Below, piece by piece: positions 1 to 60,095 of a DNA stretch of 60,095 nucleotides. Where the stretch lies: positions 1-60,095 of the forward strand of contig JACSDG010000002.1 in the NCBI GenBank assembly GCA_015660855.1, given 5' to 3'. The notes under the pieces were generated by a model that did not search any database, was not told the DNA's origin, and was given only the letters and a program-made list of their open reading frames with translations. A program made the translations under genes and the position numbers. The DNA comes from Magnetococcales bacterium (GTDB lineage: Bacteria > Pseudomonadota > Magnetococcia > Magnetococcales > UBA8363). Position 1 is the first letter of the stretch. Each line of letters opens with the position of its first letter.

Positions 1-70
1 GCGAAAGCGGGGATCCAGAACTCGAAGCTACCGATCAACGCCCTGGATCCCCGCTTTCGCGGGGATGACG
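1..70. repeat. REP-like palindromic element
   Basis: Bases 1-18 are the exact reverse complement of bases 43-60, giving an 18-bp perfect stem with a 24-base loop. Inside the right arm, 47-54 pairs with 59-66 around a TTTC loop. Its core (ATCCCCGC TTTC GCGGGGAT followed by GACG) resembles the short REP-type repeats scattered through many proteobacterial genomes. The left copy is cut by the window edge, so this may be one half of a paired REP unit. It lies just beyond the 3' end of the TolC-family gene. Confidence 0.75.
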
Positions 71-102
71 TTTGAAAACTACGTATCCCAAGCTGGTTGG
101 GG

Positions 103-187
103 TTTAATTTGAACAAAAAGCTTTATTGTCTGATGGGGGGTGGGGGTGAAACCTCCAGGGCTTTGTTTGTTGCCCGAAGGGCATCAT
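103..187 (-). repeat. dispersed intergenic repeat, copy 1
   Basis: Read on the minus strand this stretch starts GATGCCC-TTC-GGGC, runs through a GC-rich middle and ends with GCTTTTTGTTCAAATT. The same order of blocks occurs at 2772-2853 and 13821-13909. The small GCCC/GGGC hairpin is kept in all three copies. This copy overlaps the 3' end of the TolC-family gene and supplies its last residues and stop codon. Confidence 0.65.
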
Positions 188-1508
188 GTTTGCTTGCGGG
201 TTGGAATGACGATTCAAGTTTGTCCAGGGCCAGCATTCCCAGTGTTTTGAGCACGCGGAATCTGGACAGGTTCAGCCCGTAGCTGCTTTTAACTTTTTCG
301 GTTTGCGCACTGAAGAGTTCGTTTTGTGCGTCCAGGGTGTCCAGGGAGGTGCGGGTTCCGACCTGATATTCCTGGGATACGCCGTCCATGGCATCTTGAG
401 CGGCGGTTACACGCGCGACATTGGCCTGATCGATGGCGGCGTTTTTTTCAAATTCGAGCAAGGCCACTTTCAATTCGCGAATGGCGGCCAGACGCGCTTG
501 ATCCAATTGCAAAAGCTGAGATTCCCGTTCGGAAATGGCTTGATCGATTCGTCCCCCGGTCAATCCCCCGGAATACAGCGGCCAGGACAGGCCGAGGGTC
601 ATGGTGACGGTATCCTGGGGACCCGCTACGGCGGAGGATGCGGGATCCCAGGTACGCGAAGTGGACGAACTCAGGTTGGCCTTGGGCATATAACCCGCTT
701 TACGGGCTTCGACGTTGCCTTCGGCCACTTGCATGCGCCATTGTTCGGCTTCGATGTCGGGGCGTTCGGCAACCAGGGCAACCAGTTCGGCCAGTGGTTT
801 GGAGAGCAGTTCGTGTTTGACCACTGGGATTTCAAGGTTGGGTGGTGCTTCCTGTCCGGTCAATTCGACGAAGCGGGCTTCGCTGGATTGACTGTTGGCC
901 CTGGCGGCGATCCAGCCCGCCTTGGCGGCGTAGACGCGTGCCAGGCTTTGACTGACATCGGTTTTGGTTAATTCACCCGCTTCAAAACGGGCCTGGGTGG
1001 CGTTGAGATGGGATTTGGTCAGGTTGTAATTGTTTTCGGACAGCAGGAACACATCCTGTTCCTGGCGCAGGTTGGTGGTCAGTTCCACAAAATCCAGGAA
1101 AACCTGTTGCCGGATTGTCTCCAGGTCTTTTTGCGCCGCTTTGACGGTGGGGGCCAGACGGCGATAGTCCCGCAGGGCTTCCAGATTGAACAGGGCCTGG
1201 GAAAGGGATAATGCCGCTGCTGTAGGGTCTGCATGGCTGTCACCATCTTGCCATTGGCTGGAACTGTACGTGTTGTCCCATTGCAAGGCGACGCTGGGGA
1301 GGAGTTGTGATTGGGCCTGGGGCAGGAGTGCCTGGGCTGCCTTTAACTTTTCCCTGGCGGTGAGGATGCGCGGATTGTTGTCCAGGGTTTGTTCCAGCAT
1401 TTTTTTGAAGGGGGTGATGGCTTGATTTTCTGCCGCAGTGGCTGTTTGTGGGGCATGGACGTAGGCAAGCAGGAACAGGAGCGTCCACGGGAGCATCTTT
1501 TTTTGCAT
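123..1508 (-). CDS. TolC-family outer membrane efflux protein
   Basis: An outer membrane channel component for type I secretion or RND/MFP-type efflux. The 461-residue product starts with a signal peptide (MQKKMLPWTLLFLLAYVHA, cleavage near ATAAE) and has two outer-membrane-efflux repeats rich in long amphipathic helices. The second repeat shows the family signature around SWPLYSGG and YQVGTRTSLDTLDAQNEL. The ATG at 1508 is preferred over an upstream in-frame codon at 1658 because it sits right before the signal peptide and has a GAGG ribosome site 8-9 bases upstream. The C-terminal tail (about 25 residues ending SPPPPIRQ) is encoded inside a dispersed repeat and is probably not ancestral. 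No adaptor or pump gene is adjacent; the HlyD-type proteins at 32.5-36.8 kb lack their own TolC here, so a partnership is possible but unproven. Confidence 0.9.
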   Translation of the reverse strand: MQKKMLPWTLLFLLAYVHAPQTATAAENQAITPFKKMLEQTLDNNPRILTAREKLKAAQALLPQAQSQLLPSVALQWDNTYSSSQWQDGDSHADPTAAALSLSQALFNLEALRDYRRLAPTVKAAQKDLETIRQQVFLDFVELTTNLRQEQDVFLLSENNYNLTKSHLNATQARFEAGELTKTDVSQSLARVYAAKAGWIAARANSQSSEARFVELTGQEAPPNLEIPVVKHELLSKPLAELVALVAERPDIEAEQWRMQVAEGNVEARKAGYMPKANLSSSTSRTWDPASSAVAGPQDTVTMTLGLSWPLYSGGLTGGRIDQAISERESQLLQLDQARLAAIRELKVALLEFEKNAAIDQANVARVTAAQDAMDGVSQEYQVGTRTSLDTLDAQNELFSAQTEKVKSSYGLNLSRFRVLKTLGMLALDKLESSFQPASKHDALRATNKALEVSPPPPIRQ

Positions 1509-1651
1509 GGTAAGCCTCAGGGTAGAATCGGGTCGAAAAGGCCAACCGACATCGGCTCGGGCCGACTCCTTTTGTCCCATGAGACGCGCAATAACGCAAC
1601 CCATGGAGTTTGTTTCAGGGGGGCATTTTTCTGGGATTCGGTAATAGTATC

Positions 1652-1680
1652 TTGACAACAGGTCGCCGCAGGGGTAAATA
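1652..1680 (+). promoter_or_regulatory. sigma70 promoter of tRNA-Gln
   Basis: TTGACA at 1652-1657 and TAAATA at 1675-1680 are separated by exactly 17 bases, close to the sigma70 consensus. Transcription would start about 8-10 bases before the mature tRNA 5' end at 1696. Confidence 0.75.
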
Positions 1681-1695
1681 GTGTGGCCTGATCCT

Positions 1696-1769
1696 TGGCG
1701 GATCGTCTAACGGTAGGATAGAGGATTCTGACTCCTCCAGTCCAGGTTCGAATCCTGGTCCGCCAGCCA
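1696..1769 (+). tRNA. tRNA-Gln (anticodon CTG)
   Basis: The acceptor stem TGGCGGA pairs with TCCGCCA. The D arm, anticodon stem GAGGA/TCCTC with loop TTCTGAC (anticodon CTG, reading CAG), a four-base variable loop and the T arm CCAGG-TTCGAAT-CCTGG all fold normally. The discriminator is G and the 3' CCA is encoded (1767-1769). The gene stands alone behind its own promoter and borders the accessory stretch 1.9-8.7 kb, although no integrase or repeated tRNA 3' end is seen. Confidence 0.96.
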
Positions 1770-1793
1770 TCTTTTTTAAAATATCCTCAAATG

Positions 1794-1834
1794 AGACCAG
1801 CCTTATCGGTTAGAGACAGATAAGGCTGGTCTTG
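1794..1834 (+). terminator. perfect 14-bp hairpin downstream of tRNA-Gln
   Basis: Bases 1794-1807 are the exact reverse complement of 1819-1832, with an 11-base loop. Position, 25 bases after the tRNA, suggests a transcription terminator. The following sequence (TGTCAAATTT) is only weakly T-rich, so a processing or recombination signal is an alternative. Confidence 0.45.
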
Positions 1835-1919
1835 TCAAATTTGGCTTCAATTATGTCCAAAATCTGGCCGGATGAGCCAATCGGAAGGGACATCGCCCGG
1901 TTTTCAAATGCGACTGCCT

Positions 1920-2747
1920 CTATGGTTCCACCTGGGCGGCCTTGATCCGCCCCACGATATGACCCGGCACGGCACTGACCAATCTGATGGCGGTATCAAG
2001 GCCTAAGGGCAGGTTGATCCAGCGCAAACCCTCGCCAACGACGTAGGTTCCGTAGGCCGGGTAGAGGATCTTGTAATCATCCTTGATGTCTTCTGTCAGG
2101 TTCAAAGACTGATTGTAGCCGATGGCATCGCCAGTGGCATCGGCTTCCTGAAACAAAGGCACCAGGGGAAGAATGCCAAACACGGCCTGGGTGCCTTTGT
2201 ACTCGGTTTTGGCAAAATCCTTGGCGTGACCCGCCTCGTGGACGGCGATGGATTTGTGGTCAGAGTAAAGATGAATGGTATTGGTAAACGGATTATAATT
2301 GTCGCCCCCCAACAACCGGCCCGGAAAAATGGTGTACATCGCCACGCTCAACACCCCCACGGTATAGCGCCATCCGGCCCCCACCGACTCGTTGCCAAAC
2401 AGACGCGACCACTCGGAGCCGGGAGAATATTGGTTGAGACGCACCTTGACCTTGTTCAAATCGTTGTCATGCAGATACTGTTTTAATTTTTCTTCGGTTT
2501 CCTGAGAAATATCATGGTTATCCACCTGCCAGTTCCAGAGGATGAACTTGCTGGGCAGGGAGAACAGATAGTGACCAAGACCATCCAACACTACCACAGG
2601 CCGTCCCCGCTCCACCTGTGGCTCGTCGGCGAGTAGTGGTGGGGTTGCGTCGCTCTCTATATTACGACCCCGTTCGTAAGGCACGGTCGCGCAGCCGGAA
2701 AGGACTATCGCTAAAACGATAAAAGTTAAAAAACGGTAGGTTCTCAT
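1920..2747 (-). CDS. putative lipoprotein with HEAGH zinc-protease-like motif
   Basis: A 275-residue envelope protein of unknown function. It begins with a lipoprotein signal (hydrophobic stretch ending LSGC), so the mature protein should be lipidated and held in a membrane. Midway it has the HExxH-type motif VHEAGHAKDF, followed about 30 residues later by an acidic segment EADATGDAIGY, an arrangement seen in zinc metalloproteases where a later Glu or Asp completes the metal site. The ATG at 2747 is chosen because GGTGA lies 6 bases upstream; an overlapping ATG at 2753 would add two residues. I do not recognise the family, and metal binding is inferred from the motif only. It stands alone between the tRNA and the ART-like/NTPase pair, on the same strand as that pair but separated from it by a dispersed repeat. 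Confidence 0.75.
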   Translation of the reverse strand: MRTYRFLTFIVLAIVLSGCATVPYERGRNIESDATPPLLADEPQVERGRPVVVLDGLGHYLFSLPSKFILWNWQVDNHDISQETEEKLKQYLHDNDLNKVKVRLNQYSPGSEWSRLFGNESVGAGWRYTVGVLSVAMYTIFPGRLLGGDNYNPFTNTIHLYSDHKSIAVHEAGHAKDFAKTEYKGTQAVFGILPLVPLFQEADATGDAIGYNQSLNLTEDIKDDYKILYPAYGTYVVGEGLRWINLPLGLDTAIRLVSAVPGHIVGRIKAAQVEP

Positions 2748-2771
2748 GGTCATTCACCAATGAAAGAGGAT

Positions 2772-2853
2772 ATGATGCCCTGCGGGCAAAAACCAAGACC
2801 TTGGGTGCTCTCGCTCCATAACCCCTAAAGGCATGGAGCTTTTTGTTTAAATT
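2772..2853 (+). repeat. dispersed intergenic repeat, copy 2
   Basis: Carries the hallmarks of the family: GATGCCCTGCGGGC, then CCTTGGG, CATAACCCC, AGGCATG and TTTTTGTTTAAATT. It matches 13821-13909 closely and the reverse complement of 103-187 more loosely. It fills the gap between the lipoprotein gene and the NTPase gene. Confidence 0.65.
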
Positions 2854-2878
2854 AAAAAAAGAAGGGGGGACTGAACGG

Positions 2879-4936
2879 TTACGCGTTTTTAGCGCGTTCA
2901 AACAACCATTGAGCCGAGAATTCAAGATTGCGCGCCCCGATATTGTTTTGCTCTTTTTCCAAAATGGCCCATGCCTGCCAGGACTGAGCATTTTTCTGAT
3001 CCGCGTTTACAGCGCGTTCAAACAACCATCGAGCCGAGAATTCAAGATTGCGCGCCCCGATATTGTTTTGCTCTTTTTCCAAAATGGCCCATGCCTGCCA
3101 GACCGGGGCATGTTTAGGATCCGCGTTTACAGCGCGTTCAAACAACCATCGAGCCGTATATTCTTCTTCCCGACTGCCCAGGTTATCCTGATTTTTTTCA
3201 AAGAGTGCCCAAATTTGCCAAAGAACCGGATTCCCCGGACTGTATTTCGGGATGAAAAAGAAAAGACGGCGGGCGGCTTCAACCGGCCCCTCTTTGGCCC
3301 GTGTTTCCAGGAGGGTTGCGGTAAAAGTACGTTCTGGCGTCGCCGTTCTTCCCATGTTACAAGCCGCAGCGGCACCTTTAAACACGGCGATGTCCAACTT
3401 TTCCGAATGAATGGGAGCCCCTGGATCCGTGGCGAGAATCTTCCACAAGGTTTCGGCAATGACGGGATGGCGTGTGTGAACTTCTTGAAATAAAAACCGG
3501 CCACCAGCACCAGTTTTTCGGTTGCGTTGAACCAGGGTAAGCTCTCCTTTCAGGTGACTCATGGCAAAATTCAATCGATCCCTGGAATATCGAAAAGTTT
3601 CCCGCAACAAAGTCAATGTTGCCGGGTGGGTGCGATTTTTAGGGTCTCGTCGCGTCTCCATGCCGGCAACGACCGCCAATATTGCCGCCAATTCCTTGCC
3701 GTTGGGGTGTTCCAAAAGTTTGGCGACCAGATCACTCATGATTTCCCGGAAAGGTCGGCCACGGGTCGCAAGGATCATGGCAGCAAGCAAATCTTTGGCG
3801 TTTTCCTGGCGTAAACGTTGCGTGACCATTGCAGGCGTTGCCGCATTATCAGCCGCCTCGTATTCGTTGATTTTCTGCGCCAGAATCTCAAACTCCGAGT
3901 CTTCCAAATGGGGAACAACCAAGTGCTGCAGATTACTTCTGGAAAATTTAGTTTCATTAATGAACTCGCGCCACTCATTGCTGCGAGCGGCCATGACTAC
4001 CCGTGTCAAGGGGTGGTGTTTTGCCACATAGCCCAAGAGTCGCTCAAGGCTTCGGCTTTGATCGGCCCGGTCGATCATGAGGATGATTGGTGTCTCTTTC
4101 CTGGCAAAAATGGCTGAGGGATCGGCCTGACTGGAATCAATCCAATACACCCTGGCCTTTGGATGGAGGTTAAACAACTCCAGGCCAATCTGGATCAGAG
4201 CCGTGGTTTTGCCGGTCCCCGCTGCTCCCTCCAGCAACAATGCCCGGTGCTGTTCCAACAAGGATATTCCCCGTTGCACAACGCCCAGCCTGACAGGAAT
4301 TCCCGCCTGCACAATGGCAAAGTCAGGCAATCCCCCACGCAAAAAGTTCCGCCCCATCTCTTTCGTGACAGCGGGCAGTCCTGCCAAATAATCTCGATTA
4401 ATGGCGAATACATCAGGAATTCCAGATGGTTTGCCCAGGATTGGACGTTGACGTAGCCAATGTAAACGGGCCGAAGCATCCCGCCACCAATCCTCCGCCA
4501 CTGATTCGGAAAATTCCTTCCTCACAAAATTCTTGGCCTTCTCCATCGCCTGCTCCAATTCTTTTTTATCATGCGGAGCAACGATTTTTTTGATCTCAAA
4601 GGCAAGCAGTGGTCTGTCATCGAGTTGTTTCAGTGTCTCAGCTAACCTGGGTTTTATGCGCTCAGGCAGGCTGCACTCCACGGAATCGTCGGGAAAGCGA
4701 AAGGCAATGGGGGATATGTCTCCGATCTTCAGGGATTTTTTTATTTCTTTTGGCTTTTTGATAACGGTGCCGGATTGGTCGAGTTGGTCACGACTTATTG
4801 GAACAAACGCAGTAACCTGACCCGATTCATCGAATTCATGAAGGTAAAGGCCGTCGTTTGCACCCTCCCGCCAAAGTATGTGCAAAAACTCGGGACCTTG
4901 GGGCGATAGTGAGAAAAAACCATGAATCTTCATCAT
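2879..4936 (-). CDS. P-loop NTPase (STAND-like) with C-terminal 40-residue repeats
   Basis: A 685-residue protein. Residues 1-200 are an unrecognised N-terminal domain. A P-loop domain follows, with Walker A GAAGTGKT at about 237-244, Walker B IILMIDRAD at about 284-292 and a sensor-like VVMAARSN at about 313-320, an arrangement typical of STAND or AAA-type signalling ATPases. The C-terminus (about 554-685) is made of 40-residue repeats of HAT/TPR style (WLFERAVNAD...WQAWAILEKEQNN). The last two are nearly identical at DNA level, so they duplicated recently. The start codon overlaps the stop of the upstream ART-like gene (TAATG), implying translational coupling. STAND proteins with repeat sensors are common in phage defence and conflict systems; with the neighbour this suggests a sensor NTPase plus effector pair. 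The function is inferred, and I do not know a named family for this exact layout. Confidence 0.8.
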   Translation of the reverse strand: MMKIHGFFSLSPQGPEFLHILWREGANDGLYLHEFDESGQVTAFVPISRDQLDQSGTVIKKPKEIKKSLKIGDISPIAFRFPDDSVECSLPERIKPRLAETLKQLDDRPLLAFEIKKIVAPHDKKELEQAMEKAKNFVRKEFSESVAEDWWRDASARLHWLRQRPILGKPSGIPDVFAINRDYLAGLPAVTKEMGRNFLRGGLPDFAIVQAGIPVRLGVVQRGISLLEQHRALLLEGAAGTGKTTALIQIGLELFNLHPKARVYWIDSSQADPSAIFARKETPIILMIDRADQSRSLERLLGYVAKHHPLTRVVMAARSNEWREFINETKFSRSNLQHLVVPHLEDSEFEILAQKINEYEAADNAATPAMVTQRLRQENAKDLLAAMILATRGRPFREIMSDLVAKLLEHPNGKELAAILAVVAGMETRRDPKNRTHPATLTLLRETFRYSRDRLNFAMSHLKGELTLVQRNRKTGAGGRFLFQEVHTRHPVIAETLWKILATDPGAPIHSEKLDIAVFKGAAAACNMGRTATPERTFTATLLETRAKEGPVEAARRLFFFIPKYSPGNPVLWQIWALFEKNQDNLGSREEEYTARWLFERAVNADPKHAPVWQAWAILEKEQNNIGARNLEFSARWLFERAVNADQKNAQSWQAWAILEKEQNNIGARNLEFSAQWLFERAKNA
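2882..3241. repeat. three 120-bp tandem repeats inside the NTPase gene
   Basis: Units begin at 2882, 3002 and 3122, each with CGCGTTT followed by AGCGCGTTCAAACAACCAT. The first two units differ at roughly ten of 120 positions; the third keeps only its first 35 or so bases closely. Each unit codes one 40-residue helical repeat, so copy-number change stays in frame. Confidence 0.85.
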
Positions 4937-5784
4937 TAATACACCTGAGACATTCTGTCCGCGTCGGTGGGCAAGATGCCCAAGTTGCTCAATATATCCG
5001 CAACTTTCTGATGCAAGGCTCCTGCATGTTCCTGATAGTTGCCGAGTGTTGTGCTATAAAACACCACCTTTGTTTTAAGGTTAAGTTCTTCTAAACGCTT
5101 GAAAATATAATCTCGTCTTGCGTGCTTCCAGATTTGCGGAAGGACAATCTTAATCACTGTTTTGTCATCCAAAGGTATGGGCTGATCAAACCGTATTTCA
5201 AAGGTCATGGCGCGATCATCAATGTGATTGGAGATTCGAGTTTTCAACATGTCGTGGTAGTTGGAAACCTCACCGCAAGTACTCTCCTTAATCAATTGGT
5301 CACGAGGTTGCTCATGGAAGTAGTCATCATTATTTTCGTAGAAGGCAAAGACACAGCGACCTGGACAGCCTGGGTCGTCATGCAACTCGTAAGGTTTCAA
5401 CGTTTCCACGCCACCCCCGGTACTCCCCAGCAGGAGGCCCTTAAAGCGTTTGCTCAAAAAGGCACCGGAATCAAAAGGGTATTGCCCGGATCTTTTGGGT
5501 AACTTATCTCCATCGAGCAAAATGCACGCCGGAAGGTGGGACGGTTGGGCATGTTTTTTTTTCTTCAACCCTTCCGGAATGGGCCTGTAGGCAGCCCGCC
5601 CATAGAAGCAATATACAAGATTTTGCCCCAAAAAGGAACATGTTTGGGGCATCAGGTGGCCATCGTTCAATATCTTCTCAAATGATTTAGATCCGGTAAC
5701 ATGCGTCAAAGGCATGGGCGTGGGCAAAGGTTTCCCCAAAGAATCCATACTTTTGACGTAATCTTTAAAAGTTCCCACGTCCAT
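4936..5784 (-). CDS. putative ADP-ribosyltransferase-like protein paired with the NTPase
   Basis: A 282-residue soluble protein with no signal peptide or membrane segment. Features reminiscent of the ART/DarT/KptA fold are an early His-Thr motif (LTHVTGSKSFEKILNDGHL, about 26-44), then NLVYCFYGRAAYRP (about 55-68), and a late DDRAMTFEIRF (about 189-199) whose Glu could be the catalytic acid. Several SKRF/RDY-type basic patches could hold nucleic acid or NAD. The gene overlaps the NTPase gene by one base, so the two are made together. The ATG at 5784 has GGGAG touching it; the GTG at 5778 has the same GGGAG at 6-base spacing and may be the real start. The fold is a guess from motif order, with moderate confidence; that the pair forms one system is well supported by the overlap. 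Confidence 0.65.
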   Translation of the reverse strand: MDVGTFKDYVKSMDSLGKPLPTPMPLTHVTGSKSFEKILNDGHLMPQTCSFLGQNLVYCFYGRAAYRPIPEGLKKKKHAQPSHLPACILLDGDKLPKRSGQYPFDSGAFLSKRFKGLLLGSTGGGVETLKPYELHDDPGCPGRCVFAFYENNDDYFHEQPRDQLIKESTCGEVSNYHDMLKTRISNHIDDRAMTFEIRFDQPIPLDDKTVIKIVLPQIWKHARRDYIFKRLEELNLKTKVVFYSTTLGNYQEHAGALHQKVADILSNLGILPTDADRMSQVY

Positions 5785-5831
5785 CTCCCGGAAAGAAATT
5801 TGACGGTGGATAATAGGAAAAAAATATGCTT

Positions 5832-7137
5832 TTAGTCAACGGCGTTGATTGTTTGGATTGTTTTTCCCGGAGGAAATTTTTTCATCATCCATCCCAGGAG
5901 CAGCAGCCCGGGGAGGGCGGCGAGGGCGGTGGCGAGGAAGAACAGTTCCCAGGACATTTTGTCGGCCATCCATCCCCCCGACGAGGAAAGGATGGTGCGG
6001 CCGAAGGCCATAAACGAGGAGAGCAGGGCATACTGGGTTGCGGTATAGGCAATGTTGCACAGCGAAGACAGATAGGCCACGAACGCCGCCGTTCCCATGC
6101 CGCCGCTCAAATTTTCCATCAATATTGTCGCCGCAAACAGGGGCATGTCGTGACCCGCCCGGGCCAACAATACAAACATCAGGTTGGAAACCAACTGCAA
6201 CACCCCACACCAAAGCAAAGATTTCATGATTCCCAGACGTTTGACCATCCAGCCACCGAAAAGGGCGCCGACGATGGTGGCGGTCAAGCCCACCACCTTG
6301 CTGATGTCGGCAATTTCAATCAGGGAAAAACCCAGCTCACTGTAAAACGGGTTGCCCATGACGCCTGCCAGGGAATCGCCCAGTTTGTAAAGCAGAACGA
6401 ACAACAACACTCAACTTGCGTCCGGTCGCGCCCAATCCCTGGATGGTGGCGATGCGTGTCTGCATCTGCCTTTCCGTTGTGTTTGCGGTGCTGCCAACGG
6501 GAACTCCCGGTTCCGGAGACAATAAAATGGTTGCTGTTCCCACACTCACAAGACCCGCCATGATAAGGTAGGTCGCGGTCCAGCCAAACCATGTGGTCAT
6601 GTACAAGGCCAAGGCTCCCGAGGTCAACATTCCCAACCGATAGCCCAAAACCACCACTGCCGCCCCGGCCCCATATTGTTCTTCATCCAGAATTTCCACC
6701 CGATAGGCATCGATGACAATATCCTGGGTGGCGGACCAGAAGGCGGTGGTCAAGGCAAATACGCCGGTCCACCAGGGGACGCTGGCGGGGTGGGTAAATC
6801 CCATGGCGGCGATGGAAAGCATGAGAAAAAATTGCGTCAGCAATGCCCAACCGCGCCTGCGACCAAAAACGCGCGTCAAGCCGGGAACGGGCAGGCGATC
6901 CACGAGGGGTGCCCATAAAAATTTAAAAGTGTAGGGGATTCCTGTCAGCGCAAACAGACCGATGGATGTTTTGCTGACGCCGGATTCCGACAGCCATAGC
7001 GACAATGTCCCGAAGGTCAATGCCAACGGCAGACCGCTGGAAAATCCCAAAAACATTATGGTAACGATACGAGGATGCCCGTAAATGCGAAAAAATTCGG
7101 ACAAACCTTTTCCCGAGTTGGAGGAACGCCACCGCAT
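5832..7137 (-). pseudogene. AmpG-like MFS permease broken by a frameshift
   Basis: AmpG permeases carry anhydromuropeptides into the cytoplasm for recycling. The first half (7137 down to about 6410) has the usual start (GHPRIVTIMFLGFSSGLP), then VDRLPVPGLTRVFGRRRGW and SATQDIVIDAYRVE, and ends near TATILLSPEP. The second half (6410 to 5832) begins VLLFVLLYKLGDS in another frame and carries ENLSGGMGTAAFVAYLSSLCN and ATQYALLSS. Both halves match AmpG in order and their joint length (about 430 residues) fits the family. The reading frame shifts near 6410-6440, where the downstream frame is preceded by TGA. The residues just before the junction do not look like the family, so the damage may be more than one base. 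It could also be a sequencing or assembly error. A GGAG lies 13 bases before the start. Confidence 0.8.
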
Positions 7138-7177
7138 TTTTTTTATTATTTCTCCAGTGAGGGCTACTGAATAAATT

Positions 7178-7233
7178 CACCGGACCTTTAAGAACCCGGT
7201 GCGCCAATCATCGCGTGAAATGGTCTTTCACGC
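7178..7233. promoter_or_regulatory. inverted repeats upstream of hicBA
   Basis: CACCGG at 7178-7183 pairs with CCGGTG at 7196-7201, and GCGTGAAA at 7213-7220 pairs with TTTCACGC at 7226-7233 around five bases. The second is a compact palindrome about 110 bases before hicB. It could be an operator for autoregulation or a hairpin in the divergent leader region. No clear -10/-35 pair was found. Confidence 0.35.
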
Positions 7234-7342
7234 AATTGCTTTTCTGGCCTGACCTAACTCCTGAACTTTCAGATTGTTGCACGGGTGCGGATGTGTTACC
7301 GTGGGCGTGGTTTTTTTGTCCTTATTTATTGGGAGCATGATC

Positions 7343-7555
7343 ATGTCTCAGACCTATACTGCCGTCACCAAACAAGTGGACGGTTGGTGGGTGGGGTGGA
7401 TTGAGGAAATCCCCGGTGTCAACTGCCAGGAACTCACTCGTGAGACATTGCTGGAAACCCTGGCCATTACTTTGCGGGAGGTCATTGCCTTTAACCGTCA
7501 TGATGCCTTGGCCATGGTGGGCAGTGATTACCACGAAGAGTCCATTGCCCTGTGA
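7343..7555 (+). CDS. hicB: HicB-family antitoxin
   Basis: A 70-residue protein of the HicB partial RNase H-like fold: YTAVTKQVDGWWVGWIEEIPG, then the helix LTRETLLETLAITLREVIAF. It would bind and neutralise the HicA mRNA interferase encoded next to it. The ATG at 7343 is chosen because GGGAG lies 7 bases upstream; an ATG at 7337 would sit only one base from it. There is no room for a C-terminal DNA-binding domain, so self-regulation, if any, would need the complex. The stop overlaps the start of hicA by four bases. The order here is antitoxin first. Confidence 0.85.
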   Translation: MSQTYTAVTKQVDGWWVGWIEEIPGVNCQELTRETLLETLAITLREVIAFNRHDALAMVGSDYHEESIAL

Positions 7556-7740
7556 AACGCAGCGAGTTGTTGCGCTACCTGCAGGCTCAGGGATGCGAAC
7601 TATTGCGGGAGGGGGGGCGCCACTCGTGGTGGTGGAATCCGGCAGTGAATCGCCGTTCTGCCATCCCCAGGCACCGGGAAATTATTGACCTGTTGGCCCG
7701 AAAGATCTGTCGGGACTTGGGTGTTGGCGACATCAAGTGA
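7552..7740 (+). CDS. hicA: HicA-family mRNA interferase toxin
   Basis: A 62-residue dsRBD-like toxin that cleaves mRNA in the absence of HicB. It shows the usual N-terminal helix (KRSELLRYLQAQGCELLREGG), the catalytic His in GGRHSWWW and the C-terminal helix REIIDLLARKICRDLG. The start is GTG at 7552, overlapping the hicB stop in a GTGA junction. All key parts are present, so the toxin looks intact. Confidence 0.88.
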   Translation: MKRSELLRYLQAQGCELLREGGRHSWWWNPAVNRRSAIPRHREIIDLLARKICRDLGVGDIK

Positions 7741-7806
7741 GAACTGGTTTGCCGATTCATTGCGGGTCAACGACGCAAATTTGAGCGCAATAAGCCGAGT
7801 GACACC

Positions 7807-8673
7807 ATGACGCCCTCCGAACAACCCCAGGTAGTGCCTGTCTTTGCATCCGACCTTGCGTCTGTCTGCCAATTTTATCATGAACACCTTAATCCCCAGA
7901 TCCCTGTAGCGGATTGGATATCCGCTTTTTCCCGCCATCGATGTCAAAACCAGCCCAACCATGGCTTCATGCTTGTGGATGGCGAAAAAATTGTGGGTGC
8001 TTTTGGTGCCATCTACTCCGATCAATGGATCGAGGGACGCATGGAGCGATTTTGCAACCATACCAGTTGGGTGGTGTGTCGGGAATACCGGAAATGGAGT
8101 CGGGAATTGCTTCTTGCCCTGTTGCGGCAGGAAGACTTTCATGTAACCAGCTATACCACCAATCCCCATGTGGCCAACCTGTGCCGCCAACGCCATTTTT
8201 CCCAGTTGGACGACCGGGTGGAAGTGTTTTTCAATCGTCCCCGTTTTTTTTCCGCCCGGTATGTTTCACAGGATTCTGCCGTCATCCAAGCTGTTTTGGA
8301 TCCCCACGTCTACCGTGACTACGAAAACCATCGGCAGCTTCCAGGGCTTGAATTTATGGTTCTGGGAGCGTCGGGGCGAGGTGCCCTCGTGGTGTACAAG
8401 AAAAAAATATGGAAAAAACTCCCCTGCGCCATCATCCTTCATTGTAGCGATTGGGAGGTGTTTTTACATTTTTCCAAGGATCTGGGTGCCTGCCTCCTTT
8501 GGTGGCATGGCCTAGTTGCCATGCAGGTCCATGCCTACAGACTTCCCCCCGCCGTGACCGGAACCCTCTCCATCCGGGATACCCAGCCACGTCTGTTCAT
8601 TTCCCGTGGTGTCAAGCCGTCGCATTTATCATTTCTTTACTCCGAACTGACCGCGCTCAATCTGGCGATGTAG
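7807..8673 (+). CDS. GNAT-like acyltransferase family protein
   Basis: A 288-residue soluble protein. The N-terminal half looks like an acyl-CoA N-acyltransferase fold: a start strand and helix (VVPVFASDLASVCQFYHEHL), a beta-bulge region (HGFMLVDGEKIVGAFGAIY) and a helical segment where CoA would bind (EYRKWSRELLLALLRQ). The C-terminal half (DYENHRQLPGLEFMVL onward) has GNAT-like strands too, so it may be a double-GNAT protein. No substrate can be named. It starts 66 bases after hicA, but with a long untranslated gap on the far side, so it is probably a single gene. Confidence 0.6.
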   Translation: MTPSEQPQVVPVFASDLASVCQFYHEHLNPQIPVADWISAFSRHRCQNQPNHGFMLVDGEKIVGAFGAIYSDQWIEGRMERFCNHTSWVVCREYRKWSRELLLALLRQEDFHVTSYTTNPHVANLCRQRHFSQLDDRVEVFFNRPRFFSARYVSQDSAVIQAVLDPHVYRDYENHRQLPGLEFMVLGASGRGALVVYKKKIWKKLPCAIILHCSDWEVFLHFSKDLGACLLWWHGLVAMQVHAYRLPPAVTGTLSIRDTQPRLFISRGVKPSHLSFLYSELTALNLAM

Positions 8674-8861
8674 ACGGAAAAAACGAAAATAACAGTATCA
8701 TTTTTCTATTTTTTTCAACGGATAATCCAGGGTCGTCCTTCGAGTTCCTGGAAATGCTCTGTGTATTTTGCTATAAGGATTCTACAAAGGACCGGGCCAG
8801 AGTCGTCCTTCGTTTGATCCCAACGCCTCCTTTTTTCAATCCTTGACTTGAGGTCTACTCT
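8674..8861. repeat. intergenic region with a 16-bp direct repeat
   Basis: CCAGGGTCGTCCTTCG (8727-8742) and CCAGAGTCGTCCTTCG (8797-8812) match at 15 of 16 positions and lie 70 bases apart, upstream of the transporter gene. Spacing of about seven helical turns would fit a pair of regulator sites. T-rich runs at 8699-8715 may end the upstream transcript. No convincing promoter was picked out. Confidence 0.4.
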
Positions 8862-10232
8862 ATGCAGCGATTTATCCTATTATTATTGAGTGTTTTTTTT
8901 GTACCGGTTACGGCATGGGCAGCCTCCGCCACCGGGGGCGATGGTCCGGCAGTCTTGGGGGTTCCCCTGGATTTCGTCCTGTTTGCTCTGGTGCTCCTGG
9001 GGGTGGCCCTTTTTCATAACAATACCCTGCAAGTAGCCCTCACCGGTGTCACCGCCATCGTCATCTACAAGTTGATCTTTACCGGATTCAAGCATGGTGA
9101 CGGATTGACCGGGCTGGGGCTTCACTTTCAGCATGAGTGGGTCATCCTTACCAATCTGCTGTGTCTGCTGATGGGATTTGCGTTGCTTTCCAACCATTTT
9201 GAACACAGCAAGGTTCCCGAAGTTCTCCCCCGTTTTCTCCCTGCCGGCTGGATGGGTGGGTTTGTCCTTTTGGTCTTGATTTTTGTCCTCTCCAGCTTTC
9301 TGGACAACATTGCCGCAGCCCTCATCGGTGGCACGATCGCCAAAACAGTGTTTCGCGGCAAGGTTCATATCGGCTACCTTGCGGCCATAGTCGCCGCATC
9401 CAACGCTGGCGGTTCCGGTAGTGTCGTTGGCGATACCACCACCACCATGATGTGGATCGCCGGCATCAGTCCTTTGGCTGTCATTCATGCCTATACGGGA
9501 GCCTTTGCCGCACTGTTGATCTTTGGTATTCCAGCGGCCTTGCAACAGGATAAACATTTCCCAATCAGCTCTGATAATTCCGCCCATATCAAAGTCGATG
9601 GCGTTCGGGTGGGCCTGGTGGCGTTCATCCTGATCATGGCCATTGCCGTTAACGTGGTGGTCAACGTCAAGTTCAATGAAATGTCCGATGCGTTTCCTTT
9701 CATCGGCGTCGCCGTATGGATTGCCATACTGGTTTCGGCCCCCATTCGCAGTCCCGACTGGAAACTGTTGCCGGAAACCTTCAAAGGGAGCGTTTTTCTC
9801 CTGTCTCTGGTGGTCTGCGCCTCTTTGATGCCCGTGGAAAAACTTCCTCTGGCCTCCTGGGGTTCCGCCCTGGGACTGGGCTACGTCTCCGCCGTCTTCG
9901 ACAATATCCCACTGACCGCTCTGGCCATAAAACAGGGCGGGTATGACTGGGGCGTACTGGCCTACTCCGTTGGTTTCGGTGGTTCCATGATATGGTTTGG
10001 TTCTTCAGCCGGTGTTGCCCTGTCCAACATATTTCCTGAGGCCAAGTCGGTGGGTCAATGGCTGCGTCATGGTTGGCACGTCGCCGTCGCCTACACGATT
10101 GGTTTTTTTGTGATGCTCGCCCTGGTAGGCTGGCACCCCAGTGCCGACCGGTACCACGGTGCTGATCAGCAGCCGGCCCAAATCGAGACAAATGCCCCGT
10201 CCCCCGCTTCTCCATCCACCGCAACCCATTGA
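8862..10232 (+). CDS. NhaD/ArsB-superfamily sodium:proton antiporter-like transporter
   Basis: A 456-residue inner-membrane transporter of the ion transporter (citrate transporter-like) superfamily. It has an N-terminal signal-like segment ending AWAAS, about eleven membrane segments, and two symmetric half-helix motifs holding transport residues: SSFLDNIAAALIGG with GGSGSVVGDTTTTMMWIAG in the first half, and SAVFDNIPLTALA with GGSMIWFGSSAGVA in the second. The paired FDN motifs are typical of NhaD sodium/proton antiporters. The C-terminal 30 residues are a proline- and alanine-rich soluble tail. It has GAGG 9 bases before the ATG, stands alone and ends in a strong terminator. The exact ion is not proven. 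Confidence 0.85.
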   Translation: MQRFILLLLSVFFVPVTAWAASATGGDGPAVLGVPLDFVLFALVLLGVALFHNNTLQVALTGVTAIVIYKLIFTGFKHGDGLTGLGLHFQHEWVILTNLLCLLMGFALLSNHFEHSKVPEVLPRFLPAGWMGGFVLLVLIFVLSSFLDNIAAALIGGTIAKTVFRGKVHIGYLAAIVAASNAGGSGSVVGDTTTTMMWIAGISPLAVIHAYTGAFAALLIFGIPAALQQDKHFPISSDNSAHIKVDGVRVGLVAFILIMAIAVNVVVNVKFNEMSDAFPFIGVAVWIAILVSAPIRSPDWKLLPETFKGSVFLLSLVVCASLMPVEKLPLASWGSALGLGYVSAVFDNIPLTALAIKQGGYDWGVLAYSVGFGGSMIWFGSSAGVALSNIFPEAKSVGQWLRHGWHVAVAYTIGFFVMLALVGWHPSADRYHGADQQPAQIETNAPSPASPSTATH

Positions 10233-10244
10233 AATCTTGAATCT

Positions 10245-10290
10245 CCGCACCTTGCAGGAAGGACGACCTTCCTCAAGGTGCGGTTTCTCA
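10245..10290 (+). terminator. rho-independent terminator
   Basis: CCGCACCTTG (10245-10254) pairs with CAAGGTGCGG (10274-10283), and inside it AGGAAGG pairs with CCTTCCT around ACGA, giving a 17-bp stem with one bulged base. TTTCT follows directly. It closes the transporter transcript. Confidence 0.85.
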
Positions 10291-10443
10291 CATTCAAAAT
10301 CTTGGGAAACGCATCCTTAGCATTTGGTCTGGAAATTGCGTATCTGGATCATTGCAATGAAATCATCCTATCCTACTGTCCAGTTTTTCTGTGATTTCAT
10401 TGGTATCTTTTAGTCTCTCAACTTAATGATCTGGAACTGCACC

Positions 10444-10875
10444 ATGGCGGAAAATCAAGATTTCGATTTCGATATTCCGGCTCAGGGGACCGCCCCCGCT
10501 CCCGTTACTGAGCCTGAAAAACCCGAAAAAGAGGTGCCTGTTAAAAAAACGGGATCATCCCAGGTCATCATCGCTTCGGCCGTCGCCATTGGTCTTCTGG
10601 GAGTGGGAGGCTATATGTATCTGGATGGATATGTCCAAAAAAAGAATGCCGAGTTGGAGGCAGAATATCAAAAAAGGAAAAAGGAAAACCGTATTCAGGC
10701 CCATCGCCGGATGTACGACAATATACAAGGTCAGTTGCAAGCAGACATGATGGACCGCATGAAACATCAAACCGAATCCTCCACTGTGGCGGCAAAGCCC
10801 GAAACTCCCGAAACTCCAGAACATTCTGGAATCTCATCCTCCCAAGACCTGAACCCGCGACCTGTCCTGCCATGA
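10444..10875 (+). CDS. small single-span membrane protein of unknown function
   Basis: A 143-residue protein: an acidic, proline-rich N-terminus (MAENQDFDFDIP onward), one membrane helix at about 38-56 (VIIASAVAIGLLGVGGYMY), then a charged helical segment (KKNAELEAEYQKRKKENR) likely to form a coiled coil, and a low-complexity tail. The ATG at 10444 is preferred to one at 10426 because the latter adds a short unlikely peptide. The stop overlaps the trpF start (ATGA), so it is probably co-transcribed with trpF-folC. No family recognised. Confidence 0.6.
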   Translation: MAENQDFDFDIPAQGTAPAPVTEPEKPEKEVPVKKTGSSQVIIASAVAIGLLGVGGYMYLDGYVQKKNAELEAEYQKRKKENRIQAHRRMYDNIQGQLQADMMDRMKHQTESSTVAAKPETPETPEHSGISSSQDLNPRPVLP

Positions 10876-11546
10876 TAAAAAATGAAATCTCCTGTGTTCG
10901 TATCAAGATATGTGGCATTACCCGTCGGGATGACGCGTTGGCTGCCATTGATGCGGGGGCCGATGCCATCGGCTTGGTCTTCTACGATAAATCGCCCCGC
11001 GCCATCACCGTAGCCCAGGCCGCAGATTTGGTACGGGGTCTTCCCCCTTTTGTGACTCTCACAGGTTTATTCGTCAACGCATCCATCGACGAAATCAAAG
11101 CCACCGTCGCACAGGTTGGTTTGGACGCGATACAGCTTCACGGCGATGAAACCCCTGATTTTTGCAAAGCCTTGTCGTGTCGAACCATCAAGGCTTTGCG
11201 GGTGGCAGAGTTTGCGGATGTGACTGCGGCGGAGCAATATGACGTGGCCGCCATTTTATATGATACCAAAGTTTCCGGGCTGTCGGGGGGAAGTGGGCGC
11301 ACCTTCGACTGGTCCTTGTTGGAACATCACCCAGGCCACTGTCCATTGATATTGGCGGGTGGGTTGAATCCTGGCAATGCCGCCAAAGCCATAGCCAAGG
11401 TGCGTCCCTATGCCGTTGATGTCTCCAGCGGTGTTGAGTTGTCCCCCGGAGTCAAGGATCCTGGCCTCATCAAACGGTTTGTCCGGGAAGTTCATCGAGC
11501 CACCCGCTGGTTGCGAACGTCGGCAACCAATGCCCATGCGTCATGA
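10872..11546 (+). CDS. trpF: phosphoribosylanthranilate isomerase
   Basis: Catalyses the Amadori rearrangement of N-(5-phosphoribosyl)anthranilate in tryptophan synthesis. The 224-residue TIM-barrel protein has the KICGITRRDDA motif (catalytic Cys near residue 14), AIGLVFYDKSPRAIT, LDAIQLHGDET, the phosphate-binding LILAGGLNPGNA and VDVSSGVE with the catalytic Asp. Length is normal with a slightly long C-terminus. It overlaps both the upstream small membrane protein and folC by four bases (ATGA junctions), so the run is translationally coupled. The other trp genes are not in the window. Confidence 0.96.
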   Translation: MIKNEISCVRIKICGITRRDDALAAIDAGADAIGLVFYDKSPRAITVAQAADLVRGLPPFVTLTGLFVNASIDEIKATVAQVGLDAIQLHGDETPDFCKALSCRTIKALRVAEFADVTAAEQYDVAAILYDTKVSGLSGGSGRTFDWSLLEHHPGHCPLILAGGLNPGNAAKAIAKVRPYAVDVSSGVELSPGVKDPGLIKRFVREVHRATRWLRTSATNAHAS

Positions 11547-12853
11547 AACCATCCCTGGCCCGGATTCTTGACCAACTGGCCTTGGCGACACCGCCGGGCG
11601 TCCATTTGGGTTTGGACCGGGTTTATGCCCTGCTGCATCGGCTGGGAAATCCCCAACAACAGTTACAAACCATCCATGTGGCGGGGACCAACGGTAAAGG
11701 GTCGGTGATCGCTTTTCTGGAGTCCATTCTGCTGGCCCAAGGATTTGCCGTTGCCGCCTATACTTCCCCTCATCTGGTTCGTTTTAACGAAAGAATTCGC
11801 ATCCAGGGACGTGAGGTAGCCGATGCGTCGATTGCCGAAGCCCTTCTGCGAGTCCATGAAACCTCCGAGGGCATTCCTGCCACTTGGTTTGAAAAAATCA
11901 CTGTCGCCGCCTTTTGGCTTTTTGTCCAGCATGGATTGGGGGCGACTGGCGCAAGGCCGGCCCTGGTCCTTCTGGAAACGGGAATGGGGGGCCGCTTGGA
12001 CGCCACCAATGTGGTTGTGCCTCTACTGTCATTGATTACCGCCATTGGTCTGGATCACATGGAGTATCTGGGCACCGATATGGAATCCATCGCCTGGGAA
12101 AAGGGGGGCATTTTGAAATCTCAGGTTCCGGCCATCACCAGTTGTCCCTCAGGTGTCGTCCAGGATGTCCTCGTTCGCCAGGCCAGAAATATCGGTGCTC
12201 CCCTGCTTCTTCCCGGTCGCGATTATCGGTTTCATATCACAGGAAAGGATGGTTGTTGGGAATTTGAAGATACCCAGGGTGGTCTGTCTTTGCCCCCACC
12301 GGGATTGGCCGGGGCGCATCAGTATGAAAATGCCGCCCTAGCCGTGGCGGCTCTGCGCCAGTTGGCCCCCTGGCCCGTTTCCCCCTCCGCCATGGCCGCC
12401 GGACTGACCCAGGTGTACTGGCCTGGGCGTCTGGAATACGTTGCCGGGGCACCATCCGCGCTCATCGATGGTGCTCACAACCCCCTGGGGATGACCGTCC
12501 TGGCCCGGGCACTGGCCGAAGATGATCATTCCCCCCCCTTGCGTACCCTGATTTTCTCGGCATTGGATGACAAGGATCTCCATTCCATGGTCCAACACCT
12601 GGCCCCATGGGTCGGGCATGTCGTTGTCCTGCCCGTGGGAGGTCAACGGGGATACGAACTCCCGGTACTTGAGGCCTGCTGGCAGAATCAAGGCAAAACA
12701 GTCTTTAAGGTAGTCAACTTTCAGGATGCGTGGAAGCAAGCCATGGCTGTGACTCCTCCCCATGGACAGCTATTGATCACGGGTTCTCTCTATCTGGTCG
12801 GCGAGGCCCGTTCCTTTCTGGATCGGCCCCGACCGATCGAGGCACATGTCTAG
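11543..12853 (+). CDS. folC: bifunctional folylpolyglutamate/dihydrofolate synthase
   Basis: Adds glutamate to dihydropteroate and to folates in an ATP-dependent Mur-ligase-type reaction. The 436-residue protein shows the P-loop GTNGKGS (about 48-54), YTSPHLVRFNERI, LLETGMGGRLDATN, the Mur-like signature GLDHMEYLG and EKGGILK, and the C-terminal IDGAHNPLGM. All key motifs are intact and length is normal. It overlaps trpF by 4 bases and the next small gene by 8. Trp-accD-folC linkage is known in proteobacteria; accD is missing between the two here. Confidence 0.96.
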   Translation: MKPSLARILDQLALATPPGVHLGLDRVYALLHRLGNPQQQLQTIHVAGTNGKGSVIAFLESILLAQGFAVAAYTSPHLVRFNERIRIQGREVADASIAEALLRVHETSEGIPATWFEKITVAAFWLFVQHGLGATGARPALVLLETGMGGRLDATNVVVPLLSLITAIGLDHMEYLGTDMESIAWEKGGILKSQVPAITSCPSGVVQDVLVRQARNIGAPLLLPGRDYRFHITGKDGCWEFEDTQGGLSLPPPGLAGAHQYENAALAVAALRQLAPWPVSPSAMAAGLTQVYWPGRLEYVAGAPSALIDGAHNPLGMTVLARALAEDDHSPPLRTLIFSALDDKDLHSMVQHLAPWVGHVVVLPVGGQRGYELPVLEACWQNQGKTVFKVVNFQDAWKQAMAVTPPHGQLLITGSLYLVGEARSFLDRPRPIEAHV

Positions 12854-13241
12854 CCAATCAGGGTTTTTTGAATTTTGGTTTCGCGGGGTGGCCCTGATCA
12901 AGGTTTTGGACCGCCGCTTTGACGCCTACCATGAAATGGGTCTCCAAATGGCCGAAGCCTACATTCGTGGGGGTGCCGTTTTGGGCAATCCGATCATGGC
13001 CCGTTTTGATGCCGAAGCGGCCAGACTGGCGGATCTGTTTAGCCCATTTTTGGAGCAATCCCTGGAAAAAACAGGTCTCGACGAATTTCAGGTTGTCGTT
13101 GTCAACCAGACCATCCAGGAAACGGTCAGGATCCTTCAGGGATTGATGGTGCTGTGGCTGGTCATGGTGGGTGGTTGGATGGGGTGGCTGATCAAATTTT
13201 CACGGCCATCCCCGATACAAAATTCCGCAAGGGCCATGTGA
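12846..13241 (+). CDS. hypothetical protein with C-terminal membrane segment
   Basis: A 131-residue protein. The N-terminal part is amphipathic helix (RRFDAYHEMGLQMAEAYIRGG), and one hydrophobic segment lies at about 97-117 (ILQGLMVLWLVMVGGWMGWL) close to the C-terminus, suggesting a tail-anchored protein. It starts inside the end of folC (8-base overlap), so it belongs to the trpF-folC transcript. No recognisable domain. Confidence 0.6.
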   Translation: MSSQSGFFEFWFRGVALIKVLDRRFDAYHEMGLQMAEAYIRGGAVLGNPIMARFDAEAARLADLFSPFLEQSLEKTGLDEFQVVVVNQTIQETVRILQGLMVLWLVMVGGWMGWLIKFSRPSPIQNSARAM

Positions 13242-13283
13242 CACCGCCGACACGCTAGGTCGAAATCAAGAAAAACGAATGGA

Positions 13284-13889
13284 TCACGGTTGTGGCAGTA
13301 GACGGTAGAGGGCATAGCGAAAATTGTTTTCCCGAAATTCCATGATAAGTTCATGGCGGTGACGTTCCAGCAGTCGGGTACAAAAGCTGTTTTGCAGCGG
13401 ATCGTTGACGTTGCACCAAAAATTATAGTGAAAGAAAACCCCTCCGGAAAAGCGGCCAAAATAATAATTTAAGGCATGGCCAGGCTCTTCCAGGGCGATA
13501 GAGGCTTGGGCGGCATTGTTTCCCCATAGGTGAAACATGCCGGGATTATGGGTCAGGACCATGGATTGTTCTGGAATTTTCTTTGCCATTTCCTGGGCGT
13601 AGTGATGGTCGGCGCGTGAGGCCCATGCCTCGAAAGGAACCGCCCGCACCTCGGGAAGAAACGGAAAAAAGGCGAGCACCAGAAACACGGTGATGATGCT
13701 GTACCATTGCCTGTCCGGGCACCGGGACGCCGCTGCCAACATTTTTGCGATCCCCTGCGGCACCTCCCGCCAGCAGGGCCAGGGGCAGATGCGAAGGGAT
13801 GGAAAACCGTATATCGGAACATGATGCCCTGCGGGCACAAAGTCAAAAGCAAAACCTTGGGGGCTTCGCCCACAAACCCCCGTAGGCAT
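13284..13889 (-). pseudogene. 5'-truncated remnant of a membrane glycosyltransferase-like protein
   Basis: Only the C-terminal periplasmic-type domain survives. From about residue 60 the sequence looks genuine: one membrane segment (YSIITVFLVLAFFPFLP) followed by DHHYAQEMAKKIPEQSMVL, LTHNPGMFHLWGNNAAQAS and VFFHYNFWCNV, which recall the C-terminal part of GT39/ArnT-like membrane glycosyltransferases. The first 55-60 codons run through a dispersed repeat (13821-13909) and are not protein-like, and no normal start with ribosome site is seen. It was probably truncated when the repeat block arrived. It could still be translated from an internal start, but the catalytic membrane part is gone. Confidence 0.55.
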
Positions 13890-13980
13890 GAGGATTTTTG
13901 TTTAAATTCAAAAACAAAACCTTGGGGCGCTGCCCCAAACCCCGCCGGGGGGGATGATCCCCCTCTTAACCCCCGCAAAA
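13821..13980 (+). repeat. dispersed intergenic repeat, copy 3, with a second GC-rich unit
   Basis: 13821-13909 matches copy 2: GATGCCCTGCGGGC, CCTTGGGGGCTTCGCCC, ACCCCCGTAGGCATG, TTTTTGTTTAAATT. A partial second unit starts at about 13910 (AAAACCTTGGGGCGCTGCCCC) and ends in hairpin GGGGGATGATCCCCC at about 13950. The block separates the glycosyltransferase remnant from the PBP gene. Confidence 0.65.
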
Positions 13981-14017
13981 AATTTTACCAAACGATATTT
14001 TCTTGTCCACGCCCCGG

Positions 14018-16534
14018 TCAATACAGGCCATCACCAACGCCCGAGGCCGCACCGCCACCACTGGACGAAGCACCCCCCTTGGGTTCGGAACGGATCGGCG
14101 ACTGACCAGGCTTGAAGGCCTCCATGACCATCCCCTTGCTGTCAAGCTGGGTAAACTCACCCGTTTCCGCATTGACAGGTTCCAACTGGATACCCGGAGG
14201 AACAGTAAAATCGGTCATGGGCTGCTCCTTCAAGGCCTCGCGCATGAAATCGATCCAGATGGGCAAAGCCGCCATGGATCCCGTTTCCGCATGGCCCAAA
14301 ACGCTGTAATCGTCCAAACCAACCCACACCCCAACCACCAGAGCCGGGCTAAAACCGATAAACCAGGCATCCCGCAGATCGTTGGTGGTTCCCGTTTTGC
14401 CCGCCAGAGGCCGGCCCAGTACCGAGGCCTTGCGTGCGGTCCCGTGCGTAATCACCCCTTTGAGCAGATTGGTCACCTGATAAGCGGTTGGAGGATCCAA
14501 AACCCTTTTGCCGAAAAGTGTGGACGGTTGCGATTCTTTGAGGGGATCCTTAATGTTGAAGGCCAGATTTTTAGGCTCCTGGTGACACAACAGACAATCG
14601 CCACCACGATGCCGATGGACGGTGCGACCATAACGATCCTGTATGCGAGCAATATAAACCGGTTCCACCAGTTTGCCGCCGTTGGCAAAGGCCGAATAAC
14701 CCGTCACCATTTGCAAAGGGGTAAAACCGTAGGATCCCAACGAAATGGTCAAATCACGCCGCTCTGGGGGAATGTCCAGGCCAAACCGCCGCAACAGGGG
14801 AATCACCTTGGACAACCCAATTCTTTTAACCAGACGAATGGTCACAAGGTTGCGCGAATGAACCAGGGCACTGCGCAACGTGGTCGGCCCATAAAATTTA
14901 TGCTCATAGTTTTCCGGTCGCCATTCCTTCAATATGCCGGTTTCGGGATCCACATAAGCCATGGGGAGAGGGCTGTCGTCAATTTTGGTGGTGGGGCTGT
15001 ACCCCCGGTCCATGGCCGCCGCGTAAAGGAAAGGTTTGAACGCCGAACCCGGTTGTCTGCGACTTTGCGTGGCACGGTTGAATTCACTTTTGCCAAAGTC
15101 ACGCCCGCCCACCATGGCCAACAGCTGCCCCGTATGCGGGTCCATGACAACCATCGCCCCCTCAGCCTGAGGCTCCTGGGCCAGCTTCCAGAATTGTTCC
15201 TTTTCGTCGCGCTCCACCCAGATGACATCGCCAACGGACAAAACTTCCTCCACCTTGGTGATGGGAGGCCCCAACGTTTTTTTCTCACCCACCGGTTTGC
15301 GTGCCCACTGCACCCCATCAAGGGTCAAAAGGATTTCACGCCCCCCTTCCGTCAAAACCACACGTGCCCCCCCTTTTTCCTTGCGCACCCCCGTCACCAG
15401 CCCCTTGATATAGCCGTTGACACTCCTTTCCTCATCCTTGTGCTGGGCGATCCAGGAAGCCAGATCCTCGGCCCCGGTCTGCTCCAGATGTTCCACAGGG
15501 CCCCGATAACCATGGCGACGGTCATAGGCGGCCAGACCATCCAGAATCGCCTTGTGCGCCACACGCTGAAGCCTTGGATCCAAGGCCGTGTAAACATCCA
15601 ACCCACCCCGATACAACTGGCCATTGCCCCATTCGTTCTGGATAGTCCGGCGCACATGTTCCAGATAGTGGGGAGCAACCTGCTCCAAAGGTTTTTGCGG
15701 ACGCGCCAAACCAAAATCCCGATCCGACCAGAGATCCGCCTGTTCGGTTGTAATCAATCCAACGTCAACCATGCGCCCAAAAACCAGTTTTTGCCTCGCG
15801 CGCGCCCGTTCGGGATAACGCCAGGGACTGTAGCGACTCGGAGCTTTGGGCAAACCCGCCAGCAATGCCATCTGGCCAATGTTCAACTCCGACACATCCT
15901 TGTCGAAATAAATTCGCGAAGCCGCCGCCACGCCATAGGCTCCAGCCCCCATGTAAATCTGGTTGACATACAGTTCCAGAATTTCATCCTTGCTAAACTT
16001 TCTTTCAATGCTCAAAGAAAGGAGGATTTCCTTGACCTTACGATCCAAGGTGCGAACGGAACTCAGCAGGAAGGTACGCGCCACCTGCTGCGTGATGGTC
16101 GATGCCCCCTGACTCACCCTCCCGGCCATCAGGTTGACATAAGCCGCCCTGGATATGCCCACCGGATCGATGCCATAATGCTCGTAGAAGCGATTATCCT
16201 CGACCGCAAGAAAAGCCTTGACCAGCATGGGAGGGACATCCTTCAACGGGACAAACTGCCGCCTTTGAATAAAAAACTCCCCCAATAATTGATAATCACG
16301 GGCAAAAATGCGGGTGACCAGACTCGGTTGATAGTCGGTCAACTCGTCAAGCGAAGGCAATCCACGGGCGTAGTGCCGCAGCACCAACAGCAAAACAATG
16401 CCCGCAGCCACGGACACCAGGCCAAAAAACGCCACCAAGTTAAATAAACACCCTCGGCCCTTGGCCTTTGGCTCCGCCGGCTTTTTCTGCGTCCTGAAAT
16501 TTCGGACTCTGGAATTTTGCGTTCTGGAAACCAT
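14018..16534 (-). CDS. mrcA: class A penicillin-binding protein 1A
   Basis: Bifunctional peptidoglycan glycosyltransferase and DD-transpeptidase of the inner membrane. The 838-residue protein has a basic cytoplasmic tail, one membrane anchor (about 31-53), a GT51 domain with AVEDNRFYEHYGID (catalytic Glu near 112) and GASTITQQVARTFLL, an OB-like insert, and a transpeptidase domain with SAFKPF (Ser near 497), a HSRN motif and KTGTT (near 712). All catalytic motifs are intact. A glycine-, serine- and alanine-rich tail ends the protein. A CLLC pair sits in the transpeptidase domain insert. It is divergent from pilM, the same arrangement as ponA-pilMNOPQ in many gammaproteobacteria. The shared upstream region is 16535-16624. 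Confidence 0.96.
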   Translation of the reverse strand: MVSRTQNSRVRNFRTQKKPAEPKAKGRGCLFNLVAFFGLVSVAAGIVLLLVLRHYARGLPSLDELTDYQPSLVTRIFARDYQLLGEFFIQRRQFVPLKDVPPMLVKAFLAVEDNRFYEHYGIDPVGISRAAYVNLMAGRVSQGASTITQQVARTFLLSSVRTLDRKVKEILLSLSIERKFSKDEILELYVNQIYMGAGAYGVAAASRIYFDKDVSELNIGQMALLAGLPKAPSRYSPWRYPERARARQKLVFGRMVDVGLITTEQADLWSDRDFGLARPQKPLEQVAPHYLEHVRRTIQNEWGNGQLYRGGLDVYTALDPRLQRVAHKAILDGLAAYDRRHGYRGPVEHLEQTGAEDLASWIAQHKDEERSVNGYIKGLVTGVRKEKGGARVVLTEGGREILLTLDGVQWARKPVGEKKTLGPPITKVEEVLSVGDVIWVERDEKEQFWKLAQEPQAEGAMVVMDPHTGQLLAMVGGRDFGKSEFNRATQSRRQPGSAFKPFLYAAAMDRGYSPTTKIDDSPLPMAYVDPETGILKEWRPENYEHKFYGPTTLRSALVHSRNLVTIRLVKRIGLSKVIPLLRRFGLDIPPERRDLTISLGSYGFTPLQMVTGYSAFANGGKLVEPVYIARIQDRYGRTVHRHRGGDCLLCHQEPKNLAFNIKDPLKESQPSTLFGKRVLDPPTAYQVTNLLKGVITHGTARKASVLGRPLAGKTGTTNDLRDAWFIGFSPALVVGVWVGLDDYSVLGHAETGSMAALPIWIDFMREALKEQPMTDFTVPPGIQLEPVNAETGEFTQLDSKGMVMEAFKPGQSPIRSEPKGGASSSGGGAASGVGDGLY

Positions 16535-16624
16535 CCTGGACTCAGGGAATAGTTAAGGGAATAACGATAAGGCTTGTACGATGTCAGCGGAGTCCGTTAT
16601 AAGGAGGGGTTATTGTAAACCTGT

Positions 16625-17839
16625 TTGAAACCCACGGATACCCACATGCCCCTTTTTGGCCCAAAATATAACCCTATTGTCGGCCTGGATATAGGGACAT
16701 CGGCAATCAGGGCCATGGAAGTTCGTCCAGACGGGCAACGTTGGCGATTGCACCGATGGCACCAAGCCCCCCTGCCACCACAGCTCCTGACCGATGGAAA
16801 GATAAAAAAATCGGACGAAATAATCAAATTTATTAAAGATTTTTTCAAGGAAGGCAAGTTCAGCACCAACAAGGTTGCCATTTCCATCGGGGGTCCCTCC
16901 ATCATCAGCAAAAAAATTCTCGTAGAAAAAATGCCGGAAATGGATTTGGAAGATCAGATCGCCTTAGAGGCAGAGGAATATATTCCATTTGAAATTGATG
17001 ATGTTTTCCTTGATTTCCAAATACTTGGAGATATGGACGACAAAATGGCGGTGCTACTTTCCGCCTGCAAGAAAGATCTTGTCAACGATAAATTGGAAAT
17101 TTGTCGTGAAGCCGGGATCGATCCGAAAGTTTTGGATCTGGATGTTTTATGCTTGGCCAACGCCTTTGAAACCTTTATCGCCACACCCAAAAAAAAAGGT
17201 AAAAAAAAGACCTTACCCAAAGAAAAAACCAAGGGCGCAAAAAAAGGAACAAAAAATGCCTCTGCCTCGAAGGAGGCTTCCCCGACAAAAGGCATCGGAT
17301 CGGCGGCTACCGCCGGAGAAAAGGCAGAAACTATCGTCGCCTTTGCCAACATTGGCAGCCAAACTCTGAATACTTTAATTTTAGTTGGCGGCATTATCGA
17401 CTATTCCAGGGACGTTTCCTTCGGGGCCAAGTCCATGATTGCCGAGATCATCGAACAGACCGGCCTGACCATGGAAGAGGTACAATCGGCACTGCAAAAA
17501 CCCGCCCATCAATCCACAACGCCCCAGCTCGGCGAAGCCTGGGAGAATACCGTCAAGCCGTTCGAGGAAAAACTGGCATCACAAATCCGGCAGTCCATCG
17601 ATTTTTTCCAATCCTCTCGCCCCAGTAAGGATAAAATCCAAACCATCCTGCTGTCCGGGGGAGTGGCCGCGATTGCCGGAATCGAGCAGCGTCTCGGACA
17701 AGATCTTGGCGTACCGGTCGAAATTTTCAATCCCGTGCTCAAACTTGGAAATGACGGTAAAACCCCCGCACCGTCCGCCGGCCAAGCCCCCGGTTTTACC
17801 GTCAGTCTGGGTCTGGCATTGCGAGGGGTTTCATCATGA
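16625..17839 (+). CDS. pilM: type IV pilus inner-membrane platform protein PilM
   Basis: An actin-like cytoplasmic protein that binds the PilN N-terminus in the type IVa pilus machine. It shows the ATP-binding PIVGLDIGTSAIRAME, AISIGGPSIISKK, LEAEEYIPFEIDDVFLDF and the C-terminal LLSGGVAAIAGIEQRLGQ. A lysine- and serine-rich insertion of about 45 residues (roughly 187-232, KKKGKKK onward) interrupts the normal fold, making it longer than usual. The TTG at 16625 has AAGGAGG at 15-base spacing; the ATG at 16646 lacks any close ribosome site, so the start is uncertain. It is the first gene of pilMNOPQ-aroB. Confidence 0.95.
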   Translation: MKPTDTHMPLFGPKYNPIVGLDIGTSAIRAMEVRPDGQRWRLHRWHQAPLPPQLLTDGKIKKSDEIIKFIKDFFKEGKFSTNKVAISIGGPSIISKKILVEKMPEMDLEDQIALEAEEYIPFEIDDVFLDFQILGDMDDKMAVLLSACKKDLVNDKLEICREAGIDPKVLDLDVLCLANAFETFIATPKKKGKKKTLPKEKTKGAKKGTKNASASKEASPTKGIGSAATAGEKAETIVAFANIGSQTLNTLILVGGIIDYSRDVSFGAKSMIAEIIEQTGLTMEEVQSALQKPAHQSTTPQLGEAWENTVKPFEEKLASQIRQSIDFFQSSRPSKDKIQTILLSGGVAAIAGIEQRLGQDLGVPVEIFNPVLKLGNDGKTPAPSAGQAPGFTVSLGLALRGVSS

Positions 17840-18498
17840 TCGTCGCCATCAATCTTCTGCCTTATCGCCAAGCCAGAAGGGCAAAAAAGGCCAACGTCAT
17901 CCTGGCCTCTTGGGCTGGCACGGCGGTGACGATGGTCATCCTGTTGTTCCTGATTCATCTCCAGGTCACCGATCATCTGGACATGCTGAATGCCCAGGTG
18001 AAAAAAAATGACGCCACCATCGCCAAACTGGATATAGAACTCGGAGAAGTCAAAGATATTAATGAATTAAAAACCCTTATAGAATCCAAACTTAAAATAG
18101 TCGATGACCTGAAAAAATCGCGCAATATTCCCGTTCGCCTCATCGATGACATCATACGCGCCGTTCCCGACAAGGCATGGCTCAGCTCTCTGCAATTGAA
18201 GGGGGAAAACCTAAAGCTCCAAGGGATGGCTCAATCCAATGCCGTCGTAGCCGACCTCATGGATAACCTTAACGCCTCCCCTTTGATCGATGATGTCAAG
18301 CTTGCCCAGGTGACTCTCGGTGATGCCAAGGCCAGCCGGACCACCAAAAACAATAAATCGTTTGCTCTCGATGCCAAGGTGAGTATCCCTGGAGAGAAAA
18401 AACCCGGTGCCGACAGCGAGGAGAGCAAACCCGGTCAGGGCAAGGCAACGAGCAAGCCCAAAGACGCCACCAAAGACAAAAAAGAGGGGGCGCACTGA
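17836..18498 (+). CDS. pilN: type IV pilus alignment protein PilN
   Basis: An inner-membrane protein that links cytoplasmic PilM with the periplasmic PilO/PilP. It has the conserved INLLPYRQ PilM-binding motif at residues 5-12, one membrane helix (about 24-44) and a periplasmic coiled coil plus ferredoxin-like domain. The last 35 residues are a charged lysine-rich tail (EKKPGADSEESKPGQGK onward) beyond the normal end. It overlaps pilM by four bases and pilO by one. Confidence 0.95.
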   Translation: MIVAINLLPYRQARRAKKANVILASWAGTAVTMVILLFLIHLQVTDHLDMLNAQVKKNDATIAKLDIELGEVKDINELKTLIESKLKIVDDLKKSRNIPVRLIDDIIRAVPDKAWLSSLQLKGENLKLQGMAQSNAVVADLMDNLNASPLIDDVKLAQVTLGDAKASRTTKNNKSFALDAKVSIPGEKKPGADSEESKPGQGKATSKPKDATKDKKEGAH

Positions 18499-19109
18499 TG
18501 GACCTTGGATTCAATCCCGATCAAATACTCCGCTTGCCAACCCAAAAAAAGGTGGCCATCATCGCGGGTATCATTCTGGTGTTGACAGGCGTCTACTGGT
18601 ACTTTCTCCTCCAGGATACCCTGGACGCCATCCAGTCCGTCAACGACAAAATATCGAAACAACAGGAGAAGATCGACTCCAAGAAAAAAATGCTCGCCAG
18701 TCTGCCAAAATTGCGCAAAGAATTGGAGGAGCTGAAAGTTCTCGAAGCAAAAGCGGCACAAAACTTGCCTTCGAAACAGGAAATACCGGCACTCCTGACC
18801 GACATCTCAGAAGCGGGACACGAACAGGGGTTGGAGTTCATTCTTTTCGCTCCCAAGCCGGAATTGGCCGTCAAAATTTACGCTGAAGTTCCGGTTGAGG
18901 TCAGTGTTCGCGGAAGCTTTCACGCGACCGTAACCTTCATGGATAAAGTGACCCGGATGAGTCGGATCGCCACCTTTTCCAACCTGTCCATGACGCCCGA
19001 AAGCAAAAGTGATACTGTGACGACGACGGCCCGTTTGACCACCTATCGGTTCCTGGATGCCAAAGATGCCGGTTTCAAATCACCCTCCGAGAAGAAGAAA
19101 AAGAAATAG
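18498..19109 (+). CDS. pilO: type IV pilus alignment protein PilO
   Basis: Heterodimerises with PilN in the periplasm. The 203-residue protein has one membrane helix (about 17-35, VAIIAGIILVLTGVYWYFL), a coiled coil, and the ferredoxin-like domain with LPSKQEIPALLTDISEAG and the FHATVTFMDKVTRMSRI region. It ends in five lysines. Its start overlaps the pilN stop (TGATG). Confidence 0.95.
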   Translation: MDLGFNPDQILRLPTQKKVAIIAGIILVLTGVYWYFLLQDTLDAIQSVNDKISKQQEKIDSKKKMLASLPKLRKELEELKVLEAKAAQNLPSKQEIPALLTDISEAGHEQGLEFILFAPKPELAVKIYAEVPVEVSVRGSFHATVTFMDKVTRMSRIATFSNLSMTPESKSDTVTTTARLTTYRFLDAKDAGFKSPSEKKKKK

Positions 19110-19113
19110 TTCC

Positions 19114-19638
19114 ATGCTCGTTTTTTTTGCCATTTTCCTGCCCCTATCCGCCACATTGAGACCAGCGATGGCCAAGGAAGACAGTAAACAGAACGCCGCT
19201 GCCACAAAATCTGCCATAGCCACGGAGGACAAAAAAACAGACAATGCCCCCCCTTGGAGCTACAGCCAGATAGGTAAGAAAAATCCATTTCAAGTGCCTC
19301 CCGGTCTGTCCGACGGAGAGGAACCCGGGGAAACCACCAGCGGCAAACAGATTCAAACCAAAAGGATAAAAGAGTTTCTTGAATCGTTCCAGCTTGATAG
19401 CCTGAAGCTTGTAGCCACCATTTTCCAGATTGAGGATCAACCTCCTGTCGCCATGGTTGAAGACCCCATGGGTGTTGGTCATGTCGTGCAGTCGGGGCGT
19501 TTTTTGGGTGCCAACGAAGGGCGAATCAAAGAAATCCAGGATGGCAGGATCATCATCGAAGAACGTGTGTCCGACAAAAACGCCCCCCAGCCAACACGCA
19601 TCGTGACCCTGAAACTGTCCAAGGAGGTCGCTCCATGA
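19114..19638 (+). CDS. pilP: type IV pilus lipoprotein-like protein PilP
   Basis: Bridges PilN/PilO with the secretin PilQ. The 174-residue protein has an N-terminal signal sequence (MLVFFAIFLPLSATLRPAMA) and the PilP core (LESFQLDSLKLVATIF, VGHVVQSGRFLGANEGRIKEI). The signal region lacks an obvious lipobox Cys, so it may be secreted rather than lipidated. The ATG at 19114, four bases after the pilO stop, is chosen over an upstream in-frame ATG that lies within pilO. Overlaps pilQ by four bases. Confidence 0.93.
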   Translation: MLVFFAIFLPLSATLRPAMAKEDSKQNAAATKSAIATEDKKTDNAPPWSYSQIGKKNPFQVPPGLSDGEEPGETTSGKQIQTKRIKEFLESFQLDSLKLVATIFQIEDQPPVAMVEDPMGVGHVVQSGRFLGANEGRIKEIQDGRIIIEERVSDKNAPQPTRIVTLKLSKEVAP

Positions 19639-22085
19639 AAGTACCGCCAACAGTTTACGGCAACACCGGTTATCTGATGCTGTTGGTATTTCTGTGCCTT
19701 ATCCTGGGATCGGCACCCTTTCCAGCATGGGCTGCGGATGAAGCCACGCCAATCCCCGCCGAAAAAGCTCCAGGCCGGGACCCGGTCACCCCTCCGACCC
19801 TGATCCAGAGCATTGGCTTGGGAACCACGCAGCGCGGCCCGGTATTTGACATTGTTGGCGATCGGCCTATTCAGTACAAAATCTACAACCTGTCCGCCCC
19901 ACCCAAACTTTTGCTGGTCATCACCAACGCCCGCCTCAGTCCCATGATTCAACCCATACGGGTGGATGCGGATGTCATCTCCAGCGTTTACCCAACGCAA
20001 ATCGCCGGTGGCGACGTGCGCATTGAAATCGCCCTGAAAAAAAGTCTGGCTCACGATATTGTGACCGATCACAACCGTCTCGTACTCACCGTCCTGACTC
20101 AGGAGCAGACCGAGCAACAAAAGCCCCTAGCCCAAGGTTTGGATGTCATCGTCGAGGAGATGACAACCACCGTCCGAGTCAAGGGAAAAGGCCCGGGTCC
20201 GACCCCAAGGGTCTATAAACTGCACAATCCCACGCGCACCGTCATGGACTTGGCCGGATTTGAAGGACCAAAAAACAGCAAGACTGAAAAAGTGATTTCC
20301 CCCGAAATCTCTGCGGCGGAACTGATCGCCGATGGGAACAAATCGCGCCTTGTCGTCACCATGAAATCACCCGATATCCTTTTCAGTCTGGTCACCCAAC
20401 ACGGCATGCCGGCCCTCGTCTTCTCCCAGCCCAAACAAGTCCTGAATCCAGACCCATCCGAACTGCGCGAAGTGGAAGATGTCGCCTTTGAGCGCGATGG
20501 CGAAACCGCAGTCATTCGCATTGCCACCGCTGCACGCCAGACCAGGCTCAAAGTCAATAGGACCGATTCCGACCTCAACCTAGTCCTGTCCAACCTGCGA
20601 TTACCGCAGCGGTTGGTCCGTCGAATGGATGTCACCCAGTTCGCCAGTCCCGTCACCGCCATCGACACCTATGCAAAAGATAATGGCGTCCATGTGGTTG
20701 TGCGATTGGCTCACCCGTCACTTTTGCACGAAATTATCGAAAGCCCTGGGGAGATTCTCGTCAGAATCCGCCCTGTGAAAACAGCCGGAGATGAAAAAGC
20801 CAACAATGCGTATACCGGCAAGAAAATGTCGATGGATTTCAAAGACATTAACGTCCATAACGCCCTGAAGCTCATTGCCGATGTCAGCCAGCTCAACATT
20901 ATCCTCGCCGACACCGTAACCGGTACCCTGACGATGCGACTGGTTGATGTTCCCTGGGATCAGGCCTTGGATCTTGTTCTCTCCGCCAAAGGGTTGGGCA
21001 AGGAGACACAAGGAAATGTCATCCGCATTGCGCCACTTGCAGAAATCCAGGCATCAGCCGATGCGCAACGCAAAGCCAAGGACAGTCAGAAGCAGTTGGA
21101 ACCCTTTGTCACCGAGTTAATTCCCGTCAGCTTCGCCAAGGCCCAGGACATTGTCACCCTCCTCAAGGAAGGGGTCAACAATGAACAAAGGGGAACCCGC
21201 ATCCTCTCCGCAGAAGGGGCCATCTCCCTCGATGCCCGCACCAGCACGTTGATCATCAAGGACACTGCCGGCAACATTGCCGCCATCCGCGACCTGATTT
21301 CCAAGTTGGACAAACCCACCGCCCAGGTATTGATCGAAGCCCGCGTCGTGCGGATCAGCCGTCTTGTCGATAAAAACCTGGGAATTTCCTGGGGGGCCTC
21401 TTTCAAGCCACAGGCCAACAGCAGCTTTGGCATTTCCGACAGCAAGGGAGGTGCCCTTGAAGTTTACAAGGCAACCGGAACCGAGGCCATGCTGACAACA
21501 GCCCAACCCGCCATGGTCAGCCTGGGCACCGGGGGCAGCGGGCGCATAGGGATGCACATGGGGACGCTGTCACCCCTCCTGGATCTGGATATTGAGTTGT
21601 CCGCCCTGGAGGTAACCGGCAAAGCCAAGACCATCTCTTCCCCGCGTGTTCTCACCATGGACAATCAACAGGCCAGCATCACCCAGGGAGACAAACTGCC
21701 TTTCAACACCGAATCTGAAAGCGGCGGCACCACCGTTCAGTTCATCGAGGCGTCACTGAAGCTGGACGTGACCCCCCACATTACGCCCAATGGCTACATC
21801 GCCCTCACAGTTTCCGTGGCCGACAACGGACTCGGCACGGGTAGCTCGCCGCCGCCCATCAATACCAAAGAGATCAAAACCCAAGCCCTGGTCCGCAACA
21901 ATGAAACGATTGTTCTTGGTGGCATCTTCATGAAAAACGAGGAAACCTTAACCAATGCGATCCCTGGTTTGGAAAGTATTCCGTTCATCGGGGATCTTTT
22001 GTTCAAAACCAAAAACGATGCCATGTCACAAAGTGAACTGCTCATTTTCATCACCCCCAGCATTGTCCAACCGAGTGATTCATGA
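19635..22085 (+). CDS. pilQ: type IV pilus secretin PilQ
   Basis: The outer-membrane secretin through which the pilus passes. The 816-residue precursor has a signal peptide ending PAWAAD, AMIN-type peptidoglycan-binding domains in the first half, an STN/N0 domain (MDFKDINVHNALKLIADVS), an N1 domain (ELIPVSFAKAQDIVTLLK) and the C-terminal secretin channel (GKAKTISSPRVLTMDNQQA, VTPHITPNGYIAL, IPGLESIPFIGDLLF). Complete and of normal length. The stop overlaps the aroB start (ATGA). Confidence 0.96.
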   Translation: MKVPPTVYGNTGYLMLLVFLCLILGSAPFPAWAADEATPIPAEKAPGRDPVTPPTLIQSIGLGTTQRGPVFDIVGDRPIQYKIYNLSAPPKLLLVITNARLSPMIQPIRVDADVISSVYPTQIAGGDVRIEIALKKSLAHDIVTDHNRLVLTVLTQEQTEQQKPLAQGLDVIVEEMTTTVRVKGKGPGPTPRVYKLHNPTRTVMDLAGFEGPKNSKTEKVISPEISAAELIADGNKSRLVVTMKSPDILFSLVTQHGMPALVFSQPKQVLNPDPSELREVEDVAFERDGETAVIRIATAARQTRLKVNRTDSDLNLVLSNLRLPQRLVRRMDVTQFASPVTAIDTYAKDNGVHVVVRLAHPSLLHEIIESPGEILVRIRPVKTAGDEKANNAYTGKKMSMDFKDINVHNALKLIADVSQLNIILADTVTGTLTMRLVDVPWDQALDLVLSAKGLGKETQGNVIRIAPLAEIQASADAQRKAKDSQKQLEPFVTELIPVSFAKAQDIVTLLKEGVNNEQRGTRILSAEGAISLDARTSTLIIKDTAGNIAAIRDLISKLDKPTAQVLIEARVVRISRLVDKNLGISWGASFKPQANSSFGISDSKGGALEVYKATGTEAMLTTAQPAMVSLGTGGSGRIGMHMGTLSPLLDLDIELSALEVTGKAKTISSPRVLTMDNQQASITQGDKLPFNTESESGGTTVQFIEASLKLDVTPHITPNGYIALTVSVADNGLGTGSSPPPINTKEIKTQALVRNNETIVLGGIFMKNEETLTNAIPGLESIPFIGDLLFKTKNDAMSQSELLIFITPSIVQPSDS

Positions 22086-23194
22086 CCAACGAAACCTTGC
22101 TGGTTGATCTCGGTCCCCGCTCCTATCCCATCGATTTTGGCACTGGGCTGATCGATAGCGTGGGACAGCGCATGAAGGCGATGGGGATGCGTGGACAAAC
22201 CGCTGTTGTCACCAATACGATTGTAGCGCCACTCTATCTTGATCGGGTCCGGCGGTCTTTGGAGGGGGCAGGGTTTACTGTGTTCCCCATTGTGCTGCCT
22301 GATGGTGAGGTGCATAAAAACTTTGCCACCCTGCAACACATTTTCGATCATCTTCTGCAACATCGCATGGAACGTTCCACCATCCTGGTGGCCCTGGGGG
22401 GCGGGGTGGTAGGTGACATGACCGGCTTTGCGGCAGCGACTTTTTTGCGCGGTGTGGATTTTGTGCAAATTCCCACCACTCTGCTGGCACAGGTGGATTC
22501 CAGCGTTGGCGGCAAAACGGGCATCAACCATCCTCTAGGAAAAAATTTGATCGGTGCCTTTTACCAACCCAAACTGGTCACCTGCGACCTGGAAACACTC
22601 AAAACCCTGCCCCAACGCGAGTTTATCGCCGGAATGGCGGAAGTGATCAAATATGGTTTGATCCGGGATGCGGTCTTTTTTGCTTTTCTTGAGAAAAATC
22701 TGGACGACATCAACGCTCTGACACCTGCCCCTTTGCTCCAGGTACTGCACACTTGCTGTGCCATCAAGGGGGAGATTGTCACCGCCGACGAACATGAAAG
22801 CGGTCTGCGTGCCCTGCTTAATTTCGGACACACCTTCGGCCACGCCATCGAATCTTTGACCGGATACGATCAATGGCTCCACGGCGAAGCGGTTGCCATG
22901 GGAATGGTCATGGCGTCCGATCTGTCACGCCGCCTGGGTTGGCTGACAGGTGCCGAATATTCCGCCATCACCGACCTGCTGCGGCGGACAGGCCTACCCC
23001 TTGGAATCCCCAAGCTCGCAATTGACGCCTTCCAAGACGCCTTTTCCAGAGATAAAAAGGTGCGCGGCGGTCGTCCACGCTTCGTCCTGCTCAAAGGCAT
23101 CGGCCAAGCCATCCTCACCGCCGACATCCCGGAACAATCACTGGCCGATCTACTCAGCAGCCACACCGCAACCGAAAGGGTTCAGGGGGTATAA
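22082..23194 (+). CDS. aroB: 3-dehydroquinate synthase
   Basis: Makes 3-dehydroquinate from DAHP in the shikimate pathway, using NAD and a divalent metal. The 370-residue protein has the NAD-binding ALGGGVVGDMTGFAA, QIPTTLLAQVDSSVGGKTG, EVIKYGLIRD, and the metal ligands in RALLNFGHTFGHAIE and HGEAVAMGM. It is the last gene of the pil operon, as in many proteobacteria, although aroK is absent here. Its 3' end overlaps the convergent CheX-like gene by 13 bases. Confidence 0.96.
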   Translation: MTNETLLVDLGPRSYPIDFGTGLIDSVGQRMKAMGMRGQTAVVTNTIVAPLYLDRVRRSLEGAGFTVFPIVLPDGEVHKNFATLQHIFDHLLQHRMERSTILVALGGGVVGDMTGFAAATFLRGVDFVQIPTTLLAQVDSSVGGKTGINHPLGKNLIGAFYQPKLVTCDLETLKTLPQREFIAGMAEVIKYGLIRDAVFFAFLEKNLDDINALTPAPLLQVLHTCCAIKGEIVTADEHESGLRALLNFGHTFGHAIESLTGYDQWLHGEAVAMGMVMASDLSRRLGWLTGAEYSAITDLLRRTGLPLGIPKLAIDAFQDAFSRDKKVRGGRPRFVLLKGIGQAILTADIPEQSLADLLSSHTATERVQGV

Positions 23195-23670
23195 CCTTCA
23201 AGGTGGAAGAAAAATTCCACAAAAAATGGTCCGTGCTCACACTTGAAGTATTGCTTGATGCTGTGAAAATTGGTTTTATACTGCATTTTGTAGTCGGTGC
23301 CGGCAATCAGGGTGGGCGGGGTGAGGTTGATATTGCCGAACTGTTCCGATAGTCGCGTCTGCAAGCCACCGGCGATAACGTTGTTAAGCTCACCGAAAGC
23401 GTCACCCGCCTCACCAAAAAGTTCCTGAAATTCTTCCCCGGCAAAAACATGACACAACTGCATGGCTGTATGTCGCGGGCTGGCCAAATGCACCCCTCCC
23501 TGCAAACCTCCGGAAAAGTTGATAATAGCCGTCACCTCGGTATCCGGGGGTCGATAGAGATCATCCTCTTTTTTGGTTACCATAGGCCCCGGCGTCACCT
23601 CCATATCCAAAAAGGCGACAAAAAGATCATGAACTGATTCCTTGATCATTCGGGCAAATTCTTGCTTCAT
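23182..23670 (-). CDS. CheX-like chemotaxis phosphatase family protein
   Basis: CheC/CheX/FliY-family proteins dephosphorylate CheY-P. The 162-residue protein shows the family hallmark E-x-x-N in FGEAGDAFGELNNVIAGG, preceded by the strand INFSGGLQGGVHLASPRHTA. The ATG at 23670 (MKQEFARMIK) is chosen because family members start with such a helix; an upstream GTG at 23754 would add 28 unlikely residues. A GGGAA lies 9 bases upstream. It could act with the chemoreceptor-like protein at 39.5-41.3 kb, but they are far apart. Convergent with aroB. Confidence 0.8.
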   Translation of the reverse strand: MKQEFARMIKESVHDLFVAFLDMEVTPGPMVTKKEDDLYRPPDTEVTAIINFSGGLQGGVHLASPRHTAMQLCHVFAGEEFQELFGEAGDAFGELNNVIAGGLQTRLSEQFGNINLTPPTLIAGTDYKMQYKTNFHSIKQYFKCEHGPFFVEFFFHLEGYTP

Positions 23671-23959
23671 GCGATTTCGTTCCCATTGAGTTACCGTTGC
23701 CGATTTCTTTTCAGACCCTTCCCCCAAAAAGCATCGAAACCATCCGTCCGGCACTTATAGTTCAAGTTAACGGTGGAAAACAACCTTTTTTCGCTGGAAT
23801 GAAGTAGAAAAACTTTTAAATTTCGGTAATTTACGGTTAACGCAATCTACCAGGGACCGATCCGTGCCCGCCTGCAACCATTCCCCTTGATGATCGGAAG
23901 ACAGAGACGTTTTATTTGGTTTCGCTCCACGGTCACACCTGGAAATCCACCCCCTGGCC

Positions 23960-24292
23960 TCATGATTCGTCGTTTGAATGGTCATGAAATAATTGCTGGG
24001 TGTTTTTAAAAATGCCGCCCCAAATTTCCAATATGGCGTTGGTTCCAATGAGAGTTTGGCGGGCAAATTCCATTGCGTTCAAACAAGTAACACCCGCCAA
24101 GTCTTCCCCACTTTGAACTTGGGAAAAACGTTTCAGATTGTTTGTCGAGGTGCCAATCAGCAACTCGGCGGAGGCCACCTGAAGTTTTACCAGATCGCGC
24201 ATCCGATTTTCGTTGTAGGTCAAATAGGTTGGAAGCAAATCCTGAATTTTTTTAACCGTCAGACTGACATCCGTTGCCGAATCGTTTTTCAT
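23960..24292 (-). CDS. phasin-like protein
   Basis: A 110-residue all-helical protein without signal or membrane span. The central stretch (LVKLQVASAELLIGTSTNN, then LNAMEFARQTLIGTNAIL) resembles phasins, small proteins coating polyhydroxyalkanoate granules, in composition and heptad pattern. GGAG lies 9 bases before the ATG. No PHA synthase is nearby, so the role is inferred. The 205-base gap on its 3' side (23755-23959) holds no recognisable gene. Confidence 0.5.
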   Translation of the reverse strand: MKNDSATDVSLTVKKIQDLLPTYLTYNENRMRDLVKLQVASAELLIGTSTNNLKRFSQVQSGEDLAGVTCLNAMEFARQTLIGTNAILEIWGGIFKNTQQLFHDHSNDES

Positions 24293-24422
24293 CCCCTATG
24301 CTCCATTCTGTTGACAAGAATATACCCGCCCTCACCATAAAGATTTTTTTTAATAAAGGGTAGAAAAAAATACTCCGCCGCTGCAAAGATCTTTGGTGGT
24401 GTCGCACAAGGCCCGGATCAAA

Positions 24423-24541
24423 CATCTTTAGGTAAATCTTGGAAAAAAACAGACTGATTTTCCTGTGTCTTGTTCTGCTCCACTTTCGTGGTGCAGTGTT
24501 TGTTTTAATCATGTAAAATCAGAAGCCTGAATCAAGTCAGA
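24423..24541. repeat. degenerate direct repeat, left copy (upstream of the DUF3782-like gene)
   Basis: Shares with 25457-25582 an ordered set of blocks: ACATC-TT, TAAA-CTT, TGATTTTC-TG, TCCACT, then GTTTTAATCATGTAAAATCA-like sequence and CTTGAATCAAATCAG-like sequence, about 75% alike by eye. The rest of the 312-base gap 24293-24604 shows only A/T-rich runs and no gene. Confidence 0.55.
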
Positions 24542-24604
24542 TCCGCAAGAGACGCCACCCGGAACTTTTAAAATCCTTGAGGTTCACCTGTTGGAGAACA
24601 AACC

Positions 24605-25420
24605 ATGTCACAAACCATAACCATCGACGATATCTGGAGGCTCTTCCAGGAAACCAACCGCCTGTTTCAAGAGTCACAACAATCGCAAAAAGAGTCGCAA
24701 CAAGCGTCGCAACAAGAGTCGCAACGGGAAAGGGAACAATCCAGACGAGAATGGGAACAATCCAGACGAGAATGGGAACAATCCAGACGAGAATGGGAAC
24801 AATCCATACGAGAATGGGATCGGCGTTTCCAGGAATCCAAGAGGAAAAGTGATTACGACCTGGAGGAAACCCGGCGTTTTCTGCGGGAAAGTAGCGCGGA
24901 AACAGACCGGAAATTCCAGGAAACAGACCGGAAATTCCAGGAAACAGACCGGAAGTTCCAGGAAACAGATCGGGTTGTCAAAGAAGTTTCCCGTCAAATT
25001 GGCCAGTTGGGGGGGCGTTGGGGTGAGTTTGTGGAAGGTCTGGTCGCGCCCGCCTGCATCGACATGTTCACGAAGCGCGGCATTCCGGTAGACGAAGTGT
25101 TTCCCCGGGTCAAAAAAACGATTGGCGACCAGCGCGTGGAAATCGACCTGCTGGTCGCCAACACCGTGGCGGCGATTCTGGTGGAGGTGAAAAGCAACCT
25201 GAAAGTGGAAGATGTACGCACCCATCTGGAACGCCTGGAAAAATTTAAAAGTTTTTTTCCACGTTATGCCGACTGCACCGTCTATGGGGCCGTGGCCGGG
25301 ATCGTCATCGACGCCGAAGCGGACCGTTTCGCCATGAACAAAGGATTGTTCGTCATCGCCCAGTCGGGAGAAACGGTGCATATTGCCAACGACATAAACT
25401 TTGTGCCCCAAACCTGGTGA
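24605..25420 (+). CDS. coiled-coil protein with PD-(D/E)xK nuclease-like domain (DUF3782-like)
   Basis: A 271-residue soluble protein. Residues 10-130 are a long, highly charged coiled coil built on heptads, including four copies of EQSRREW-type units and four of DRKFQET, both coded by 21-bp repeats. The C-terminal domain (about 135-271) has EIDLLVANTVAAILVEVKSN, where Asp181 and the E194-x-K196 pair fit a PD-(D/E)xK nuclease fold as in DUF3782 proteins. Role unknown; such genes are often multicopy and may be mobile. GGAG lies 9 bases before the ATG. It stands alone between two degenerate direct repeats. Confidence 0.75.
   Translation: MSQTITIDDIWRLFQETNRLFQESQQSQKESQQASQQESQREREQSRREWEQSRREWEQSRREWEQSIREWDRRFQESKRKSDYDLEETRRFLRESSAETDRKFQETDRKFQETDRKFQETDRVVKEVSRQIGQLGGRWGEFVEGLVAPACIDMFTKRGIPVDEVFPRVKKTIGDQRVEIDLLVANTVAAILVEVKSNLKVEDVRTHLERLEKFKSFFPRYADCTVYGAVAGIVIDAEADRFAMNKGLFVIAQSGETVHIANDINFVPQTW
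24741..24969. repeat. two in-frame 21-bp tandem repeat tracts
   Basis: Tract one: four units of CCAGACGAGAATGGGAACAA-type sequence from 24741 to about 24823. Tract two: about three and a half units of ACAGACCGGAAATTCCAGGA-type sequence from about 24898 to 24969. Each unit adds exactly one heptad to the coiled coil, so slippage changes its length without breaking frame. Confidence 0.85.
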
Positions 25421-25456
25421 CCGAAACACGATGGAGTCTCCCGATACCCTGACCGA

Positions 25457-25582
25457 CATCCTTCAGATAAACCTTAAAAAAACAAAGACAAGATTGATTT
25501 TCTTGAATTTTATTTTGTTCCACTCTATGATGCTGCGTTAGTTTTGACCATGCAGGATCAAATACTTGAATCAAATCAGGTC
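25457..25582. repeat. degenerate direct repeat, right copy (upstream of the arginase-family gene)
   Basis: Right-hand copy of the repeat at 24423-24541, starting about 1034 bases downstream. It ends about 45 bases before the arginase-family start codon. The two copies bracket the DUF3782-like gene exactly. Confidence 0.55.
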
Positions 25583-25626
25583 AGTACGAAACACCGCAAA
25601 ATTTTGGATCGCAAGGATTTTCAACC

Positions 25627-26529
25627 ATGGTTTTTTTACCCCCCTCCGCCGGTTTTCTGGCTCTGGCCGATGCCTCCCAGAAAGATCGGAGGGGGCATCG
25701 CGATCAGGCTTTGGTGATCCCCTTCGGATTGGAGGCCAGCGTCACCTACGGCCACGGAACTTCCCAGGGGCCACAGGCCATTATCGACGCTTCGCGGGAA
25801 GTGGAAACCTTCGATTGTGAACTTTGGCTGGAGCCGTGTGATCATTTTTCCTTGCTGACATTGGCACCCGAACCCATACCCCAAGACATTCCTACGGCAT
25901 TGAACACGCTTGAGAACCGGGTGGAACAGGCGTTGACTGCAAATTTTTTTCCCCTGATCCTCGGCGGTGAACATGCTTTGACCCCGGGTGCCATCCGCCC
26001 CCTGGTCAAACGCCATCCCGACCTGGTCATCCTGCATTTCGACGCCCATGCCGATTTGCGCGACGGCTATCTGGGGCAACACCATTCCCACGCCTCCGCC
26101 ATGCGTCGCTGCCTTGACCATCCCGGAGTGCAACTGGTGAGTGTGGGCATCCGCAACATTTCCCGTTCGGAAGCCGAATTTTTCCAGTCCCAACGGGAAA
26201 GGATCCACATTTTTTGGGCACATGAAAAAAATAATGGGTGGCCGGATCGGATTTTAGCGTTGATCCGAAATCGAAAAGTCTACCTGTCCTTCGATGTGGA
26301 CGCCTTGGACAGCAGCCTGATGCCCGCCACGGGAACCCCGGAACCGGGCGGACTGTTTTGGGACGATTGCATGCCAATCCTCAGAATGGCCATGAAACAT
26401 GCCCAGGTCGTAGGTGCCGACATCACCGAACTGGCTCCGCTTCCACAATTGCGTGCCTGCGATTTTTTAACCGCCAAACTGGCCTATAAAATGTTATCCT
26501 ACCGTTTTGCCGATCGAGGCTCGGGTTGA
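25627..26529 (+). CDS. speB: agmatinase/arginase-family ureohydrolase
   Basis: Most likely hydrolyses agmatine to putrescine and urea with two manganese ions. The 300-residue protein has the metal-binding motifs LILGGEHALT, HFDAHADLRD and SFDVDALDSS, and the agmatinase-like GHGTSQGPQAII near the N-terminus. Length is normal and all metal ligands are present. AAGGA lies 9 bases before the ATG. Gene symbol by family; arginase or guanidinobutyrase activity cannot be excluded. Transcribed alone or as the first gene of the 26.7-31 kb run, with a 137-base gap to the hydrolase. Confidence 0.85.
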   Translation: MVFLPPSAGFLALADASQKDRRGHRDQALVIPFGLEASVTYGHGTSQGPQAIIDASREVETFDCELWLEPCDHFSLLTLAPEPIPQDIPTALNTLENRVEQALTANFFPLILGGEHALTPGAIRPLVKRHPDLVILHFDAHADLRDGYLGQHHSHASAMRRCLDHPGVQLVSVGIRNISRSEAEFFQSQRERIHIFWAHEKNNGWPDRILALIRNRKVYLSFDVDALDSSLMPATGTPEPGGLFWDDCMPILRMAMKHAQVVGADITELAPLPQLRACDFLTAKLAYKMLSYRFADRGSG

Positions 26530-26666
26530 AAAATAATGTCGGCTGATCCGTGTTGATCCTGTAAACCTCTCACCTTGAAGATGAATGCGGGATTTGTTGT
26601 CTGGTCTGGACGGTTCCTCCTTGGGACCGCCGTTGCGACCGATTATGTGACCTTGGAGTGTATACC

Positions 26667-27479
26667 ATGAATCTGGAAATGATCACCCATGAACCGAATG
26701 GACCGAAAAAACCGGTTAATTTATTATTTGTTCATGGAATATGCGTCGGTGCGTGGGTGTGGGAGCGGCATTTTCTCCCCTATTTTGCGCAAAAGGGATA
26801 CCGCAGCCATGCCTTGAGCCTCAGGGGACATGGCAAAAGCCCGTCAACGCTGCCGGTCCAATTGAATCTTCTACAGAACTATGTCGATGATGTCAGCCAG
26901 GCCGTAGCATCCCTCGACGGCCCAACAGTGCTGATTGGCCATTCCTTTGGCGGCGGGGTGGTGCAAAAATATTTCCAGGGGGGGGGAAAGGGGGAAGGAA
27001 TGGTGCTGATGGCCTCGGTGCCACCCTATGGACTGGGCTTGGCCTCCTGGCGAACCATGATCATGAATCCGCTTCTTTGGACCGAGTTGGCCTCCATGAT
27101 GACCCGTGGAGTAGCCACCCTGGATCCAGGGGTAATGCGAAAAATGGTGTTCTCCGATGACGTTCCCGACTCCATTTTCCTCGATTTCATCACCCGGGTC
27201 GGAGACCCCCCCATCCTGGCCAGCATGGAACTCATGGGGTGGCCGCCGTTGGCACCCATGCCGGGGAAGAAGGGAAACTACAAAATCATGGTCATGGGGG
27301 CCGACAAGGACATGTTTGTCCCGGAAACCGATGCGCGTTGGACCGCTTTCTACTACGGAACCGATCCGGTCATCCTGAAAAATACCGCCCATGCAATGAT
27401 GCTCGAACCCCGCTGGCAGGAACCGGCTGACCACCTGCTTTCCTGGCTGGAGGCCCAATTCGTCGGCAAGGGAGCTTGA
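26667..27479 (+). CDS. alpha/beta hydrolase
   Basis: A 270-residue hydrolase. It shows the oxyanion-hole region (LFVHGICVGAWVWERHFLPY), the SLRGHGKS motif, the nucleophile elbow GHSFGGG and a late Asp (GADKDMFVPETD) and His (NTAHAMMLEP), so the Ser-Asp-His triad is complete. The ATG at 26667 has GGAG 8 bases upstream; a GTG at 26658 is less likely. Substrate unknown. Heads a five-gene same-strand run that ends with the FemAB-like gene. Confidence 0.88.
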   Translation: MNLEMITHEPNGPKKPVNLLFVHGICVGAWVWERHFLPYFAQKGYRSHALSLRGHGKSPSTLPVQLNLLQNYVDDVSQAVASLDGPTVLIGHSFGGGVVQKYFQGGGKGEGMVLMASVPPYGLGLASWRTMIMNPLLWTELASMMTRGVATLDPGVMRKMVFSDDVPDSIFLDFITRVGDPPILASMELMGWPPLAPMPGKKGNYKIMVMGADKDMFVPETDARWTAFYYGTDPVILKNTAHAMMLEPRWQEPADHLLSWLEAQFVGKGA

Positions 27480-27553
27480 ACCCGGATCCAACAACCGTCA
27501 TCCTCGACAACCTTTGGCCGTTTGGTCGATAACCTGATCAAGGAGATCACCCG

Positions 27554-27850
27554 ATGCATGTCACTTTGGTTCATGTGCATTGCAAAGCGGAGTTTGTCGA
27601 TGCGTTCGTGCAAGCCACACGCATCAACCATGAAAATTCCATTCGCGAACCTGGCAACCTGCGCTTTGATGTTTTGCGCGACCACCAGGACGTCAACCGG
27701 TTTTATCTCTATGAGGTCTACCGGACAGAGGCGGATGCCAAACACCACAAACAAACACCCCATTATCTGGTTTGGCGCGATACCGTGGAAAAAATGATGG
27801 CCGAACCACGCCGGGGTATCCCCTACGTGGGCATTTTCCCGGAGGTATAA
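27554..27850 (+). CDS. antibiotic biosynthesis monooxygenase (ABM) / LsrG-like protein
   Basis: A 98-residue ferredoxin-like dimeric protein of the ABM superfamily: MHVTLVHVHCKAEFVDAFV, NHENSIREPGNLRFDVLRD and FYLYEVYRTEADAKHHKQTP. It most resembles LsrG, which acts on phosphorylated AI-2, or quinol monooxygenases (YgiN). AAGGAG lies upstream at good spacing. The stop lies 3 bases before the Fe-ADH gene, whose ribosome site GGAGG is inside its end, so the two are coupled. Confidence 0.85.
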   Translation: MHVTLVHVHCKAEFVDAFVQATRINHENSIREPGNLRFDVLRDHQDVNRFYLYEVYRTEADAKHHKQTPHYLVWRDTVEKMMAEPRRGIPYVGIFPEV

Positions 27851-27853
27851 ACC

Positions 27854-29041
27854 ATGTTGATCGGTGAATTTTCCATAGCCGCGCTGCCACGGATTGATTT
27901 TGGTTCCGGGGCATTGCTGCGTGCGGTAGGGCACGCCCTGGCCTTCAGTCGCAATATTTTGCTGGTCACCGGAACCCATTCACTAAAATCCACTGGCCGT
28001 CTGGCCTCCGTCGTTGCGGCGATTGCGGCGGGGGGCGGCCAATGGCAGCGGGTGACGGTGCATGACGAACCCTCCCCCCAACTGGTGGATGACGCCGTTG
28101 CCGAACACAACAAGGGCGGTTTTGGCTGTGTTTTGGCCATCGGGGGCGGCAGTGTGCTCGATGCGGGCAAGGCCATCGCCGGTCTTCTGGATTCGGGTCG
28201 CAGCGTCATGGATTTTTTAGAGGGGGTAGGGCGGGGATGTGTTTATTCCGGCCCTGCCATCCCGCTAGTGGCGGTGCCAACCACAGCGGGGACAGGCAGT
28301 GAGGCCACAAAAAACGCCGTTTTAAGTCAACGGGGACCCGGTGGATTTAAAAAATCTTTCCGCGATGACAAACTGGTGGCAGCGGTAGCGGCGATCGATC
28401 CGGACCTCCTGGATGGGGCACCAAAAGCTTTGTTGGCGGCCAACGGCATGGATGCGTTGACCCAACTGTTGGAATCTTTCACCTCCACCCGTGCCAACCC
28501 CATGACCGATGCCCTGGCTTGGTCGGGAATGGAAGCTTTCAAACGCGGATTTTTTCCCTTTTGGCATTCCCAGGGAGCGGATCGGGAAGGTCGGGCCGGA
28601 GTCGCCTACGCCTCGTTGATGTCAGGCATCTGTTTGGCCCAAACCGGCTTGGGGGCGGTGCATGGCATGGCCTCGGCGTTGGGGGCGATGGCACCCATTC
28701 CCCATGGCGTGGTGTGTGGCACCCTGTTGGCCGAAACCACGGCCACCAATATTGCCGCATTGCGCCAAAGATTACCGCAGAGTGTGGCCCTGGACAAATA
28801 TGCCAGAGTGGCCAACCTGTTGTCGGGACAACAGGCTGCGAAAGAACAAGCCCTCAACGATCTGGTGGCAACATTGCGTCATTGGCAGGAGATTCTTTCC
28901 ATGCCGGGACTGGCCAACTATGGCCTGGGTGCGCCCGATTGGGAGCGGGTAGCCAAAGAAAGTCGTGGCTCCAGCATGAAAACCAATCCCCTCCCTCTGG
29001 TGGATGCCGAATTGATAGACATACTCAATAAGCGTTGCTAG
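27854..29041 (+). CDS. iron-containing alcohol dehydrogenase family protein
   Basis: An NAD(P)-dependent oxidoreductase of the Fe-ADH/dehydroquinate synthase-like fold. The 395-residue protein has IDFGSGAL, the NAD-binding AIGGGSVLDAGKA, PTTAGTGSEATKNAV, and the metal region GMDALTQLLES, GAVHGMASALG and PIPHGVVCG. The usual second ligand His in DALtHxxE is a Gln here, so the metal site may be altered or bind zinc. Substrate unknown. Together with the ABM protein and the DegT-type protein it suggests carbonyl or amino-sugar chemistry in one pathway. Confidence 0.9.
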   Translation: MLIGEFSIAALPRIDFGSGALLRAVGHALAFSRNILLVTGTHSLKSTGRLASVVAAIAAGGGQWQRVTVHDEPSPQLVDDAVAEHNKGGFGCVLAIGGGSVLDAGKAIAGLLDSGRSVMDFLEGVGRGCVYSGPAIPLVAVPTTAGTGSEATKNAVLSQRGPGGFKKSFRDDKLVAAVAAIDPDLLDGAPKALLAANGMDALTQLLESFTSTRANPMTDALAWSGMEAFKRGFFPFWHSQGADREGRAGVAYASLMSGICLAQTGLGAVHGMASALGAMAPIPHGVVCGTLLAETTATNIAALRQRLPQSVALDKYARVANLLSGQQAAKEQALNDLVATLRHWQEILSMPGLANYGLGAPDWERVAKESRGSSMKTNPLPLVDAELIDILNKRC

Positions 29042-29077
29042 AAAACCATGCGTTCGTTGTAATCCAGGGAGAGGTGC

Positions 29078-30091
29078 ATGGGTGGGGTGTTTCTGGGACC
29101 TTTATCCCCCGAAGATAAACAGCCGATTGCCCAGGAAAACCTGACGGCACCCCCAGGTCATGTCTTTGTGATATCCGGCACCATGGCTGTTCGCCTGTTG
29201 CTGCGGGCAGTGGGGCTGCAACCCGGTGCCCGGGTGGCCATACCTGCCCTTATCTGTCCATCGGTGGTCTGGGCCATACGCGCCGAAAAAATGGTTCCCG
29301 CCTTCATGGACATTGATGGCGACGGATTTTGGATGCTGTTCGACCCGGTTCGTTTTGAATGCAGCTCCCTAAACGCCATCCTTCTGCCCCACATGTACGG
29401 TCTGCTCCATCCGCAAACCGCCGAGGTGATGGCTTTTGCCAAGGATCGGGGTCTGCCTTTGCTCCATGACGCGGCCCAATCCTACGGCCTTGTATGGCAG
29501 GGAAAATCCTTGATCACCTGCAATCAAGGGGGCTTTGTCAGCTTTGGTGCCGGAAAATCCACCACCGCTGCCAGTGGGGCCTTGGTATACGGCCTCCCCG
29601 AAGCCATGGTTAAAAAGTTAAAACTGGAACACTGTCTGCGGTATAATCTTCAGGCCAGCCATTTTCTGGCCGAACGCATGGGAATACCCAAACCTTGGCG
29701 TTGGTACCATCGGCATCCACCCTCAGGTGCCCGTGCCAGTCGGCTCCAGGTCCGGGCGGCCAATCTTGTCCTGCGGCGGTTTGCTGACATCGAGACCCAT
29801 AGACGGATGCACTGGCACCACCTGGATGCCATCCTCAAGGGAGACGTGTTCGGTCTATCCAAAAATCGTGTTTCCGCCTACAAATATGTGGTGCATCGTC
29901 CTTCCCACTCATGGTCTCCCCCCCCGGAATTGGCGGCGGTCCCCTGGCGGCGAGTGGAAAAATATGTCGCCAGCCCCGACCTACCCCACTACGATACATG
30001 GATGGGTTATCTGTATGAGTTTTCTACGGAGCGTTCTTTGGAATTTTTCTCCGAACACTTAAAAAACGGGCAGGAACGGGGAAAAAGATGA
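29078..30091 (+). CDS. DegT/DnrJ/EryC1/StrS-family aminotransferase-like protein
   Basis: A 337-residue PLP-fold protein. It shows VISGTMAVRLLLRAVGLQPG, VAIPALICPSVVWAI, the PLP-contacting HDAAQSYG and SFGAGKSTTAASGALV, where the Lys would form the internal aldimine. The family makes amino-sugars for surface glycans or natural products. It is somewhat shorter and more divergent than typical members, which often run 370-400 residues. It overlaps the FemAB-like gene by four bases. Confidence 0.85.
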   Translation: MGGVFLGPLSPEDKQPIAQENLTAPPGHVFVISGTMAVRLLLRAVGLQPGARVAIPALICPSVVWAIRAEKMVPAFMDIDGDGFWMLFDPVRFECSSLNAILLPHMYGLLHPQTAEVMAFAKDRGLPLLHDAAQSYGLVWQGKSLITCNQGGFVSFGAGKSTTAASGALVYGLPEAMVKKLKLEHCLRYNLQASHFLAERMGIPKPWRWYHRHPPSGARASRLQVRAANLVLRRFADIETHRRMHWHHLDAILKGDVFGLSKNRVSAYKYVVHRPSHSWSPPPELAAVPWRRVEKYVASPDLPHYDTWMGYLYEFSTERSLEFFSEHLKNGQERGKR

Positions 30092-30972
30092 ATTATTTTC
30101 TCGATAGGGAATGGCTTGCCCTGATGGAACAAACCAGTTCCATCAGCCGGGCTTGTCGGCTGGAGGTGGAAGGCCAAACGGTTTGGGTCGGGGAATATCA
30201 AAACGCCCGCCAAAAAAAATGGCAACTGTTCGGTGCCTGGGAAAAGGACGGGGCACCCTGGCTTGAAGCGTTGTTTGCCCTTGGAGATCGGCACGGGGTG
30301 TTTCAGATTGAATGCGCCTTCAATATGGCCCGGTGGACCGACAAGGAAATGTTGGAAGGGTTGGGGGCGGAAATCACGGAAGAGTTCGGAACTTATGCCG
30401 TGGATTTGGGCCTGGAGCCGGAAACGCTTTGGTCTGGACTGCATGGCAAACATCGCAACATGATTCAGCGGGCGCGGCGGGAAAATTTAAGGGTTTTCTT
30501 TGACGTGGATGCCGAAGCCCTGGCTGCGACCATGGACGAGACCTATGCCAAGGGGGGCGTAGACAATCCTTTTTCCCGTTCTTATTTGCGCCACCTGTTG
30601 GCCTTGGCAGGTCCAAAAATGTTGCTGGCGGGGGTATCCTCCGACCGGGGGTTGGAAGCCGCAGCGGTGATACCCATGGATACCACAAGGGGATATTTCC
30701 TCCATGGGGCCACACGCCCCGAAGGAACGCCAGGGGCCGCCAACCTGCTCCATTGGGAAGTGATGCTGAATCTCAAGGGACGCGGGGTGACCACCTATGA
30801 TCTGGGTGGGGCACGTCGTCAAACCGACGATCCCAGGCTGGCGGGAATTTTTCGCTTCAAAGAGCGGTTTGGCGGTCGGTTTCAACCCTGCTGGTATTGG
30901 CGTAAAGTAATCCACCCTGGAAGAAAAATGTTGCACGATCTGATGGTCCGCGTGCAAAAAACTTGGTCATAG
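30088..30972 (+). CDS. FemAB/GNAT-type acyltransferase
   Basis: A 294-residue protein of the FemAB-like GNAT superfamily (Acetyltransf_6 type). The conserved HRNMIQRARRENLRV, the GNAT core and YDLGGARRQTDDPRLAGIF followed by FKERFGGRFQ are all seen. Such proteins transfer aminoacyl or acyl groups onto peptidoglycan precursors or onto amino-sugars in exopolysaccharide pathways. Overlapping the DegT-type gene, it would act on that enzyme's amino product. Last gene of the run. Confidence 0.85.
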   Translation: MNYFLDREWLALMEQTSSISRACRLEVEGQTVWVGEYQNARQKKWQLFGAWEKDGAPWLEALFALGDRHGVFQIECAFNMARWTDKEMLEGLGAEITEEFGTYAVDLGLEPETLWSGLHGKHRNMIQRARRENLRVFFDVDAEALAATMDETYAKGGVDNPFSRSYLRHLLALAGPKMLLAGVSSDRGLEAAAVIPMDTTRGYFLHGATRPEGTPGAANLLHWEVMLNLKGRGVTTYDLGGARRQTDDPRLAGIFRFKERFGGRFQPCWYWRKVIHPGRKMLHDLMVRVQKTWS

Positions 30973-31008
30973 GCAGGCCAAGTCCGGTGGCGGACGGTTC
31001 GGTCAAAT

Positions 31009-31027
31009 CCAAAGGTTTTGGTTTTTT
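31009..31027 (+). terminator. weak terminator-like hairpin after the FemAB-like gene
   Basis: CCAAA-GGT-TTTGG makes a five-bp stem followed directly by six T residues. Position 37 bases after the operon's last stop fits a terminator, but the stem is short and AT-rich. Confidence 0.35.
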
Positions 31028-31139
31028 CCGTAAAGGAGATGATGTTCCCGACCGTTGCCTTGACAATTCTGCACACATTGATTAAATGTAAACTCGCCTG
31101 TTTTGCTCGAAAAACCTACCTCCAGAAGGGGCTGCCCGC

Positions 31140-32087
31140 ATGTTCTGCGCACATTGTGGTAAAGAAGAGCTGAATCAGGACAAATTCTGCGCCCAATGCG
31201 GACAGGAATTCCATCCCAGTGGATCTGCGGAAGCTTTTTTCGGCTACTCCGGTTTCTGGAGACGGTTTGCCGCCAGTACGATTGACACGCTCATTTTGTC
31301 TTTGGCTCTTTTTATTGTCATTCTTATTGTCGTTTTTGTCATGGTATCGTTGCTCAAAACTCCTGTGGACTCTGCCGGGAATTATGAAGGAATCATCAAT
31401 ATTTTCTCGCTGTTCATGTACTGGCTCTACTATGCCATCATGGAGAGTTCACCCAGGCAAGCAACCTTTGGCAAAAAACTTTTAAAAATAAAAATCACCG
31501 ACATCCACGGAAATCGCATCTCCTTTGGCCGGGCTTCCGGTCGGTTCTTCGGAAAGATCCCCTCCGGGTTGCTGCTGCTGATCGGTTATCTCATGGCGGC
31601 GTTCACCTCGAAAAAACAGGCACTGCACGACATGATGGCCGGGTGTCTGGTGGTCAGGGAAGACGATGAAGGAATGCCTGGCTGTGGTATTGCGGCACTG
31701 GTTCTTGTTGCCATCGTACCAGTCGGAATCCTCGCCGCCGTAGCCATACCTGCCTATCAAGACTATACCATTCGCGCCAAAATTTCCGAGCCTATCATCA
31801 TCATGATGGATGCGCAGGTATCCATTGCCGAGTTTTACGCGCAACAGGGATCCTGGCCGGTGCTCGGCACGGACGTTGTGGTCGATACCACGGGGAGCAT
31901 CATCGCCAACCTGGCATTGACAGGCTCTGGTTCGTCCGCAACCCTCACCGCCACCATGCGTGAGACAGACATCAACAGCAACCTAGCATCCAAAACCATC
32001 GAGTTAAAAACCGAAGACGGCGGTGCCACATGGACCTGCCTCCCCGGAACTATGGCAGCCAGATATCTCCCTGCGAATTGCCGATAA
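31140..32087 (+). CDS. zinc ribbon-RDD-pilin chimeric membrane protein
   Basis: A 315-residue protein in three clear parts. Residues 1-22 are a zinc ribbon with CAHCG and CAQCG pairs. Residues 37-175 are an RDD domain (FWRRFAASTIDTLILSL, ATFGKKLLKIKITD, KQALHDMMAGCLVV), a multi-span membrane domain. From about 181 a type IV pilin-like helix begins (VGILAAVAIPAYQDYTIRAK) and continues as a pilin-like periplasmic domain with two C-terminal Cys (WTCLPG and YLPANCR), typical of major pilins. The Gly-Phe-Glu5 prepilin cleavage site is lost: the helix begins ALVLVAIVPVGILAA, so PilD cannot be expected to process it normally. RDD-pilin fusions are not part of the standard pilus machine as I know it. 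The gene is alone, with AGAAGGGG upstream of its ATG. Confidence 0.85.
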   Translation: MFCAHCGKEELNQDKFCAQCGQEFHPSGSAEAFFGYSGFWRRFAASTIDTLILSLALFIVILIVVFVMVSLLKTPVDSAGNYEGIINIFSLFMYWLYYAIMESSPRQATFGKKLLKIKITDIHGNRISFGRASGRFFGKIPSGLLLLIGYLMAAFTSKKQALHDMMAGCLVVREDDEGMPGCGIAALVLVAIVPVGILAAVAIPAYQDYTIRAKISEPIIIMMDAQVSIAEFYAQQGSWPVLGTDVVVDTTGSIIANLALTGSGSSATLTATMRETDINSNLASKTIELKTEDGGATWTCLPGTMAARYLPANCR

Positions 32088-32214
32088 GAGATTTTAACCA
32101 TTTAAAAAAGCCTCCAGGGCGCGCCACCATGCGAATATCCTTGGGCGGTATCCATGAAAAACGTAAATTCGAGGGAGGCTGTGGGCGTGGACTGTTCGAT
32201 CCTGTAGAACACCA

Positions 32215-32280
32215 AGATATGGGTGAATATGGGTATGTTTTTGGGTGGAGTTATGGGTGGATATGGGTGTATATATGGTT
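32215..32280. repeat. degenerate TATGGGT short repeats
   Basis: TATGGGTG, TATGGGTAT, TTTGGGTGG, TATGGGTGG and TATGGGTGTA occur in a row just before the Fic-fragment start. It reads as slippage-made low-complexity DNA. No function can be assigned. Confidence 0.6.
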
Positions 32281-32296
32281 GAACAAGGAAACCACC

Positions 32297-32470
32297 ATGC
32301 TCAAAACAGATACGATCCAAATAACACCCGCCCTGCTGGCACTCATCGCCGAAATTGATGAATTCAAGGGGGCTTGGCGTTTACTTGGCACCCTGGTGCC
32401 TGAGCGCTTGAACGCCTTGCGTCGTATTGCCACCATTGAAAGCATCGGCTCATCAACCCGCATCCATTAA
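32297..32470 (+). pseudogene. N-terminal fragment of a Fic-family protein
   Basis: Fic proteins AMPylate targets and are held inactive by an (S/T)xxxE(G/N) helix. The 57-residue fragment (KTDTIQITPALLALIAEIDE, PERLNALRRIATIESIGSST) matches the Fic N-terminal helices, and GSSTRI is where the inhibitory motif normally continues into EG. Here it reads RIH and stops, so the inhibitory Glu and the whole catalytic Fic domain are missing. It has AAGGAAA 7-9 bases before the ATG and may be translated, but it looks like a remnant. Confidence 0.7.
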
Positions 32471-32509
32471 AGATCTGGCGTTGGAACATGCGCAAACAGC
32501 CAAAATGTG

Positions 32510-34642
32510 TTAAAACCCGCTTTCACGCACCAAAACCTCGTGTACGGTCCTTGCGAGCCGGACAATGGGTCTTTCGGGTGGTGCTTCCAGGGTCATGACA
32601 CCGCGCATGACGCTTCGCACCGGAATATCCTGGTCCAAAACAAAATCGACCCGATACATGGCCCCCTCGACGACCAGTTTTCCGGCGCGGTCTTCACGTA
32701 CCGGCAACAGACCACCATACAAGGAGGCAAGGTAAAGCTCGTTCAAAGTGCGGGTGGTGGTCTGATCCTTGCGGAGCAGGCGACCGGGGAGCGGTGCCAC
32801 ATCGGCATTCTCCGGATAAAACACCCCCCTGGCCTCAGGAGCCACCCGATTGAATTGCCCTTCGGAGACATACCCTTTGACGATGGGACGATTGGCATCG
32901 ATCACCGTCAATATGGGTTCCTTGGCCGCCACCCAGTCACCAACGGCGACATCTTCGGCCAGATCCACCACCATGCCGGAAAACGGGGCAAACACACTTA
33001 ATTTTTCCATTTCGGTCTGGAGGGCATGGCGTTCCGCCAGGGCGGCGACCCATTCCTCTTCCATGGCCTGATCCTGTTTTTGCGGCTCGGAAGCTGACCC
33101 CGATTCGGAAAAATCCACCCCCTGGACCGCCAGCCGCAAGCGAGCCATGACAATGTTTTTTTCGACAGTGTCCAGACGATGTTGCAGGTCGGGGTCAAAA
33201 AATCGCAGCAGCAGATCCCCTTGAGCCACTTCGGTTCCCGACCTGACCTGGATTTGAACCACCTGGGCACTGGCCGGGGCATAAATGACCGTATGATTGT
33301 CGGACTGTAGCGTAGCAGGGGCCTCGGCGATGGAAAAATGCCAGGGAAGAACCAGCAACAGAATCGAGGCCACAAACAGCAAAAGGGTGACGACCAAGTT
33401 GCGATTCAGATGGAGTACACCACGAACTTTGTACCAAACCATGATTTCCCTCCCCAGGGGACGCAGGATAAACCATCCGACTTCAACCAGGAACAAAAAT
33501 ATCCCCAGCAGCTTGAAGAAGGCATGATACACAAGCAAAGCGATGCCAAAAAAAAGAAACAATCGATAGATCCAGATGCCAAAAGCAAGGGCAATCAGTA
33601 ATTTCTGCCTGGAAGGAGCCAGCTTTTCCGGAGGCAGAACCCCCAGACCAAACAACCATTCGCGCAGACGCCAGCGACCCAAGGCAAAGGCGCGATCTTG
33701 CAGATTGGGGATTTCCAGGGCATCACAGAGCAAAAAATAACCGTCAAAACGCATCATGGGATTCAGGTTGACGGCCAGGGTAATGATCCAGATGGCACTG
33801 GCCAGAAGAAAAGAGGCACTGCGCAACGGCCCATCGGGCAGAAAACTCCACGCCAGCGCAGCAATGATCGCCAGCATTAATTCCGCCGCCATGCCCGCCA
33901 TACCGACGACCATGCGTTGTCGCCGGGAGGACAGTTTCCAGACATCGCTGGTTTCGGTATAGAGCACCGGATACATCACCAAAAACGCCACCCCCATGGT
34001 GGGAACCCGGCAGCCAAACCGTTGGGCGGCATAGGCGTGTCCCAATTCATGGATGATCTTACTGGCAAACAAGGCCCCCGCATAAGCGATCACCCCGGTC
34101 CAACTGAAAAAATATTGAAAGGTGGTCACAAAGGCTTCCCATTGCCGGACGATCAATCCCAGGCTCAAAAAAGCGGTCATGGTGATGAGCAATAAAAATT
34201 CCCTGGAAAACATCCATTGGATGGCGGGTGCGGTCCGCCGCAAAAAAGAATCGGGTCGCCACAAAGGGATGCGCATGAACAGATAATTATGCAGCATCCA
34301 ACCGACCCAGTGGGGTTGACTGTGACGTTGTATTTCCAAAAAACGGGCACGATCCTCGGCAGTCATGGGGCGAAACAGGTGGCTCTGGGCCAGATGTTGC
34401 GTAAAAAGTTCCACATCCCTGGGAGTCATCCTCAAGGTAGTTTCCGCAGAGATGGCCTGGGCAATGGCCTCGGGGGTGTGCAAATCCCAACGGGAGAGCA
34501 TCTCAAATTCACGCCAGCCTATGCGGAAAAACCGATTGCTCGCCGGATCATGCAGGGTCCAGGTGGGCGAACCATCGGCAGCATGAGGACCGGGGTAGAG
34601 CGAGATTTCTTCACGCAAGGATGGAAGTTCAGAGGGGGGCAT
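32510..34642 (-). CDS. M50-type zinc metallopeptidase fused to a HlyD-like adaptor
   Basis: A 710-residue inner-membrane protein. Residues 1-95 look like a PqqD-like winged-helix domain. The M50/site-2-protease-like core follows, with HELGH at about 198-202 and NPMMRFDGY at about 294-302, set among several membrane helices. From about 415 one membrane helix leads into a periplasmic HlyD-type region with biotinyl-lipoyl halves (VVQIQVRSGTEVAQGDLLLR and FSGMVVDLAEDVAVGDWV) around a short coiled coil. Both zinc-site motifs are intact. It is the last gene of a three-gene operon, 2 bases after the GAF/HlyD gene. The layout suggests an export apparatus in which a membrane protease and adaptor work as one. 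The family occurs beside giant DUF4347-type proteins as I recall, but this was not checked. Confidence 0.85.
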   Translation of the reverse strand: MPPSELPSLREEISLYPGPHAADGSPTWTLHDPASNRFFRIGWREFEMLSRWDLHTPEAIAQAISAETTLRMTPRDVELFTQHLAQSHLFRPMTAEDRARFLEIQRHSQPHWVGWMLHNYLFMRIPLWRPDSFLRRTAPAIQWMFSREFLLLITMTAFLSLGLIVRQWEAFVTTFQYFFSWTGVIAYAGALFASKIIHELGHAYAAQRFGCRVPTMGVAFLVMYPVLYTETSDVWKLSSRRQRMVVGMAGMAAELMLAIIAALAWSFLPDGPLRSASFLLASAIWIITLAVNLNPMMRFDGYFLLCDALEIPNLQDRAFALGRWRLREWLFGLGVLPPEKLAPSRQKLLIALAFGIWIYRLFLFFGIALLVYHAFFKLLGIFLFLVEVGWFILRPLGREIMVWYKVRGVLHLNRNLVVTLLLFVASILLLVLPWHFSIAEAPATLQSDNHTVIYAPASAQVVQIQVRSGTEVAQGDLLLRFFDPDLQHRLDTVEKNIVMARLRLAVQGVDFSESGSASEPQKQDQAMEEEWVAALAERHALQTEMEKLSVFAPFSGMVVDLAEDVAVGDWVAAKEPILTVIDANRPIVKGYVSEGQFNRVAPEARGVFYPENADVAPLPGRLLRKDQTTTRTLNELYLASLYGGLLPVREDRAGKLVVEGAMYRVDFVLDQDIPVRSVMRGVMTLEAPPERPIVRLARTVHEVLVRESGF

Positions 34643-34644
34643 GA

Positions 34645-36012
34645 TTAAAAGGCGATCATTCGTCGAACCATGGCCAGAGGGCGGCGCAAAAGATAATAAA
34701 ACAGCGATACCTGTTGGCCATGGATTCTGGCCGACCCGCGCAAACCCAGTCTGGGTGGCGGAACGCCACGAGCAAAATCACCTTTGAGCCGATACGACAG
34801 CACCCCTTCGGTGGTCAGATCCGCCCGGTAGCTCAAATAACGCAGTCGGGCCGGAAAGACAAGGCCGGGATCTGCGGCGGGAAACAGTTCGATTTCAGCT
34901 CCGGGGGCCAAGGTGATGGCGTCGGCCACGGGAAGATTGATTTCCAGTTCCACCTGTTTGGGATCGGCCAGCATCATGATGCGTTCACCAATGGTCACGG
35001 GACGACCTATCCAATCGTTGGCATCGGTGAAGACAGCCACCCCATCGCGAACGGCATATAATCGAGTCCGCTCCAACTGCTGGCGAATGTAAACCAAGTC
35101 GGCACCGCGCTGCTCCATACGTCCTTTCAGGAGGGCGATTCTGGCGGTATCCCGGGTATTGTGCAGTGCGGTTTGTACCGCCTGACGATGTTCGGCCCGC
35201 ACCACATCGAGTTCGTTTTGGGTCACCGCCAGAAGGTTGTCCAATTTTTTGGAATCCAGGCGCAACAACAGTTGCCCCACTTTGACCGTTTCATTGGGTG
35301 TGACATAAAATTCGTCCACCACCCCATCGATGGCAGCGCGGACCACGACCGGGGCATGGGCGACCACCTCACCGGGAGCCAGAACCGACTGTCGCATAGG
35401 CACCAATGCCAGCCCGAGCAGCAAAATCACCACCAGGAGCTGTCGGGCGCGGGGCCATTTTTCGCGCAGGCGTCGCCATGGGCTGCGCCGGGCCAACAAC
35501 CCCCACCACACCGGGGCCATGGTGACGCCCAACTGCTCAAGGATGAGTTGCTCCGCCGGGGTCCAGGGTTCTTCGCGGGCCAAAAGAACCCCTCCCACCG
35601 GGGGAACCGTCGGGGGGGTCGCATTTCCGGGGAGGGCAACGGGAAGCCAAAGTCCATGTTGGGATAACCATTCGTGCCACGAACTCCCCAAATCGGGCGG
35701 CAGATCGGATAAGGTGATGGGGGTGGCGTTTTGGATGGCACGGCCCTCCAAATAGCGACAGACCGAGGTAAGCCATTGCACCAGGGGGACATCCCGATCC
35801 AGGATCGGCAATCCCGAAAGGGCATCGATACCTCCCGAACGGCCACCCCAACCCGAACGCCACAGGGCTGCCTGGCGATAGCTGACCAGATAAATCACCT
35901 CGTTGACCACCGAATAGTGAAACTCTTCGAGGGTGCTTGCGGTGCAGAACCTTTTTTGCAGATTGAGCAGGGCACCCAGGGTCGCATCCAGGGTATCGGT
36001 GGGGGCGTTCAT
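34645..36012 (-). CDS. HlyD-family adaptor with N-terminal GAF-like domain
   Basis: A 455-residue protein. Residues 1-170 are a cytoplasmic GAF-like sensor domain (LEEFHYSVVNEVIYLVSYRQ, then TPAEQLILEQLGVTMAPVW). One membrane span lies at 190-206, and the periplasmic HlyD/MFP part has lipoyl motifs (VVRAAIDGVVDEFYVTPNE, then LLRLDSKKLDNL) and a coiled coil. A cytoplasmic sensor on an adaptor is unusual and hints at regulated export. Overlaps the upstream HlyD gene by four bases (ATGA); nearly abuts the M50 gene. Confidence 0.85.
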   Translation of the reverse strand: MNAPTDTLDATLGALLNLQKRFCTASTLEEFHYSVVNEVIYLVSYRQAALWRSGWGGRSGGIDALSGLPILDRDVPLVQWLTSVCRYLEGRAIQNATPITLSDLPPDLGSSWHEWLSQHGLWLPVALPGNATPPTVPPVGGVLLAREEPWTPAEQLILEQLGVTMAPVWWGLLARRSPWRRLREKWPRARQLLVVILLLGLALVPMRQSVLAPGEVVAHAPVVVRAAIDGVVDEFYVTPNETVKVGQLLLRLDSKKLDNLLAVTQNELDVVRAEHRQAVQTALHNTRDTARIALLKGRMEQRGADLVYIRQQLERTRLYAVRDGVAVFTDANDWIGRPVTIGERIMMLADPKQVELEINLPVADAITLAPGAEIELFPAADPGLVFPARLRYLSYRADLTTEGVLSYRLKGDFARGVPPPRLGLRGSARIHGQQVSLFYYLLRRPLAMVRRMIAF

Positions 36013-36815
36013 GGTTTGGCAGCGGGTTGTTGGCGCATGCCCGAAAGGATGCGTCCGCTCATGCCGGGACTGAGTTCGGGAAATTGACCGATGATTTCCC
36101 CGGTGACCTTGACATGCTGACTGATGGCGTCAATCCTGGCACCAAAGGTAAGGATTCGGGCCGGATAACTTTTCCCGGTTTCGTCGATGCGAACCAGCAG
36201 ACGATCCTGCTTGTGCAAGCGTTGCAACCAGCGGGAAGGCATGTTGAAGGCCAATTCCAAAACACGGGGGTCCAAAATTTCTACCAGGGCCTCTCCGGAT
36301 TTGACATACTGGTGTTCTCGCACCGGCAAGGTCACCAATTGGCCCGCAAACGGGGCTGAAATCCGACAGCCTTCGATCTCGGTTTGGATGATGACCATCT
36401 CGGCCTGGGCTTTTTCCTCTTCGGCCTTGGCCGTAACGATCTCCATCTTGCTGGTGACGTTAAGCTGGTCGAGGCGACCGAGGACCTTAGCTTTGGCACT
36501 CTCCGCCGACAGCACCGCCTTGGCCCGGTTCAACTTGGCCAGTTGAATGCCGCAGTATAACTCCACCAGGAGATCGCCTTTAGCAAACCAATCCCCTTCG
36601 CGAAACGGCAATTTGACGATGCGCGCGGCGATTTCGGCGGAAAGGGTAGTAAACTGCCGCGCGATCAATTCCACCCGCACGTCGGCCTCCTCGGAGGCAG
36701 GAGAGGGAGAGGAGGTCACAGGCTCTTCGGTCGGTTTATCGGTGGAATCAGCGGCCCAGACCAGGCATGGAAGCGCGAGCAGCAAAAAAGTCCACAACCA
36801 CAAACCACAGCGCAT
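36009..36815 (-). CDS. HlyD/RND-type periplasmic adaptor
   Basis: A 268-residue periplasmic adaptor. It starts with a signal peptide (MRCGLWLWTFLLLALPCLVWA), then a lipoyl motif (ARIVKLPFREGDWFAKGDLL), coiled coil, second lipoyl motif (ISAPFAGQLVTLPVREHQYV) and a beta-barrel ending PELSPGMSGRI. The ATG at 36815 is used because the signal peptide begins there; an upstream in-frame region is not protein-like. First gene of the operon with the GAF/HlyD and M50/HlyD genes. Confidence 0.85.
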   Translation of the reverse strand: MRCGLWLWTFLLLALPCLVWAADSTDKPTEEPVTSSPSPASEEADVRVELIARQFTTLSAEIAARIVKLPFREGDWFAKGDLLVELYCGIQLAKLNRAKAVLSAESAKAKVLGRLDQLNVTSKMEIVTAKAEEEKAQAEMVIIQTEIEGCRISAPFAGQLVTLPVREHQYVKSGEALVEILDPRVLELAFNMPSRWLQRLHKQDRLLVRIDETGKSYPARILTFGARIDAISQHVKVTGEIIGQFPELSPGMSGRILSGMRQQPAAKP

Positions 36816-36944
36816 CAATCGGGTATTCCGCCTTTTTCCATTGGCCAGGAAACTTACGTTACTGTATATATGCTCAGGGTGTCTTTGGCTCGACCCGATT
36901 GCAGACAAACATTCCACCGCTCTCTGCCAACCGTTGGATTCGCC

Positions 36945-37301
36945 ATGCGCCGAGACGTTCGTCACAGATGCCACCCTGTTTGTTGGGGGGTGATGTTGGT
37001 TCTGGCCAACGTATGGTTTTCCGGCACCCCCGCCGCCTTTGGGGATGGTAGCAAAAATGCCCCGGAGAAGAAAGGATTCAACACCGGCCAAGCAATGGAA
37101 GAACCGCAAGTCTCCGAAGGGCTTTTGGGGGCCGATCTAGAGTCTGGCAGTTCGTTTGGTGGATTTGAAACGGGTAACGGAGAAATCGAACCCGATGACG
37201 GGCCGGAGTTGGGTGTTTGCCGTCCCAGACATGGCGTCACGTTTTGGGATGTTTGGGGCGAATGCCTTTCCGAAAGGCGCACACGCATCATGGGAGAATA
37301 A
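36945..37301 (+). CDS. possible small secreted acidic protein
   Basis: A 118-residue reading frame with a fair signal sequence (PVCWGVMLVLANVWFSGTPA, cleavage near AAFGD) and an acidic, glycine- and glutamate-rich mature part with two Cys. It sits in the 587-base region between the divergent adaptor operon and the channel gene. No clear ribosome site and no homology I recognise, so it could be a chance frame. Confidence 0.35.
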   Translation: MRRDVRHRCHPVCWGVMLVLANVWFSGTPAAFGDGSKNAPEKKGFNTGQAMEEPQVSEGLLGADLESGSSFGGFETGNGEIEPDDGPELGVCRPRHGVTFWDVWGECLSERRTRIMGE

Positions 37302-37402
37302 AACGAAGCCAACCCGCCTGCCGTTCCCGAATACTCAATGGTTTCCGGCTTGACCTGGACCAACTGGGGCCGACGCTTTGCCATCAAGGCTGTGGATTGT
37401 TT

Positions 37403-39529
37403 ATGAGCAAAACCAGATTTTTCTTGGTCATGGTGCTGGGGGTGACACTGTTGTCGGTCGCATTGTATTTGGCTTGGCGTATTCCCGAAAAAAAGGAAGT
37501 ACTGATGATTGGGCTGGGTGGGCCTATGAGCGGTACCTATAATAAGATTGGGCATTCCATGCGCAGGGGAGTGGAGTTGGCCATCAAGGACATCAACAAA
37601 AGCGATGCTCTCAAAAAGTATGAGTTCAGACTGGCCGTAGTTGACGACCACAGCGCAACCAATGCCAACGTTGGTGCCGAGAACGCCGCCCGCAAACTGG
37701 TCGCGATACCCAATCTTACGGCAGTTATTGGCCATTATTTCAGCGGCGCGTCCAGAGAGGCGGGTGACGTTTACCGGACGCACTCGATTCCCTTCGTCAC
37801 CCCATCGGCCACACTGCCATCGTTGACGGCCAACAATGAATGGGCGTTCGGCATCATGCCGGACGATTATTATCAATCCACATTCCTGGCCAACTATGTA
37901 CTCCACGGACTTAATCGGAAAACAATATCCATTATTCATTCCAAGGATTCCTATGGCACTTCCCTGACCGATTTTTTTGTCAAGGAACTCAAGATCAATA
38001 ATGTTACTCCGGTGGCCAATGTAGAAATAGACCAAAAGGATCTAAAACCGGAAACGTTGAAGACGTGGATGGATGATTTTTCCAAGTCGGATATCATTTT
38101 TTTGGCCATGAACTATGTCCATGCCGCAAAAATAATCCAGTATATGCGAAAAAACGGCATTAATACCGATTTTATCGGTCCGGAAAGCCTTGGCGGTACC
38201 CATTTTATTCAGGAGGCGGGGATCTATGCCGAAGGCGTCTACGCGGTGACCCCCTATCTGCCAAGTCTGTTCGGAGAGGAATCCAAACATTATCAGAGCA
38301 ACTTTATCAAAGAGTTTCAAATGGAACCCGACTGGGTCTCCACCTATTCCTACGAAGCGGTCCAACTGATTGCCTACGCCATTGGCAATGTGGGTCGGGA
38401 TACCACCAAAATACGCGGTTTCATGCGCAAGATGATTTCGCTTCAGGAGGCCATGCCCAGCATTGCCGGAGCACTTTATTTTAACCAGACCGGATCCTCG
38501 CGCCGCGACCTGTCGGTAGGGCAGGTCAAACAGGGACGCTATGGTCCGGCCCGGTTTCAGTTAACCCATGTCAAGTACCAGGAACTGGCCAAGGCCAAAA
38601 TAGAAAAGGAAAAAGAAAAAACAGAAATTTTTACCATGGATGGCCTTTACATGAAACGGGCCACCGTAGTCTACACAGGGATCTATGTCAGCGAAATCAA
38701 ATCATTCGACCCGGTCGAGGGCAGTTTTATTGCCGATTTCAATCTATGGTTCCGCTGGGATCCGGGGAAGAACAGTGCCCTTGACTTTGAAATGACCTAT
38801 GGAAAAGTATTGACCGCCAACATTATGGAAAAATATTTCGACGAAGGCACCAATAATAATTTCATTTCCTATGCCGTGTCCGCAAAAATGACGGATCAAT
38901 TTCCTTTGCAGGAATACCCATTCGATGTGCAAATCTTAAAAATACGTATCAAACCAAAAATGAAAACCAATGAAGACTTGATCCTTGTCACCGACATTGA
39001 CGATGACACCGTCTTGAAAAAATCGTTAGCTTTCGGACCCTGGAAAGATGTTGATCATTTTCAGTTTACCAGCTCCAAGGATTTTCTTTGGAGCTACCGT
39101 AATCCAAAGTATGATCTAAAGCTTTTCTCTCTGGAGCACTCTCAGTACAGTTATCATGTTATCCTAAAGAGGGATTCTACGGCCTACATCATCACATTTC
39201 TTCCGCTCATGGTCCTCGTGGGGACCGCCTACCTGATTTTTACCCTGGACTTCGATGTGTTTTCCTCCCGCTACTCCATGGGAACCATGTCCATATTGAG
39301 TGCCATGTCGTATCATAATGTCAACAAGCTGGGCGTAGGCTATCTCGTCCGTGGCGATCTGTTTTTTCTGTCGGCCTATTTTTTGTTCTTTTGCACCATT
39401 CTGGAGACTTCCGTAGCGAGTTATCTGAAAAAAATAAAAGAAGAGGAACTGGCCTACCGCTTGGACATCGTCTCCATGATACTCTATCCCATAGGAGTTG
39501 GAATTTCCTTGTGGATCATACTGAAATAA
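37403..39529 (+). CDS. periplasmic-binding domain fused to a pentameric ligand-gated ion channel
   Basis: A 708-residue membrane receptor. A signal anchor (about 7-25) is followed by a type I periplasmic binding domain of the LivJ/amino-acid receptor kind (about 33-400; IGLGGPMSGTYNKIG, VVDDHSATNANVGAENAARK, VIGHYFSGASREAG, SIIHSKDSYGTSL). Residues 420-590 are a Cys-loop-type extracellular beta sandwich (VVYTGIYVSEIKSFDPVEG, FIADFNLWFRWDP, FPLQEYPFDVQ) lacking the Cys pair, as in prokaryotic members. Four membrane helices follow (about 595-616, 624-642, 653-675, 688-706). It should gate ions in response to a small solute bound in the periplasm, a bacterial analogue of a ligand-binding ion channel. 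The ATG at 37403 directly precedes the signal anchor. It is followed 10 bases later by the chemoreceptor-like gene. Confidence 0.88.
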   Translation: MSKTRFFLVMVLGVTLLSVALYLAWRIPEKKEVLMIGLGGPMSGTYNKIGHSMRRGVELAIKDINKSDALKKYEFRLAVVDDHSATNANVGAENAARKLVAIPNLTAVIGHYFSGASREAGDVYRTHSIPFVTPSATLPSLTANNEWAFGIMPDDYYQSTFLANYVLHGLNRKTISIIHSKDSYGTSLTDFFVKELKINNVTPVANVEIDQKDLKPETLKTWMDDFSKSDIIFLAMNYVHAAKIIQYMRKNGINTDFIGPESLGGTHFIQEAGIYAEGVYAVTPYLPSLFGEESKHYQSNFIKEFQMEPDWVSTYSYEAVQLIAYAIGNVGRDTTKIRGFMRKMISLQEAMPSIAGALYFNQTGSSRRDLSVGQVKQGRYGPARFQLTHVKYQELAKAKIEKEKEKTEIFTMDGLYMKRATVVYTGIYVSEIKSFDPVEGSFIADFNLWFRWDPGKNSALDFEMTYGKVLTANIMEKYFDEGTNNNFISYAVSAKMTDQFPLQEYPFDVQILKIRIKPKMKTNEDLILVTDIDDDTVLKKSLAFGPWKDVDHFQFTSSKDFLWSYRNPKYDLKLFSLEHSQYSYHVILKRDSTAYIITFLPLMVLVGTAYLIFTLDFDVFSSRYSMGTMSILSAMSYHNVNKLGVGYLVRGDLFFLSAYFLFFCTILETSVASYLKKIKEEELAYRLDIVSMILYPIGVGISLWIILK

Positions 39530-39539
39530 TTGGGCAATC

Positions 39540-41264
39540 ATGTTAAAAAAACTGAAACTGTCAACCCATTTATTTATCATTCTCGCGTTTGTCGAGCTGG
39601 TCGCCCTGATCATGGGAAATTTGTCACTGCAAGTGACTTATCGCCTGGAACATCGCATCACCAGCCTCGACGGAATACATCTTCCCCTGATCTTTGCTGT
39701 ATCGGAAGCCTCTCGACTGCAAATGAACCAGGCCATGCGCATGAACGAAATATTGTTGTATGCACAAATCGATGACCGGCAAAATTTTGAAATCGCCAAT
39801 GATGGCTATATCCACGCCGGAAAACAGTTGAACGATGTGGTGATCGAGGCCAAACACATCATCCAAAAAAGCCTGGAGGTTCCAGACTCGGACAGCGAAA
39901 AAAATCAACTGGAAAAAGTCCGACTTGTCCTAGGTGACCTGGAAAAAATCCACGGTAGTTACGAGCATCTGTGTGGCAGCATCATTCGTAACCAGTTCAA
40001 GTTCAGATTTTTGACCAAGGCGGGGATTATCACCGGCAACGCCACCCAGACCATGGAGCAGGCGGAAAGGGAATATCAACAATTGCTGAGTAAAAACACT
40101 TCCGAACTGGATGATGAAACAAAACGATTGGAAGCCAAAATCAAGGAAGCTTTTTATGTCACCAAGGATATGGTCCGCGACCTTTCCGAACAAACCGCCA
40201 AAGAGCACAAGACAGCCTTTTCCCTTTTTATCCTCACCATGGTGATCATGACGGTGGGTGGACTATTTTTGGTTTTCACCATTTTTCATATCAACAACAC
40301 CCGATCCAGAGAGTTGTCCAACACCATTAAAAAATTGGCACTCCCTTTTCGGGAGAACGCCGCCTCTCTGCTCCGGATCATTCAGGATTTGGATCACGCC
40401 CTGTCCCAACTGTTCACCAATAACAGCAAACTGATGGATACCGTGGGTCAATCGGAACTTTCACTGACCAAACTGGAATCCTTAGCCGCCAGTTCTGCTC
40501 GATCCACGTCGGAAACCAAAGTGCTGGTCAACGAGAATGCCCGCAAACTCGATGATTCGGATCGATCCATTGCGGTATTCGCCGAGGTTTCATCAAGGTC
40601 CATGGCAGCGGGAAACCAGATTCAAAAGGGGGCGTTGAATCTCGGTCAGTTTGCACTGCAAATGCACCTCCTGGCCACCAGTGCCAGTGCCGAGGCTTCG
40701 CGGTCGGACGCTTCCCGTGGGTTCGTCGTCTTTACCGAAGAGCTTAAAAACATGGCACAAAAGGTAATGCTCTCCGCCGAGGAAATCGCCCAAACCGCTC
40801 AGGCCACAGTCCTGGATATCCAATCGGGACGGGACGGAGTCGAGGGGGCCAGAAGAACGTTTCAAGACATGGCCAATACCGCCGAACGCTTAAAAATCGA
40901 GGCCGAGAACATCATGGCGGCGTCGCACTATCAAACCGAACTGGTTGGCTCGGTCCAGAGGGATACGGTCCGGTTGCGTGAAGGGTTTTCTTTCTATAAC
41001 AAAACGCTGGAAGAAAGTGCCGAGGCCTGCCGCATGTTTCGCGTCCAAACCGATGCCATCTCTGATCTTCTTAAAAAAATGACGGTAGTGTTCGATGAAC
41101 GCCGTCAGCGGGTCGAACTCAAAATAGAGGGGCAAGACTCCCCCTTGTTGGTTCCCGACCTCATTCCCGAAACCAATATCCCGCGCAAACCTTTCGATGG
41201 GGGTGACCTCAAGGTCGAGGGGGGGATACTCAAAATGAACAATAACCCCCAGGAAAAAAACTGA
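39540..41264 (+). CDS. degenerate methyl-accepting chemotaxis-like protein
   Basis: A 574-residue protein with two membrane helices (about 10-27 and 226-248) around a helical periplasmic domain of about 200 residues, and a long cytoplasmic coiled coil. The hairpin tip that normally binds CheA and CheW is only dimly seen: GQFALQMHLLATSASAEASR then SRGFVVFTEELKNMA, where usual receptors have NLLALNAAIEAARAGE and GFAVVA. No HAMP domain is obvious. It may signal to a different partner. The 10-base gap to the channel gene suggests one transcript and a joint role. Confidence 0.8.
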   Translation: MLKKLKLSTHLFIILAFVELVALIMGNLSLQVTYRLEHRITSLDGIHLPLIFAVSEASRLQMNQAMRMNEILLYAQIDDRQNFEIANDGYIHAGKQLNDVVIEAKHIIQKSLEVPDSDSEKNQLEKVRLVLGDLEKIHGSYEHLCGSIIRNQFKFRFLTKAGIITGNATQTMEQAEREYQQLLSKNTSELDDETKRLEAKIKEAFYVTKDMVRDLSEQTAKEHKTAFSLFILTMVIMTVGGLFLVFTIFHINNTRSRELSNTIKKLALPFRENAASLLRIIQDLDHALSQLFTNNSKLMDTVGQSELSLTKLESLAASSARSTSETKVLVNENARKLDDSDRSIAVFAEVSSRSMAAGNQIQKGALNLGQFALQMHLLATSASAEASRSDASRGFVVFTEELKNMAQKVMLSAEEIAQTAQATVLDIQSGRDGVEGARRTFQDMANTAERLKIEAENIMAASHYQTELVGSVQRDTVRLREGFSFYNKTLEESAEACRMFRVQTDAISDLLKKMTVVFDERRQRVELKIEGQDSPLLVPDLIPETNIPRKPFDGGDLKVEGGILKMNNNPQEKN

Positions 41265-41287
41265 GAGGCTGTCTAAAAACCCCGAAA

Positions 41288-41410
41288 TCAGGCCAGATCG
41301 GCACCGGAATCCGCGAGGAATTCCTGGAAAATGGCTTCCATGCCTGAAGTGTCATGGGCAAAACGAAGATCAAGGCCAGTCAACGCATCACGAACGTGGT
41401 TGGTTTTCAA
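41288..41410 (-). CDS. possible 40-residue frame overlapping the giant gene's 3' end
   Basis: Starting at TTG 41410 a 40-residue peptide (KTNHVRDALTGLDLRF and AIFQEFLADSGADLA) runs past the giant gene stop in the +1 frame. It looks protein-like and could be a small gene, a lost C-terminus of the giant protein reached by a frameshift, or a remnant of another gene. No ribosome site is seen. Confidence 0.25.
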   Translation of the reverse strand: MKTNHVRDALTGLDLRFAHDTSGMEAIFQEFLADSGADLA

Positions 41411-44400
41411 TCATATTCTTAAGCATCAACAAGCTCGCCTCATGAAACCCAAGGCGGCCAAACTGACGCAGCTGCGCCGTCAGGGAGCGTTTGCCAAAGG
41501 CGTCCCTGGCGGGTTCATCAGACAAACTCGATCTTTTCCCCCCAAGTCTTTTGGCCACCCCCTCATCGGATTGATCGGCATCGACCTCCCCATCGACGTT
41601 GTTCCTGGTAACCGTTCCACCAGAGGAATCCCCTTCCATGGATTTTTCCCCGGCGGAAAGTTCCTCCTCTTCCGGTTGGGATGAAGAACCCGATGTCATG
41701 ACCTCTGGAGGAGTGCCAGAATCACCGAATCCCTGGACCGCCGCAGCACCTTCTTTTTGCGCCCCCGCATCACCAAATCCTTCAACAACCACAGGTGCCA
41801 CCGCCTCGGTATTGCCAGCCAACCCTTCGACGGCTCCCCTTTGTTCGGTCGCACCACTGTCCGAAAAACCTTGTACAGCAACAGGGGAAACCTTTTCATC
41901 GACGCCGCCGCTGAACCCCTTCACGACCACGGGTGCATTGCCCTGACTCATTGCGAAATTCGCATTTCCCATCGTGCCCGAATTGGCTCGATTGCTGTCA
42001 GGACCGGAATCGGCAAAATGTCTTTCACCGCCCGAACCGACACCACTTTCCGAACCCTGGCTTCTGACACCGCCACTCCCCCCTTCCGTTTTGGCCCCCG
42101 CATCTTTTGAAATGGTGGACTCAGAAGCGGTTGTGACAGAAACAGTGGCTGCAACTTCGGGAGTGGGAGCGACCGCAACGGGCACGGGCGCAACCGCAAC
42201 AGGGGCGGCGACAACCTCCGACCCGAAACTCAAAAGACTGTTTGTTACCGACTCAGCGGGAGAGGCACTGTCAAAGTTGGCAAGAGTACCGCTGCCCATT
42301 CCTGAGTTGTTGGCCACGGAATCGCTTCGGACTTCCCTGTTTCCGGCACGGCCATCATCACCGATCACCGGAGGTGGCACCGAGGGCAAAGAGGGTGGCA
42401 GGGCTTCGACGTGAATTTTAAAATCAACGACAGCACGAACACCGGCAATATCCGTGGCGGTCACCCGAATGGAATGGGTACCAGAAACGGTAGGGATGCT
42501 GCTGAAAGTCATGTTCCGGGCATCAAACCTCAACCATCCTGGGAGAGGGAAACCATCCGCAAAGCCCGCCGAAAGGGTCAAGGTATCCCCGGCATCCCGA
42601 TCGCTAAACAGTCCCTTTGGGAGTTCCAGGGTAAAGGGTTGGGCCTCCCTCGCGGCAAAATCCGGTATGACCCCATAGGCCACCGGGGCATCGTTGACAT
42701 TGGCGACTTGAAGTTGCAACGTTTCCTGCGCCGTGGCTCCACGTTCGTCGGCCACCGTGACCCGGAGTTCCAAAGCACCCACGTCGGCATTGCGGGGGGT
42801 GCCGCTCCAGGTCCGAGTGGCGGCATCGAAAGACAACCAACCCGGCAAAGGTGAACCATCGGCCTGGGTGGCGGTGTAGGTCAACGTCGTCCCCGCATCG
42901 ACATCGATGAAGGCGTCGGCGGGGATCTGCCAGGAAAAATAGGCATCCTGCGTCGCCACCTGACGGGCCAAAGGAATCGCCCCGACGGGGTCATCATGGG
43001 CACCGTTGATCGTGATGGTCAACACGGCAGTATCGGTCAGGGCACCGTCGGACAAAGTATAGTTGAAAGCCTCGGTCAAACTTTGGCCCGCCCGCAACCC
43101 CTGAACCATGGCGTTGGCATCATCCACCACATAGGTATAACTGCCGTCGCCGTGGAGGGTAAGGGCACCGTAGGAGCCTGCCATCGTGCCACCAACACCC
43201 CCTGCCGTTCCCGTCCCTTCGACGGCCCCACGGCGAACGCCGGTGATGGTTTTGACGGTCCCCGCATCGACATCGGTGTCGTTGGCAAGGACGTTGCCCA
43301 TAGCGTTGCTGCCAGGCAGGATACCGACTTCGGTGGCACTGCCGGAATCGTCGATACCCACCGGGGTTTCATTGATATTGGTAACGGTAAAGGCGATCGC
43401 CTGGGAAGCGGTCAGATGACCCGCGCCGTTGTCCGTGGCGGTGACGATGACGATGACATCATAGACATTGTTACCACCCACATCGCCAAGGATTTCAAAG
43501 TTGGGGGCACCCCGAAAAGAAATCGCCCCCGTGCCAGCATTGATAGCAAACAATCCGGCATCGGCCCCGGAAAGGCTCCAGGAAAGGGTGTCATTTTCGG
43601 GATCGATACCGGTGGCGACAGAGACAATCCCAGAGGTGTTTTCAACGACCGCCACCTGGGTTGCCGAAGTCAGCGTCGGGGCATCGTTGACTCCGGTGAA
43701 GGTCAGGATCCTGGAAACGGTAGCTGTAAGAACGCCAGCCCCCTCCCTATCCGAATTGCCGTCGGTCAGAGTCAACGTCACCGTCCGATTCGCAAGGTTG
43801 GGATCGTTGCCATTGGTGTTTTGATAGGTGATGGATTGCAAGGCCAACTGGTAGGCCGATTTGGCAGCGGTACCACTCAAGGTCAAGGTGCCCGCATTCC
43901 AGGAACCGGTAATGCCATTTTGATTGGTAAAGGCCAACACATCCTCACCGGCGACATAATTTCCCGAAATGACAACCCTTGCCCCGGTCATATTGGTGTC
44001 ATCGACATCATTCAAGACCCACCCTGCGTCCAGGACAACAGCCCCATCGCCTTCGGTATAAGCCAATGGTAACAAAGTACCGATCACGGTCGGGGCATCG
44101 TTGACCCCGGTGATGACGATGGTTCGGGTCGCGGTGGCGGTGAGGGTACCAGCCCCCTCCCCGTCCGAATTGCCATCGGTCACGGTAAACGTCACCGTCC
44201 GGTTCAACACATTGGGATCGTTGACGTTGGTGTTTTTATAGGTTACCGATTGCAAGGCGGTCTGGTAGTCGGCTTTGGAAGCGGTGCCGCTCAAGGTCAA
44301 AGTCCCCGCGTTCCAGGTACCGGTGATGCCATTTTGATCGGTAAAGGCCAACACATCTTCACCGGCGACATAATTCCCGGAAATCACCACTACCGCCCCG

Positions 44401-47400
44401 GTGACGTTTTCATCATCGACATCGTTCAAGGTCAATCCCGCATCCACCGTAACAGCCCCCACACCCTCGGTGTAGGCGCGATGGGCCAGGGTGGTCGTCA
44501 CCGTCAAGGCATCGTTAACCCCGGTCACAGTCACGGTACGCGTCGCGGAGGCGGTGAGGGTACCAACCCCCTCTCCGTCCGAATTGCCATCGGTCACGGT
44601 AAACGTCACCGTCCGGTTGTTCACATTCGGATCATTAGTGTTGATGTTTTGATAAGTGATCGATTGCAAAGCAGCCTGGTAGGCCGCCTTGGAGGCGGTG
44701 CCGCTCAAAGTCAAAACACCCGCATTCCAGGTACCGGCGATGCCATTTTGATCCACAAAGGACAACACATCCTCACCCGCGACATAATTTCCGGTGATCG
44801 CCACCACCGCCCCGGTAATGTTCACATCATCGACATCACTCAAGGTCAATCCAGCATCCACAAGGGTGGCCCCAGCCCCTTCGGTGTAAGGGCGTGCCGC
44901 AACAGTGGCGGTCACAACCGGGGCCGCATTAATCCCGGTCATGGTCATGGTGCGGGTGGCGGTGGCGGTCAGGGTACCAGCCCCCTCCCCGTCCGAATTG
45001 CCATCGGTCACAGTAAACGTCACCGTCCGAATCAACACACTGGGATCCATGACATTGGTATTTCGATAGGTAATGGATTGCAAAGCCGTTTGATAGTCGG
45101 CTTTTGAGGCAACGCCGGTCAAGGTCAGAATCCCGGCATTCCAAGACCCGGTAATGCCATTCTGATCGGTAAAGGCCAACACATCTTCACCCGCGACATA
45201 ATTCCCGGAAATCACCACAGCCGCCCCGGTAAGGTTCCCGTCATCGACATCACCCAAGGTCAACCCTGCATCCACAAGGATGGCCCCAGCCCCTTCGGTG
45301 TAGTAGCGTGGTGCCAAGGTGACCACCACGGTGGGGGCATCGTTGACTGCGGTGACGATCACGGTACGGGTCACAGAAGCGGTCAGCACCGCAGCCCCTT
45401 CCCCATCGGAATTGCCGTCGGTCAAAGTAAACGTCACCGTCCGATTGGAAACATTCGGGTCGAAAGTATTGGTGTTTTGATAGGTAATGGATTGCAAAGC
45501 GGTTTGATAGTCGGCTTTGGCAGCGGTACCGCTCAAGGTCAGGGTTCCGGCATTCCAGGATCCGGTAATGCCATTTTGATCGGTAAAAGCCAGCACATCT
45601 TCGCCAGCGACATAATTCCCGGAAATCACCACCACCGCCCCAGTAATGGTGGTGTCATCCACATCCGCCAGGGTCAACCCCGCATCCAAAACAACGGCCC
45701 CATCCCCTTCCGTGTAGGAACGCGCCGCAACGGTTGCGGTCATGGTGGGGGCATCGTTGACCGGGGTGATGGTGATGGTGCGGGTTGCGCTACCGGTCAG
45801 GGCGGCGGCCACTTCCCCGTCGGATTGACCGTCCGTCACGGTGAACGTCACCGTCCGATTCGCCGGATTCGGATCATTGGTGTTGGTGTTGCGATAGGTA
45901 ATGGATTGCAAAGCCGTTTGATAGTCGGCCTTGGAAGCGGTGCCGGTCAAGGTCAGGGTTCCGGCGTTCCAGGAGCCGGTAATGCCATTTTGATCGGTAA
46001 AGGCCAACACATCTTCACCGGCTACATAATTTCCGGAGATCACCACCACCGCCCCAGCAATGTTGGCGTCATCCACATCCGCCAAAATCAATCCCGCATC
46101 CACCGTAATGGCCCCATCCCCTTCGGTATAGGAACGTGGCGCAACGGTAGCAATCGCGGTGGGGGCATCGTTGACCGGGGTGATGATGATGGTGCGGGTC
46201 GCGCTACCGGTCAGGGCTGCGGCCACTTCCCCGTCGGATTGACCATCCGTCACGGTAAACGTCACCGTCCGGTTCGCCGGGTTCGGATCATCGGTATTGG
46301 TGTTTTGATAGGTGATGGATTGCAAAGCGGTGAGATAATCGACTTTGGAAGCGGTGCCGGTCAAGGTCAAGGTGCCCGCATTCCAAGACCCGGTAATTCC
46401 ATTCTGATCGACAAAGGCCAACACATCCTCACCAGCCACATAATTTCCAGTAATCGCCACCACCGCCCCCGTCAGGTTGGTGTCATCCACATCGGCCAGG
46501 GTCAACCCGGCATCCACCACGATGGCCCCGTCCCCTTCGGTATAGGCGCAGTTCGCAATGGTGGCGGTCACGGTGGGGGCATCGTTGACTGCGGTGACGG
46601 TCACGGTGCGGGTGGCACTGCCGGTCAGGGCAGCGGCGACTTGCCCGTTGGATCGACCGTCGGCTACGGTAAACGTCACCGTCCGGTTGTTCACGCTGGG
46701 ATCATCGGTATTGGTGTTGCGATAGGTAACGGATTGCAAAGCTGTTTGATAATCGGCTTTGGAGGCGGTACCGGTCAGGGTCAATATCCCGGCATTCCAG
46801 AATCCGGTGATTCCATTCTGGTCCGTAAAAGCCAAAATATCCTCACTGGCGACATAATTTCCGGTAATCGCCACCACCGCCCCGGTCAGGTTGCCATCAT
46901 CCACATCCGCCAAGGTCAATCCAGAATCCACCGCAATAGCCCCATCCCCTTCGGTATAGGAACGTGAGGCAACGGTAGCGGTCACAGTGGGGGCATCGTT
47001 GACCGGGGTAATAGTGATGGTACGGGTGTCACTGGCGGTGAGGACCGCACCACCCAAACCGGCGGTGTTGGCATCGGTCACGGTGAAAGTGACCGTCCGG
47101 CTCAACACACTGGGATCAGAAGTATTGGTGTTCTGGTAGGTGATGGAGCGCAGGGCGGCCTCATAATTGGCTTTGCTGTCCGTTCCGCTCAAGGTCAGGG
47201 TGCCTGCGTTCCACACCCCGGTGATATTGTTTTGATTGACAAAGGCCAATATATCTTCGGCCACGTAGTTTCCGGTGATCTGCACGACCGCCCCGGTCAA
47301 ATCGACATCGTCCACGTCGGCCAAGGTCAAACCGGAAGCCAGGACCACCGCCCCCCCACCCTCGGTAAAAGAAAGGGCGGCATTGTCGGCATCAATGGTG

Positions 47401-50400
47401 GGGGCATCGTTGACCGCCGAAATGGAGGTGCCCATGGTTTTCGTGACCGCTGCAATGGCCGTCGTGCCACCGTTGGCGGAGGTATCCACCGTCACCCGCG
47501 CCTGACCCGCGTTGGTGGTGGAAAAACCAGCGGCATAGGCATTGTCCAAACCCCGGACGGTGAGTAGCGGTGGAGTGCCATAATAATCCGCCACAGGGAT
47601 GAAACGAACCTTGCTGGCGACAGACAGAGCCAACGCAGTGGCGTCATCCCCAACATTGCCCACGGCATACCAGTTGGTTGCATCGGAAGAATATTGCCAA
47701 ACCCCCTCCGTCCCGGCATTGGCCGTATTGCCGACAATGGCCACCCCGCCAAAGGAAGAACCGGCATCGACATCCGTAAACAAACCGGAAAAAAGGTTGG
47801 TGATGGTTTCCCCCGAGGGCAACGCGGTGTCTTCGGCGACAGAGGCCAGGGTGGCATGACCCGTCAAAACCGGGGCGTCGTTGACGGCGGTGATGGATGT
47901 GGCAAGGGTTCTGGTAACGGCGGAGATGGACGTAGTCCCACCAGGAGTGGTGGTATTGACCAAACCCCGGACCTCCCCGACACTGGTGGTGGAATAGGCA
48001 GCGAAGGTTTGATCCAAAGCCCGCACCGTCAGGGAAGGCGGAGAACCGTTGAAGTCGGCAGCCGGCACAAACCGAACCCTGCTGGCGGCGGAAATAGCCA
48101 ATGCCGTAGCACCATCCGTCACGACACCGATGTTTGCCCAGTTGATTCCATCGGAGGCGTATTGCCAGACCCCCTCGGTTGTAGCGTTGGCGGTATTGCC
48201 GACAATGGCGATACCCCCGAAAGAAGAACCGGCGTCTATATCGGAAAACAAACCGCCGAACAAGGCTGTGACCGTATTGCCCACAGGAGCCGCAGTATCT
48301 TCGCTAACCGCCGCCAAGGTTGCATCGCCACTCAGGGTTGGGGCATCGTTGACGGCAGCGACCCAGGTAGAGATATAAGTCAAACCAGGACCTATGGCCG
48401 TGCTTCCACCCCTGGTGGTGGTATCGATAGTCACCCGGGATTCCGCGCCATTGGTGGAAGAAAATCCTCCGGCATACGTGTTATCCAAAGGACGAATCTG
48501 CATGGGGGAAGGCGATCCCTCATAATTGACCACGGGAACGAATCGCAGCATGGTGGCGGAAGACAGAACCAAAGAGTTGGCAGAACTTACCGCCCCTCCC
48601 ACGTCACACCAAGTGCCACCCGCCGTCAGATATTGCCAACTCCCCTGGGTGCCGGCATTGGCTATGTTGGTGACGATGGCAATCCCCGATAACGAGGCCC
48701 CGGCATCGACATCCGAGAAGAGAGATCCCGCCATATTGGCGACAGAATTGCCCGCCGGGGCAACAGTGTCCTCACTGATCGAGGTCAACCATGTCACGTT
48801 GATGAAACTTGGGGCATTGTTGCCGGCAGAGATGGAAGCCCCCAGAGTATTCATCCCCGAGCTAATAGCGGTAGTGCCACCATTGACACTGGCGTCCAGC
48901 AATATCCGCGTCTGGCCGGAGTTGGTTGTGGAATAACCCCCGACATGACTGTTATCCACCGCCCGCACGGTCAATGCGGTAGGAATGCCCGTGAACGTGG
49001 TAACTGGGGTAAAGCGGACCGAACTTGATTGACTGATGAACAGAGCCGAAGCATCGGTCACCGCCCCGACAGAATACCAGTTGATCCCGTCCGAGGAATA
49101 CTGCCAAGTCCCTTCGGTGACCGAATTGGCTGTATTGCCGATAATGGCCAAACCACCCAGAGAACTACCTGAATCGACATCGACAAACAAACCTCCAAAC
49201 AGGGCGTTAACGGTAGCCCCACCTGGCCTGGATTCGCCGCCGACCGATGCCAGAGTGGCATCTGCGGTAAGGCTCGGGGCGTCGGAAACCGCAGTCACGG
49301 TGGTGGATATAGCCCTGAACCCGCTGGAGACAGGATAGGATCCCCCCCGGTTGGTCGTATCCACCGTCACCCGGTTTTGACCGGCCTGGGTAGTGGAAAA
49401 GCTGCCGCTGTAGGCGTTGTCCAGGGCACGGACAAACAGAGAAGAAGGGGTTCCGGCGTAATTGGCCACGGGGACAAATCGCAACGAACTGCCGGCCCCG
49501 ATGGCCAAGGCGGTGGCCCCCTCAGCGACGGCCCCCACGGCAAACCAGTTGCTGCCATCCGAAGAATATTGCCAAACGCCCTGGGTAGCCGCATTGGCGG
49601 CATTGAACATGATGGCCACACCGGAAAGAGTGGATCCCGCGTCGGGATCCGAAAACATGCCCGCAAAGAGTACGGCCACGGTAGCACCCGGTGGCGCAAC
49701 GGTGTCTTCGAGTATGGAAGCAAGGACGGCATTGCCCGTCAAACTTGGAGCGTCGTTGACAGCGTTGACGGTGACGCCGATGGTGTCGATGCCCGTAGCA
49801 AAGGCCGTTGCGCCACCCGGGCTGGAAGTGTTCAGTGTGACGCGGGTGCCGGTCGAGTAGGCACCGGTATAGCTGTCGTCCATTCCCCGCACGCTCAACG
49901 CCGGCGGGGGACCATTGTAGTTGGTGACCGAAGAAAAACGAACCAGGCTTGCGGCAGAAATCACCAACGCGTTGGCATTGTCCCCCACGTTACCCACATC
50001 ATACCAGTTGGCACCACCATCCGGGGAATATTGCCAACTCCCCTGGGTTACCGCATTGGCGGTATTGCCCACAATGGCAACCCCACCCAAAAAAGCACCG
50101 GAATCCACATCGGAAAACTTGGAACCAAACAGGGAAGTCATGGTGGCGGTCGTCGCCGCCGTGTCTTCATCGAAGGCCGTCAGGGTGGCACTGCCCAGCA
50201 AGGTTGGGGCATTATTGACCGGATTGATGAAAGTCCCCAAAGTATCGGTCCCAGAGGCGATGGCCGTGGTACCGCCGTTGGTAGAGGTATCCACGTTCGC
50301 CCGTGACTCGCCGGCATGGGTGGTGGAATAGCCCCCGGCATAGGTGTTGTCCAATCCGCGCACCGTCAACGGAGGGGGCGTACCGTTATAGAGGGCCACC

Positions 50401-53400
50401 GGGACAAACCGGACAGAAGTGGCCGCAGACAAAGCCAGGGCTGTGGAATCATCGGCCACGTTACCGATACTCACCCAGTTGGTTCCATTCGATGCGTATT
50501 GCCACACCCCTTCGGTGACAGAATTCGCCGTATTGCCCACAATCGCCACCCCCCCCAGGGAAGAACCCGCATCCATATCCGAAAACAAATTGGTGAAAGC
50601 ACTGTTGAAAAGGGTCGCAATGGTTTCGCCGCCAGGGGCTGCCACCCCTTCGTTGATGGAAGCCAGGGTGGCGTTTCCGGTAAGGACAGGGGCGTCGTTA
50701 ACCGCCGTGATGGAGGTCGTGATGGAATTGGTAGCCGCCGCAACAGCCGTAGCCCCGCCGTTGATGGTGGTATCCACCGTCACCCGGGTCGCCAACGGAG
50801 TAGAAGAAAATCCACCGGCATAAGTGTCGTCCAACCCACGAACCGTCAACGCCGACGGGACACCATTGTAGTTGGCCACGGGGACGAACCGAACCAAGCT
50901 TGATGCCGAAACGGCCAGGGCAGTGGCATTGTCGCCCACATTGCCCACATCGGCCCAAGTCGTTCCACCGTTTGAAGAATATTGCCACACCCCCTGGGTC
51001 ACGGCATTGGCGGTGTTACCGACAACAGCCACCCCCCCCAGAGAAGCCCCGGCATCGGGATCGGTAACTTGACCCAAAAACAGATTGGCAATGGTTTCCC
51101 CCACTGGAGCCGTGGTGTCCTCATTCACGGCGGCCAACGCAGGGTTAACGTTCAGGCTGGGGGCATCATTGACGCTGGTGACATCGATGGTCATGGTTCT
51201 GGGAGTGGAATCAAGATCCACACCACCATTGGCGGTGCCACCATCATCCTCCACCTGGAAGGTAAAAGAAGCATAGCCGGCTCCGTTGGCGTTGACAGGC
51301 GGGGTAAAAACCAACTTGTTGGCAGCAATATCGGCCACAGTAACGTACTGCCCCACCCCGACAGCAGCACCATTGTTCGTCAACGTGCCCTGACCGGGCA
51401 AGGTGGTGATCAAAACCCGATTGAAACTGTTGGTCGGGTCGTCGCTGGCGTCGGAAAAGCCAAAATCGGCAGCAGCAAAAGTATGGGACGCATCCTCGGC
51501 GATGGTCACCGTTTTGTTGGTTCCGGAAGGGGCATCGTTAACCGCAGTAATAGTGATGGTCGAGGTCGCGCCACTGCCCGACTGGTCCCCATCCGCAACT
51601 TTCCAGGTCACGGTCCGACTGGCCGAAGTCGCAGTCGGAGCATTGCTGCTGCTGGCAAAGGTGACACTGCGCAATGCCGTTTGATAGTTAGCCAACGTCG
51701 CAGTCCCGGCCAACGTGAGAACACCCGTGGCAGGCACATAGCTCACCAAGGAAATGCCATTCTGGTCCGAGAACGCCAACACATCCCCCGCAGTCAAACC
51801 GGAAGTGATGGTCACCGTCGCCCCGGTGATCTGGGTATCATCCACATCACTGACGGTAACGGTGCCGTCAATGACCGTTGCCACCCCCCCCTCCGTATAG
51901 GCCAATGTGGCCCCGGCCGTAACAGTGGACAACTGATCCTCAAAGGCACCAATATCAATCAAACCATTGGAATTACGGACAAAACCAGTGCCACGCTGGT
52001 CAAGGGCAGACTGACGAACATCAAACACCGCCAGCTCCGCCGCCGTCCACTTGTCTTTGGCACTGCTCAACGCATCCAATGCCATGGTGCTGGTCGTGCC
52101 ACCATAATTTTGCAGGGAACCCAAACCTGGATCACCGGTGATATTGGAAGTGGTGGAAGTGACATTGGCCCAGATTGTGTCCTCGATCAGGCTATAATTG
52201 GCCGTAAACACACCAGAAACATCGACCCCCGTACCGGAAGTAACCGAATTGTCCGCGAGGATGCAATTGGCGATATTCAACCGGGTCGCCACGCCCCCCG
52301 AAGAAATACCCCCGCCATCATCTACCGCCGTATTACCCGCAATGGTACTGTTTGTAATGGTCACATAGCCCGAACCGCCAACACGAATGCCACCACCGGA
52401 AGTCCCGGAACTATTATTATAAATAGTGCTGTTATCGACCCATGCCCTGCTGTCCCCACTGGAGACCAAGACACCACCACCTACAGTGACAGCAGAGTTA
52501 TTGGTAATGGCACTGTCATAAACGTACAATACTGCCCCCCCTCCGCTGGACAAAATACCACCGCCCGAACCCGTCGTTGCGCTATTGTGATCAATGGTAG
52601 TCCGATTCAAAGTGACCGAAGCCGTGGAATTTGCTATGGCACCACCGGATAAAGCAGAACTGTTTGTAATCGTGCAGTCGTCCAACACCAACTTTCCCCC
52701 GACTCCCGCCCCGACACCTATCCATATAGCCCCGCCCGTCCCGGCCAAAGGATCAAAATTATTGATATTCAAACCCTGTAGAGTCACCGTTTTCGCCGCC
52801 GACGGCAGAGACACAGTAAGGAAACGATAATTATTACCTCCACCGTCGATAGTCATATCGGCAACGGAGCCACCGTCGCCAAGGTCACCATTGATGGTCA
52901 AATCGTTGGTGTCCACGATGGAGTTAAGTGCGGAGGTCAAAGTCACCGTCCTACCAGCACCGATGGCGTTGACATCGAAGACAATGGTATCGGCTCCGCT
53001 TCCCGCCGTGGAACCATCGATTGAAGCATCGGTTCTGGCCGCCTTGATGGCCTCTCGCAATGACACCTTCCCATCCCCATCGCCATTCTCGGTGGCGGTA
53101 TCGGTCAAACTGGTGACGCTGATGGTAGCCAAGGCACCCTGATAGTCTTTTTGCGCGGCGGCATCAACGACCACGCCACTTTCCAGAGTTCCCACCGTCC
53201 GCTCCAAAATCCAATCCCCCCCCTTGTTGACCGCACCGGTTATATTTTCGGACGCCGCCACATCCGCCCCGGTGATCGCAGCCACCCGATCAACAAACGC
53301 CGCCCCTTTTTCCCCTGCCCCCACATCACAGCCGTAGAAGAGAATGTCCCCATCCGCACTCAAAGCTTTGCCCCAACCCTGCAAAGCTTCCTGATGGTTT

Positions 53401-53900
53401 TCCATGGTTTGATCAGAAAGGATCGCATGGCCCAGTTGCACCTGGGCATCACTGCCGTGGGAGATAATATGGATGGCATCGAACTGCGTACCCAGTCCGG
53501 CCAAAATTTCGGAGATGCGTTGAACGCCATCCTGCCTAGCATCCAACACCACAATCTGGAGGTTGGGTGAGGCCCCTTTCAGGAGAGTTTCATAATCGGG
53601 AACTCTGGGATCAATGAACATGATCTCCCGACGCGGAGAGGTCTCGGGGAGGCGTTGATTCACCACCGCCTGGGCCAGCCCCTTGGAAATATCGTCCCGG
53701 GCAGGATGGGCAACGTCATGTTCACCCGCATAGGAGACATCGTCCGGCTGGGCCAGAAGACCCACCCCGTCAAACATCATGCGCGGTTCGAGCGATAAAA
53801 ACTGGGAAAAGGCATCGGTGCGCTCTACAACCCGAACCGGCAGACCCGCATTCAACCTGGAAACCTTTTCTAAAACTCTCTCCATCCAATCTTTGGCCAT
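41388..53900 (-). CDS. giant DUF4347/cadherin-repeat surface or secreted protein
   Basis: A 4170-residue protein. No classical signal peptide is seen; the N-terminus carries LEPRMMFDG (about 37-45), a motif of large type-I-style exported proteins. DUF4347 follows (about 90-240; IHIISHGSDAQVQLG, GDILFYGCDVGAGE), then a right-handed beta-helix with KVSLREAIKAART (about 255-650), a cadherin-like unit, eight repeats of about 156 residues (about 913-2167), nine repeats of about 139 residues (about 2167-3407), a VCBS-type domain, two CADG domains, and a low-complexity tail with about five copies of a VAVQGFSDSG-type motif. No RTX nonapeptides are present. Ribosome site GGGGGAGGG precedes the ATG. 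It is probably an adhesin or surface fibre exported by the adaptor/peptidase operon, though that link is inferred. Repeats are very similar at DNA level. Confidence 0.9.
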   Translation of the reverse strand: MAKDWMERVLEKVSRLNAGLPVRVVERTDAFSQFLSLEPRMMFDGVGLLAQPDDVSYAGEHDVAHPARDDISKGLAQAVVNQRLPETSPRREIMFIDPRVPDYETLLKGASPNLQIVVLDARQDGVQRISEILAGLGTQFDAIHIISHGSDAQVQLGHAILSDQTMENHQEALQGWGKALSADGDILFYGCDVGAGEKGAAFVDRVAAITGADVAASENITGAVNKGGDWILERTVGTLESGVVVDAAAQKDYQGALATISVTSLTDTATENGDGDGKVSLREAIKAARTDASIDGSTAGSGADTIVFDVNAIGAGRTVTLTSALNSIVDTNDLTINGDLGDGGSVADMTIDGGGNNYRFLTVSLPSAAKTVTLQGLNINNFDPLAGTGGAIWIGVGAGVGGKLVLDDCTITNSSALSGGAIANSTASVTLNRTTIDHNSATTGSGGGILSSGGGAVLYVYDSAITNNSAVTVGGGVLVSSGDSRAWVDNSTIYNNSSGTSGGGIRVGGSGYVTITNSTIAGNTAVDDGGGISSGGVATRLNIANCILADNSVTSGTGVDVSGVFTANYSLIEDTIWANVTSTTSNITGDPGLGSLQNYGGTTSTMALDALSSAKDKWTAAELAVFDVRQSALDQRGTGFVRNSNGLIDIGAFEDQLSTVTAGATLAYTEGGVATVIDGTVTVSDVDDTQITGATVTITSGLTAGDVLAFSDQNGISLVSYVPATGVLTLAGTATLANYQTALRSVTFASSSNAPTATSASRTVTWKVADGDQSGSGATSTITITAVNDAPSGTNKTVTIAEDASHTFAAADFGFSDASDDPTNSFNRVLITTLPGQGTLTNNGAAVGVGQYVTVADIAANKLVFTPPVNANGAGYASFTFQVEDDGGTANGGVDLDSTPRTMTIDVTSVNDAPSLNVNPALAAVNEDTTAPVGETIANLFLGQVTDPDAGASLGGVAVVGNTANAVTQGVWQYSSNGGTTWADVGNVGDNATALAVSASSLVRFVPVANYNGVPSALTVRGLDDTYAGGFSSTPLATRVTVDTTINGGATAVAAATNSITTSITAVNDAPVLTGNATLASINEGVAAPGGETIATLFNSAFTNLFSDMDAGSSLGGVAIVGNTANSVTEGVWQYASNGTNWVSIGNVADDSTALALSAATSVRFVPVALYNGTPPPLTVRGLDNTYAGGYSTTHAGESRANVDTSTNGGTTAIASGTDTLGTFINPVNNAPTLLGSATLTAFDEDTAATTATMTSLFGSKFSDVDSGAFLGGVAIVGNTANAVTQGSWQYSPDGGANWYDVGNVGDNANALVISAASLVRFSSVTNYNGPPPALSVRGMDDSYTGAYSTGTRVTLNTSSPGGATAFATGIDTIGVTVNAVNDAPSLTGNAVLASILEDTVAPPGATVAVLFAGMFSDPDAGSTLSGVAIMFNAANAATQGVWQYSSDGSNWFAVGAVAEGATALAIGAGSSLRFVPVANYAGTPSSLFVRALDNAYSGSFSTTQAGQNRVTVDTTNRGGSYPVSSGFRAISTTVTAVSDAPSLTADATLASVGGESRPGGATVNALFGGLFVDVDSGSSLGGLAIIGNTANSVTEGTWQYSSDGINWYSVGAVTDASALFISQSSSVRFTPVTTFTGIPTALTVRAVDNSHVGGYSTTNSGQTRILLDASVNGGTTAISSGMNTLGASISAGNNAPSFINVTWLTSISEDTVAPAGNSVANMAGSLFSDVDAGASLSGIAIVTNIANAGTQGSWQYLTAGGTWCDVGGAVSSANSLVLSSATMLRFVPVVNYEGSPSPMQIRPLDNTYAGGFSSTNGAESRVTIDTTTRGGSTAIGPGLTYISTWVAAVNDAPTLSGDATLAAVSEDTAAPVGNTVTALFGGLFSDIDAGSSFGGIAIVGNTANATTEGVWQYASDGINWANIGVVTDGATALAISAASRVRFVPAADFNGSPPSLTVRALDQTFAAYSTTSVGEVRGLVNTTTPGGTTSISAVTRTLATSITAVNDAPVLTGHATLASVAEDTALPSGETITNLFSGLFTDVDAGSSFGGVAIVGNTANAGTEGVWQYSSDATNWYAVGNVGDDATALALSVASKVRFIPVADYYGTPPLLTVRGLDNAYAAGFSTTNAGQARVTVDTSANGGTTAIAAVTKTMGTSISAVNDAPTIDADNAALSFTEGGGAVVLASGLTLADVDDVDLTGAVVQITGNYVAEDILAFVNQNNITGVWNAGTLTLSGTDSKANYEAALRSITYQNTNTSDPSVLSRTVTFTVTDANTAGLGGAVLTASDTRTITITPVNDAPTVTATVASRSYTEGDGAIAVDSGLTLADVDDGNLTGAVVAITGNYVASEDILAFTDQNGITGFWNAGILTLTGTASKADYQTALQSVTYRNTNTDDPSVNNRTVTFTVADGRSNGQVAAALTGSATRTVTVTAVNDAPTVTATIANCAYTEGDGAIVVDAGLTLADVDDTNLTGAVVAITGNYVAGEDVLAFVDQNGITGSWNAGTLTLTGTASKVDYLTALQSITYQNTNTDDPNPANRTVTFTVTDGQSDGEVAAALTGSATRTIIITPVNDAPTAIATVAPRSYTEGDGAITVDAGLILADVDDANIAGAVVVISGNYVAGEDVLAFTDQNGITGSWNAGTLTLTGTASKADYQTALQSITYRNTNTNDPNPANRTVTFTVTDGQSDGEVAAALTGSATRTITITPVNDAPTMTATVAARSYTEGDGAVVLDAGLTLADVDDTTITGAVVVISGNYVAGEDVLAFTDQNGITGSWNAGTLTLSGTAAKADYQTALQSITYQNTNTFDPNVSNRTVTFTLTDGNSDGEGAAVLTASVTRTVIVTAVNDAPTVVVTLAPRYYTEGAGAILVDAGLTLGDVDDGNLTGAAVVISGNYVAGEDVLAFTDQNGITGSWNAGILTLTGVASKADYQTALQSITYRNTNVMDPSVLIRTVTFTVTDGNSDGEGAGTLTATATRTMTMTGINAAPVVTATVAARPYTEGAGATLVDAGLTLSDVDDVNITGAVVAITGNYVAGEDVLSFVDQNGIAGTWNAGVLTLSGTASKAAYQAALQSITYQNINTNDPNVNNRTVTFTVTDGNSDGEGVGTLTASATRTVTVTGVNDALTVTTTLAHRAYTEGVGAVTVDAGLTLNDVDDENVTGAVVVISGNYVAGEDVLAFTDQNGITGTWNAGTLTLSGTASKADYQTALQSVTYKNTNVNDPNVLNRTVTFTVTDGNSDGEGAGTLTATATRTIVITGVNDAPTVIGTLLPLAYTEGDGAVVLDAGWVLNDVDDTNMTGARVVISGNYVAGEDVLAFTNQNGITGSWNAGTLTLSGTAAKSAYQLALQSITYQNTNGNDPNLANRTVTLTLTDGNSDREGAGVLTATVSRILTFTGVNDAPTLTSATQVAVVENTSGIVSVATGIDPENDTLSWSLSGADAGLFAINAGTGAISFRGAPNFEILGDVGGNNVYDVIVIVTATDNGAGHLTASQAIAFTVTNINETPVGIDDSGSATEVGILPGSNAMGNVLANDTDVDAGTVKTITGVRRGAVEGTGTAGGVGGTMAGSYGALTLHGDGSYTYVVDDANAMVQGLRAGQSLTEAFNYTLSDGALTDTAVLTITINGAHDDPVGAIPLARQVATQDAYFSWQIPADAFIDVDAGTTLTYTATQADGSPLPGWLSFDAATRTWSGTPRNADVGALELRVTVADERGATAQETLQLQVANVNDAPVAYGVIPDFAAREAQPFTLELPKGLFSDRDAGDTLTLSAGFADGFPLPGWLRFDARNMTFSSIPTVSGTHSIRVTATDIAGVRAVVDFKIHVEALPPSLPSVPPPVIGDDGRAGNREVRSDSVANNSGMGSGTLANFDSASPAESVTNSLLSFGSEVVAAPVAVAPVPVAVAPTPEVAATVSVTTASESTISKDAGAKTEGGSGGVRSQGSESGVGSGGERHFADSGPDSNRANSGTMGNANFAMSQGNAPVVVKGFSGGVDEKVSPVAVQGFSDSGATEQRGAVEGLAGNTEAVAPVVVEGFGDAGAQKEGAAAVQGFGDSGTPPEVMTSGSSSQPEEEELSAGEKSMEGDSSGGTVTRNNVDGEVDADQSDEGVAKRLGGKRSSLSDEPARDAFGKRSLTAQLRQFGRLGFHEASLLMLKNMIENQPRS
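43680..47400. repeat. nine tandem units of about 416 bp (VCBS-like) in the giant gene
   Basis: Each unit codes about 139 residues: SYTEGDGA, LTLADVDD, VVISGNYVAGEDVLAFTDQN, GTLTLSGTASKADYQTALQS and RTVTFTVTDG. Neighbouring units are nearly identical over tens of bases (for example around 45,780 and 46,195), so they expanded recently. The antisense strand is open over long stretches as a result. Confidence 0.9.
47400..51160. repeat. eight tandem units of about 468 bp in the giant gene
   Basis: Each unit codes about 156 residues with ATLASVxEDT, LGGVAIVGNTANAVTEGVWQ, YSSDG-NWY-VGNV, VRFVPVANYNGTP and LTVRALDNTYAGGFSTT, closing in a TAVNDAP linker. The units differ from the VCBS-like set and are more diverged from each other. 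Confidence 0.9.
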
Positions 53901-54339
53901 GGCCCGCCCTCCCCCATCAACAACTCAGATATCCCCCTGCCCTCCAGTTTAATCCTCGCACAAAACGCCAAACAAATAAATAAAATTGAACCCGATTCTG
54001 CCCTTCGAGGAGAAAAAATAAAAATCCCGAAACCGCACCCCCAGTGAAACAACGGAAAGTAAGACATTATGCCATTCAGATGCCATGGGTTGGTTTGGTC
54101 AATGCTATTTCCAAACCTATTTTAATGTGAGGTATGGATAGGTTGGTTCAACTGAGTTATTCTAATCTTGGGCACGGGTTTCGAAAAAGCATTTTCCTCT
54201 ATTTCCAATCCGGCTGAGCATTGGTATCAGAATCGCCACGGTGCCAGCGGAATTCCGGTGGGGGGATGGGGCCAGTCCGTACCTACCGTTGAACTCAGTC
54301 TTTTTTGTGTCACTCCAATGCGGAAATGGAGCAGGTGCG
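53901..54339. promoter_or_regulatory. divergent intergenic region with a candidate promoter for the helicase gene
   Basis: TTGGTC (54096-54101) and TATTTT (54119-54124) are 17 bases apart and face the helicase gene. The rest of this 439-base gap contains A/T-rich stretches likely to hold the giant gene's promoter on the minus strand, but no better match was found. No convincing gene is seen in it. Confidence 0.3.
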
Positions 54340-57300
54340 GTGCTGAAACTCGAAGATATTAAAAAAAATTGCCAACTCCAGGGTGTTGAGGATAGTGAGA
54401 TTGTCCGTGTTGTCAGCATCGATCCCGTTGGCCAGGATGCCCTCACTATCTACTATAAAAACAGCCAGGGCCGATTGGGCGAGCAGATGCTTTTTCGCTC
54501 CGATGAGGGACGGTTGGAGTTGGCCAAGGAAGGGCGTCCGTGGGGTTTTGATGCCTCTGGGGCTGATTTCAAATTGGGTGTTGAAGCGTTCCGAATCCAG
54601 TTGGCGCACCTGTTCGACCCCATGATGGCGGTCCACACGTCGAACGTAGAACCGCTGCCACACCAGATTTCTGCCGTTTACGAGTCCATGCTACCCAAAC
54701 AGCCTCTGCGATATGTCCTGGCGGACGATCCGGGTGCAGGTAAAACCATCATGGCAGGCCTGTTGATCCGAGAGTTGCTCATGCGGGCCGATGCCAAACG
54801 CATCCTCATCGTGGTCCCAGGCAGTCTGGTCGAGCAGTGGCAGGATGAGATGTACGAAAAGTTCGACGTCGAGTTCACCGTGTTCACCAGGGAACGCGAT
54901 CAAACATCACTATCGGGCAATGCCTTTGATGAGAATGACCGACTGATTGCCCGGTTGGACCAGCTCTCCCGCAGTGAAGAACTCCAGAAAAAACTAGTCC
55001 ATTCGGACTGGGATCTCATCATCGTTGACGAAGCCCACAAGATGTCGGCCAGTTACTACGGCCAAAAGGTTAAAGAGACCAAGCGTTTCAAGCTTGGAAA
55101 ACTGCTTGGATCCATCTGCCGACATTTTCTGCTGATGACCGCCACCCCCCACAACGGCAAGGAAACGGATTTTCAACTCTTTCTCTCCCTGCTGGACGGC
55201 GACCGTTTCTATGGGAAGTTTCGGGAGGGTGCGCATCGGGTGGATATCTCCGATCTGATGCGACGGGTGGTCAAGGAGGAATTGCTCAAGTTTGACGGCA
55301 CTCCGTTGTTCCCCGAGCGGCGGGCATACACGGCCCTTTATGAGCTATCGGACCTGGAAGCAGTCCTCTACGCCGAAGTCACCGATTATGTCCGAGACGA
55401 GATGAACCGGGCGGACAATTTGGATGGCAAACGCAAAGGGACGGTCGGTTTTGCCTTGACCCAGTTGCAGCGTCGCCTTGCTTCCAGCCCGGAGGCCATT
55501 TATCAATCCATCAAGCGGCGTCGCAAACGGCTTGAAAGCCGCATTGATGATGAACGCCTGGTGGAGCGTGGACACAAGGTAGCGGAAACCCTGGCCAAAT
55601 ATCGTGATGACATTCCCGAGGATCTCGACGAAGCCCAGGAGGAACTGACTGGCGGCGAGTACGAAGCCTTGGCGGAAAAGGTGGTGGATCAAGCCACAGC
55701 GGCCCAGACCATTCAGGAGTTGGAAGCCGAGATCAATACCCTCAAGCTGTTGGAGATCCAAGCCAAGCAGGTGGTCAACTCGGGCAAAGACCGGAAATGG
55801 GAGGAGCTGTCATCGTTGTTGCAAGAGCGACCGGAGATGTTCTGCGCATCTGGACATCGCCGAAAGATGATCATCTTTACTGAGCATCGGGATACCCTCA
55901 ATTATTTACGCGAGCGCATCGGCAACCTTTTGGGTATGTCTGACGCCGTGGTAATCATCCATGGTGGTGTCAACCGGGATGATCGACGCAGAACCCAGGA
56001 GGAATTCCGTAACAATCCAGATGTTCTTATCTTGCTGGCCACCGACGCCGCAGGCGAAGGCGTCAACCTCCAAAACGCCAGCCTTATGGTCAACTATGAT
56101 TTGCCCTGGAACCCCAACCGATTGGAGCAGCGTTTCGGGCGGATTCACCGCATCGGACAAACCGAGGTCTGTCATCTCTGGAACGTTGTGGCCCATGGGA
56201 CCCGCGAGGGGGAGGTCTTCAAAAAACTCCTTGAAAAACTGGAGGTGGAACGGACCGCTCTGGGGGGTCGTGTCTTCGATATTTTGGGTGAGGCATTTGA
56301 AAATGTTTCTTTGAAGGAACTGCTCATCGATGCGATTCGTTATGGCGAAAATCCAGAGGTAAAAGCCCGCCTCAGTCAAGTCATTGATGGGGCGCTTGAT
56401 ACCCAGCATCTTAAAGACATCATGGCACGCAACGCCCTATGCGAAGAGCGCATGTCCATGGAACAACTCTACTCCATCAAAGAAGAGATGGAGAAGGCCG
56501 AAGCCCGTAAACTCCAGCCCTATTTTATCCGGACTTTCTTTGCTGAGGCGTTTGGGATCCTGGGAGGAGAGATGCGCCAACGGGAGGGTGGTCGGTTTGA
56601 AATTCTTCATGTGCCCGCCCCAATCCGGGAACGCAAGCGGGTCATCGGTGCGACACGCACCCCGGTATTACGCAAATATGAGCGCATCTGTTTTGAAAAA
56701 CAGCAGATCCGTCATTCAGGAAAACCTATGGCTGATTTGGTTCACCCTGCCCATCCCTTGATGAGAGCGGTTACCGATTTGGTTCTGGAAGCTCACCGTC
56801 CCAAGCTGAAACAGGGAACGGTTCTGGTTGATCCCAATGACGACGGGACAGAACCCCGGGTACTGTTTTTGGTGGATCACTACGTCCGGGAAGGGGCGGG
56901 AATCTCACCCCGTATTGTTTCGCGTCGTCTTCAGTTTGTGGGGGTCTATGAAGATGGTCGGACGATCAATGCGGGTTGGGCTCCCCACCTGGATTTTCAA
57001 ACTCTGGCCCCCGCAGACCAGGAACATGTCCTTGAGGTGCTGACGGCCCCCTGGATCACGTCCAATCTGGAAGCCCTGGCTTTGGATCATGCCAGTCGCA
57101 AGCTGGTTCCAGACCATTACGATGAGATCAGAACCCGCAGGAAGCGGCAGGCGGAGCGAATTTTTGCTGCGGTCAATGAACGGTTGGTGAAGGAGATCAA
57201 TTACTGGTCGGATCGATACATCAAACTCAGTGATGATGTGGCCGCTGGCAAACAACCCCGCGTACAGCCAGACCACGTAAGAAAACGGGTTGATGAGTTG

Positions 57301-57852
57301 ACCGCCCGTTTGGAACAGCGCAAGAGGGAGTTGACCATTATGGGGCATGTGGTTTCCAGCACACCGGTCGTGGTGGGCGGCATGTTGGTGGTTCCCCACG
57401 GGCTTCTGGCCCAACGCAAAAGCGACCCCACCTTCACCGCCGGTGCTGCGGCTCGTAGCCATGTGGAGCGGGTCGCCATGGAAGCGGTGACGGCGGCAGA
57501 ACGAGCCATGGGACATCACGTTATTGATGTTTCCTCAGAGAACTGTGGTTGGGACATTACCGCCCGTCCACCGATGGTGGATGGGCGGATGGTTGAGGAT
57601 CGGCACATTGAAGTGAAAGGCCGATCCAAAGGGCAGACCACCATCACAGCAACCCGCAACGAGATCATCATGGGGATGAACCAGCAGGATAAGTTTTGGC
57701 TGGCCATTGTGATCGTGGATGGCGACACCCACGAAGGACCATTTTATGTCCGCAACCCTTTTCAACAGGAACCGGAGTTCGGTGTGGCCAGCATCAATTA
57801 TCAATTGACGGATTTGCTCTCCCGGGCAACCCCGGCGAGCCAGAGGGTATAA
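54340..57852 (+). CDS. SNF2-family helicase with DUF3883-like C-terminal domain (DISARM DrmD-like)
   Basis: A 1170-residue protein with a SWI2/SNF2 motor: Walker [18 protein letters not shown] box, TATPHNG, and the C-terminal motor half with [25 protein letters not shown] and [10 protein letters not shown]. The C-terminal part ([32 protein letters not shown]) resembles DUF3883. The GTG start at 54340 has GGAG 8 bases upstream; an upstream GTG at 54241 is less likely. It is followed by a DUF1156 methylase gene 11 bases later. A SNF2 motor followed by such a methylase is the hallmark start of DISARM class 1 (drmD-drmMI) and of DUF499/DUF3780-type islands. Confidence 0.9.
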
Positions 57853-57863
57853 GGACCAATGGC

Positions 57864-60095
57864 ATGAGCCAGAATATCAAAGCTCCCAAAAAACTGATTG
57901 AGGTTGCCCTGCCATTGGACGACATCAACGTAGCAGCGGCGCGGGAGAAGTCCATTCGTCATGGCCACCCTTCCACCCTGCATTTGTGGTGGGCACGAAG
58001 GCCCTTGGCGGCGGCGCGGGCGGTGCTGTTTGCGCAGATGGTGAACGATCCGGGTGGGGATCGGGGTTATTATTCCGGAAAAACCAAGGCCCAGGCGGAC
58101 GCCGAACGGGAGGAACTGTTCCAAATCATCCGCGAACTGGTGTTGTGGGAGAACACCAACAACGAGGAGGTTCTGAACAAAGCCCGTGCAGCCATTCGGA
58201 AATCATGGCGGGAGACCTGTGAACTCAACAAGGGGCAACCAGGGTTTGATCCAGAAAAGTTGCCCGCTTTTCACGATCCCTTTGCCGGTGGCGGGGCCAT
58301 TCCCCTGGAAGCGCAGCGTTTGGGGTTGGAAGCCTATGCTTCGGACCTCAACCCGGTGGCGGTGTTGATCAACAAAGCGATGATTGAGATTCCTCCCAAG
58401 TTCGCTGGGCGGAAACCCGTTGGCCCCATTCCAGAAAGTGAAAAACAGGTGCGGATGGAATCGGACTGGCCCGGAGCTACAGGATTGGCCGAGGACGTGC
58501 GCCGCTATGGCCATTGGATGCGGGAAGAGGCATTTAAACGTATCGGTCATCTTTATCCCAAAGTAGAAATCACCGATGAAATGGCCAAGGAGAGACCCGA
58601 TCTCAAGAGGCTCGTGGGACAAAAACTTACAGTTATCGCCTGGCTCTGGGCACGGACAGTAAAAAGTCCCAACCCGGCTTTTTCTCATGCTGATGTTCCC
58701 CTGGCCTCCAGTTTTGTGCTCTCCACCAAAAAAGGGAAGGAGGCCTATGTGGAACCGGTTGTGGATGGCGATCAGTACCGATTCCGGGTGGGGGTTGGTA
58801 ATCCGGCGAATTTTGATGCGTTAAAGAGCGGAACCAAGCTGTCCCGGGGAGCCAATTTCCGTTGCGTACTCTCCAGTAGCCCCATTAACCCAAAGCACAT
58901 TTATTCGGAATCGCAGAGCGGGAGAATGAGTGCCCGTCTAATGGCTGTTGTAGCAGAAGGGCAAAGAGGCCGAATTTATCTGTCCCCTACTGAAGAAATA
59001 GAGGCCATTGCCAGGCAGGCAGAGCCATCTTGGAAACCCACAGTAGATATGCCTGAAAACCCACGCTGGTTTTCACCGCCGATGTACGGGATGAAATCTT
59101 TTGGCAATCTCTTCACCCCCCGCCAGTTGGTTGCCCTAACCACCTTTTCCGATTTGGTGCAGGAGGCGCGGGAGAAGGTAATCGCCGATGCCAAAGCTGC
59201 GGGAATGGCCGATGATGGTCAGGGTGTGGATGCCGATGGTACGGGGGCTACGGCTTATGGAGATGCGGTGGCGGTGTATTTGGCGTTTGCTGTTGATCGG
59301 TTATCAATGACGGGGAATAGTTTGGTCAGATGGAATGGAGTGGGTGAGAAAGCGCAACATTGTTTTGGTAGACAGGCACTCCCGATGTTATGGGACTATG
59401 CTGAACCTAATTTTTTCGCCACTGCAACAGGTAGTATCACAGCTGCAATCAAAATGACGGAGAACCCACTTCCATGGATGCCAACACAAAAAATTGGTCT
59501 GGTTTACCAGCGGGATGCAGCAACTCAAACTCTCAGCATAGGCAAACTTGTTTCAACTGATCCCCCGTACTATGACAACATTGGCTACGCTGATCTTTCG
59601 GACTTTTTCTATGTATGGCTGCGTCACTCGCTGAAACCTGTTTTCCCTGGGCTATTTTCAACGCTTGCCGTTCCCAAGACCGAAGAGTTGGTTGCTACAC
59701 CGTACCGCCATGGGTCCAAAGAGAAAGCCGATGCGTTTTTCTTGAGTGGTATGACACTAGCTATCCATAACCTCGCCAAGCATTCGCATGGCGGTTTCCC
59801 GGTAACCATTTATTATGCTTTTAAACAGGCCGAAACCAAAGATAGTGGGACATCTTCAACCGGTTGGGAAACCTTTATCGAAGCTGTAATCCAAGCCGGT
59901 TTTGGCATTACCGGAACATGGCCCATGCGTACTGAAATGAAGACCCGTCAGATAAGTATGGGCACAAACGCCCTGGCCTCCTCAATCATCCTGGTATGCC
60001 GCAAGCGTGACAAGAGTGCCAATTCCATTTCCCGCCGCGACTTCCAGCGAGAATTACGGGATACCTTACCAGAATCCCTGGAAACCATGATTGGC
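57864..60095 (+). CDS. DUF1156-type adenine-specific DNA methylase, cut by window end (DrmMI-like)
   Basis: At least 744 residues are in the window with no stop. The N-terminus ([20 protein letters not shown], then [20 protein letters not shown]) is the DUF1156 signature. The AdoMet-binding motif is [18 protein letters not shown] and the catalytic motif is [15 protein letters not shown] (DPPY, N6-adenine type). AAGGA lies 8 bases before the ATG. In defence islands this enzyme marks self DNA so that the helicase-containing complex restricts phage DNA. The remaining genes (drmABC or DUF499/DUF3780) would lie beyond the right edge. Confidence 0.92.

Follow-up and report, generated by a model that had tools for sequence, protein, structure and literature searches.

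A widespread operon encoding an M50 protease-HlyD fusion and two further HlyD-type adaptors is associated with giant LExRxxFD proteins

Introduction

Type I exporters normally have an ABC motor. In those that secrete giant adhesins (LapA-LapBCE, BapA, SiiE), a HlyD adaptor and a TolC-like channel are found beside a giant repeat adhesin, which has no Sec signal and ends in a conserved C-terminal tail. Proteases of the M50 family are known from a different setting, the maturation of RiPP peptides (daptide, LiaK), and RiPP pathways also use PqqD-like domains to bind leader peptides.

Here we describe an operon, first noticed in a 60,095-nt stretch of DNA from a Magnetococcales bacterium (the window), that appears to share the above features of the giant-adhesin systems but has no ABC exporter. 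Instead of one adaptor it encodes three different ones, of which one is fused to an M50 protease and another to a GAF-like domain, and its candidate clients add an N-terminal LExRxxFDGA motif. The genes are currently annotated only as generic HlyD and TolC proteins, and no published description of the operon was found in the open-access literature. It is widespread in bacteria and apparently undescribed.

Results

Three coupled adaptor genes

Three genes occupy the minus strand of the window between positions 32510 and 36815:

32510..34642, minus strand: M50/HlyD, 710 aa; PqqD-like N-terminus, polytopic M50 (site-2-protease-like) part, HlyD C-terminus
34645..36012, minus strand: GAF/HlyD, 455 aa; cytoplasmic GAF-like N-terminus, one TM helix, periplasmic HlyD adaptor
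36009..36815, minus strand: HlyD1, 268 aa; soluble periplasmic RND/HlyD-type adaptor; TIGR01730, 91.5 bits

In coordinate order the genes are spaced by 2 nt and then overlap by 4 nt, and they form a translationally coupled operon. HlyD1 starts with the ATG at 36815 and has a Sec signal peptide (MRCGLWLWTFLLLALPCLVWA). The initial annotation had read the three genes as HlyD, GAF-like/HlyD and M50/HlyD; the open reading frames lie where it placed them, and Pfam agrees, with matches of M50/HlyD to HlyD_3 (1e-11) and Peptidase_M50 (1.7e-8) and of the other two proteins to HlyD_3 (8.8e-11 and 4.3e-14).

A gene for a giant protein lies about 5 kb away. Two plus strand genes intervene, so trio and giant are not one operon at this copy, unlike at other loci where they are. 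The HlyD-family adaptor and TolC-family channel of type I secretion are both represented in the system, although no cognate channel gene adjoins the window trio. One TolC gene is present elsewhere in the window:

123..1658, minus strand: TolC-family channel of the general type I kind (TIGR01844), outside the outer-membrane factor (OMF) family that belongs to the operon

This gene had been put at 123-1508 and proposed as the outer channel. It does exist, with the greater extent given above, but it did not match the OMF profile of the operon and was ruled out as the cognate channel. The cognate channel belongs to a distinct OMF family that is encoded beside the client in most loci, including three in the source genome (contigs C42, C102 and C181).

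Domains of the protease and GAF fusions

The two fusion proteins contain the following parts:

34373..34561, minus strand: PqqD-like (RRE-like) domain, residues 28-90 of M50/HlyD; assigned from hhalign, a sister family and the model
34037..34051, minus strand: HELGH zinc-binding/catalytic motif, residues 198-202 of M50/HlyD; H198, E199 and H202 invariant in 59 sequences
33740..33769, minus strand: NLNPMMRFDG motif, residues 292-301 of M50/HlyD; N292, R298, F299, D300 and G301 invariant in 59 sequences, for D300 and G301 partly a selection effect because RFDGY was among the peptides that seeded the scan
32573..33346, minus strand: HlyD adaptor part of M50/HlyD, about residues 433-690; assigned from MacA, EmrA and HlyD structures
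35473..36012, minus strand: GAF-like domain, about residues 1-180 of the 455 of GAF/HlyD; assigned from orthologue matches to PF01590 and model secondary structure

M50/HlyD has the HExxH and NPxxxxDG motifs of M50/S2P proteases within a polytopic membrane domain, and both motifs are intact, as had been claimed. All 116 examined M50/HlyD copies retain HExxH and N..R[FW]DG, the predicted catalytic site; HExxH, unlike RFDGY, was absent from the scan seeds. D300 is likely to be the third zinc ligand.

The model of M50/HlyD (mean pLDDT 90.8) begins with three strands and three helices (residues 14-86), followed by the polytopic helical domain and the adaptor. The N-terminal part aligned with PqqD (hhalign E 1.3e-5, probability 81%). 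There was no direct Pfam PqqD match for the trio's own M50/HlyD family, but a sister M50/HlyD family of Magnetococcia (690-750 aa) matches Pfam PqqD (PF05402) directly. With moderate confidence, we therefore regard the N-terminus as PqqD-like, and by analogy with its family it may bind a leader.

The membrane domain is homologous to that of RiPP M50 proteases (daptide NF041824, 152 bits; YydH/LiaK NF058609, 46 bits), scoring below the family cut-offs of 300 and 225 respectively, and leader recognition is a probable second likeness. The trio protease differs in its fusion to a HlyD adaptor and in its candidate clients, which are giant proteins rather than peptides.

The GAF-like label of the initial annotation holds for the family: PF01590 was matched by 11 of 42 GAF/HlyD orthologues (best 9.2e-5), and the model (mean pLDDT 94) has a GAF-like topology. 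The window copy itself falls below Pfam thresholds for this domain. The adaptor parts of both fusions are structurally nearest to MacA, MexA and EmrA, and Foldseek searches with the whole models gave adaptor matches only among the matches listed. This adaptor structure is shared with the tripartite RND, MacAB and EmrAB pumps, but the trio operon contains no RND, MFS or MacB-like pump.

Gene order and distribution

The source genome has six M50/HlyD genes (contigs C189, which is the window, C42, C102, C220, C224 and C174). The five paralogues, each on another contig, are 35-42% identical to the window copy. On C42 and C102 a single strand carries the C-terminus of a giant protein, a TolC-like lipoprotein channel, HlyD, GAF/HlyD and M50/HlyD; on C181 the channel gene comes after that of a DUF4347 giant, and on C174 it is the protease gene that precedes such a giant. 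The C224 copy stands alone.

One scan of 84,980 species genomes found at least 581 relatives, of which the best 80 were retrieved together with their flanking DNA. Across more than 100 fetched loci, profiles built for this analysis recovered the order giant protein, TolC-like channel, HlyD, GAF/HlyD, M50/HlyD in nearly all loci that reach far enough. Same-strand neighbours in all loci were OMF-HlyD1 (63), HlyD1-GAF/HlyD (90) and GAF/HlyD-M50/HlyD (103), with a median gap of -3 nt. In most loci, among them those on E. coli, Kosakonia and Azospirillum plasmids, the giant gene directly precedes that of the channel.

Hosts include Alpha-, Beta- and Gammaproteobacteria, Magnetococcia, Desulfobacterota-type bins, Nitrospira and E. 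coli plasmids. An E. coli IncF plasmid copy encodes a 4459-aa Ig-like protein, TolC and the three adaptors; other annotated plasmid copies are those of Kosakonia, Azospirillum and M. gryphiswaldense pMSR-1. Among 5426 complete E. coli genomes, 24 gave a match. Identity was never below 99%, most of the matches are plasmid-borne, and 22 cover at least 80% of the query. In a sample of 199 genomes of the phylum, in which the window's class is over-represented, about a quarter have the trio operon; outside that class the protease is present in 25 of 169. With paralogues on five contigs and the same operon across phyla, the trio is far more than a chance arrangement.

Association with giant DUF4347 proteins

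The giant protein near the window trio had been proposed as its client:

41388..53900, minus strand: giant protein, 4170 aa; DUF4347, cadherin-like, Ig-like and VCBS repeats; candidate client
53130..53624, minus strand: DUF4347 domain of the giant, residues 93-257

Co-occurrence of the trio with giant DUF4347/LEPR proteins, suggested at the outset as a check, was measured in the 199-genome sample, leaving out the over-represented Magnetococcia (169 genomes). Five candidates per genome were scored, so that five copies means at least five, and two very weak DUF4347 matches (genomes G119 and G165) were excluded from the count. DUF4347 was found in 21 of 25 protease-bearing genomes versus 10 of 144 protease-less ones (31 genomes with DUF4347 in all; Fisher odds 70, p 1.3e-15). 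At genus level, 14 genera were shared of 17 and 22 (Fisher p 1.4e-9). Within Magnetococcia, the copy numbers of the two genes correlate (rho 0.87). Across the sample, protease and DUF4347 genes mostly lie within 25 kb of each other, often in one operon, and the 19 listed pairs are 0.4-23 kb apart.

DUF4347 itself was rejected as the defining client feature, because the clients at three loci (L101, L108 and L124) have no DUF4347 and because the DUF4347 proteins found without the operon have no client motif. The link to giant clients thus holds up, and neither absent co-occurrence nor a constant ABC partner, the two outcomes named beforehand as refuting it, was observed. The essential client feature, however, is not DUF4347 but the LExRxxFD motif described below.

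Terminal motifs of the clients

The window giant carries a conserved motif near each end:

53766..53792, minus strand: N-terminal client motif LEPRMMFDG, residues 37-45 of the giant
41469..41495, minus strand: C-terminal client motif GKRSLTAQL, residues 4136-4144 of the giant, with a 26-residue tail after it

The N-terminal motif, LExRxxFD[GA]A, lies roughly 10-75 residues from the client start. It is of the LEPR type seen in LEPR-XLL and DUF4347 (PF14252) proteins, and, as in those, DUF4347 often follows. LExRxxFD was present in all 30 DUF4347 proteins adjoining the operon, in three more in the source genome, and also in the L101, L108 and L124 clients. It was absent from all 11 DUF4347 proteins of loci without a strict protease, whose N-termini consist instead of Sec-like signals, LEPRxLLSA-type variants or the DUF4347 domain itself. 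At the level of sequence, LExRxxFD is thus a better predictor of a link to the operon than DUF4347. A degenerate DNA version of the motif had six matches in the source genome, five of them at its five DUF4347 giants; the reversed-pattern control had two.

The C-terminal motif, approximately GKP[GAS][FL][ST]xQLxxxG, lies 20-40 residues from the client C-terminus; the exact consensus is approximate because a hand-made rule was used to align the tails on it. In five-fold cross-validation, 46 of 62 held-out client tails scored at least 7 bits. Among the tails of 1412 other ORFs, 12 reached this score, all from giants or from client-like ORFs next to the operon, none of which had been in the client set. 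The tail of the window giant, which was never in the training set, scored 21.8 bits, the second best of the 1412. A few clients diverge at one end. Examples are the giant on C66, whose tail departs from the motif, and the ELWxxDGT protein encoded by pMSR-1, whose annotated ORF has the C-terminal tail but lacks the N-terminal motif.

Not one of 33 clients had a strong hydrophobic N-terminal stretch (KD19 of 1.6 or more), which makes Sec export of the clients unlikely. With the conserved C-terminal motif as a putative signal, this would resemble the make-up of type I substrates. The combination of a LExRxxFDGA head and a GKPxFxxQL tail offers a sequence rule for predicting clients in any genome.

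Search for an ABC or other energy partner

That the 60 kb hold no ABC ATPase was borne out: PF00664, the type I exporter ABC family, is absent from the contig, and no ORF of the window was flagged as combining Walker A with the signature motif. A dedicated ABC transporter as constant partner of the trio had been set beforehand as the outcome that would speak against the proposal. In 106 loci, none was found inside the operon, LapB-type or other, and clustering of 758 neighbouring ORFs gave no recurrent ABC exporter and no recurrent sixth gene, so a hidden sixth gene as energy supplier was ruled out. ABC-like ORFs occur in 10 of the 106 loci, at varying distance and never inside the operon; the largest neighbour cluster, covering 11 loci, includes ordinary ABC ATPase subunits, also at varying distance. 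Neither an RND pump accompanying adaptor and channel nor any other pump family recurs beside the operon in these loci.

Genome-wide, too, there is no constant ABC exporter. In 27 trio-bearing genomes searched with a HlyB model, about eight had no full-length HlyB-type exporter (G050, G064, G095, G108, G124, G184, G186 and G199); the matches in these eight begin past the N-terminal peptidase-like domain, at MsbA- or PrtD-type length. One trio-bearing genome that is 95% complete (G113) had no TIGR01846 match at 1e-80. Most trio-bearing genomes do contain some ABC exporters, so that help in trans is conceivable. As no dedicated ABC exporter is present, the operon lacks the defining component of type I secretion despite its otherwise similar make-up. 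A DUF4347 protein without the N-terminal motif adjoins a candidate ABC gene plus adaptor at locus L139.

Discussion

The trio probably supplies the inner-membrane and periplasmic components of a type-I-secretion-like exporter dedicated to giant surface proteins. How such an exporter might be powered is a separate matter, and we propose only tentatively that giant adhesins cross both membranes without a dedicated ATPase, with M50/HlyD, as a PqqD-like reader joined to a protease, taking the place of the ABC exporter, and with proton motive force or client folding on the outside as the drive. In the probable exporter, whatever its drive, the client, which has no recognisable Sec signal, would be kept unfolded in the cytoplasm, and its LExRxxFDGA leader, possibly together with the GKPxFxxQL tail, would be read at the inner membrane. 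The reader would most likely be the cytoplasmic PqqD-like domain of M50/HlyD, and perhaps the GAF domain as well. The M50 site would then remove or trim the leader; given leader binding by PqqD-like domains and peptide maturation by M50 relatives, leader recognition and removal would be a natural role for the fusion. The consecutive genes for three different adaptors point to a mixed ring of six members that sits on a trimeric channel, and the three chains could thus form one composite periplasmic ring that docks on the channel, through which the client would leave as a surface adhesin. Points that fit this reading less well are the solitary C224 protease, the few clients that diverge at one end, and the window itself, where giant and trio are transcribed separately and the neighbouring genes include no cognate channel. 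Candidate energy sources are the proton motive force, a client that folds once outside, and a housekeeping motor acting in trans. If giant adhesins are indeed exported without an ABC motor, this would be a new way to energise and control the secretion of large proteins.

The last of these sources leads to the alternative of ordinary type I secretion, in which trio and channel are client-specific adaptors for a HlyB-, LapB- or PrtD-like housekeeping ABC protein encoded elsewhere, and M50 is an accessory leader peptidase, as paralleled by the C39 domains of peptidase-containing ABC exporters. The clients have the traits of type I substrates (no Sec signal, a signal-like C-terminal tail, giant repeats), that of the E. 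coli plasmid matches the NCBIfam BapA/Bap/LapF adhesin family, the source genome has several ABC/HlyD loci, and the L139 arrangement would fit as well. We nevertheless consider it unlikely, since no ABC gene lies inside or recurs beside the operon, the HlyB-type exporter is incomplete or missing in the trio genomes listed above, and on plasmids the five genes form a unit with no ABC gene nearby.

Two further explanations assign the trio a role other than export across the inner membrane. A retention, release or processing machine, in which the giant enters the periplasm in some other way and is threaded, anchored and finally cut by trio and channel while GAF senses a cytoplasmic signal, would be a functional parallel to the LapD/LapG control of LapA. 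It would make sense of a protease and a cytoplasmic sensor domain in one complex, of the three adaptors and of the surface-adhesin type of the clients. However, as the clients lack a recognisable Sec signal, they would still need another way across the inner membrane, and an M50 site is located in the membrane, not the periplasm; we think this explanation improbable. The likeness of the M50 part to the daptide and LiaK/YydH proteases, together with the binding of RiPP leaders by PqqD-like domains, could also mean that the trio acts in RiPP-like processing and efflux, with a small peptide or some other molecule as its substrate, and that the giant is merely a frequent neighbour. This we regard as very improbable indeed, because no RiPP enzyme recurs among the neighbours, whereas the giants are the constant partner and both of their terminal motifs track the operon.

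Copies and relatives of the module

Within the genome that contains the window, contigs C86 and C42 have ends that break off inside an identical repeat, DRQTLADGSALPVWLSFDAG, of a giant gene. Because both ends stop in this repeat, they are probably a single locus, comprising giant, channel and trio, that was divided by the assembler. On contig C224 of the same genome (locus L015, 12214-14415, −), an M50/HlyD paralogue whose zinc motifs are intact stands alone: the other two adaptors, the channel and the giant were all absent nearby.

A second, diverged M50/HlyD family was found in Magnetococcia genomes (loci L173-L177, L170 and L179), scoring about 220-370 bits against the trio profiles; in this family the PqqD domain is recognised by Pfam. 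The trio/client module itself also has a diverged form, at L133 (G182:C1:393000-412500), where the giant is a DUF4347 protein of LEPRLLFSA type and the adaptor set consists of a weak HlyD1, a GAF/HlyD and an M50/HlyD with HELGH intact.

Classical type I secretion may be a further route for DUF4347 proteins: at L139 (G100:C1:3362000-3381500), a candidate ABC exporter (795 aa, called by regular expression only) and an adaptor are encoded after a DUF4347 protein lacking the LExRxxFD motif.

Neighbouring genes

In 5 of 106 loci, small 'tail fiber' (phage-tail-collar-like) proteins are encoded beside the operon (for example, L104 3009-4868 and L105 20134-22241). In the window, trio and client are separated by two + strand genes, 10 nt apart:

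37217-39529, +, fusion of a periplasmic-binding-protein domain (Peripla_BP_6, 1.4e-34) and a part resembling pentameric ligand-gated ion channels (NF033918, 61 bits)
39540-41264, +, chemoreceptor-like gene downstream (MCPsignal, 6e-8)

Further window genes are:

2879-4936, −, nSTAND_NTPase5 protein (1.3e-20), close to the TolC gene
54241-57852, +, SNF2-type helicase with a C-terminal NOV_C domain

The genes on either side of the nSTAND_NTPase5 gene gave no match in a Pfam search. The helicase is akin to DISARM DrmD at 384 bits, under the cut-off of 610, and is possibly a defence gene.
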